Shown here piece after piece: positions 1 to 34,396 of a stretch of 34,396 nt of DNA. The position numbers were made by a program, and so were the translations under genes. The first letter of the stretch is position 1; each line of letters begins with the position of its first letter. The notes under the pieces were generated by a model. The model was not told the origin of the DNA and ran no database searches. It saw nothing but the letters and a program-made list of their open reading frames with translations. The stretch lies in contig CAMVRM010000038.1 of assembly GCA_947169885.1 (NCBI GenBank), forward strand, positions 1-34,396, given 5' to 3'. The stretch comes from an uncultured Ruminococcus sp. (GTDB lineage: Bacteria > Bacillota > Clostridia > Oscillospirales > Ruminococcaceae).

Positions 1-126
1 CTGACGAGACAATCCCCGAAGTTCCTGCTTTTGCGCAGAACGTACAGCCTGACGAAACAGTCCCCGAAGTTACGGCTTTTGCGCAGAACATACAGCCTGA
101 CGTGACAATCCCCGAAGTTCCTGCCG
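1..126 (+). repeat. 48-bp in-frame tandem repeat
   Basis: Units start with CTGACG at 1, 49 and 97, an exact 48-bp period. The first two are nearly identical, and the third diverges after about 30 bases. The array continues past the left edge, so copy number is unknown. It encodes the 16-residue Pro/Glu repeat of the truncated gene. Confidence 0.85.
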
Positions 127-245
127 AACCTCAGACGGAACAGCCCCCCGAGGTCATCACCGAAACAGCCCCCGTGGAAGAACCGCCGAAAAAAATCAGT
201 CTGTTCAGGCGAATACTCAACTTTTTCAGGAGAAAGAAAAGCTGA
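1..245 (+). CDS. C-terminal end of a repeat-bearing protein of unknown function (5' truncated)
   Basis: An open frame runs from base 3 to the TGA at 243-245 and is cut by the left edge, leaving 80 residues. The visible part is made of 16-residue repeats rich in Pro, Glu and Gln (unit PDETIPEVPAFAQNVQ), followed by a Pro/Glu linker and a basic, aromatic tail (KKISLFRRILNFFRRKKS). The composition suggests a disordered linker ending in an amphipathic basic segment that could touch membrane or nucleic acid; that is inference. No domain is recognisable, and the function must lie in the missing N-terminal part. No clear terminator follows the stop codon. Confidence 0.7.
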   Translation, partial: DETIPEVPAFAQNVQPDETVPEVTAFAQNIQPDVTIPEVPAEPQTEQPPEVITETAPVEEPPKKISLFRRILNFFRRKKS

Positions 246-333
246 TAACTACTATTTTTATTTATAATCAACGATTATCAACAATGATTTTTATGCAGAA
301 TAAACAAACTTTTTTTTAGACATATTTTAGTCA

Positions 334-362
334 TTGAAAGAATTTGTAAAATATGTTAAAAT
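334..362 (+). promoter_or_regulatory. Promoter of the DHH phosphoesterase gene
   Basis: TTGAAA at 334-339 and TAAAAT at 357-362 are separated by exactly 17 bp. They lie about 58 bp before the ATG at 421 in an AT-rich gap (246-420) with no other feature seen. Confidence 0.7.
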
Positions 363-420
363 GAATTTGTAAAGCGATAAACCGTCATCTATGGAATTAG
401 AGAAAAGGGGATCATAGAAA

Positions 421-1440
421 ATGACAAAAAGACTTGAAAGTCTTTTGAACGTCTTAAAAGGTCATCGTGTTTTTATCCAGACACATAATTTTCCCGACCC
501 CGATGCACTGGCAAGCGCTTTCGGGATAAAGAATCTGCTGTCTATTCTCGGCATAAGAGCGACTATCTGCTATCAGGGGAGCGTTTCCAAAGCTTCGACC
601 GCAAACATGGTCATAGCTTTCGGAATAGGCATGATAGACCTGAAAAAAATCAAAGACATGACACCTGATGACTACATAATAACCGTAGACGCTCAGATGA
701 ACACCGCAAATATTGCAATAACAAACGGCACAGTTGTCGCCTGCATCGACCACCATCCGACCCGTGAGCCTTTTGACTATCTGTTCAAGGACGTGCGCAT
801 ATGCGGTTCGTGTGCGACTATCGTTGCGGATTATTACTTCTCGAACGGATTCGAGCCTGACCGCACAACAGCGACCGCTCTTATGTACGGTCTTAAAATG
901 GACACCGAGAACCTCACCCGAGGCGTTACAGGATTTGACGCTGAGATGTTCTACCGCCTGTTTTATCTATGTGATATGGATGCGCTCAAAACGCTCTCCA
1001 ACCAGCAAATGGAATTTCAGGAACTTGAAACATACATCAAGGCTATACAGAACATCAAAATTTATGACGGTGTCGGCTTTTCGTTCATCGACACGGAAGC
1101 TTCCGACGGGCTTGTTGCGACTGTCTGCGACTTCATGCTCAAACTTGTGGAAGTGGAGTTCGCCATAACTTACGGCTACAAGGGCAACGGACTTAAATTC
1201 TCTGTCCGCTCCGACCTTGACTACCTTGACGCAGGCAACATCACCTCCAACGCTCTTGAAGGCTTGGGAACAGGCGGCGGTCATGCGGCAATGGCAGGCG
1301 GCTACCTTTCTTTCGACAAAGTGAAAGATGCCGACTTCGACCTTGAAGAAGAGATAGTCAACCGTTTTCTTAACGCCGTTTATTTCAGCCGTGCGCTTCA
1401 GGACGCACTTGCCGACCCGCTCTGCGGCATGAACACATAA
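421..1440 (+). CDS. DHH/DHHA1 family phosphoesterase (NrnA-like oligoribonuclease / pAp phosphatase)
   Basis: The 339-residue protein has the DHH superfamily layout. Motif I is HNFPDPDA (residues 22-29), motif II is the Asp near 90, motif III is DHH at 110-112, and a further metal-binding Asp lies at about 161 (KMDTENLT). The C-terminal DHHA1 part carries GGGHAAMAGG (285-294), which binds substrate. Family members of this size cleave short oligoribonucleotides and 3'-phosphoadenosine 5'-phosphate in the cytoplasm with Mn2+. Its exact substrate cannot be told from sequence, because cyclic-dinucleotide and pGpG phosphodiesterases share the fold. The ATG follows a GGGG-containing ribosome site. 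It stands alone, convergent with the metallophosphoesterase. Confidence 0.85.
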   Translation: MTKRLESLLNVLKGHRVFIQTHNFPDPDALASAFGIKNLLSILGIRATICYQGSVSKASTANMVIAFGIGMIDLKKIKDMTPDDYIITVDAQMNTANIAITNGTVVACIDHHPTREPFDYLFKDVRICGSCATIVADYYFSNGFEPDRTTATALMYGLKMDTENLTRGVTGFDAEMFYRLFYLCDMDALKTLSNQQMEFQELETYIKAIQNIKIYDGVGFSFIDTEASDGLVATVCDFMLKLVEVEFAITYGYKGNGLKFSVRSDLDYLDAGNITSNALEGLGTGGGHAAMAGGYLSFDKVKDADFDLEEEIVNRFLNAVYFSRALQDALADPLCGMNT

Positions 1441-1443
1441 AAA

Positions 1444-1477
1444 CGCTCCCCGAGGAATCAGCTTTCTTCGGGGAGCG
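1444..1477 (-). terminator. Hairpin terminator between convergent genes
   Basis: A perfect 10-bp stem, CGCTCCCCGA paired with TCGGGGAGCG, has a 14-nt loop. Read on the minus strand it is followed by GTTTTTA, so it mainly ends the metallophosphoesterase transcript. On the plus strand it lacks a good T-run but could still serve the DHH gene. Confidence 0.75.
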
Positions 1478-1481
1478 AAAA

Positions 1482-2147
1482 TTATTCTATCGGCAGAACT
1501 CTGTCAAAAAGAACGCTCACATTGTCAACGTCCTTATCAACATGGAAGTGACCTGCGAACCAGCGCTTGAATTCAAGATTGTTTTTCAGCCACTCAAAAT
1601 GCCCTGTCAGTTCCTGATCGTGAGCATCGGGTATCTTTCCCAGACGGCAGATTATGCTGTAAGGGATAGTGTGGCTCAGAACATAGTCCACCTTGTAGTT
1701 CACAGCTTCAAGGTGTTTTTTGCCGTTATTGTAATCTTCATTGGTGGGAAGTTCCTGCTGCCACCAGCTTATGTGAGGCTGGCGCATTCCCTTGTCGACC
1801 GAATATGCACCGCCGAACGCATAGAACGTCTTTCCCTCGATGTTGAAGATCTCACCACGCATAAGGTGGAAGATGTTCGTTCCGACCTGATGCGCTTTTC
1901 CGCCGTTCCATTCGATAACGGGGAACTGTTCCAGCTCATCGAAGTCCTCATGGTTGCCGTCAACGAACGCAATGTCAAATTCCTCTTTCTGCAAGTGTTT
2001 CAGGCAGATGCGTGAACTTACATCGTTCCAGACGAACCCGAAATCGCCGCAGATGATGAGCGTGTCGCCCTTGCCTATCTTCGTGTCCCTCAGCCGATAG
2101 ATAGTCTCGTCATAATAGCCGTGTGTGTCACCGGTAACATAGATCAT
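1482..2147 (-). CDS. Metallophosphoesterase (calcineurin-like)
   Basis: The 221-residue protein has all the motifs of the calcineurin-like fold: GDTHG (6-10), GDFGFVWND, GNHEDFD, an internal His region (LSHTIPYS) and GHFH near the C-terminus. These bind a two-metal centre that hydrolyses phosphoesters. The substrate (nucleotide, nucleic acid or protein phosphate) is not evident. The open frame continues upstream to a TTG at 2162, but that codon lies inside the GGAGGG ribosome site, which sits 6 nt before the ATG at 2147. The ATG start (MIYVTGDTHG) is therefore preferred. The gene is 59 nt after the zinc-ribbon gene and may end the long minus-strand unit. Confidence 0.85.
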   Translation of the reverse strand: MIYVTGDTHGYYDETIYRLRDTKIGKGDTLIICGDFGFVWNDVSSRICLKHLQKEEFDIAFVDGNHEDFDELEQFPVIEWNGGKAHQVGTNIFHLMRGEIFNIEGKTFYAFGGAYSVDKGMRQPHISWWQQELPTNEDYNNGKKHLEAVNYKVDYVLSHTIPYSIICRLGKIPDAHDQELTGHFEWLKNNLEFKRWFAGHFHVDKDVDNVSVLFDRVLPIE

Positions 2148-2206
2148 GTTTTTTCCCTCCAATTATTATGTAGTTTTAAATTTGTATATAGTACTCCCGA
2201 AAATTT

Positions 2207-2434
2207 TCAGGAAGTTACTTCCGTATCAAATATCATTTTATGACATTCGGAACAGTAATCAGCCTCGATCGTGAATGCCGCAATAGTATGTTTTGCCGCC
2301 GTGACCCGTCCCTGATCCGCTATCGTATCCGAAAAGCCTGCTTTTTTATCGCCTGCTTTCCACCTTACTGCACTTCTTCCGTCACCCGACAAAATACCTT
2401 TTTCCATTTCTTTTCCGCAAAAAGGACAAACCAT
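2207..2434 (-). CDS. Small zinc-ribbon protein, DUF6487/PF20097-like
   Basis: The 75-residue protein starts MVCPFCGKEMEKG and has a second pair CSEC near residue 58. The two CxxC knuckles would bind one Zn2+. The CPxCGKEMEKG start followed by a short strand-rich region fits the DUF6487 group of small clostridial proteins, whose function is unknown. It begins 16 nt after the acetyltransferase stop, with GGGGG as the ribosome site about 10 nt before the ATG, so it is probably co-transcribed with it. Confidence 0.75.
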   Translation of the reverse strand: MVCPFCGKEMEKGILSGDGRSAVRWKAGDKKAGFSDTIADQGRVTAAKHTIAAFTIEADYCSECHKMIFDTEVTS

Positions 2435-2450
2435 AAGTACACGCCCCCTG

Positions 2451-2906
2451 TCAACTATTTAGCAACACCATTTTTTCCAGCGGTATCCATTCATCTTCAA
2501 GAAAAGTCTCGCCCGTAAGTTCAAAGCCGTGCCTGCGGTAGAAATTCTTTCCACGCTCGTTGTATTTCAGCACAAGAAGATTATCGGCGTGAAGTACATT
2601 TACAGCATATTCCAAAAGCTCACCGCCGATGCCGCCGCTCTGGAACTGCGGCTCGACAAACAGCTTTTTCAGTTCGCCGCCGCCGACACGCATCATGCCT
2701 TTAACAACGCAGTCATCGTATACGTAAGTTTCGTCAAGCGCCTGTGACCCTGACGCATATTCTGCCGCCGTGTCAAGAACATTAAGTTCGCCGAAGTAAA
2801 ACGGCTCGTTTTTGAAAAACGGAAAAAAATTCACCCGATAGTTTATAACGATAAGTTCCGCTATCCGTGAAATGTCTCTTTTCTCGGCAGGTCTTATTTT
2901 TTCCAT
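2451..2906 (-). CDS. GNAT family N-acetyltransferase
   Basis: The 151-residue protein begins MEKIRPAEKRDISRIAEL, the usual first strand and helix of GNAT enzymes. It carries the acetyl-CoA pyrophosphate loop in FVEPQFQSGGIGGELL (Q-x-x-G-x-G/A type) and the C-terminal NERGKNFYRRHGFELTGE strand. It would acetylate an amine using acetyl-CoA; the acceptor is unknown. It starts 35 nt after the helicase stop codon, with a purine-rich repeat tract between them, and precedes the zinc-ribbon gene. Whether it belongs functionally with the helicase module or is only downstream of it is not clear. Confidence 0.85.
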   Translation of the reverse strand: MEKIRPAEKRDISRIAELIVINYRVNFFPFFKNEPFYFGELNVLDTAAEYASGSQALDETYVYDDCVVKGMMRVGGGELKKLFVEPQFQSGGIGGELLEYAVNVLHADNLLVLKYNERGKNFYRRHGFELTGETFLEDEWIPLEKMVLLNS

Positions 2907-2941
2907 GACAGCCGCCTTTCTTAATTCTTATTTCTTATCTC

Positions 2942-5176
2942 TTATTTAGTACCGTAGTTCCAGCTTTTCACAACGGATTTCATTTCGTCCACCGCAAGGA
3001 TACCGTAGGCAAAACCCTTTTTCACAAGTTCGGGCGGAAGATACTCGTCATACTTCTCAAACAGCGGCGTTTCCCCCGGATAGATAAGCTCCATGGGGTC
3101 GAGCGGCTTTGCTATCTCCTCCGCAAGTACCGAGAAAAATTCCTCCTCGCCTGCGTTCATCGTAAACTGTATGTAGTAGGGTCGGACTGCATCTATCCCA
3201 CGCATAACGAGCCGTTCTTTACAGCGTATTTTTAAGAAACGCTCCAGCGCAAAAAACGCATAAGTCCCCACCCACGGAAACAGACACCACATATTGCCGC
3301 CTAAGTTTATGAGGGTTCGCTCGGCGGCGTGTGATGCTTTTGCAGTCATTCTCGCCTGTGCAAGACGTGCGGCGGCGTTCTTCATGAGATAGGGGTACTG
3401 CTTTTCTTCAAGAAGCACCTGCCGCATTCTCCGCAGTATCTTCGTGTTGATGTCGCCCGGACATTCCCCGAAATACGCAGGCACTTTTCCCTTGACAGGC
3501 TCGCAGTATACAAGCCGCCGCCTTGTGTCGATGTCCGTCACTATCCACACCTGTCCTGCTATCGCTATCTTTTCGCCCCTTGGCGGCGGCATGACGATCG
3601 TGCCCAGTTCCTGCGAACCGCACCGAACGGTATACTCGATATTTTCCTGAAAGACCGCAAAGAACTTATAGCTGTTCGTGACCCTCTCGCCCGAAAGCCC
3701 CACCATGAGTTCCCCGTCATCGGTGCGCTCGATGTGACCTGTCTCTATCAGATGCCGCAGAAGTACTTTGTAATCCTCCTGCGTTATGCGGTGGAAATAC
3801 CTGAGTGTCAGCACACGCATCGCAAGCTGTTTCGGGGTAAGCGAACCGCTTGCAGAAAGTACGCTCATCGTCTGGTGATAGAGCAGACTGAACGGAAGTC
3901 GGTCAAGCTTTGGCGGCTCGACCCAGCGTTCTTCAAGATAGACCTGAATGAGCGCTATCCCCTGCATGAGTTTCCATGGGATAGTTGACGGAAGCATCGC
4001 CCTCGGTTCGGGAGCATCTTCACGCATGACGAACCACATCTCGGAAGGCTGTCCACGCCGCCCCGTGCGCCCCATTCTTTGCAGGAATGATGAAACGGTA
4101 AACGGTGCATCTATCTGAAAAGCACGTTCCAGCCGCCCGATGTCGATACCCAGTTCAAGCGTTGAAGTCGTGACGGTCGTCATGCAAACGTCCTCGTCTT
4201 TCATGGCGGCTTCGGCAGTCGAGCGGAATGCTGTCGAAAGATTACCGTGGTGAATGAGAAACCTGTCGGGTTCGTGCTTTGCTTCGCAGTAGGAACGCAG
4301 AGTTGTCGTAACTGCTTCGCACTCCTCACGGGAATTGACGAAGATAAGGCACTTCTTCCCCCTCGTATGCTCGAACACATATCCGAAAGCAGGGTCGGCA
4401 TTCTCGGGCGCTTCATCGGTGGGACGTTCAAGCACATCAAGAGCCTTGACAGCCTTTCCCTCTGCCGCCTGAGTGTCGCTGACGTAGAAATGCTCCATAC
4501 TCAGCCGCCACCGCATACCCTTGCTCTCGATCTTCGGGATAATAGTTCCCCTGCCCGTTCCTGCCGCAAGGAATTTCCCTGCCGCTTCGGGGTCGCCTAT
4601 CGTTGCCGAAAGCCCTATACGCCGTGGAGATGCCCCCGAATCACGGCACAAACGTTCGATAAGGCAGAGCGTCTGCCCTCCCCTGTCGCCCCTCATGAGC
4701 GAATGAACTTCGTCGATAACGATAAAACGCAAGTCTCCGAACAGCTTCGGCAGAGCGGCGTGGCGGCGTATCATCATCGCTTCCAGCGACTCGGGAGTTA
4801 TCTGCAAGACACCCGACGGACGCTTCATGAGCTTCTCTTTGTGCGACTGCGCAACATCTCCGTGCCAGTGCCACACGGGAATGTCGGCTTCTTCGCAAAG
4901 CTCATTCAGGCGCAGGAACTGGTCATTGATGAGCGCTTTGAGCGGCGCTATGTATATCGCCCCGACAGTTGACGGCATATCCTCCTTGAAAAGCGTGAGT
5001 ATCGGGAAGAAAGCCGCCTCGGTCTTTCCCGAAGCAGTCGAGGCGCACAGCAGAACATTTTCCCCGGTGTTAAATATCGCATCGCCTGCCGCCGCCTGTA
5101 TCGCCCTCAGCGACTCCCAGTTGTTTCGATAGATAAAGTCCTGCACGAACGGTGCATATCTGTCAAAAACGTTCAT
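2942..5176 (-). CDS. Lhr-like DEAD/DEAH-box helicase (BrxHI-like), third gene of a TerB-N/BrxD/helicase module
   Basis: The 744-residue superfamily 2 helicase has Walker A ASTASGKT (45-52), DEVH (155-158), SAT (190-192), the TTVTTSTLELGIDIG segment and motif VI QRMGRTGRRG (366-375). A long C-terminal region follows. This layout matches Lhr-like helicases, including BrxHI of BREX type 2 systems, which unwind or translocate on DNA. Its ATG overlaps the stop codon of the BrxD-like ATPase as ATGA at 5173-5176, so the two are translationally coupled. GGAG lies 9 nt upstream of the start, inside the ATPase gene. No BREX methylase (PglX), phosphatase (PglZ) or kinase (PglW) is in the window. A general DNA-repair role like that of other Lhr proteins is possible, but the coupling argues for a dedicated complex. 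Confidence 0.88.
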   Translation of the reverse strand: MNVFDRYAPFVQDFIYRNNWESLRAIQAAAGDAIFNTGENVLLCASTASGKTEAAFFPILTLFKEDMPSTVGAIYIAPLKALINDQFLRLNELCEEADIPVWHWHGDVAQSHKEKLMKRPSGVLQITPESLEAMMIRRHAALPKLFGDLRFIVIDEVHSLMRGDRGGQTLCLIERLCRDSGASPRRIGLSATIGDPEAAGKFLAAGTGRGTIIPKIESKGMRWRLSMEHFYVSDTQAAEGKAVKALDVLERPTDEAPENADPAFGYVFEHTRGKKCLIFVNSREECEAVTTTLRSYCEAKHEPDRFLIHHGNLSTAFRSTAEAAMKDEDVCMTTVTTSTLELGIDIGRLERAFQIDAPFTVSSFLQRMGRTGRRGQPSEMWFVMREDAPEPRAMLPSTIPWKLMQGIALIQVYLEERWVEPPKLDRLPFSLLYHQTMSVLSASGSLTPKQLAMRVLTLRYFHRITQEDYKVLLRHLIETGHIERTDDGELMVGLSGERVTNSYKFFAVFQENIEYTVRCGSQELGTIVMPPPRGEKIAIAGQVWIVTDIDTRRRLVYCEPVKGKVPAYFGECPGDINTKILRRMRQVLLEEKQYPYLMKNAAARLAQARMTAKASHAAERTLINLGGNMWCLFPWVGTYAFFALERFLKIRCKERLVMRGIDAVRPYYIQFTMNAGEEEFFSVLAEEIAKPLDPMELIYPGETPLFEKYDEYLPPELVKKGFAYGILAVDEMKSVVKSWNYGTK

Positions 5177-6489
5177 ATGTCGAACTCCGCAAAGTCAGTG
5201 CCTTCCGTTTCCTCATCGCCCTCGGGAAGTGCGTGTTTGAGCGCCCCCGATGCGATAAAACCGCTCGGGTCAATCTCAGGATTCTGGTAAATAATGTCAA
5301 GCAGTTCGATAAAATCACGTATGACCTCTCGCGGAGTTATGCGGCTGTCAGCGCCAATGCGTGAGAATTCGTCCTTGATGAACGCTATCATGTCGTCCTG
5401 CGTGACACGCTGTTCATAGCCGAAAAGCTGAGAATGAATGTCCGCAAGCTTCTCGGTCAGCACCAGCATTTCTTCATAAGTCAGCGGAACAAGGTGGATA
5501 ACGGGCGCTAACATATCACGTATGCCCTCACGTCCGTAGCGCCCCTCTGCAAGCCTTGAACGCAAAGCTTCATAGCTGTAAACACCCTTGCGTGTGTCCT
5601 CAATGCACTGTGGAGTGCCGCCCATGATGATGCCTAAGTACTTCGCCTTTCCCTGCAAGGTATCGTTATACATCGTGAGTATCTTCTCGTAATTATACTG
5701 ACGGGTGATAGAATTGGGTATCTTATAGATGTTCACCAGTTCGTCTATAAGCACCAGCATTCCGTTATAGCCTGCTTTTTTCAGGAACACTGCGAACAGC
5801 TTGATGTATTCATACCAGTCGTCATCGCCGATGATGATATTCACGCCCAGTTCCTTTTTCGCTTCCGTCTTGGTGGAATATTCGCCCCTGAACCACTTGA
5901 CGACTTTTGCTTTTGTTTCGTCATCGCCGTTCTGCGCCGCCTTGAAATAGATGTTCAGAAGCTGTGCAAAGTCAAAGCCGTGTACCATTTCGTTCAGAGC
6001 GTTTATGACCTCGAATATCTTTCGGCTGACAAGTTCGTTCTGCTGTTCGTGCGAAATATCCGTGCCGTTTTCCTGAGCGACTTCCGCCATAACGCCGCTT
6101 ATCCAGCGGTCTAAGATGAGCGTGAGAGCGCCGCCCTCGGGACGTGTTTTTGTCGAAAGATTGCGGATAAGTTCCTTGTATGTTGCAAGCCCCTGACCCT
6201 TAGTTCCCTGCAAACGTCTTTCGGGAGAAAGGTCGGCATCTGCCACAACAAATCCCCTGTCCATGACGTGGGTGCGGATAGTCTGCAAAAGAAAGCTTTT
6301 TCCGCTGCCGTACTTGCCGACTATGAAACGAAATGACGCTCCGCCGTCAGCGATAATGTCAACATCGTGCAAAAGAGCATCTATCTCCAGCTCTCTGCCG
6401 ACTGTGATGTATGCAAGCCCCGTTCTCGGCACAACTCCGCCTTTGAGCGAGTTGACAACTGCTGCGGCAATGCGCTTTGGTATCTTCAT
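5173..6489 (-). CDS. BREX-type ATP-binding protein (DUF2791/PF10923, BrxD-like), second gene of the module
   Basis: The 438-residue P-loop ATPase has Walker A GKYGSGKS (58-65) and Walker B LVLIDE (245-250). Between them is the family's conserved segment RRLQGTKGQGLATYKELIRNL (91-111). This combination is that of PF10923, the BREX system ATP-binding domain found in BrxD. Such proteins act with a partner Lhr-like helicase, probably as a DNA-responsive ATPase; biochemical detail for stand-alone members is lacking. Both junctions are ATGA overlaps, with the TerB protein gene at 6486-6489 and the helicase gene at 5173-5176. The three products are therefore probably made in fixed ratio and act together. 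AAGGA lies about 12 nt before the start. Confidence 0.88.
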   Translation of the reverse strand: MKIPKRIAAAVVNSLKGGVVPRTGLAYITVGRELEIDALLHDVDIIADGGASFRFIVGKYGSGKSFLLQTIRTHVMDRGFVVADADLSPERRLQGTKGQGLATYKELIRNLSTKTRPEGGALTLILDRWISGVMAEVAQENGTDISHEQQNELVSRKIFEVINALNEMVHGFDFAQLLNIYFKAAQNGDDETKAKVVKWFRGEYSTKTEAKKELGVNIIIGDDDWYEYIKLFAVFLKKAGYNGMLVLIDELVNIYKIPNSITRQYNYEKILTMYNDTLQGKAKYLGIIMGGTPQCIEDTRKGVYSYEALRSRLAEGRYGREGIRDMLAPVIHLVPLTYEEMLVLTEKLADIHSQLFGYEQRVTQDDMIAFIKDEFSRIGADSRITPREVIRDFIELLDIIYQNPEIDPSGFIASGALKHALPEGDEETEGTDFAEFDI

Positions 6490-8021
6490 GGCAGTATCAT
6501 TCCTTTCAGTTCGTCAATATAATCCTCGATAAGCAGGGGCGTTTCACCGTCAAATCCAATAACAGTGTCGCCGAAAATATCGAACAGCTTTTCGTTCACG
6601 GAATCTGCAAGCAGAGACACCATTGACCCTGCCGAACGTGCGGCACTGTCGGCATCACCGCCGTACAAAAGTGCCTTCATGAAAGCCGTTTCAGCCGTAC
6701 CGAGAGGCGTTTCGCTGTCCGTCTGCGGTTCGGGAACAGTAACCGGCTCGGGCTGTTCGGCGGCGGCGATCTCCGCAAGCTCATCTTCATCAACGATAAG
6801 CTTTTCACGGGTGATGTCAGATGCTTTTCTGATGCCGTCAAGCTTTGAAATATCTATCTCTATATCCTGCACCTGCGGCTTTACAGCGCTTTCTTCAAGG
6901 CTGTCGAGGACTTTCTTCATGAGCGTTTTCAGCTGTTTCGGCGGTTCGTCAGCTTTGAGAAGTCTTGACATCCCGTTTCGCCGTCTGAGTTCGTTCTCGG
7001 TCATGCGTACAAATTCTCCGAGGTGCTTACTGCTGTGACAGCCCGAAAGATAACGCTTGCAGTACCACATTCCGCCCGTCAGCCGAAAACTGTGCAGTTC
7101 GTTCAGTTCGTAGTCAAAGCTCTCGATGCCGTGTCTCGGATAAAGCACCGCCCCCCGAAACATAGTGTAGCGTGTGATAGCTTCACCGCCTATCAGCTTG
7201 TCGAACAGCGTTTTGATGTGGCTCTTGCCGTACTGCTCCGCATATGCACGGTATACCGCCGCAAGCCCCTTTTCAAGAATGTTGTCAGACTTTTCAGCAT
7301 ACGCCGAATTTCTCGGGTCATATGAAGAAGCGGTGCAGACTGCCTCAAAAAGTTCGCTGTCGGTGTGTTCTTCGTAATGTTTGAGCGTGATGAGTGCCTT
7401 GTCCAGCTGAACATCGGGATGGCTGTCAAGAAGTGAGGGGTCAAGCCTGTTATACACAACATGGTCGAATATCCAGCCGCTGAGTTCGTCACGTATCTCG
7501 GGACATTTTTCACTGTAAGCCGCCGCAAAGTCAGTCAGCTTGTCAAAGGCTTCACGCTCGTCCGAAACGCCTATCAGGTTGATAAGTTCATATGCGTAAA
7601 GCTTCATGTATGCAAGACAGGTCATCGGTGTGCCGCCGTGTCTGACCTCGGTGCGCCATGTGAAATAAGTCCTCAGCTGTGCCGTTGAAAGATCCTTGTA
7701 AACGGGCATATCACGGCTTGTTTCTTCCCTGCCCTCAAAGCTGTCCTCATAATCTGCGGCAACTTTCCCCTGTGCGGCGAACAGCCACTCATTGGTCTTC
7801 CACGCCACATCGGGACGGTAAGAGAGCCGCTTCATTTCATCAATAACAGGCGGCAGAGGGTCACTGCTCTGCATCTTCACCTGCTTCGCTCTGCCCGTTT
7901 GCAGGCTTGAAGCAGGGCGCAGTATCGGCTCGTCCTTATAGATTTTTCCGCCGAAAGCCTTGCTGTTTTTCAGCTTTTCGTCCGAAAGTATCTTGTCGAT
8001 AAGGTCGTTAATATCAGCCAT
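6486..8021 (-). CDS. TerB-N/TerB-C domain protein, first gene of the helicase-ATPase module
   Basis: The protein has about 511 residues. After a disordered N-terminus, residues about 60-270 contain the TerB-N signature (NEWLFAAQGK, then QLRTYFTWRTEVRHGG and KLYAYELINLIG). A helical middle has CHSSKHLGEFVRMTENELRRR, a Glu/Pro-rich linker follows near 410-440, and the last 70 residues (LADSVNEKLFDIFGD, then LIEDYIDEL) fit TerB-C. These domains are known from tellurite-resistance-linked stress and defence systems, where they accompany P-loop ATPases and SF2 helicases; a scaffold or metal-sensing role is proposed for TerB folds. An ATG at 8027 is also possible, but GGGGGG sits 6 nt before the ATG at 8021. 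The stop overlaps the ATPase start (ATGA). It follows the deaminase gene by about 20 nt. Confidence 0.82.
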   Translation of the reverse strand: MADINDLIDKILSDEKLKNSKAFGGKIYKDEPILRPASSLQTGRAKQVKMQSSDPLPPVIDEMKRLSYRPDVAWKTNEWLFAAQGKVAADYEDSFEGREETSRDMPVYKDLSTAQLRTYFTWRTEVRHGGTPMTCLAYMKLYAYELINLIGVSDEREAFDKLTDFAAAYSEKCPEIRDELSGWIFDHVVYNRLDPSLLDSHPDVQLDKALITLKHYEEHTDSELFEAVCTASSYDPRNSAYAEKSDNILEKGLAAVYRAYAEQYGKSHIKTLFDKLIGGEAITRYTMFRGAVLYPRHGIESFDYELNELHSFRLTGGMWYCKRYLSGCHSSKHLGEFVRMTENELRRRNGMSRLLKADEPPKQLKTLMKKVLDSLEESAVKPQVQDIEIDISKLDGIRKASDITREKLIVDEDELAEIAAAEQPEPVTVPEPQTDSETPLGTAETAFMKALLYGGDADSAARSAGSMVSLLADSVNEKLFDIFGDTVIGFDGETPLLIEDYIDELKGMILP

Positions 8022-8045
8022 GACCATCCCCCCATTACCTGCGGA

Positions 8046-8444
8046 TCATATCCACCATTCAGGCGTGATCTCTCCCAGTTTCACCGTCCGTCCCGTTTTC
8101 GTGTCAAGCATTATCTCGATGTCCTTATAGCTGTCGGGCATGAGCTGTACCATAAGTTCCCTGCAAGCACCGCACGGCGCACCCGAACTTCCGTCAGGCA
8201 TGACCGCAAGCACTCTGTCTATCTCCTGCTCGCCGTTGGTCATCATGTTGAAAATAGCGTTTCTTTCGGCACAGATGCCGAGTGTCGAACAAGTGTCGAC
8301 ACAAACGCCCGTGTATATCCTCCCCGACTTCGACCTCACCGCCGCCGAGACCTCTCCGCAGGTGACGTAACCCGAAATTTTCCGTGCGTTCTGCACAGCT
8401 TTTGCGGCTTCAAACATCTCGTTCCAAATTTTATCCATTGTCAT
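8046..8444 (-). CDS. Cytidine deaminase-like protein (CDA fold)
   Basis: The protein has about 130 residues and the zinc-dependent deaminase signature CAERNAI followed by PCGACRE, giving a Cys/Glu and two-Cys zinc site. It differs from the second deaminase at 12767 in its ends and middle and looks nearer to blasticidin-S-deaminase-like or divergent CDA proteins. The true substrate (cytidine, deoxycytidine or another nucleoside) cannot be set from sequence. The ATG at 8444 overlaps the preceding acetyltransferase stop as ATGA, suggesting coupling. A second ATG at 8438 has better spacing (8 nt) from GAGG and may be the real start. The TerB gene begins about 20 nt downstream. Confidence 0.82.
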   Translation of the reverse strand: MTMDKIWNEMFEAAKAVQNARKISGYVTCGEVSAAVRSKSGRIYTGVCVDTCSTLGICAERNAIFNMMTNGEQEIDRVLAVMPDGSSGAPCGACRELMVQLMPDSYKDIEIMLDTKTGRTVKLGEITPEWWI

Positions 8445-8959
8445 TTCCTCACTATGTATCTGTTTATTTTTACTGTCTTATTTTTAAGCGGAAGAAATTC
8501 CTCATCGGTACGCTGATATTTCCCTCCGCACTTTTCTATAACACGTATCGAACCGATATTTTCGGGCATGGCATCAATACGCACCTCATTAAACCCACGC
8601 TCAAAAAGACAGGAAAGCACACCCTTGCAGGCTTCCGTCATTATTCCCTGCCCCCAGTATCTCCGGGACAGCACATACCCGATAACAGGCGTTCCGTCCA
8701 GATACCCCACAACATCTATACTGCCGATGAGCGCACCTGTTTCTTTCAGCACTATCGCAAAATTCAGGCGTTCGGGCTTTTCATATTCTTTCACCCACAT
8801 TTCAAGAACAGCCTTAGTCTCGTTTATATCCCTGTGAGTGTTCCATGTGAGATAGCGTGTTGCTTCGCTGTCGCCTGCCCAGCCCTCAAACATATCCCGA
8901 GCGTCAGAAAGTTCAAACGGACGAAGTGTAAGACGCTGTGTCTCCAATGTCAGTTTCAT
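8441..8959 (-). CDS. RimJ/RimL-type GNAT acetyltransferase
   Basis: From the ATG at 8959 the protein has 172 residues. It begins MKLTLETQRLTLRPFELSDA, the standard N-terminus of the RimJ/RimL branch (Acetyltransf_3), and has the acetyl-CoA loop in SRRYWGQGIMTEA and the C-terminal NIGSIRVIEKCGGKY segment. It probably acetylates an N-terminal amine or a small molecule; the target is unknown. The frame stays open up to 9019, but that extension runs through the rplS terminator hairpin. GAGG lies 9 nt before the ATG at 8959, so the shorter form is chosen. It would be the first gene of the minus-strand unit leading into the TerB module. Confidence 0.85.
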   Translation of the reverse strand: MKLTLETQRLTLRPFELSDARDMFEGWAGDSEATRYLTWNTHRDINETKAVLEMWVKEYEKPERLNFAIVLKETGALIGSIDVVGYLDGTPVIGYVLSRRYWGQGIMTEACKGVLSCLFERGFNEVRIDAMPENIGSIRVIEKCGGKYQRTDEEFLPLKNKTVKINRYIVRK

Positions 8960-8974
8960 ATATTTGTCCTCAAA

Positions 8975-9013
8975 AAGCAAAAAGAGCCGACGCTCCCAAA
9001 AGAACATCGGCTC
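8975..9013 (-). terminator. Terminator of rplS
   Basis: On the minus strand GAGCCGA and TCGGCTC form a stem around a 16-nt loop, followed by TTTTTGCTTTTT. It lies 15 nt past the rplS stop and leaves only about 15 nt before the next gene, so that unit may depend partly on read-through. Confidence 0.8.
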
Positions 9014-9027
9014 ACACATTCAGGCGA

Positions 9028-9375
9028 TTACTTGATAGCTTCCTTTACCTTAGCAGCCTTACCAACTCTGTCACGCAGATAGTAGAGCTTAGCACGGCGT
9101 ACCTTACCGGATCTTACGATCTCTACCTTCTCAACTGAGGGAGAATGTACAGGGAAGACTCTCTCGATACCACAGCCGTGTGCAACACGTCTTACAGTAA
9201 AGGTCTCGCTGATGCCGCCGTGTTTCTTGGCGATGATAGTACCCTCGAAGATCTGGATACGGCTGGGCTTGTCGCCCTCCTTGATCCTTACGTGTACCTT
9301 AACAAGATCGCCGACGTTAACTACGGGCATCTCCTTTTTCATGCTGTCCTGAGCAATGAGCTTCAATGCGTCCAT
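9028..9375 (-). CDS. rplS: 50S ribosomal protein L19
   Basis: The 115-residue protein is a full-length bacterial L19. It has GDLVKVHVRIKEGDKPSRIQIFEG near the N-terminus, then GGISETFTVRRVAHGCGIERVFPVHSP, and ends with VRRAKLYYLRDRVGKAAKVKE. L19 sits at the 30S/50S interface (bridge B8). A strong AGGAGG lies 9 nt before the ATG. The gene has its own promoter and a structured leader of about 180 nt, and ends in a good terminator. In many bacteria rplS follows rpsP-rimM-trmD; here it follows TIGR03936 instead, as a separate transcription unit. Confidence 0.97.
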   Translation of the reverse strand: MDALKLIAQDSMKKEMPVVNVGDLVKVHVRIKEGDKPSRIQIFEGTIIAKKHGGISETFTVRRVAHGCGIERVFPVHSPSVEKVEIVRSGKVRRAKLYYLRDRVGKAAKVKEAIK

Positions 9376-9558
9376 TTTTCTAAAACCTCCTGATGATTTT
9401 CAGACATTCATACGCCTTATGGCTCGTTCTCACCCGAACGAACAAGGTCAGAGGACTGTCCGCTTTAATGTCGTGCTGCGCACCTTTTGCCGCAGCGTTG
9501 GCATTAACTCCCGTCTGCGAAGCACAGACGGCTGCTGTTTTCACAGCTATTTAAATGC
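9376..9558 (-). ncRNA. Structured 5' leader of rplS (possible L19 autoregulatory leader)
   Basis: Between the predicted start site and the L19 ribosome site the minus strand can form several hairpins. These are GCTGT/ACAGC with a GAAA loop (9534-9547), CCGTCTG/CAGACGG (9511-9531), GCTGCG/CGCAGC (9475-9496) and CGTTC/GAACG (9425-9440). An autoregulatory L19 leader is known in Firmicutes (Rfam L19_leader). Whether this one matches that model cannot be tested by eye. Confidence 0.55.
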
Positions 9559-9564
9559 TTAAAT

Positions 9565-9593
9565 ATTATATCACATCACACGCCGTTTTTCAA
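9565..9593 (-). promoter_or_regulatory. rplS promoter
   Basis: On the minus strand TTGAAA (9588-9593) and TATAAT (9565-9570) are separated by 17 bp. It abuts the end of the TIGR03936 gene and would give a leader of about 180 nt. Confidence 0.85.
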
Positions 9594-9600
9594 TAGGCAT

Positions 9601-10314
9601 TTAAGCAAATTCTTCACCGTTCGCAGCAAGTATTTTTGTGCGTTCTGTACAAACTTGTTCGGGTTCAGTCTGAGCGAAAGCAAAAAACGCATCAGTCACC
9701 ACCGAACTGTTAAGGTTGAACTCACCGCCTGCGGGAAGTCTCAGGGTCAGCATCAGCGCATTTTCCCGTGCCTGCGCCGAAACGACCGTGATATGCGGCT
9801 TTATGTCAACAAGCTTCACGCCGCCCTGCTTTCTGCCTTTTTTGGGCTTGGTGCGTTTTTCTATCGTTATTTCTTCCTGCGAGACAAACTCCTGCCATTT
9901 TTCAAGCAGGCTGTCGGCAGGCGCATCGAGTTCGGCACGGATAACGTATTCCGCAGAAGCGATGTCCGTGTGCTTCATGACTGGACGTGCGGCGCTGACG
10001 AAATACAGTCCCTCGGGCATGGAAGAATTGAGCATATCCACCACCTTATCGAACGGTATGTCCTCGGTAAGCGCAATGTCAAGTATCTCAACTTTACTGT
10101 CAGTCCCGAGCGGCAGTGCAAGCGGAAACATAAGATAAGCGTGAGGATTGAACCCCTGCGTATACCAGATCGGCACACGGGCACGCTTTATCGCACGCTG
10201 CATGGTGCGCATAAGGTCAAGGTGCGAGATATACCTTGCTCTCCCCTCCTTGGCGTAAGTCAGGCGGTAGTCCCACCGCTCAATATTCAGATTCTGATTT
10301 TTCGGCATCAACAT
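9601..10314 (-). CDS. TIGR03936 family radical SAM-associated protein (DUF2344)
   Basis: The 237-residue protein contains RYISHLDLMRTMQRAIKRA and YTQGFNPHAYLMFPLALPLG, the hallmarks of TIGR03936/DUF2344. Members are nearly always next to or fused to the TIGR03960 radical SAM protein, as here, and are thought to be its partner in an RNA or protein modification that is not settled. The ATG has AAGGGG 9 nt upstream. It starts 85 nt after the TIGR03960 stop, across an AT-rich gap of TAAGAAATAAA-type repeats. In many clostridia the pair precedes rng-rplU-rpmA; here rplS follows. Confidence 0.92.
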   Translation of the reverse strand: MLMPKNQNLNIERWDYRLTYAKEGRARYISHLDLMRTMQRAIKRARVPIWYTQGFNPHAYLMFPLALPLGTDSKVEILDIALTEDIPFDKVVDMLNSSMPEGLYFVSAARPVMKHTDIASAEYVIRAELDAPADSLLEKWQEFVSQEEITIEKRTKPKKGRKQGGVKLVDIKPHITVVSAQARENALMLTLRLPAGGEFNLNSSVVTDAFFAFAQTEPEQVCTERTKILAANGEEFA

Positions 10315-10399
10315 ATCAAAACACCCCTTAGGAATGTCGGAGCTTTCTATTATCTTAACTCTTATTTTTTAACTTTATTTCTTAACTTTTATTTCTTAT

Positions 10400-12253
10400 T
10401 TAATTACAGGCGCAGTATTTGCCGCCGTACTGACGGCTTATTCCGCAGGCAGAACAGCCCTCCGCACAGTTGCGTGTAGTTACGGCTTCATGCGCACGCT
10501 TGTTCTCACGCACAAAAAATTCTCTCGACACAAGATAATCAAGATGCGCCCACGGCATCACCTCGTCATAACTGCGGCGGCGGTTCGCATAAAACTCACG
10601 GTCTATGCCGCACTCGCTGAACGCTTCTTCCCACAGATCGGGACGGAAATGCTCGTCCCAGCTGTCAAGGATACAGCCCTTTTTCCATGCAGTATAAATA
10701 ACATCACAAATGCGCCTGTCGCCCCTCGCCAGCACCGCTTCCAGCATCGAAACAGGCTGTTGGTGATAGGAAAAACGTATCTTCTTCGAGCGGATAGCGT
10801 CAATGATAAGCTTCTGCTTGCGGTCTATCTCTTCGGGCGTTGCCTGCGGCTCAAACTCGAACGGTGTGAACGGCTTGGGAACAAAAGTCGCCGCAGAAAC
10901 AGACACCTGTATCGAACTTGCACGCATCTCCTTGGGAGTCTGGTAGTAAAGCTCCACGACCTTGTGCGCAAGTTCCGCTATCCCCAGCACGTCCTCGTCC
11001 GTTTCCTCGGGCAGACCGAGCATAAAGTACAGCTTCACCGTGCCGTAGCCTGCCTCGAACGCCATTTTGCAGGTGTGCATTATCTCGTCCTCGGTGATGT
11101 TCTTGTTGATAACGTCACGAAGCTTCTGAGTGCCTGCCTCGGGTGCGAATGTTAGTCCGCTTTTTCGTACACTTGCTATTTTTTCGAGCAGTTCCTCGCT
11201 GAACTTGTCGATACGCAGACTGGGCAGAGACAGGTTTATGCGCTCACTGTCAGTGTAGTCGGCAAGCGTGTCCAGCAGTTCTTCTATCTGCGAATGGTCG
11301 CTGGTCGAAAGTGACGAGAGCGACACCTGTTCATAACCCGTCTGTTCGCAAAGGCACTTTGTCTCATGCTCGATAGTCCCGATGCTTTTTTCACGGAAAG
11401 GACGGTAAATAAAGCCTGCCTGACAGAAACGGCAGCCACGTATACAGCCCCTCAGCACTTCAACGACCGCACGGTCATGCACGATAGACGTGAACGGCAC
11501 GACAAAACTCTCGGGGTAAAAGCTTTTGTCAAGATCGGAAATGACACGCTTTTTCACACGCTCCGGAACGCCCTCACGGTTTGGTACAACTTTTTGTACA
11601 GTTCCGTCATCGTTGTAGCTGACATCATAGAAAGACGGAACATAGATGCCCTCGATCTTCGCCGCTTCCGCAAGAAACTGTTCTTTGGTGGGAGACAGCG
11701 GCTTCATGCGCTCATACAGTTCCATAAGTTCGCAGTTGACTTCTTCGCCCTCACCGATTATGAACAGGTCAAAAAAATCCGCCATAGGTTCGGGGTCACA
11801 GACACACGGACCGCCTGCGACTACAAGAGGGGTAAGTTCTTTTCTGTCTCGGGAATGCACAGGCAGACCTGCAAGATCGAGCATTTCAAGAACATTCGTA
11901 TAGCTCAGTTCATATTGCAGAGTAAAGCCGATAAAGTCAAAATCCCGTATCGGGTCAAGGCTTTCGAGGGCATAAAGCGGAATATCGTTCTCACGCATTT
12001 TCTGAGCGAAGTCCTTTTCGGGCATAAAGACACGTTCGCACCACCAGTTCGGGCGGCTGTTTTTCAGTCCGTAGAGTATCTTCATGCCGAGGTGGCTCAT
12101 GCCAACGTCATAAACATCGGGGAAGCAGAATGCAAAGCGCACATCGACCTCAGACTTGTCCTTGACGACCTGTCCCAGTTCGCCGCCGATATAGCGTGCA
12201 GGGCGCTGGACTTTGAGCAGAAGTTTTTCTATTTTTTGCTGAATATCTTTCAT
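10400..12253 (-). CDS. TIGR03960 family B12-binding-domain/radical SAM protein
   Basis: The protein has 617 residues from the ATG at 12253. The N-terminal part (to about 200) has the B12-binding-like Rossmann region with VVAGGPCVCDPEPMADFFD and IIGEGEE. The radical SAM domain has CIRGCRFC with Cys at about 270, 274 and 277 for the 4Fe-4S cluster. The C-terminus is also Cys-rich (CAEGCSACG and CAC), suggesting a second metal site. The family's reaction is not established; it always pairs with TIGR03936. An upstream TTG at 12271 is in frame, but AAGGA sits 8 nt before the ATG and decides the start. The promoter upstream has perfect consensus hexamers. Confidence 0.93.
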   Translation of the reverse strand: MKDIQQKIEKLLLKVQRPARYIGGELGQVVKDKSEVDVRFAFCFPDVYDVGMSHLGMKILYGLKNSRPNWWCERVFMPEKDFAQKMRENDIPLYALESLDPIRDFDFIGFTLQYELSYTNVLEMLDLAGLPVHSRDRKELTPLVVAGGPCVCDPEPMADFFDLFIIGEGEEVNCELMELYERMKPLSPTKEQFLAEAAKIEGIYVPSFYDVSYNDDGTVQKVVPNREGVPERVKKRVISDLDKSFYPESFVVPFTSIVHDRAVVEVLRGCIRGCRFCQAGFIYRPFREKSIGTIEHETKCLCEQTGYEQVSLSSLSTSDHSQIEELLDTLADYTDSERINLSLPSLRIDKFSEELLEKIASVRKSGLTFAPEAGTQKLRDVINKNITEDEIMHTCKMAFEAGYGTVKLYFMLGLPEETDEDVLGIAELAHKVVELYYQTPKEMRASSIQVSVSAATFVPKPFTPFEFEPQATPEEIDRKQKLIIDAIRSKKIRFSYHQQPVSMLEAVLARGDRRICDVIYTAWKKGCILDSWDEHFRPDLWEEAFSECGIDREFYANRRRSYDEVMPWAHLDYLVSREFFVRENKRAHEAVTTRNCAEGCSACGISRQYGGKYCACN

Positions 12254-12288
12254 AACAAGTATCCTTTTCAAAAATATATATCTTTATA

Positions 12289-12317
12289 ATTATACCATTT
12301 TTATCCGCAACTGTCAA
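12289..12317 (-). promoter_or_regulatory. Consensus sigma-A promoter of the TIGR03960-TIGR03936 unit
   Basis: On the minus strand TTGACA (12312-12317) and TATAAT (12289-12294) are separated by 17 bp, with TGG just before the -10. Both hexamers match consensus exactly. Confidence 0.9.
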
Positions 12318-12420
12318 TGATAAATAAGAAATAAGAATGAAGAAAGTTTCTTTAAAGAAGAAAATAAGAAAGTCGGTATATTTTAGGACGGCTCTAAATA
12401 GTAAATTTTTTGTGAACCGC

Positions 12421-12449
12421 TTGCAATTGCTCAAAAACAGTGATATAAT
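12421..12449 (+). promoter_or_regulatory. Promoter of the T-box-cdd-pheS operon
   Basis: TTGCAA (12421-12426) and TATAAT (12444-12449) have a 17-bp spacer. Transcription would start near 12456, just before the first T-box helix. A 12-bp palindrome, TTCTTTAAAGAA (12348-12359), lies between this and the divergent promoter. Confidence 0.82.
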
Positions 12450-12455
12450 GTTTAT

Positions 12456-12732
12456 GTAAACGCTTTGACCGAACACAGTAAGTCATCAGAACACATAATA
12501 CCTTCTAAAAGAGAGGGTGCGCCATTGGCTGAAAGCGCACCCGGAGAACTCTGATGACCGAATTTCATTCGTGAGCGGCTGTTCCGAACGAGGCTTATCC
12601 CCAGTAAGTACAGACGTATTCCCTGCGTTAAGGGGCGTGAAAGTAACAGCTTTCGGGAACGATATGGGTGGTTTATAAACATCGCTTTCTATTCAAGAGC
12701 CTTGTCCCGTATTGGACAACAGGCTCTTTTTT
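12456..12732 (+). promoter_or_regulatory. T-box leader with a phenylalanine specifier
   Basis: The base stem pairs CGCTT (12461) with GAGCG (12573). AGTA (12477-12480) marks the 5' side of the specifier loop. TCATCAGA (12483) pairs with TCTGATGA (12550), and the distal arm GGGTGCGC/GCGCACCC carries ATTGGCTGAAAG, the GNUG-type apical loop. On the 3' side GAATTTCATTCGTGAG gives TTC at 12564-12566 (or TTT one base earlier), both Phe codons. The T-box core is GGGTGG at 12666-12671, with CGAT/ATCG as antiterminator arms, and an intrinsic terminator follows. Uncharged tRNA-Phe would favour antitermination. The core lacks the usual ACCGCG continuation, so this is a variant. Confidence 0.85.
12696..12732 (+). 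terminator. T-box-controlled intrinsic terminator
   Basis: AGAGCC-TTGTCC pairs with GGACAA-CA-GGCTCT and is followed by a run of T at 12727-12732. It ends about 35 nt before the cdd start codon. Confidence 0.85.
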
Positions 12733-12766
12733 GATTATGATAATTTTTGGTGCGGAGGTGTTATTT

Positions 12767-13147
12767 TTGACAGATGAGGAACTTTTAAAACTGGCTGAAA
12801 AGGCGGCTGAACATTCCTACTGCAAGTACTCGGGATTCAGTGTCGGGGCGGCGCTTTTATGTGAGGACGGCACTGTTTTTACAGGCTGCAACGTTGAAAA
12901 CGGCTCTTTCTCGCTCGCCAACTGCGCAGAACGGACGGCAGTTTTCAAGGCTGTTTCCGAGGGTCACAGAAGCTTTCGGAAGATAGCCGTTGTCGGCAGT
13001 GCTGACGGTGACTTTTCAAAAGCCTGCTTTCCCTGCGGCGCTTGTCTGCAAGTGCTGAGCGAGTTCTGCGGCGGTGACTTCACTTTCGTGCTTCCTGACG
13101 GGGCTTACACGCTCGATGATCTTCTTCCGAAAAGATTCGAGCTTTGA
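12767..13147 (+). CDS. cdd: Cytidine deaminase
   Basis: Starting at a TTG, the protein has 126 residues, the normal length of tetrameric bacterial Cdd. It has the N-terminal helix and YCKYSGFSVGAALL, the catalytic NCAERTA and the zinc-binding PCGACLQ. It deaminates cytidine and deoxycytidine to uridine forms in pyrimidine salvage. The TTG is chosen because GGAGG lies 8 nt upstream and the family begins just here. A longer frame from 12668 would run back through the terminator and T-box. The gene is the first behind the Phe T-box and is 48 nt before pheS, an unusual place for a salvage enzyme. Confidence 0.93.
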   Translation: MTDEELLKLAEKAAEHSYCKYSGFSVGAALLCEDGTVFTGCNVENGSFSLANCAERTAVFKAVSEGHRSFRKIAVVGSADGDFSKACFPCGACLQVLSEFCGGDFTFVLPDGAYTLDDLLPKRFEL

Positions 13148-13195
13148 TATTTGACAGATCAAATAATACTTTATAAATAATTGGAGGAATAAAAC

Positions 13196-14215
13196 ATGAC
13201 CGAACAGCTAAAAGCTATCGAGGAAAAGGCAAAAGAGGAACTCTCGAAAGCCGTTGACCTCAAATCGCTCGACGAGATAAGAGTTAAGTTTCTTGGCAAA
13301 AAGGGCGAGATCACAGGCATCTTAAAACAAATGGGCAAACTCAGCCCCGAGGAAAGACCCGTTATCGGTCAGCTCGCCAACAAAGTAAGAGCTGACATCG
13401 AGGAGTCTATCACCGCTGCACAGAACACGCTCAAAAGCATGGCTGCCGCAAAGAAACTGGAAGCAGAACGCATAGACGTAACGCTCCCCGGAAAAGCTCC
13501 CAGACTGGGCGCTGCTCACCCCCTGAACGCTACTCTTGCTGAGGTCGAGGAAGTGTTCCTCGGCATGGGCTTTGACATCGTTGAAGGACCCGAAGTCGAG
13601 ACAGATCACTACTGCTTTGAGGCGCTCAATATGCCTAAGCATCACCCCGCCCGTGACACTCAGGATACTTTCTACATAAACGAGAATGTTCTGCTGAGAA
13701 CTCAGACTTCTTCCGTTCAGATACGCACTATGGAACAGATGAAGCCCCCTATCCGCATCATCTCCCCGGGACGTGTTTACCGTTCTGACGCTGTTGACGC
13801 TACTCACTCTCCCCTGTTCCACCAGATCGAGGGTCTTGTTATCGACAAGGGCATCACAATGGCTGACCTTAAAGGCACTCTTGAACTGCTGCTGCGCAGA
13901 CTTTACGGCGAGGACACTCAGCTGAGATTCCGTCCCCACCACTTCCCTTACACCGAGCCTTCCGCAGAAGTTGACCTTATGTGCTTCAACTGCCACGGCA
14001 AGGGCTGTTCCATGTGCAAGGGCGAAGGCTATGTTGAGCTGTTAGGCTCCGGCATGGTACACCCCAAAGTACTCGAAGGCTGCGGCATAGACCCCGAAGT
14101 TTACAGCGGTTTCGCTTTCGGAATAGGTCTTGAACGCATCACCATGGGCAGATACAGCATCAACGATATGCGCCTGCTCTATGAGAACGATATGCGTTTC
14201 CTCAACCAGTTCTGA
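13196..14215 (+). CDS. pheS: Phenylalanine--tRNA ligase alpha subunit
   Basis: The 339-residue protein is full length. It has the N-terminal coiled coil, the class II motif region [12 protein letters not shown], then [15 protein letters not shown] and [17 protein letters not shown]. The C-terminal motif 3 is [13 protein letters not shown], followed by [16 protein letters not shown]. The [17 protein letters not shown] insertion is common in Firmicute PheS. It forms the alpha2-beta2 enzyme with PheT and charges tRNA-Phe. GGAGG lies 7 nt before the ATG. PheT is not next door: three unrelated genes (14241-16066) lie between. Confidence 0.97.
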
Positions 14216-14240
14216 TATATAGATATAAAGGAGAAAACAA

Positions 14241-14795
14241 ATGCAGAACAATGTTAAAGAATGCTGGTTCTATCAGCTTTGCAAAAAAGAATGTGCAAAA
14301 GATGTAGGTCTGATATTCGTGGGCATAGCGATAGTTGCTGTGTGCCTGCTGCTGTTCATGGTCGTTATAAGCACCTATCAGATACTGGGTATCATTTTCG
14401 GCATCGCACTTATCATAGGCGGTTTTGCTGCATTTTTCGGCAAGCTCCCCAAAGTGAGGACTTTCCTCGAATCAATGCCCTATGAGTGGTACAAGACCCT
14501 CGGAAATGTTCCGCCGAAAGATATGTACAAGACCTTCTACTTCACTGATTATTACCTTTGCATACCCGGTGAATATGTCATGGTGAGATATACAGACATA
14601 CTTGACATAAAGATCACCGAGAACCGCACCAACGGCGTAACTAACGGCTACACTGTCGGACTTGTGCTTGCAGGCGCAAAGAACGGCGTTGATGCCACTG
14701 TCAAGGAGTGGAAAAGCTTCGGCACGACTTATCAGCAGCTTGTTGACGAGATAAACGCACGCAAGCTCGCTATGGCTCAGGCTGTTCAGGGCTGA
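14241..14795 (+). CDS. Small membrane protein with two TM segments and a PH-like cytosolic domain, function unknown
   Basis: This 184-residue protein is not a named family that I recognise. Two hydrophobic segments lie at about 22-45 and 47-67. The C-terminal soluble region has the run YFTDYYLCIPGEY followed by VRYTDILDIKITE, a pattern like bacterial PH-type domains (a buried strand, then a Y-x-DI strand). The next gene has the same layout and a similar run, so the two are probably paralogues. AAGGAG precedes the ATG. Its TGA overlaps the next ATG by one base (TGATG), so they are coupled. Position inside a Phe-tRNA synthetase operon is conserved context at most and does not give a function. 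Confidence 0.75.
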   Translation: MQNNVKECWFYQLCKKECAKDVGLIFVGIAIVAVCLLLFMVVISTYQILGIIFGIALIIGGFAAFFGKLPKVRTFLESMPYEWYKTLGNVPPKDMYKTFYFTDYYLCIPGEYVMVRYTDILDIKITENRTNGVTNGYTVGLVLAGAKNGVDATVKEWKSFGTTYQQLVDEINARKLAMAQAVQG

Positions 14796-15370
14796 TGAAC
14801 GCAAAGTTCTGCAAAAGGCGCTTTCTTAAAACGGCTGCATACGCCGCACCGTTAATGCTCGTTCTCATATGGCTGCTTCCGCTCATCATATGGTACAGAC
14901 TGACGGAATACTCCGACCACACCGTGAGCGAGTTCTTTAACTTCGTTGGCAAAAAAGGCGTTATCATCTATTCAATAGCAGTTGTTCTGTTCATCATCGT
15001 GTACTTTGTAAAAAGATACATGGATTTTTCGGAACAGCTGAAAGATCTTCACTTTTCGGGAAAGACGGAATGCGAGTACAAGCTCGCACTTTTCCGCCTG
15101 ACACTCACCGATGAGGGACTTATCTGCACAAACGGAATGGCTGTGAAATATGCCGATATAGACCGTGTGCTTATCGAATGCAGCGAAACGGAATCGCTTA
15201 ACGTTTATCATATGTACGTCTACCGTCACGAGGGAAAACGGCTGATGATCCCCGTGGGCTTGCGCACCATGCCGAAAAGCTTTGACGCTGAACTTGAAAA
15301 GTATAATGTTGAGGTTCTGCGGCAGATGCGTCCGCTGTTCGGCAGGAGCGGCAGGATAAGAAATGAATGA
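14795..15370 (+). CDS. Second small membrane protein, two TM segments plus PH-like domain, function unknown
   Basis: The 191-residue protein has a basic N-terminus (MNAKFCKRRFLK), TM segments at about 14-34 and 53-70, and a cytosolic part with LTLTDEGLICTNG then VKYADIDRVLIECSE. This matches the first protein's TD..L / Y-x-DI pattern. The later MYVYRHEGKRLMIPVGL strand fits a YcxB-like or PH-like fold. The start is fixed by the TGATG overlap with the preceding gene. The pair could form a hetero-oligomer in the membrane; that is inference from layout and coupling. It ends 15 nt before the next gene. Confidence 0.75.
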   Translation: MNAKFCKRRFLKTAAYAAPLMLVLIWLLPLIIWYRLTEYSDHTVSEFFNFVGKKGVIIYSIAVVLFIIVYFVKRYMDFSEQLKDLHFSGKTECEYKLALFRLTLTDEGLICTNGMAVKYADIDRVLIECSETESLNVYHMYVYRHEGKRLMIPVGLRTMPKSFDAELEKYNVEVLRQMRPLFGRSGRIRNE

Positions 15371-15385
15371 CTGTGGAGGTTCATA

Positions 15386-16066
15386 ATGGCAATAAGAATA
15401 TCTCGTTCTTTAACGGAAAAATATGAGGGCAAGGACGGCTTCCGACTGATCGACTATTCAATTTATCACAGTGAAAAGGACGAATGTTACTTTTATTCAT
15501 GTGAGGTAAAAGCTGATGAGGAAGACCTTAAAGAGTTAATGAGCCAAACTGATGACTTGACACTCACCTATAAAAAAGACCCGTTTTTCAACGGGCAGTT
15601 CATGCTCACCGTCAGAACGATATGTGATTCAGTATTTGATCTGACGATGATCGCAAATTTCACAACATCAGTCTATAAAGAACTGGTCTTTTTTGAGAAT
15701 GAGGACAACAGGTTTCTTTGCGCCGATGAGGCTCATACCACAAAGATCATACTCAACGAGAGGGTGGTAAGAGTTCCGGATTACCTTGTACGCTGTGAAC
15801 AGCTAGGCAGTGAATCATTCGAGGCAAAAGAATCTGAACTGTATCTGATACGGCTTCTGAACCCTGTTGACAATGAGTTGAGAGCCTTTAAAGTTGAGCA
15901 TGATCTTTCGTCTGCCGGATACAAGCTCATGCTTTTCGACCATAAGACAGCTTACCTTGTTTTCGATAACGGCGGAACAGTAAACGCACTGATATTCACC
16001 TGTGACGGTTTTACCGAAATAATAAACAGCAAAGAACTTTCAAAAAGACTTAACGGTCATAATTAA
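15386..16066 (+). CDS. Hypothetical soluble protein in the pheS-pheT operon
   Basis: The 226-residue protein is acidic, without signal peptide or TM segment, and I do not recognise a family. The sequence alternates strand-like stretches (DECYFYSCEVKA, LTYKKDPFFNGQFMLTV) with charged turns. The C-terminal half (SELYLIRLLNPVDNELRAFKVEHD, YKLMLFDHKTAYLVFDNGG) looks like repeated beta hairpins. GGAGG lies 6 nt before the ATG. It lies 24 nt before pheT. Its base composition is slightly more AT-rich than that of pheS and pheT, which might point to later insertion. Confidence 0.7.
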   Translation: MAIRISRSLTEKYEGKDGFRLIDYSIYHSEKDECYFYSCEVKADEEDLKELMSQTDDLTLTYKKDPFFNGQFMLTVRTICDSVFDLTMIANFTTSVYKELVFFENEDNRFLCADEAHTTKIILNERVVRVPDYLVRCEQLGSESFEAKESELYLIRLLNPVDNELRAFKVEHDLSSAGYKLMLFDHKTAYLVFDNGGTVNALIFTCDGFTEIINSKELSKRLNGHN

Positions 16067-16090
16067 TAAAATAAGAAAGAGGTTAAAACT

Positions 16091-18505
16091 ATGGATCTTT
16101 CAATGAAATGGCTTGCAGATTATGTTGACTGCAAGTGCGATACAAAGAAATTCTGCGACGAGATGACCCTTTCGGGTTCAAAAGTCGAGTGCTTCCGTGA
16201 GGAGGGCGACTATATCTCGAACGTTGTTGTCGGTCACGTTGTTGACATCGTACCTCACCCCAACAGTGACCATATGTTCATCTGTCAGATAGACGTGGGC
16301 GAGGGCGAGCCTGTACAGATAGTAACGGGCGCTCAGAACGTAAAGAAAGGTGATTACGTTCCTGCGGCAAAGCACAAGTCGACCGTTCTCCACGAGGGCA
16401 AGCCCGTCAAGATAACCAAAGGCAAGCTGAGAGGCGAAGCTTCAAACGGAATGCTCTGTTCCCTCGATGAACTGGGACTGACTCTGCACGATTTCCCCTA
16501 TGCTATCGAGGACGGCATATTCATTTTAGGCGACGACTGCGACAAGACTGTTGGCATGGACATAAAGAAAGCTATCGGCTTTGACGACACTGTTGTTGAG
16601 TTCGAGATAACTTCAAACCGTCCCGACTGCCTTTCTGTAACGGGTCTTGCAAGAGAAGCGGCTGCGACTTTCAACATCAAGGCTGACATAAAAGAGCCGA
16701 CATTCAAGGGCGTTGACGGCGACATAAACGAGATCATGTCCGTTGAGATACACAATCCCGAGCTTTGCCCGAGATACATGGCAGGCTATGTCAAGAATGT
16801 AAAGATAGGTCCTTCACCGAGGTGGCTTCGTGAGAGACTTCGTGCAAGCGGCGTTCGTCCCATCAACAATTTTGTCGACATCACCAACTTTGTTATGCTG
16901 GAATACGGTCAGCCTATGCACGCTTTCGACCTGAGATACGTTTCGGGCGCAAAGATCAATATACGCAATGCAAAGGCAGGCGAGAAGATCACAACTCTTG
17001 ACGGCGTTGAGCGTGAACTTTCGGAAGAAATGCTCGTTATCGCAGACGCTGAAAAGCCTGTTGCTGTTGCAGGCGTTATGGGCGGCGAGTACAGCGGGAT
17101 CATGGACGACACCACCGCAGTTGTGTTCGAGTCAGCTTGCTTTGACGGCGCATCTGTCCGCACCACCGCAAAGAAACTCGGCATGAGAACTGACGCTTCC
17201 GCACGCTTTGAAAAGGGTCTTGACCCCGAGAACACATACTTTGCACTTATGCGTGCATTCGAGCTTGTTGAACAGCTGGGCTGCGGCGAAGTTGTCCGCA
17301 CTTATATCGACTGTGACAAGACTGTCGCAAAGGACAAGGGCGTAACATTCGACCCCGACTGGATAAACGGCTTCTTAGGCACTGACATACCTGCGGCACA
17401 GCAGGAAGAATACCTCACCCGTCTTGGCTTTGAGATAAAGGACGGCAAGGCTTACGCTCCCTATTACCGCATCGACATCGAGTGCAAGTCCGACCTTGCG
17501 GAGGAAGTTGCAAGGCTCTACGGCTACAACAACATTCCCGACACGATAATCCGTGGCGTTGCACAGGCAAAACTCACACGCAAACAGCGCTTTGACCGCA
17601 CCGTTACAAATGCAATGCTCGGCATGGGCGTTAACGAGATAACCACTTTCTCGTTCATCAGCCCTAAGTATTTCGACAAGATAAGACTTTCCAAGGAGTC
17701 GAAACTGCGCAATACCGTTGTTATCTCCAATCCCTTAGGAGAAGACACCAGCGTTATGAGAACGACTATACTGCCCTCTGTTATGGAAGTGCTTGCACGC
17801 AATTACAGCTTCCGCAACGCTGAGTGCTATGCTTTCGAGTTAGGCAATGAGTATATCCCCGTGGACGGTGAAGTTCTTCCCGAAGAACCTGAGCGCTTAG
17901 GTATCGGTTTGTATGACGCAAACGGCAAGATCGACTTCTACACCGTCAAGGGCATGATCGAGGAACTGCTTGACAAGTGCGGCGCTCCCGAATACGAAGT
18001 CGCAAGACCTGCCGAGAACACCGCTTTCGACGAAGTAAGCGCATTCCACCCCGGCAGAGTTGCGGTTATCACCATCGAGGGCAAGGAACTTGCGATATTC
18101 GGCGAACTGCACCCCGAGACTTGTGAAAATTACGGCATCGGCTGCCGTGCTTATGCCGCAAAGGTCAATATCCCCGAACTTATGGAAGTTTGCGCCGAGC
18201 AGAAGACATATAAGCCTCTGCCCAAGTTCCCTGCCGCTACCCGTGACCTCAGCCTTATCTGCGATGATGAGATGCCTGCCGCACTTATCGAACGCACTAT
18301 CAAGGACGCAGCAGGCAGCATCTTAGAGAGTGTTACACTGTTCGACCTGTACAAGGGCAAGCAGATCGCCGAGGGCAAAAAGAGCATCTCCTACTCGCTG
18401 ACCCTCCGCTCGCACGAGGGCACTCTTACCGATGAGCAGGCAGACAAAACAATGGAAAAAGTTATCAAAGCGCTCGCTGCACAGGGCGCAGAACTCAGAA
18501 GCTGA
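16091..18505 (+). CDS. pheT: Phenylalanine--tRNA ligase beta subunit
   Basis: The 804-residue protein is full length. The N-terminal OB-fold tRNA-binding domain (about 40-150) includes VVVGHVVDIVPHPNSDHMFICQIDVGEG. The B3/B4 editing domain contains FVDITNFVMLEYGQPMHAFD, then the B5 domain, the catalytic-like core, and the C-terminal FDX-ACB anticodon-binding domain (KPLPKFPAATRDLSLI to the end). It edits mischarged Tyr-tRNA and shapes the alpha2-beta2 synthetase. The ATG is 25 nt after the hypothetical gene, with AGAGG upstream. No clear terminator follows the stop, so reading into ireB is possible. Confidence 0.97.
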   Translation: MDLSMKWLADYVDCKCDTKKFCDEMTLSGSKVECFREEGDYISNVVVGHVVDIVPHPNSDHMFICQIDVGEGEPVQIVTGAQNVKKGDYVPAAKHKSTVLHEGKPVKITKGKLRGEASNGMLCSLDELGLTLHDFPYAIEDGIFILGDDCDKTVGMDIKKAIGFDDTVVEFEITSNRPDCLSVTGLAREAAATFNIKADIKEPTFKGVDGDINEIMSVEIHNPELCPRYMAGYVKNVKIGPSPRWLRERLRASGVRPINNFVDITNFVMLEYGQPMHAFDLRYVSGAKINIRNAKAGEKITTLDGVERELSEEMLVIADAEKPVAVAGVMGGEYSGIMDDTTAVVFESACFDGASVRTTAKKLGMRTDASARFEKGLDPENTYFALMRAFELVEQLGCGEVVRTYIDCDKTVAKDKGVTFDPDWINGFLGTDIPAAQQEEYLTRLGFEIKDGKAYAPYYRIDIECKSDLAEEVARLYGYNNIPDTIIRGVAQAKLTRKQRFDRTVTNAMLGMGVNEITTFSFISPKYFDKIRLSKESKLRNTVVISNPLGEDTSVMRTTILPSVMEVLARNYSFRNAECYAFELGNEYIPVDGEVLPEEPERLGIGLYDANGKIDFYTVKGMIEELLDKCGAPEYEVARPAENTAFDEVSAFHPGRVAVITIEGKELAIFGELHPETCENYGIGCRAYAAKVNIPELMEVCAEQKTYKPLPKFPAATRDLSLICDDEMPAALIERTIKDAAGSILESVTLFDLYKGKQIAEGKKSISYSLTLRSHEGTLTDEQADKTMEKVIKALAAQGAELRS

Positions 18506-18588
18506 CATTTTTTGCCATTCACGATAGCTGTATTATACTAAAAGGTGAACGAGAATTTGTGCAAAACGCTTAATATTTATCAAAACAC

Positions 18589-18617
18589 TTGTACTTTCTG
18601 CAAAAATGCGGTATAAT
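18589..18617 (+). promoter_or_regulatory. ireB promoter
   Basis: TTGTAC (18589-18594) and TATAAT (18612-18617) have a 17-bp spacer, with GCGG before the -10. A weaker pair, TTGCCA (18512) and TATACT (18534), lies upstream with 16 bp between. Confidence 0.75.
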
Positions 18618-18699
18618 ATAAAAGACGTTGAAATATTATTCAGTAACAGCTTCGATAAAAGATCAGGCAATGTCAGGACAGACAAAGGAGTTGAGCATT

Positions 18700-18954
18700 A
18701 TGCACGATACACTCGAGTTTACGGTAAGAAAAGATAATAATGAAAAGATGAAAGCAACGCTCGAGGCTGTGTACAGCGCTCTTGTAAAAAAGGGCTATAA
18801 TCCCATAAACCAAATTGTAGGTTATATTCTCTCTGAGGATCCGACCTACATAACCACATATAACAATGCCAGAAGCATGATCCGCCACATCGACCGTGAC
18901 GAACTGCTTCAAGAGCTTGTAAAGTGCTATCTTAATGTAGAGGATAAGCAGTGA
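18700..18954 (+). CDS. ireB: IreB family regulatory phosphoprotein (UPF0297/DUF965)
   Basis: From the ATG at 18700 the protein has 84 residues, normal for the family. It has the core [32 protein letters not shown] and ends [12 protein letters not shown]. In Enterococcus IreB is phosphorylated by the PASTA kinase IreK and lowers cephalosporin resistance. The frame is open back to 18628, but AAAGGAG lies 9 nt before 18700 and the family starts there. In most Firmicutes it is followed by ruvX/yqgF and a DUF1292 gene. Here a terminator follows at once, so the usual operon is broken. Confidence 0.93.
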
Positions 18955-18976
18955 TCTTTTCACAATAACCACAACG

Positions 18977-19011
18977 GCGGTGTAGGCTTTTTAGGGCTGC
19001 ACCGCTTTTTT
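18977..19011 (+). terminator. Terminator of ireB
   Basis: GCGGTG pairs with CACCGC, extended by AG/CT across one mismatch, and is followed by TTTTTT. It separates ireB from the two-component system. Confidence 0.8.
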
Positions 19012-19019
19012 CTGTACAT

Positions 19020-19052
19020 AAAGGATATACAAAGGATATACAAAGGATACAT
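19020..19052 (+). promoter_or_regulatory. Three tandem 11-bp direct repeats, likely OmpR/PhoB-type operator
   Basis: AAAGGATATAC occurs at 19020-19030 and 19031-19041, and AAAGGATACAT at 19042-19052, head to tail with an exact 11-bp step. TATAAT follows at 19061-19066, so the last two repeats cover the -35 position, where no good -35 hexamer is seen. This is the arrangement of an activator-dependent promoter bound by a winged-helix response regulator, and the next gene encodes one. Autoregulation is inferred. Confidence 0.75.
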
Positions 19053-19087
19053 CGGTATCATATAATAAAGACAACGGAGGAAAGGAT

Positions 19088-19792
19088 ATGGACTATAAAA
19101 TTCTGCTTGTTGAGGACGACTCTCAGATACGTGAGGTCATCTCGGATTTCTTCGCCGAGAAAGGCGGCTACACGCTCATGACTGCTGAGGACGGACAAAA
19201 AGGACTTGACCTTATCTACGAAAACAACTTTGACCTGCTCATGCTTGACATCATGCTCCCCGGGTTGGACGGTTTTTCTATCTGCCGTGAGGTCAGGGCG
19301 AAAAGCATCGTGCCGATACTGTTTCTGACTGCCCGTGGACGTGAGGAAGATATTCTCTACGGCTATGACTTAGGGTGCGATGATTATATCGTCAAGCCGT
19401 TCTCGCTTGCAGCGCTTTATGCAAAAGTCGGCGCACTTATCAAGCGCTCAAAAGGCATGATGATAAAAAAAGAAATGGTCTGCGGAAACATAAGGCTTGA
19501 CCCCACCACCCTTACCGTGACCGCTGACGGCAAGCCCGTTGAACTTCCCCCGAAAGAATATGCAATGCTCAAATATCTCATGGAGCATAAAAACTGGGTC
19601 ATCGACCGTGACACACTTCTGACACGCATATGGGGCGCAGATTATTTCGGGAGCGACAGAGTTGTTGACAACCACATAAAAAAGCTGCGTAAGGCTCTCG
19701 GTCCCTGCGGCGGACAGATAAAAACGGTCATTACCAAGGGCTACAAGATAACCGATCAGCGGAGGGATAATTATGAAACAGACAAAACGTGA
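19088..19792 (+). CDS. OmpR/PhoB family response regulator
   Basis: The 234-residue protein has a receiver domain with acidic pair E9-D10-D11, phospho-acceptor D54 (LLMLDIMLPG), T81 and K103 (DDYIVKPF). A winged-helix DNA-binding domain follows (about 130-225) with LPPKEYAMLKYLMEHKNWVIDRDTLL and DRVVDNHIKKLRKAL. Phosphorylation by the sensor kinase encoded next would promote dimerisation on direct-repeat DNA. GGAGG lies 7 nt before the ATG. Its end overlaps the kinase gene by 20 nt. The three 11-bp repeats just upstream are the obvious candidate site for this protein. Confidence 0.94.
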   Translation: MDYKILLVEDDSQIREVISDFFAEKGGYTLMTAEDGQKGLDLIYENNFDLLMLDIMLPGLDGFSICREVRAKSIVPILFLTARGREEDILYGYDLGCDDYIVKPFSLAALYAKVGALIKRSKGMMIKKEMVCGNIRLDPTTLTVTADGKPVELPPKEYAMLKYLMEHKNWVIDRDTLLTRIWGADYFGSDRVVDNHIKKLRKALGPCGGQIKTVITKGYKITDQRRDNYETDKT

Positions 19793-21428
19793 AAAGCTGC
19801 TCAAAAAGAAGATAAAGCGCCGCAGCTACGGCGGTGTGCTGGTGTCGAAGCTGATACCGTGCCTTGTCATCGGGGGTATCGTGTCGGCGGTCGCCTGCTT
19901 TGTGACATACAAGCTGATAGCACCCATTGTACACGAGACAAACCTCTCGCAGCAGTATTTCCTCGAAAACAATCTTGTTTCGGAGTATGACAACTACAAC
20001 GGCGAGAACTATGAGCAGAGGGTCATAGACTACCTTTACGCATTAAGCAATTCAAACACATATCAGTCGGCGTATGAGCTTTTCGATGCCGAGAATAACG
20101 AAAGGATAATGAGAAGCGAATTTATCGGGTGGGCTTGTGTCCACACAGGCAAGACAAAGACCCAGTCGCCCGACTATTATACCTGCGACACGAGCCTTAT
20201 GGGTGAAGCTTTTGAACACTTTGAGAAATACTATGATGATTACTTTGAGGACGTTGATTCGTATGTCAGCATGGGATTTGAAGATTTTTACATCAAGGAT
20301 GACGGAACTTTTCTCCCGGGCAAGGGCGAGATAAGCCTGACGACATTCTCAGAACCGGGGCTTACCGGCAACAGCGAGGAAAACACCGAAACGCTTGAAT
20401 CCTTCGACTTCACGCCTGCGGACACATCGGGCATGACGCACATCACGAGCGGAGAATCGGTGCGCACCTATGCAAACGTAAGAGGCGAACCGAATGACAG
20501 CATAGCAATGAAAATGCTCGACCAACACCGAGCTTATCTTGACAGCTCCAGCCATTCGAGCGTTCACAGCGAGCTTGGTTTTGCAGGCAGCTACAGCGTT
20601 TTCCGCACGAAGCTCACACTGCCGAACGGAAAGAATTACTATCTCTACTCTTCATACTACGTTGACGAATCGGGGTTCTGCAAAACGGCGTTTGCTGTGA
20701 TCTGCGGCTTTGTAATGTTCATATCTCTTGTTATCGCATTCCTGAAAGCGTACAGCACCTACACGAAGGAGCAGGCACATTTCGCAATGGAGGATTACAG
20801 GCGTGACATGACAAACACCATGGCGCATGACCTTAAAACGCCGCTCATGGCTATCTCGGGGGCGGCTGAGAACATGAAGAACACCTGCGATGAAGAAAAG
20901 CGCCTGCACTACGCTGACATGATACTCTCGAACGTGGATTACATGAACGGCATCATTGGCAGTGTACTGGAACTTGCCAAAGTCGAACAGCTCACACGCA
21001 CGAAGAAAGAACCTGTTGACCTCAGAGCGCTTACCGAACAGACGGCAAAGATGTATGAGGACGTTCTCGCCGAAAAGGAGATACACCTTAACATTGACGG
21101 CTCGGCGACCGTTAAGGCAGACAGCAGTCTCATGAAGCAGGCTGTCGGAAATCTGGTTTCAAACGCCGTGAAATACACCATAGACGGCGGCAGTATAGAC
21201 ATTAAGCTTTCCGACAAGTCGCTCGCTATCACCAATGACAGCCGTGAAGTCACGAACAAGACTCCCGAACAGCTGTGGCAGCCGTTCATCAAGGGCGATA
21301 ACAGCCGAAGCGAAAAACTCGGAAGCGGTCTGGGGCTTTCGATAGTAAAAAACATCTGCGAACTGCAAGGATTTGAACCGCAGATCGAGATGAAAGATAA
21401 AAAATTTACTATAATGATAAAATTTTGA
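19773..21428 (+). CDS. Membrane sensor histidine kinase
   Basis: The 551-residue protein has a basic N-terminus, TM1 at about 25-48, a large extracytoplasmic domain (50-303), TM2 at about 304-326, a HisKA domain with His352 (TMAHDLKTPLMAISG), the N box QAVGNLVSNAVKYT (456-469) and GSGLGLS (517-523). The usual DxGxG G1 box is degenerate (ITNDSRE, 486-492): one Asp remains but both glycines are gone, which may alter ATP binding. The sensor domain, rich in Tyr, Asp and Glu, matches no ligand-binding family that I can name. GGAGGG precedes the ATG inside the regulator gene. The ligand is unknown; the MATE gene downstream has its own promoter. Confidence 0.92.
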   Translation: MKQTKREKLLKKKIKRRSYGGVLVSKLIPCLVIGGIVSAVACFVTYKLIAPIVHETNLSQQYFLENNLVSEYDNYNGENYEQRVIDYLYALSNSNTYQSAYELFDAENNERIMRSEFIGWACVHTGKTKTQSPDYYTCDTSLMGEAFEHFEKYYDDYFEDVDSYVSMGFEDFYIKDDGTFLPGKGEISLTTFSEPGLTGNSEENTETLESFDFTPADTSGMTHITSGESVRTYANVRGEPNDSIAMKMLDQHRAYLDSSSHSSVHSELGFAGSYSVFRTKLTLPNGKNYYLYSSYYVDESGFCKTAFAVICGFVMFISLVIAFLKAYSTYTKEQAHFAMEDYRRDMTNTMAHDLKTPLMAISGAAENMKNTCDEEKRLHYADMILSNVDYMNGIIGSVLELAKVEQLTRTKKEPVDLRALTEQTAKMYEDVLAEKEIHLNIDGSATVKADSSLMKQAVGNLVSNAVKYTIDGGSIDIKLSDKSLAITNDSREVTNKTPEQLWQPFIKGDNSRSEKLGSGLGLSIVKNICELQGFEPQIEMKDKKFTIMIKF

Positions 21429-21436
21429 TATTCAGT

Positions 21437-21476
21437 CTGCATATCCCCAAAACAAACGGATATGCAGATTTTTTTA
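21437..21476 (+). terminator. Terminator of the two-component operon
   Basis: An 11-bp perfect stem, TCTGCATATCC with GGATATGCAGA, has an 11-nt loop and is followed by seven T. Confidence 0.93.
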
Positions 21477-21647
21477 CGCCCCCCAAAAATAACGATATTT
21501 CGCCGTTTTGTTGATTATTCCCCCCTTAAACGTTTAGCGTTGATATTAACTGTACAAAATGAAATATAATCATACTCCGTAATGTTGATTTATAAAAAAT
21601 ACACAAATACAAACATATCTATTTATAAAAATCTTACAAAAAAACTG

Positions 21648-21676
21648 TTGGAATTACAAGACAAAAGCGGTATAAT
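21648..21676 (+). promoter_or_regulatory. MATE transporter promoter
   Basis: TTGGAA (21648-21653) and TATAAT (21671-21676) have a 17-bp spacer, 48 bp before the ATG. The 170-bp AT-rich stretch upstream holds a palindrome TAAACGTTTA (21527-21536) and no gene. Confidence 0.75.
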
Positions 21677-21723
21677 ATCAATCTGTAATGACAAATAATT
21701 AACAAATAGAAAGGGGTTAAAAC

Positions 21724-23106
21724 ATGACAAAAGACATGACAAAGGGCGATCCGCTGTCGCTCATTCTTGGTTTCTGCCTGCCTATGGTCTGCGGTAATCT
21801 TTTCCAGCAGCTGTACAACATGGTGGATTCTATCATCATCGGGCAGTACGTGGGCGTTAAGGCTTTTTCGGGCGTAGGCTCGGTGGGTTCGGTGTACTTC
21901 CTTGTTATCGGCACTGCAACGGGCATCTGCTCGGGATTCTCAATTCCTATCGCACAGAAATTCGGCGCAGATGACTTAAAGGGACTGCGCAAGACCGTCT
22001 ATAACGCAAACGTTCTTGCGGCGATAATGTCGGCAATACTGACGTTCGTGACAGTCGTTTTCTGCCGACCTCTGCTGACGCTCATGCGCACTCCGTCAGA
22101 AACATTTGAGTACGCTTTTTTGTACATAAGAATGATATTCTTAGGCATACCGATAACCGTTTTCTACAATATGCTCTCAGGTATACTCCGTGCGCTGGGC
22201 GACAGCAAAACACCGCTCAAATATCTGCTCATATCCTCGGCGCTCAACGTTATTTTCGACCTGCTGTTCATAATCGGTTTCGGAATGGGCGTGACAGGTG
22301 CGGCTGCGGCGACTGTTCTTTCACAGCTCATCTCGGGTCTGCTCTGTTTCAGATACGTCAAAAAGAACCTCACCTTTCTGCGCTGTGAGCCTGACGAGAA
22401 AAAGCTTGACCCTGCGCTCATCAAGGTCATTCTCTCGCTCGGTCTGCCAATGGCTTTCCAGTTCTCTATAACTGCAACGGGAACTATCATCTTGCAGACA
22501 GCCGTCAACAACCTGGGTCCGAGCATCGTTGCGGCGACCACCGCAGGCTCAAAGATACAGACCCTTGTTATCCAGCCCATGGAGACACTTGGCGTAACGC
22601 TTGCATCATACGGCGGTCAGAACATCGGTGCAGGCAAGCTTGACAGAGTTCGCAACGGCGCACGTCAGGCGCTCTGCGTTCAGCTCATCTACACCATAAC
22701 CATTGCAGTCGTGATATATTTCTTTGGCGATCTGGCGGCACACATCTTCATCAAGAAAAACGATCCCGATTACAAGCTTATCCTCGAAGGCGTTCAGCAC
22801 TATCTGCGTGTGACGTGCGTTTTCTATCCCGTTTTAGGCGTGCTGTTCCTGTTCAGGAATCTGTTGCAGGGCATAGGCTTCTCGGCGGTGACGCTCCTTG
22901 CAGGCGTTGTCGAACTGGTTTCAAGAACAGTAGTCTCGTTCGGATTTGTTTACCGTCTGGGCTTTGATGCGGCGTGCTTCGCTTCCCCCGTTGCGTGGAC
23001 AGCGGCGGCTGTTCTGCTCGTTTTCCTCTATGTCTACGAAATAAAACGCCTTGCACATCCCTCGCACAGCACAAACTTAACAGTCCAAAATACAGTCACT
23101 AAATAA
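21724..23106 (+). CDS. MATE family efflux transporter
   Basis: The 460-residue protein has 12 predicted membrane helices in two six-helix halves. It starts with the family's FCLPMVCGNLFQQLYNMVDSIIIGQYVG-type first helix, and VAFAS-like loops are replaced by GVKAFSGVGSVGSVYF. NMLSGILRALGDSKTPLKY in the first half and the matching LFLFRNLLQGIGFSAVTLLAG in the second are standard. It would export cationic drugs or metabolites using Na+ or H+. It resembles the large clostridial MATE group for which no substrate is known. AAGGGG lies 8 nt before the ATG. It is monocistronic, between a promoter and a terminator. Confidence 0.94.
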   Translation: MTKDMTKGDPLSLILGFCLPMVCGNLFQQLYNMVDSIIIGQYVGVKAFSGVGSVGSVYFLVIGTATGICSGFSIPIAQKFGADDLKGLRKTVYNANVLAAIMSAILTFVTVVFCRPLLTLMRTPSETFEYAFLYIRMIFLGIPITVFYNMLSGILRALGDSKTPLKYLLISSALNVIFDLLFIIGFGMGVTGAAAATVLSQLISGLLCFRYVKKNLTFLRCEPDEKKLDPALIKVILSLGLPMAFQFSITATGTIILQTAVNNLGPSIVAATTAGSKIQTLVIQPMETLGVTLASYGGQNIGAGKLDRVRNGARQALCVQLIYTITIAVVIYFFGDLAAHIFIKKNDPDYKLILEGVQHYLRVTCVFYPVLGVLFLFRNLLQGIGFSAVTLLAGVVELVSRTVVSFGFVYRLGFDAACFASPVAWTAAAVLLVFLYVYEIKRLAHPSHSTNLTVQNTVTK

Positions 23107-23149
23107 AAAAACTCTCCCGAAAGCTCAAACGCACTCGGGAGAGTTTTTA
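23107..23149. terminator. Bidirectional terminator between MATE gene and coaX
   Basis: ACTCTCCCGA (23111-23120) pairs with TCGGGAGAGT (23135-23144). The stem is flanked by A-run and T-run on both strands, so it can end both convergent units. Confidence 0.9.
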
Positions 23150-23308
23150 TAGCAATCCAAGAAAATACCAACACAAATCTTTCGGATAAAATTCCACATT
23201 GCTGCGTCAAACTCCCTTGCAGGGCGACAGCCCAACTGCGGTCGTTTTCCTTGCACTGTGAAATTTTCTCTCGAAATCTTTATGCTGCTATTTTCTTGTA
23301 TTGCTATA
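23148..23308. repeat. 161-bp near-palindromic element (MITE/REP-like)
   Basis: The two ends read TATAGCAATCCAAGAAAATA and, as reverse complement of the other end, TATAGCAATACAAGAAAATA, a 19-of-20 match. Partial complementarity continues inward for about 55 bases per arm. The centre is GGGC-GACA-GCCC at 23222-23233, within a base or so of the geometric middle (23228). There is no open frame of note. It fills the gap between two convergent genes. The form suits a small non-autonomous mobile element or a structured intergenic repeat. Confidence 0.8.
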
Positions 23309-23311
23309 TTT

Positions 23312-24079
23312 TTATGAACGGTTTTTTGTGTAGATTATCCGCAAGCCTTTTAAGAGAAGAGTTTCATCAAGAATGATCTCACGCTTGCAGTACGGCACGA
23401 TAACATTTGCAAGTCCGCCCGTTGAAACGACTGTGCATTTCTCGCCCAGCTCCTCCTCGATGCGCTCGATAACGCCGTCAAGACTTGAAGCAGTGGCGTT
23501 GATTATGCCGCTTTTCATGCAGTCGATCGTGTTCGTGCCGATGACCTTTTTCGCAGGAACAAGGCTTATGTTCGGCAGCTGCGAGGTGCGGCTGGTGAGA
23601 GAATCGAGCGACACACGAAGCCCGGGGATAATAAGTCCCCCGAGAAAATTCTTCTCACGGTCGATGACCGAAACGGTGGTGGCAGTTCCCATGTCGATAA
23701 GTATGAGCGGCGGAGTGTAAAGACTGACAGCCGCAACAGCGTCAGCAACTCTGTCGCTTCCAAGCTGTGCAGGATTGTCGAGCAGTATCCGCAGTCCCGT
23801 CTTTATCCCGGGACCTACCACAAGCACTTCTCCGCAGCCTAAGCGCTCCATGGCGCTCTTGACGACCTCGGTGAGCGGCGGCACGACTGACGAGATTATA
23901 CCGCCGTCGATATGTTCGCCCCCCAAGCCGTTGAGTTCGAGAATATTCTTTATCATGACCGTGTATTCCATCTGAGTGCTCTGGTGGTTGGTAGAGAGCC
24001 GCTCGATGAACTTTATCTCGCTGCGGTCAAAACAGCCTATCACGATGTTCGAGTTTCCAATGTCGACTGCAAGTATCAT
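23312..24079 (-). CDS. coaX: Type III pantothenate kinase
   Basis: The 255-residue protein has the ASKHA fold signatures of Coa[11 protein letters not shown] (5-14), [22 protein letters not shown] and [16 protein letters not shown], then [12 protein letters not shown] near the end. It phosphorylates pantothenate, the first committed step of CoA synthesis. Type III enzymes are not inhibited by CoA and need a monovalent cation. Its ATG overlaps the panD stop as ATGA (24076-24079). It is last in the panB-panC-panD-coaX operon, so the vitamin is made and activated from one transcript. Confidence 0.96.
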
Positions 24080-24468
24080 TTCAGATCCTCCAGTTTTCCG
24101 TGAGCCTCATAGCGTGTGACACGGGCTATGCGGTTGTTCTCGTCAACGAACACCACTTTCGGAGGGGCATTCTTAAACTCATCGGGGGTCATATCGGCGT
24201 AGGACATGATTATCACCGTGTCCCCTTTCTGACCGCACCTTGCCGCAGCACCGTTCAGGCAGATAACTCCGCTGCCACGTTCGCCTGCGATAACATAAGT
24301 CTCAATGCGGCTGCCGCTGTTGACGTTAACGATATGAACGTGTTCGTATTCATACAGCCCCGAAGCCTCCATAAGTTCCTCGTCTATCGTGATACTTCCG
24401 ATGTAATTGAGTTCCGCCTGTGTTATGACAGCACGGTGAATTTTGCTTTTAAGTACGCTTATCGTCAT
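24076..24468 (-). CDS. panD: Aspartate 1-decarboxylase proenzyme
   Basis: From the ATG at 24468 the protein has 130 residues. It has the autocleavage site G24-S25 in NYIGSITID, which yields the pyruvoyl group, Lys9 (LKSKIHRA), and the [19 protein letters not shown] segment. It makes beta-alanine from aspartate. The frame extends 12 codons upstream to 24504, but AAGGAG lies 5 nt before 24468 and that start places G24-S25 at the canonical numbers. The start overlaps the panC stop (ATGA) and the stop overlaps coaX. Confidence 0.96.
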
Positions 24469-25349
24469 TTTATCTCCTTGTTCTTCGGGTCTGCGCTGTT
24501 CCATAGATCCTCAGTGAAAAAGTTGTCAATGAGCCTTGTCTTGCCGATGTATACCGCCATAGCGCAGAGTGCGGGACGGTCGACTTCGGTTATCTGCTGC
24601 ATCGTGTCAAGGTCAACTATCTTTACGTAGTCAATCTTTGCGAGCGGTTCAGCGGCTATCTTTTCTTTCATCGCAGCGGTTATCTTTGCAACATTGCGCT
24701 CGCCGTTTTTGAGCATGAACTCGCCGTAGCGCAGAGTGTGGAACAGTATGAGCGCCGCCTTGCGTTCCTCCTCGCTGAGGTAGGTGTTGCGTGAACTTTT
24801 TGCAAGTCCGTCCTCTTCCCTTATTATCGGACAGCCGATTATCTCGATGTCCATATCAAGATCTCTTACCATATGCTTTATTACCGCAAGCTGCTGTGCG
24901 TCCTTTTTGCCGAAGTAAGCACGGTCGGGCTTGACGATGTTGAAAAGCTTGCTGACGACTGTGCAAACGCCCCTGAAATGCACGGGACGGCTGAGTCCGC
25001 AGAGTTCTTCTGTAAGAACGGTCATATCCACAAAGGACGAAAATCCCTTGTGATACATCTCCTCGGGTTCGGGGTTGAAGATGATGTCGCCGCCGTGAGC
25101 TTCAACAAGCTGTGCGTCATGCTCTAAATCTCTGGGGTAAGTCGCAAGGTCCTCGTTCGGTCCGAACTGCATAGGGTTCACGAAATCCGAAACAACAGTG
25201 CGGTCATTATCTCTGACGGAAGCATCTATCAGCGAAGCATGACCCTCGTGCAGATAACCCATAGTCGGCACAAGTCCGACTGTCAGACCCTCTGCTCTCC
25301 AAGCTTTTACCTGTTCCCTGACTTCCGCAATGGTCTTTAATATCTTCAT
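24465..25349 (-). CDS. panC: Pantoate--beta-alanine ligase
   Basis: The protein has 294 residues from the ATG at 25349. It has the nucleotidyl-transferase HIGH-type motif in [14 protein letters not shown], then [54 protein letters not shown] and the ATP-binding SSRNTYLS loop. It joins pantoate and beta-alanine with ATP. A second ATG six bases upstream (25355) is only 3 nt from GGAGG; the ATG at 25349 is 9 nt away and is preferred. The stop overlaps panD (ATGA). It lies 36 nt after panB. Confidence 0.96.
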
Positions 25350-25385
25350 TTTCATATTCCTCCATTTGATACCTGCCCAAATAAT

Positions 25386-26234
25386 TTAAAACGGCATACT
25401 TTCATAATTCTTTAATTTTTCAAGCACGCCGTCACCAAGTTTATAGGTGTGTTCGGGTGCGGGGAAACTTCCCTCTCTTGTCTCGTTTATGTAAGCCGTG
25501 ACACCCTCACGCATGAGCGCTCCCACATCGGCAAAACGCTTTGCGAACTTCGGCACATGACCCGATGTAAGCCCCAGCATATCCTGATATACCAGCACCT
25601 GACCGTCACAGCCTGCGCCTGCGCCAATGCCGATAGTCGGGATAGTCAGCTGTTCTGTTATCATCTCTGCAAGCTCCGCAGGAACGCATTCGAGAACAAC
25701 TGCGCAAGCCCCTGCCTGCTGGATAAGCATAGCATCGTCAAGTATCTGCTTTGCACGTTCGTAGTCCTTGCCCTGCACCTTGAAGCCGCCGAAAGCGTTG
25801 ACCGACTGCGGCGTTAAGCCTAAGTGAGCCACAACAGGTATCGAGCTGTCGACTATCGCCTTTATCTGTTCGCAGACTGCCGCACCGCCTTCAAGTTTGA
25901 CTGCGTGTGCGCCGCCCTCTTTGACGAGCCTGCCTGCGTTGACCACCGCATCGTAAACGCTCGTCTGATAGGACATGAACGGCATATCAGCAACGATGAA
26001 CGCATTCTGCGCACCTCTTGCGACTGCCCTTGTGTGGTGGATCATATCCTCCATTGTGACCGAAAGGGTGTTCTCATATCCCAGCATCGTCATTCCGAGC
26101 GAATCGCCGATAAGTATCGAGTTCACGCCGCATTCGTCAAAAATATGAGCAGTTGTGTAGTCGTAAGCCGTAAGCATGATTATCTTCTCTCCCGACTGTT
26201 TCTGCTGCATAAGGGTAGCTGCTGTGTTTTTCAT
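25386..26234 (-). CDS. panB: 3-methyl-2-oxobutanoate hydroxymethyltransferase
   Basis: From the ATG at 26234 the protein has 282 residues. It has [68 protein letters not shown] and [19 protein letters not shown], all typical of this TIM-barrel enzyme. It adds a hydroxymethyl group from methylene-THF to 2-oxoisovalerate. AGGAG lies about 9 nt upstream of this ATG. The longer frame to 26294 would overlap the promoter. It is first in the pan operon. The next enzyme, ketopantoate reductase (panE), is not in the window. Confidence 0.96.
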
Positions 26235-26298
26235 TATACTGTCACTCCTGTAATAAATGTTACCGTTCGGGCAGAAAGTCCCGATACAGTACAAGTGT

Positions 26299-26307
26299 AT
26301 TATACCA
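26299..26307 (-). promoter_or_regulatory. panB operon promoter, extended -10
   Basis: On the minus strand TGGTATAAT gives an extended -10 with no good -35 seventeen bases upstream. It is about 65 bp before the panB ATG. Confidence 0.65.
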
Positions 26308-26370
26308 TAAGAAAGTGAACGATATGTAAATATTTATATAATAATTAACAACAAAACTCCGCAATACCCC

Positions 26371-26399
26371 TTGACTTATCCTCGGCAATGTGGCATAAT
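26371..26399 (+). promoter_or_regulatory. Promoter upstream of the GH3 gene
   Basis: TTGACT (26371-26376) and CATAAT (26394-26399) are 17 bp apart, with TGG before the -10. The transcript would have a leader of about 190 nt holding the inverted repeat at 26437-26555. Confidence 0.75.
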
Positions 26400-26403
26400 A
26401 TGA

Positions 26404-26564
26404 AACAGATAAAAGATGATAGATAAGAGATAAAAGATAAGAAATAAGAGATAAGAAAAAAGGTGTCCGCTGAAGCGGACGAATTTTAAAATAGTTTGTG
26501 ACCGTTGTTTTTTTGTTTCGCTTATAGCAGGTGAATTATATCTCTTATTTCTTATTTCTTATTT
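26404..26564 (+). repeat. Purine-tract and hairpin element in the GH3 leader
   Basis: A purine-rich tract of AGATAA/AGAAATAAG units spans 26407-26460. Its segment at 26437-26453 is a perfect 17-bp inverted match to 26539-26555. Between the arms is a tight hairpin GTCCGC-TGAA-GCGGAC (26465-26480). The whole leader RNA could fold into one long stem. A similar tract-plus-GTCCGC hairpin occurs on the minus strand near 34184-34224. Confidence 0.75.
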
Positions 26565-26595
26565 AAATCAGTAACACTATTAAAGGAGAAAGTCT

Positions 26596-29340
26596 ATGGA
26601 CGAAAAAAGCTTTCGCAAACGTGCGCAGGAGCTTTGCGCACAACTTACCCGAGAGGAAAAACTCGGACTTATCTCAACTCACAACTTTCCTGTTGAACGG
26701 CTGGGACTGGGGGAATTTTTCATAGGCACTGAGGTCGCAAGAGGCTGGGTCGGCAGAGAGCCTGACAAAATTTCCACCGTTTTTCCTCAGCCTGTCGGAC
26801 TTGCGGCAACTTTTGACAGAAAACTTATGTTTCAGCTGGGCGAAATAGCAGGTAAGGAAGCCCGTGCTTACTACAACGAGGATAAACGCTCGGGGCTTGC
26901 ACTCTGGGGGCCAACGGTCGATATGGTACGTGACCCACGCTGGGGCAGGACTGAGGAAGCTTACGGCGAGGACGTTTTCCTTGCAGGTGAACTCACCGCC
27001 GCTTACACCCTCGGAATGGCAGGCGAGAACGAGGACGGCTTTTATATGACCGTCCCCACCCTCAAACATTTCTGCGCAAACAACAACGAAGATGACCGCA
27101 TCGACTGTGACGCTTATCTTCCGCCACGTCTGCGCCATGAATACTACTACTCGGCGTTCGAGAACGCCATTCGCAACGGCGGCGCAAGAAGCATCATGGC
27201 GGCTTACAACGAACTCAACGGCGTGCCTGCGGTCATCGAACCCGACATTAAAGCTGTCCTTAAAGACCAATGGGGACTGTGGTTCGCAGTCACTGACGGC
27301 GGCGATTTTTCTCAGACCGTCACCGCTCACCACTACACCGACAGTTTTGCCGAAGCCTACAAGCTGACGATACGAGGCGGTTGTGATGCAATGACAGACG
27401 AAGCTGAAATGGTGCGTCACGCCGCAGAGACTGCTCTTGATGAAGGTCTTATCTCAGAGCGTGAAATTGACACTGCTGTGACAAATATCCTCTATGCAAG
27501 GCTTAGGCTGGGGCAGCTTGACAAAACGCCTTTTGACGATATCTCAAAAGAAGTTATCGACTGCAAACGGCATCGTGTTATAAACAGACGTGCCGCCGCC
27601 GAACAGCTCGTCCTGCTCAAAAACAACGGTATACTGCCGCTTTCGGGTAAGGAAAAGAAGATAGCGGTAGTCGGTGCGCTTGCTGATGAGTGCCTGCGTG
27701 ACTGGTACACGGGTTATTTCAGCTACCGGTCAACGGTTCTTTCGGCGCTGAAAGAAAAACTGCCCGAAGTTCACATAACTCACGATACTTTATGGGACAA
27801 GGTGAAGATAAAGACTTCTGACGGCAGATACATCGGCATAAACGCAGAAGGCATGGCTCACGCAAACGCTGATGAACAGACTGCCGCCGTTTTTGAACTG
27901 CAAAACTGGGGGGAGAACTGGTGCAACTTCTTCTCGGCTGAACACGGAAAATATCTCAGACTTTTTGATGACAACACCATAAAACTGCACAATTCTGTCA
28001 TCTATGACTGGTTCACCCGTGAAACGTTCAACATAAAACACACTGACAAAGGTGCAGTCATCGAGGAGTTTCTTCATCATCGCAGGCTCACTGCTCTCGC
28101 TGACGGCACTCTGACAGTAAAGCGCTCAACAGCCGTCCGCCCCGAGAACACGTTCTTCATCGAGACCATAAGCGGCGGCGTTGAGCGTGCAGAAAAGCTT
28201 GCGGCTGAAAATGACCTTGTGATCTACTGCGTCGGAAACCACCCCGTCCAGACGGCTAAGGAGTGCTATGACCGCAAAACGCTGTCGCTCAACGTTCAGC
28301 CGCACATGACCGAGCGCCTTTCAGCCGCAAACCCGAACACGGTGCTGATGCTCATTTCCAGTTACCCTTACGGCATCGTGACCGAGAGCGAAGCGGCGGC
28401 GGCTGTGATATGGTCGAGCCACGCAGGTGCGGAACTCGGGAATGTTGTTGCCGATCTTATCATCGGTTCTGCTGAACCTGTCGGGAGACTTCCGCTCACA
28501 TGGTATAAAAGTGAACTTGACCTGCCCGAGATCCACGATTACGACATTGAAACGGCAGGCAGTACCTATATGTATTTCGAGGGCGAACCGCTCTTCCCGT
28601 TCGGATATGGACTCAGCTACTCGGCGTTTACTTACAGCGAACCCGAGATACTCCGCACGTATGACGGTCTGAAAGCGACCCTCATCGTCACCAACGATTC
28701 TGACCGTGACGGCACGGAAACAATCCAGCTTTACTTCACCATGACCGACTCGGAAGTGAGCCGTCCGAAACGCAAACTTTGCGGCTTCACAAAAGCGTTT
28801 ATCCCTGCGCACGAGAGCCGTCTTGTGACTGTTGACGTTCCGTTCCATATCCTGAGAGTTTTTGACGTAAGGCGGCGTGAGATGATCGTTGAAGAGGGAG
28901 AATACTTGTTCATGTTCGGGCATTCGAGCGAAGATATTTGTGAACAGCTCAGATTGCATATAAAAGGTGAAACGATAGCTCCGCGAGACAGCTTGTTCCC
29001 GGCGGCATACTTTGACAGTGCTGAGGGCATACGCATACGCAAGCTTCCCGAAAGCGGGATGGAATATATCTATGTCACGGGCTGGAATGGCAAGGCAGTT
29101 TACAGCGGTCTTGATATTTCAGGTAAAACGCAGTTAAGAGTTACAGCTTCGGGAGTGTTCGGAAGTGCTGACGTACATATAAAACTCGGCAGTGCGGAAC
29201 TTGTTTTGTCTGTTAAAGCTTCCGACAAGCTTGATGCTTTTGACGAATACATACTTCCGATACCAGACGGCACAACCGGTGACACACTGGAAATAGATTC
29301 ACCTGCAAATGTGAACATCTGCGAGATAGAATTGAGGTAA
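26596..29340 (+). CDS. Glycoside hydrolase family 3 (beta-glucosidase/xylosidase type), intracellular
   Basis: The 914-residue protein has the GH3 TIM barrel (about 1-310) with KH157-158 (TLKHFCANNN) and likely nucleophile Asp234 in FAVTDGGDF. The alpha/beta C-domain starts at about 335 (LVLLKNNGILPLSG) and is interrupted at about 400-525 by an insert (GRYIGINAEGMAHA, AEHGKYLRLFDDN) that looks like a beta-trefoil/fascin-type module. The C-domain resumes at 540 (LVIYCVGNHP). A fibronectin-III-like domain (FEGEPLFPFGYGLSYSAF onward) and a C-terminal beta-rich, CBM-like region (about 800-914) follow. No signal peptide is seen, so it would act on oligosaccharides taken into the cell. Substrate (gluco- or xylo-) cannot be fixed. 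AAAGGAG lies 7 nt before the ATG. Confidence 0.92.
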   Translation: MDEKSFRKRAQELCAQLTREEKLGLISTHNFPVERLGLGEFFIGTEVARGWVGREPDKISTVFPQPVGLAATFDRKLMFQLGEIAGKEARAYYNEDKRSGLALWGPTVDMVRDPRWGRTEEAYGEDVFLAGELTAAYTLGMAGENEDGFYMTVPTLKHFCANNNEDDRIDCDAYLPPRLRHEYYYSAFENAIRNGGARSIMAAYNELNGVPAVIEPDIKAVLKDQWGLWFAVTDGGDFSQTVTAHHYTDSFAEAYKLTIRGGCDAMTDEAEMVRHAAETALDEGLISEREIDTAVTNILYARLRLGQLDKTPFDDISKEVIDCKRHRVINRRAAAEQLVLLKNNGILPLSGKEKKIAVVGALADECLRDWYTGYFSYRSTVLSALKEKLPEVHITHDTLWDKVKIKTSDGRYIGINAEGMAHANADEQTAAVFELQNWGENWCNFFSAEHGKYLRLFDDNTIKLHNSVIYDWFTRETFNIKHTDKGAVIEEFLHHRRLTALADGTLTVKRSTAVRPENTFFIETISGGVERAEKLAAENDLVIYCVGNHPVQTAKECYDRKTLSLNVQPHMTERLSAANPNTVLMLISSYPYGIVTESEAAAAVIWSSHAGAELGNVVADLIIGSAEPVGRLPLTWYKSELDLPEIHDYDIETAGSTYMYFEGEPLFPFGYGLSYSAFTYSEPEILRTYDGLKATLIVTNDSDRDGTETIQLYFTMTDSEVSRPKRKLCGFTKAFIPAHESRLVTVDVPFHILRVFDVRRREMIVEEGEYLFMFGHSSEDICEQLRLHIKGETIAPRDSLFPAAYFDSAEGIRIRKLPESGMEYIYVTGWNGKAVYSGLDISGKTQLRVTASGVFGSADVHIKLGSAELVLSVKASDKLDAFDEYILPIPDGTTGDTLEIDSPANVNICEIELR

Positions 29341-29344
29341 AAAA

Positions 29345-29758
29345 ATGGTCAGAGAGATAGTGCATGACATAATCATTTTACAGCGCCCGTCAGTCCCCTG
29401 CACTAAGGACGACAGACAGCTTTTCAAGGACATGGAGGACACGCTTGCGGCGAACTCTGAACGTTGTGTGGGCATCGCCGCAAACATGATAGGCGTTCAC
29501 AAGACCGCACTTGCGGCATACATCGGCGGCGAGATAGTCATAATGGTGAACCCCGTCATAACCGACCGCTCAAAACAGGTCTATGAAGTGCAGGAAGGCT
29601 GTCTTTCGCTGACGGGCGAGCGCACCGCAAAGCGCTTTGAAGCGATAACTGTTGAGTACTGTGACAAAAAATTCAAGCGCCGCAAAAAAACATTCAGCGG
29701 CTTTGAAGCGCAGATAATCCAGCACGAAATGGATCACTTCGAGGGAACACTTATATAA
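29345..29758 (+). CDS. def: Peptide deformylase, short clostridial type
   Basis: The 137-residue protein has EGCLS (84-88) and HEMDH (127-131), which supply the Cys and two His metal ligands and the catalytic Glu. Motif I, normally G-x-G-x-A-A-x-Q, reads VGIAANMIG (42-50), with Met in place of the Gln. This variant recurs in small clostridial deformylases, and its activity on formyl-Met peptides is assumed rather than seen. It starts 4 nt after the GH3 stop, with GAGG inside the GH3 end, so it is co-transcribed with it, an unrelated partner. A terminator follows. Confidence 0.9.
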   Translation: MVREIVHDIIILQRPSVPCTKDDRQLFKDMEDTLAANSERCVGIAANMIGVHKTALAAYIGGEIVIMVNPVITDRSKQVYEVQEGCLSLTGERTAKRFEAITVEYCDKKFKRRKKTFSGFEAQIIQHEMDHFEGTLI

Positions 29759-29816
29759 GATAATAGCTTCGCAGTTCATTTATTTTCTTCTCCGAACAGC
29801 CTGCTGTTAAAATAAC

Positions 29817-29850
29817 AAGTCCGTGAGTTTTTTAAGACCCACGGACTTTT
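29817..29850 (+). terminator. Terminator between def and the phage-like genes
   Basis: AAGTCCGTG pairs with CACGGACTT in a 9-bp stem with T-run TTTT. It lies between convergent units and may serve both. A small palindrome, AACAGCCTGCTGTT, is just before it (29796-29809). Confidence 0.75.
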
Positions 29851-29903
29851 ATGCTATATGGAGTATACTATTTTGTTTTTGATGTTTGTTATTTGTTTAT
29901 CGT

Positions 29904-30530
29904 CTATCCGAAGCGTGCCTGATCTGCCGCACGGTTGACCGCCATTTCAGCGGCTGAAAGCATTCTGTTATAGTAACGTCCGCTGTAAACATTGCCTTCA
30001 AGCACTCGGTCGCTCACCGAACCGCACCCTAAATATACATAACCGCCTCTGCCTGTCATCCCACTGGTATTGTTGGGTATATTAGTAAAAGTATCAGCCA
30101 ATTCGCCATTAACATATACGTAGGCTATTGCATTTGGAATGTCAACTACTACTGATATAGTAATAAGTTCTCCAACTAGCCACGAATAGGAACTATGATT
30201 ATGATACCATTCGCCGTTAATTGCCATATCAATTTTTCCGTAATTCATTGATGCTATGACAGTTGCAGAACTTATGTCATAACCATATGGCGCAAATTCA
30301 AGAAAACGCATATACTCGTTGTTGGTTGATGTGATTTTTGCACATACCTCAAACGTATAACCGTTTGAAAAATCAAGTCCTTGGCCGATTAACACCTGAC
30401 TGCCGACCTTGCCGATGTCCTTGTCGGTGTAGTAGAACAAGCCGTTTTGAATGTACTGCGGTATAAGTTCAGCAACTTCCGAATCGCCGAAATAGAGCTT
30501 TGATGTGCCGCTTCCGAAAATGATGTTCAT
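29904..30530 (-). CDS. LamG/concanavalin-like phage tail appendage protein
   Basis: The 208-residue protein has a jelly-roll pattern: LDFSNGYTFEVCAKI, MRFLEFAPYG, KIDMAINGEWY, ITISVVVDIPNAIAYVYVNGELADTF and RVLEGNVYSGRYYNRMLSAAEMAVNR. The closing NG.....T..........GN..S.R.YNR.LS..E pattern is typical of LamG-like domains at the ends of phage tail fibres, which bind glycans. The ATG overlaps the stop of the 63-residue gene (ATGA at 30527-30530), with GAGGAGG upstream. It is the last of four coupled tail-like genes. It could instead be a host surface-binding protein, but it has no signal peptide. Confidence 0.78.
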   Translation of the reverse strand: MNIIFGSGTSKLYFGDSEVAELIPQYIQNGLFYYTDKDIGKVGSQVLIGQGLDFSNGYTFEVCAKITSTNNEYMRFLEFAPYGYDISSATVIASMNYGKIDMAINGEWYHNHSSYSWLVGELITISVVVDIPNAIAYVYVNGELADTFTNIPNNTSGMTGRGGYVYLGCGSVSDRVLEGNVYSGRYYNRMLSAAEMAVNRAADQARFG

Positions 30531-30718
30531 TCATTCACCTCCTCGGGATCGGGCGTTACGATATAAAGCGTGTGAGCATCGTGCGAAGCCATTGCCGAAT
30601 AGACCGACTGAGTACATTCAACTATGCTGACCCCTCCGAGCCGTGTGAGAATGTCGGCAACAGAATCGAGCTTTGCGTCTATCTGTGTGCCTGTGTATTT
30701 TCCGATATAAGCTGACAT
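30527..30718 (-). CDS. Short phage tail-fibre-like protein
   Basis: The 63-residue protein has VECTQSVYSAMASHDAHTLYIVT, the motif (sequence then Y-x-A-x-x-x-x-D-x-x-T-L-Y-I-V-T) seen at the ends of many phage upper tail-fibre proteins. The N-terminal IGKYTGTQIDAKLDSV is also typical of tail proteins. The ATG directly follows the previous TAA, with GGAGGG inside the previous gene. The TGA overlaps the next start (ATGA). It is small but well supported by its coupling on both sides. Confidence 0.75.
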   Translation of the reverse strand: MSAYIGKYTGTQIDAKLDSVADILTRLGGVSIVECTQSVYSAMASHDAHTLYIVTPDPEEVNE

Positions 30719-31288
30719 TTAACGTCCCTCCTTGTATTTGATATATGCCGTTTCAGGTCTCAGCACCGAGCCTGCCGCAAGGTAAACACGCCCGTCAGCG
30801 TCTGCGAACTCCAAGCCGTCAGCCGTAAGGTAGCTCACCGAAACGAGTTCAGTGTCTATCACGTTCGTGCCGCTGAAAGTCGGTACAGCAGGCAGAGGGA
30901 CAGGCGGCTGAGTAGGTGTAAGCACACCGCCCGTCTTGCGATAAACTTTCTGCTCGGCAAAGCTTATGTATTCGTCCTGCATAAGCTGTCCTGACCCGAT
31001 ATAGACCGTCACGCCTGCCGAATACCGACCGCTTCTGACAGTTACGGGAATCGAGTAGCCATAAGGTCCGCCGTTATCTATACCGACACCCTGCGAACCG
31101 AAAGTACTGCCGTAAATTCGGTAATCTTTGAGCGGCGAGCCGTTGGCGATAAAAGTTAGCGGAAGTTCGCCCGACATTTCAGCGTAGCTTCTTATGCTGT
31201 CTCTGAGCATCCATCCCCAGATAAGTGCGGTCGGATCATCAACAGGCAGACCGTGATAAGCTTTAAGAACATCAAGCTTATTTACCAA
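30719..31288 (-). CDS. Phage tail/baseplate-like protein
   Basis: The 189-residue protein contains LPLTFIANGSPLKDYRIYGS followed by GYSIPVTVRSGRY and VTVYIGSGQLMQDEYISFAEQKVYRK, a run common in tail or upper baseplate proteins of clostridial siphophages. It has a Pro-rich segment at about 124-134. The start is a TTG at 31286-31288, with GGGGTGAG just upstream inside the preceding gene. It overlaps that gene by 11 nt. No capsid, terminase, portal or integrase gene is in the window, so this is an isolated tail module. Confidence 0.75.
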   Translation of the reverse strand: MVNKLDVLKAYHGLPVDDPTALIWGWMLRDSIRSYAEMSGELPLTFIANGSPLKDYRIYGSTFGSQGVGIDNGGPYGYSIPVTVRSGRYSAGVTVYIGSGQLMQDEYISFAEQKVYRKTGGVLTPTQPPVPLPAVPTFSGTNVIDTELVSVSYLTADGLEFADADGRVYLAAGSVLRPETAYIKYKEGR

Positions 31289-31577
31289 GAGCGCTCACCC
31301 CATTCGCAGGCGAAGTATCATCACCTGCCGAGTAAAGCTGAGAAACGGTCTTGCCTGCGTTATCGCCCGTCTGTACTACCCAATCGCCCGAACTGTCGAG
31401 CCTGAGAATTACTGCATCGTCAACAGCGTGGGCGATACTGCCGAAAGCGAATGTCACGCCGTCAAGTTCGGTGAGGTCTTCAAGCTCGGCGGCAGTATCG
31501 CAGACAAGCGAGACTACCGTCATGAGTTTGTTATCCTCACTGCGAACAAATCTTTCGTTTGGTTCTCTTTTTACCAT
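31278..31577 (-). CDS. Small phage-like protein, first gene of the tail module
   Basis: From the ATG at 31577 the protein has 99 residues. It is acidic with a basic start (MVKREPNERFVRSEDNK). LVCDTAAELEDLTELDGVTFAFGSIAH and ILRLDSSGDWV match the style of small proteins encoded beside tail-fibre genes in clostridial prophages, but no named family is certain. AGGAGG lies 7 nt before the ATG. An upstream frame to 31694 exists but passes through the repeats and promoter. The stop lies inside the start of the next gene. Confidence 0.75.
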   Translation of the reverse strand: MVKREPNERFVRSEDNKLMTVVSLVCDTAAELEDLTELDGVTFAFGSIAHAVDDAVILRLDSSGDWVVQTGDNAGKTVSQLYSAGDDTSPANGVSALGK

Positions 31578-31600
31578 TTGTTTTCCTCCTGAAAATGAAT

Positions 31601-31640
31601 TTCGTGCTTTTTTTGTTCGTTTCGTGCTTTCTTGTGCTTC
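31601..31640 (-). repeat. Direct repeats in the 5' leader of the tail module
   Basis: TTCGTGCTTT occurs at 31601-31610 and 31621-31630, and the related CTTGTGCTTC at 31631-31640. The spacing is 20 and 10 bp. They lie just downstream of the predicted transcription start, where a repressor could bind. Confidence 0.6.
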
Positions 31641-31650
31641 TCTGTTTATT

Positions 31651-31678
31651 ATCATACTCGGTTTTCGCAAAAAGTCAA
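31651..31678 (-). promoter_or_regulatory. Promoter of the phage-tail-like module
   Basis: On the minus strand TTGACT (31673-31678) and TATGAT (31651-31656) have a 16-bp spacer. It is about 75 bp upstream of the first tail gene. Confidence 0.7.
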
Positions 31679-31859
31679 TTGGCAGATTGCACAAACTTTA
31701 ACACAAAAAAATGTACTTTATAACAATTAAGTTCATAATATATATTGTATTTCTCCGAAATCATGCTGTTATCGCATAGAAATATTCACCTATAAAGCTA
31801 AAATTCCAGCATCAAAAAATATCTCTCATCTTTTATCTGTTAAAAAGGCGTGTTTGCTC

Positions 31860-31888
31860 TTGAAAAACGTCAGAAGATGTGTTATAAT
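31860..31888 (+). promoter_or_regulatory. Promoter of the PqqD-peptidase-kinase operon
   Basis: TTGAAA (31860-31865) and TATAAT (31883-31888) have a 17-bp spacer, 38 bp before the ATG. The AT-rich stretch 31680-31855 between it and the divergent promoter holds no gene. Confidence 0.85.
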
Positions 31889-31926
31889 TAGTGAGTACAA
31901 AAGATCACCCGAAAGGAAATATTACC

Positions 31927-32184
31927 ATGAAGATCAACGAAACATTCACACTTGAAAACAACGGCGGCGAATGCGTACTGCGCTCCGAGGGCGGCAGAGT
32001 GTCCTATACCGTGACTGCGAACCCCACAGCCGCACTTGTGCTGGAATTGCTCTCGCAGGAAACTTCCCTCGATGAGATAGCCGACAGCCTTTTTGAAAAG
32101 TTCGACGCTCCCCGTGAGGTCATTTCCGCTGACGTTTCGGCGCTGATAGGTCAGCTAAGAGAGATCGGCGCAATTGATGACTGA
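31927..32184 (+). CDS. PqqD-like peptide-binding (RRE-type) protein
   Basis: From the ATG at 31927 the protein has 85 residues. It shows the PqqD pattern: N-terminal strands (NETFTLENNGGECVLRSEGG), NPTAALVLELLSQ, then ETSLDEIADSLFEKFDAPREVISADVSALIGQLREIGAI. This winged-helix fold binds leader peptides in RiPP pathways and also occurs as stand-alone chaperones. A GTG at 31891 is in frame but overlaps the promoter; AAAGGA before the ATG decides the start. The next gene starts inside its end (8-nt overlap). No precursor peptide or radical SAM partner is seen nearby. Confidence 0.85.
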   Translation: MKINETFTLENNGGECVLRSEGGRVSYTVTANPTAALVLELLSQETSLDEIADSLFEKFDAPREVISADVSALIGQLREIGAIDD

Positions 32185-32650
32185 ACGGCTGACTTTTGAG
32201 GAATATCTCGAACAAAACGGAACGCTCACCTATTACAATGTCGGCGTGAGTATGCTCCCATTGCTAAGACAGGGAAAAGACCTGTTCACCGTGGAGAAGA
32301 CCGACGGCAGGCGCTTGAAAAAAGGCGATGTGGTGCTGTACCGCCGCCGCTCGGGACGTGCCGAAAACGGCGTTGAATATGTTCTGCACAGGATAATCCG
32401 TGTCACCGAAAACGGCTATGTCATTCTGGGCGACAACTGCATAAACAAGGAATACGGCATTGCCGACAGCGACATTTTAGGGCGCATGACAAGCGTCACA
32501 AGAAACGGCAGGACGCTTTCTGCTGACTCTTTTCCCCTGCGTGCTTACGGCGCATTATGGGTCGGGATAACGCCTGTTCGGGTGCTTTTCAAAAGGGCTG
32601 TGCTTTTTGCTAAACGCTCTGCAAAAAAAATATCGAGGTGCTTTAAATGA
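32177..32650 (+). CDS. S24/S26 family peptidase, SipW-like Ser/His type
   Basis: The 157-residue protein has the Ser25 motif VGVSMLPLL, KKGDVVLYRR (48-57), His71 in VLHRIIRV, and YVILGDNC (81-88). The His in place of the Lys of type I signal peptidases is the mark of the S26B/SipW group. It could cleave a leader or signal peptide. A hydrophobic segment at about 120-143 may anchor it to the membrane, but there is no N-terminal TM. The ATG at 32177 overlaps pqqD-like by 8 nt, and its TGA overlaps the kinase start (ATGA). Peptidases of this kind often follow a PqqD-like gene in clostridia. Confidence 0.87.
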   Translation: MTERLTFEEYLEQNGTLTYYNVGVSMLPLLRQGKDLFTVEKTDGRRLKKGDVVLYRRRSGRAENGVEYVLHRIIRVTENGYVILGDNCINKEYGIADSDILGRMTSVTRNGRTLSADSFPLRAYGALWVGITPVRVLFKRAVLFAKRSAKKISRCFK

Positions 32651-33141
32651 AAAAGATCATCGTCATAAACGGCAGAGGCGGCTCGGGCAAGGACACACTT
32701 TGCGAGTTCGCCGCCGAAAGATTCAGGGTCAGGAACGATTCGTCCATAACCCCTATCAAAAAGATAGCCGCACAGGTCGGCTGGAACGGCGGCAAGCTTG
32801 ACCGTGACAGAAAATTTCTCGCCGACTTAAAACAGCTCGTCACCGAATACAATGATTTTCCCAACGAATTCATGCTGGGACTTGCCCGTGAGTTTGCCGA
32901 TTCTGACGAGGAGATATTGTTCCTGCATATCCGTGAACCCGAGCAGATAGCCCACTTTGTCGAGACTGCCGACAGCGAAGTAACAACGCTTCTCGTGCGC
33001 AGAAGTTCTGTCAAAACGAGCTTCGGCAATGCCGCTGACGATAATGTGGAACAGTATGATTACGACCTTATCTATCAGAACGACCTGCCGCTCGAACAGG
33101 CAAAGGAAGATTTTATCCGCTTTCTCGAAGAAAATCTTTGA
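32647..33141 (+). CDS. P-loop kinase, deoxynucleoside-monophosphate-kinase-like
   Basis: The 164-residue protein opens MKKIIVINGRGGSGKDT, a P-loop (9-17) of the GxGGSGKDT type used by phage dNMP kinases and related small-molecule kinases. KIAAQVGWNG, then KFLADLKQLVTEYNDFPNE, FLHIREPEQIAHF and TLLVRRSSV fit that group, with a lid-like Arg pair. The substrate, nucleotide or another small phosphate acceptor, cannot be told. It starts within the peptidase stop (ATGA), so it is coupled to that gene and could act in the same pathway. A hairpin terminator follows. Confidence 0.78.
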   Translation: MKKIIVINGRGGSGKDTLCEFAAERFRVRNDSSITPIKKIAAQVGWNGGKLDRDRKFLADLKQLVTEYNDFPNEFMLGLAREFADSDEEILFLHIREPEQIAHFVETADSEVTTLLVRRSSVKTSFGNAADDNVEQYDYDLIYQNDLPLEQAKEDFIRFLEENL

Positions 33142-33146
33142 CATGA

Positions 33147-33186
33147 TCAAAAGGCTTGAGAGCATCACCGCTCCCAAGCCTTTTGA
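33147..33186. terminator. Bidirectional terminator between kinase and GH16 genes
   Basis: A perfect 12-bp stem, TCAAAAGGCTTG with CAAGCCTTTTGA, is extended by AGC/GCT inside. It ends in CCTTTTGA on either strand, so the T-runs are short. Confidence 0.75.
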
Positions 33187-33218
33187 CTTTCCATTTAACA
33201 TTATCGTGATAGCAAAAA

Positions 33219-34025
33219 TTATTTGGCAGTGAACCTGGCCCACTGATATTCGGCAGTAAGCGGCGTTGTTCCGTCAAAGTGACCGAGCCAGCCGTCAACA
33301 CCCTTGCCGTTCCATGCGTTCATCATAAGCTTTCCGGGGGTAGAGGGAAGATTTTCCGTTGCGGAATAAACTTCCTTGCCGTCAACATACCATGTTATCT
33401 TGTCCGCTTCCCAGTCAAATCCGTATGTGTGAAAATCTTCCGAAGCGTCAAAGCCCAAGTCACAGAGATATTCATGACCGCCCTTGCCGTCGGTGTAATA
33501 GTTGAACTGTACCTGAGTTGTGTCCTTGCCTAAAAATTCGATGTCCACCTCGTCCCACGGGTTGCCGTCAGTCGGACCTGTGTAGGTGAAAAAGGACGAT
33601 ACCACGCCGATATTCTTGATAGGCTTCATGCTGACTTCGTAAAGTCCGTAGCCGTAAAAATCGTTGGTGCGGTATTCAGCGGCGTTGTATTCCTCGGGGA
33701 TATATGTGCTTATCGTCAGCTTCATCAAGCCGTCCTCAAAGGTGCAGTTATCTTTTTTCCATGTGCAGTCAAATGGCGAGCCGTTCGACCAGCCGTCAGA
33801 GGGGATGAACTTGTCGGAAGCGCCCTTTGAAAAATCTGCCAGAAGTGTATAGCTGTCGTCTTCCACGGGAGTTTCCTCCGTTTCGGAAGCAGTCTGTTCG
33901 ATGCTTTCTGTCGAAGCGGCGGGAGTGCTGTCGGCACTGCTTTCATCGCTCTTTTCGGAAGAAGCACAGCCGCAGGCAGCAAGCGCAATGGTCACTGAAA
34001 TGCAAGCTGTCAATAGTCTTTTCAT
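33219..34025 (-). CDS. GH16 lichenase-type beta-glucanase, lipoprotein
   Basis: The 268-residue protein starts with a lipoprotein signal (MKRLLTACISVTIALAAC, lipid Cys18) and a Ser/Thr/Glu-rich linker to about 57. The GH16 beta-jelly-roll follows, with the catalytic EVDIE at 159-163 (Glu159 nucleophile, Asp161, Glu163 acid/base). The NPWDEVDIEFLG and NAWNGKGVDGWLGHF runs fit bacterial 1,3-1,4-beta-glucanases. It would cut mixed-linkage glucan at the cell surface. AGGAGG lies 7 nt before the ATG. It stands alone, convergent with the kinase gene. Confidence 0.94.
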   Translation of the reverse strand: MKRLLTACISVTIALAACGCASSEKSDESSADSTPAASTESIEQTASETEETPVEDDSYTLLADFSKGASDKFIPSDGWSNGSPFDCTWKKDNCTFEDGLMKLTISTYIPEEYNAAEYRTNDFYGYGLYEVSMKPIKNIGVVSSFFTYTGPTDGNPWDEVDIEFLGKDTTQVQFNYYTDGKGGHEYLCDLGFDASEDFHTYGFDWEADKITWYVDGKEVYSATENLPSTPGKLMMNAWNGKGVDGWLGHFDGTTPLTAEYQWARFTAK

Positions 34026-34103
34026 AAAATGACCTCCTGTTGTGAAATTGTCCTGTTAGATCATATCGTTGTTACAATTCTACACTATTTTTAAACGCTT
34101 TTA

Positions 34104-34133
34104 TATCAAAATTTTATCATAAGTATCAAAATT
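34104..34133 (-). repeat. 20-bp-spaced direct repeat upstream of the GH16 gene
   Basis: TATCAAAATT occurs at 34104-34113 and 34124-34133, exactly 20 bp apart. On the minus strand a loose TTGATA-18-TATAAA pair overlaps the copies, so they may be a regulator site at the GH16 promoter. No stronger promoter is seen. Confidence 0.5.
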
Positions 34134-34141
34134 ATATCCAA

Positions 34142-34168
34142 ACAAAAAAGGCGCACAAACTGCACGCC
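34142..34168 (-). terminator. Minus-strand terminator
   Basis: On the minus strand GGCGTGCA and TGTGCGCC-type arms form an 8-bp stem with two wobbles, followed by TTTTTTGTTT. It would end a transcript that comes from the right edge. Confidence 0.7.
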
Positions 34169-34183
34169 CTTATCATAATTACC

Positions 34184-34224
34184 GTCCGAAAAGCGGACAG
34201 CTCATCTTTTATCTATTATCTTTT
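34184..34224 (-). repeat. Second copy of purine-tract and GTCCGC hairpin element
   Basis: On the minus strand a tract of AGATAATAGATAAAAGATG type is followed by GTCCGC-TTTT-CGGAC. The order matches the element at 26404-26480. Confidence 0.6.
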
Positions 34225-34277
34225 CTGCTATAAATGAGCAGATTTGACAATTTACACAAAAGTGAACTTTTAGGCTT

Positions 34278-34354
34278 TTTTTGATATGCCGCCTCATGTG
34301 TTGACTGTTCATAAGTATTTCCTCGGACTATTTTTGATATACCGCTTCATGTGT
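34278..34354. repeat. Direct repeat of 24 bp at the right edge
   Basis: TTTTTGATATGCCGCCTCAT plus GTGT (34278-34301) and TTTTTGATATACCGCTTCAT plus GTGT (34331-34354) match at 22 of 24 positions with a 53-bp step. On the minus strand short frames with MKRYIKN and MRRHIKK begin in them, but none is a supported gene. The rest of 34169-34396 shows nothing else. Confidence 0.65.
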
Positions 34355-34396
34355 CGCTCGTTCGCCGCTGGGCTCACATTGCACAAAGGTAGGCAA

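Follow-up and report, generated by a model that had tools for sequence, protein, structure and literature searches.

Gene content and surroundings of the locus

The window, a stretch of 34,396 nucleotides from an uncultured Ruminococcus sp., contains three genes on the reverse strand (2942-8027) encoding a TerB_N...TerB_C protein, a BrxC/BrxD-family P-loop ATPase, and an SF2 helicase, here designated sngA, sngB, and sngC after their probable family (Table 1). The ORF coordinates bear out the original prediction that the genes are coupled by 4-base overlaps at both junctions. The prediction had ended the trio at 8021, an in-frame ATG two codons within the longest sngA ORF; this position stands as a possible start, as does 8027, to which the longest ORF extends. 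The proposed domains were recovered in a Pfam profile search: SngA contains TerB_N (PF13208, 2.8e-24, residues 83-231) and TerB_C (PF15615, 1.8e-20, residues 379-508), SngB contains BrxC_BrxD (PF10923, 2.4e-171, residues 3-412), and SngC contains DEAD (2.6e-28) and Helicase_C (2.5e-17), with no Pfam domain above the cut-off beyond residue ~380. The translations also contain the quoted motifs GKYGSGKS, LVLIDE, DEVH, and QRMGRTGRRG, and Pfam recognised no nuclease or methylase domain in any of the three proteins.

The solved helicase closest to SngC by sequence is YprA (2.1e-27). Against curated Lhr-type models, the helicase core of SngC scored well under the thresholds, at 166.5 for NF010338 (cut-off 849) and 192.3 for TIGR04121 (cut-off 850). 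SngA and SngB had no significant match by sequence among solved structures. An AlphaFold model of SngA (mean pLDDT 87.1) matched the fold list only weakly and only through its C-terminal part, the helical TerB_N part being barely probed by that list; the end of the protein looks winged-helix-like in this predicted model.

Table 1. Features of the locus, in window coordinates
Feature	Coordinates	Strand	Description and basis
sngA	6486-8027	-	513 aa, TerB_N...TerB_C protein; 511 aa if the start is the ATG at 8021
sngB	5173-6489	-	438 aa, BrxC/BrxD-family P-loop ATPase
sngC	2942-5176	-	744 aa, SF2 helicase of the BrxHI/Lhr-like kind
Stretch missing from relative G005	2148-8048	.	sngABC, GNAT gene, and small Cys-rich ORF; blastn
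GNAT acetyltransferase, within the missing stretch	2451-2906	-	Pfam Acetyltransf_7, 9.1e-10
Small ORF, within the missing stretch	2207-2434	-	~75 aa, two CxxC pairs, zinc-ribbon-like; read by eye
Calcineurin-like phosphoesterase, flanking, common to empty site	1482-2162	-	Metallophos, 6.4e-11; 72% nucleotide identity in G005
Cytidine deaminase, flanking, common to empty site	8046-8444	-	Pfam dCMP_cyt_deam_1, 7.3e-09; block 71% identical in G005
GNAT acetyltransferase, flanking, common to empty site	8441-9019	-	Acetyltransf_3, 1.3e-31; same 71% block

The trio is an accessory block behind the cytidine deaminase gene. In a blastn comparison with the relative G005 (L052 against the window), the aligned blocks are separated by 5,901 bases in the window versus 45 in G005, where the L19 gene and the phosphoesterase gene lie 1.1 kb apart; either gain here or loss in G005 would account for the difference. 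The GNAT gene within the missing stretch shows no evidence of belonging to Shango. No tRNA was found in the window, Pfam gave no mobile-element match in those flanking ORFs that were scanned, and the junction bases, read by eye, showed no obvious repeat. As for a promoter of sngA itself, only weak promoter-like sites were present, no more than in shuffled sequences.

Assignment to Shango

The best PADLOC family for each protein is its Sng family. SngA matched over residues 26-511 of 513 (1.5e-65, 220.8 bits), SngB scored 630.6 bits (3.8e-190) versus 177.4 bits against BrxD, and SngC scored 908.9 bits (7.4e-274) versus 432.7 bits against BrxHI. Among 80 named loci that were fetched, 53 had enough flank for gene order to be read, and 50 of these carry A-B-C on one strand, a recurrence far beyond chance that, together with the co-occurrence described below, supports the view of the three genes as one unit. 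On these family matches, the trio is almost certainly the Shango anti-phage system, sngA-sngB-sngC, and would itself be an already-known system rather than an unnamed module.

According to the accessible part of PMC10250203, Shango restricts phages and was tested in P. aeruginosa, with a test of E. coli Shango likewise reported there and Millman et al. 2022 cited on the systems of P. aeruginosa PA14 and E. coli. The earlier statement that the trio had no tested function is therefore out of date, and the phage-defence role proposed for it gains support from these other members of the family. The portion of a 2026 review that was available (PMC12926258) still lists the Shango mechanism as unknown.

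As described in the same part of PMC10250203, the PA14 and E. coli systems likewise combine a TerB-like protein, an ATPase, and a DEAD/DEAH helicase, the likeness of the window trio to them resting on the PADLOC Sng family models; those systems occupy a defence hotspot or immune islands, whereas the window copy lies among housekeeping genes, and that part of the paper describes no assay of a clostridial copy. A locus on plasmid 4 of Sulfitobacter faviae (L171), listed as Shango in a table of PMC10221251, as far as that source was available, has the same A-B-C order, with 40.6% identity in SngB and 32.8% in SngC over full length. Its SngA is 847 aa long versus 513 aa here, with only a marginal BLAST match, and its trio is followed by PD-(D/E)XK nuclease and UvrD-helicase genes, a feature of the Sulfitobacter locus.

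Distribution, neighbours, and divergence of the trio

SngB is present in 5 of 13 genomes of the genus and 23 of 197 of the family, the window's own genome included. SngB-like genes, a few of them BREX, occur in 690 of 72,556 plasmid records, and 542 of these 690 are conjugative plasmids. Patchy presence, plasmid copies, and the empty site in G005 mark the Shango locus as accessory and mobile. A phage-borne origin was considered and rejected: SngB had no match in 50,697 phage records, and pattern-based, non-exhaustive scans of IMG/VR yielded no confirmed relative with a SngB or SngA alignment.

Anantharaman and colleagues are said to have predicted in 2012 that TerB_N/TerB_C proteins join DNA-processing or anti-phage systems. 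Unlike Ter-type stress and defence neighbourhoods, the window has no terC-, terD-, or terY-type gene among the 30 other ORFs scanned. Across the family of loci, neighbours were tested at 30 of the 80 loci fetched by taking the closest two ORFs on either side (118 proteins), leaving out loci with one gene missing, short flanks, or a B-C gap above 600 bases, one near copy (L121, of L092), and ORFs that were truncated at an end, shorter than 120 aa, or at least 1,200 aa long. At 1e-30, four of the 118 matched known defence families, two of them through models of one family, PDC-S27. The control, proteins around the L19 gene in stretches from nine genus members, gave 0 of 108 (109 were listed), and is a weak one, drawn from one genus and comparing whole stretches with nearest ORFs. 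The difference is small, with no clear enrichment of defence genes. At these 30 loci the nearest ORFs are seldom known defence genes. A core locus lacking a link to defence islands had been named as what would speak against the original prediction; the few defence neighbours agree with the second half of that description, and the genome counts contradict the first.

The three proteins have diverged to different extents. Mean pairwise identity between species (105 pairs from 15 trios) is 31.8% for SngA, 68.3% for SngB, and 68.7% for SngC, and in one species pair dN/dS is 0.184 for SngA versus 0.046 and 0.060 for SngB and SngC. Positive selection on SngA is unsupported, every dN/dS window being below 1. 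The divergence of SngA would fit a recognition role.

Proposed mechanism and alternative roles

Overall, the best explanation, and a reasonably probable one, is that the trio is a Shango anti-phage system. How it might work can be sketched only tentatively, and even the likeliest scheme is rather doubtful: the three proteins would form a single DNA-surveillance machine in which SngC would travel along DNA, SngB may load or lock the complex, and SngA, the most divergent part, may recognise a phage DNA structure or a phage protein and switch the motor on. Since the trio has no recognised nuclease or methylase domain, the likely outcome would be that phage replication is stalled or remodelled, or that phage DNA is passed to a separate nuclease, rather than BREX-type modification-restriction.

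YprA has a role in repair, and its position as the closest solved helicase to SngC favours a different reading, in which the trio is a DNA-damage or genome-maintenance complex in the chromosome's ordinary gene set, with SngC a repair helicase (like MrfA/YprA), SngB its loader, and SngA a stress-linked adaptor. The scarcity of defence genes nearby is in line with this reading, as are the genomes (7 of 27) in which the three genes lie apart amid ordinary chromosomal genes yet are retained as a set. It is nevertheless unlikely, given the patchy presence even within the genus, the plasmid copies, the empty site, the divergence of SngA, and the anti-phage tests of Shango in the available text of PMC10250203. 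Less likely again is a system directed at plasmids or other DNA entering the cell instead of phages, in which the helicase-ATPase pair would act on any foreign replicating DNA. A helicase and an ATPase with no nuclease are compatible with such a role, and E. coli islands are common to Shango and the anti-plasmid system ApsAB (PMC11096173, in the part available), but most SngB-like plasmid records are themselves conjugative plasmids, and phage protection is what the accessible part of PMC10250203 reports.

The original prediction likened the last two genes to brxD-brxHI, and the PF10923 ATPase and BrxHI-like helicase support this. In the BREX type 2 locus of Polaromonas pPNAP01 (L172), too, a PF10923-type ATPase gene is directly followed by an SF2 helicase gene with a 4-base overlap, the products being 21% (BrxD) and 32% (helicase) identical to those of the window. 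That locus, however, carries pglX and pglZ, whereas in the window's own genome, at 98% completeness, PF10923 has one match and PglZ (PF08665) none. The predicted lack of BREX partners was likewise confirmed among the 30 other window ORFs scanned, in which no DNA-methylase, PglZ, or PglW-type Pfam match was found. SngB reached 175.8 bits against the NCBIfam BrxD model NF033438, under its cut-off of 350, and in a tree a very long branch separates the single BREX row, whose placement is unsure, from every Shango row. The reading as a cut-down BREX type 2 system, with TerB in place of PglX, PglZ, and PglW, is rejected as highly improbable on the much higher scores of SngB and SngC with the Shango models and the lack of PglZ in the genome.

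Within the preferred Shango reading, the trio behaves as a unit, because SngA and SngB occur in an identical set of 23 of 197 family genomes and SngC in 22 of these. A less expected observation is that in some relatives the trio genes are scattered across the genome, yet the full set is present; they are unlinked in 7 of 27 SngB-positive genomes, a count qualified by the draft state of these assemblies. It is possible, at somewhat less than an even chance, that Shango became chromosomal on more than one occasion in Ruminococcus-like bacteria, there forming an immune complex that works in trans from unlinked genes. The points of separation would differ (A|BC, AB|C, A|B|C), sister species would have retained the same gene positions, and the set would be kept all-or-none, with SngA still changing as the recognition subunit. 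The divergence of SngA, if it holds, makes it the first candidate for mutation or exchange. If the scattering is real, finders that require adjacent genes would under-count Shango; it would also suggest that phage-defence systems are open to domestication and then escape tools based on gene neighbourhood.

Identity of the window trio

The original prediction of three overlapping genes encoding TerB, ATPase and helicase domains was upheld by ORF positions and Pfam searches: the first protein carries TerB_N and TerB_C, the second matches BrxC_BrxD over nearly its full length, and the third contains DEAD and Helicase_C. PADLOC profiles, run protein by protein, gave top-family matches of 1.5e-65 for SngA, 3.8e-190 for SngB and 7.4e-274 for SngC, identifying the trio by profile as the three proteins of Shango, an already known system that had been rightly picked out from raw sequence.

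According to one report (PMC10250203), Shango of P. aeruginosa PA14, made up of a TerB-like protein together with an ATPase and a helicase, was cloned into PAO1, where it lowered plating 10-100 fold for many, not all, phages and generally protected liquid cultures; the recently found E. coli Shango is stated there to give ~10-fold inhibition of two phages. A Sulfitobacter faviae plasmid is likewise tabulated as a Shango carrier (PMC10221251), with the coordinates of locus L171. Between this locus and the window, SngB (41% identity) and SngC (33%) align over full length, and SngA gives only a marginal match. Of the two genes immediately 3' of its sngC, the PD-(D/E)XK nuclease is possibly a partner nuclease. 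The earlier impression of BREX type 2 is explained by the grouping of SngC with BrxHI, DruE and DpdJ in a published helicase tree (PMC12278908); the Polaromonas BREX-2 pair is 21% (BrxD) and 32% (helicase) identical to its window counterparts.

Coordinates of features in the window and in related loci
Sequence	Position	Feature
Window	8027-2942	sngA, sngB, sngC, consecutive, minus strand
Window	6486-6489; 5173-5176	4-base gene overlaps in the trio
Window	14241-16066	Three ORFs between pheS and pheT
Window	29904-31694	Laminin_G_3-domain protein, short companion ORFs
Window	31891-33141	Consecutive PqqD-like peptide chaperone, signal-peptidase-like and P-loop-like proteins
L171 (Sulfitobacter plasmid)	6015-9811	PD-(D/E)XK nuclease and UvrD-helicase genes
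L124	8529-10004	SngA broken into two ORFs
L132	8009-9791	SngA broken into two ORFs
L073	8107-9399	SngA ORF stopping early
L187	9461-10324	Abi_2-family gene upstream of scattered sngA
L189	9462-10340	Abi_2-family gene upstream of scattered sngA
L150 (Bacteroidales bin)	3783-6813	Type II methylase-methylase-restriction set

Accessory distribution and co-retention

Shango is an accessory locus, with SngB in 5 of the 13 genomes of the genus and 23 of the 197 of the family (2 of 6 and 18 of 147, respectively, among those at least 90% complete; own genome included). A SngB search gave no match in G005, the relative nearest to the window by ribosomal protein L19 (97%). In its genome, aligned blocks holding the phosphoesterase on one side and the deaminase-GNAT pair on the other are separated by 45 bases; in the window, where these genes flank Shango, the corresponding distance is 5,901 bases. 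Elsewhere in the window, the ORFs between pheS and pheT lack Pfam or NCBIfam matches; two have relatives in G005 (64% and 33% identity) whose order is swapped, and the third has no relative among the two G005 ORFs compared. The group with the PqqD-like protein is possibly a small peptide-maturation cluster or remnant, and the Laminin_G_3 group gives the impression of phage-tail or surface proteins.

SngB-like genes occur in 690 of 72,556 plasmid records, all less than 60% identical and not all Shango, since the weakest plasmid row among the matches listed is a BREX BrxD; none was found among 50,697 phage records. The 80 named loci are the best of 505 confirmed relatives and therefore lean to close kin; among them, the window's nearest rows are uncultured Ruminococcus and R. 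flavefaciens, and rows labelled Bacteroidales, Coriobacteriia, Victivallales and Lactobacillus stand at ~70% identity. The two Bacteroidales rows used cluster with Lactobacillus hamsteri in SngB and SngC trees (100/99 and 99/97), which points to transfer, with the caveat that most rows come from metagenome bins.

The three genes are retained together in the sampled genomes. SngA (E up to 1e-10) was found in 23 of the 197 family genomes, the identical set to the SngB-positive ones (E up to 0.001), and SngC in 22, all within that set, at a strict limit (E up to 1e-80) chosen to exclude other helicases; the one genome of the set without SngC is G144, at 75% completeness and with SngB reaching a contig end. 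At the named loci (best 80 of 505), SngA was found at 63 of 64 having at least 2.5 kb upstream, SngC at 64 of 66 having at least 3 kb downstream, and the A-B-C order on one strand at 50 of 53 with both flanks sufficient; these loci and the family set are not fully independent, as the contigs of L113, L122 and L141, judged by their length, belong to both. The split or short SngA at three loci, each with SngB present, reflects either decay or assembly error.

Scattered Shango in relatives

SngB-positive genomes number 27 (the 23 family genomes plus genus members G004, G007, G008 and G011). The trio is linked in 17, including G188 with a 4.4 kb B-C gap; loci are cut by contig ends in three (G091, G144, G204); and in seven draft genomes all three genes were found but scattered (loci L065, L067, L069, L070, L072, L073, L081, L088, L186-L192 and L195). 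sngA stands apart from sngBC in G031 and G190, sngAB apart from sngC in G133, G004, G008 and G007, and all three apart in G105; the poorest case is G007, with SngB cut by contig ends and a short SngA ORF of 430 aa.

Scattered genes are surrounded by ordinary genes, and local G+C is consistent among the loci of a genome (G031: 0.511, 0.502; G105: 0.455, 0.450, 0.444; G190: 0.495, 0.495). The same TetR gene, which occurs in 12 of 13 genus genomes, adjoins SngC in G004, G007 and G008, a position common to the species. In G105 and G190, SngA adjoins an Abi_2-family gene and glycerol-3-phosphate dehydrogenase and acyltransferase genes. In both species the Abi_2 gene lies immediately upstream, at a shared gpsA-plsY position; among 113 loci compared by BLAST, the remaining 111 hold no relative of it. 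Taking the shared positions into account, the scattered arrangements in these draft genomes would represent four separate dispersals.

Neighborhood and proposed function

The nearest ORFs of Shango loci do not show a general defence island: 118 proteins from 30 loci gave four defence-family matches at 1e-30, compared with none among 108 control proteins. Isolated links do occur: the Abi_2 gene adjoining scattered SngA, the type II restriction-modification set between sngB and sngC at L150, and a large serine recombinase downstream of sngB at L144.

Besides profile identity, joint retention in the sampled genomes and accessory distribution, the analysis shows that divergence differs among the Sng proteins. 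As members of their families, SngB and SngC are expected to have ATPase and helicase chemistry. The trio may act as a single DNA-surveillance machine, in which SngA would be the recognition part, SngB the loader and SngC the motor, working without modification of host DNA. The main rival is that the trio, above all in its scattered forms, serves in repair. Unlinked Shango genes found no mention in the literature covered, a weak negative given partial texts and a scope outside most subscription journals. Novelty lies in the scattered, all-or-none Shango of the relatives, not in the window's trio.
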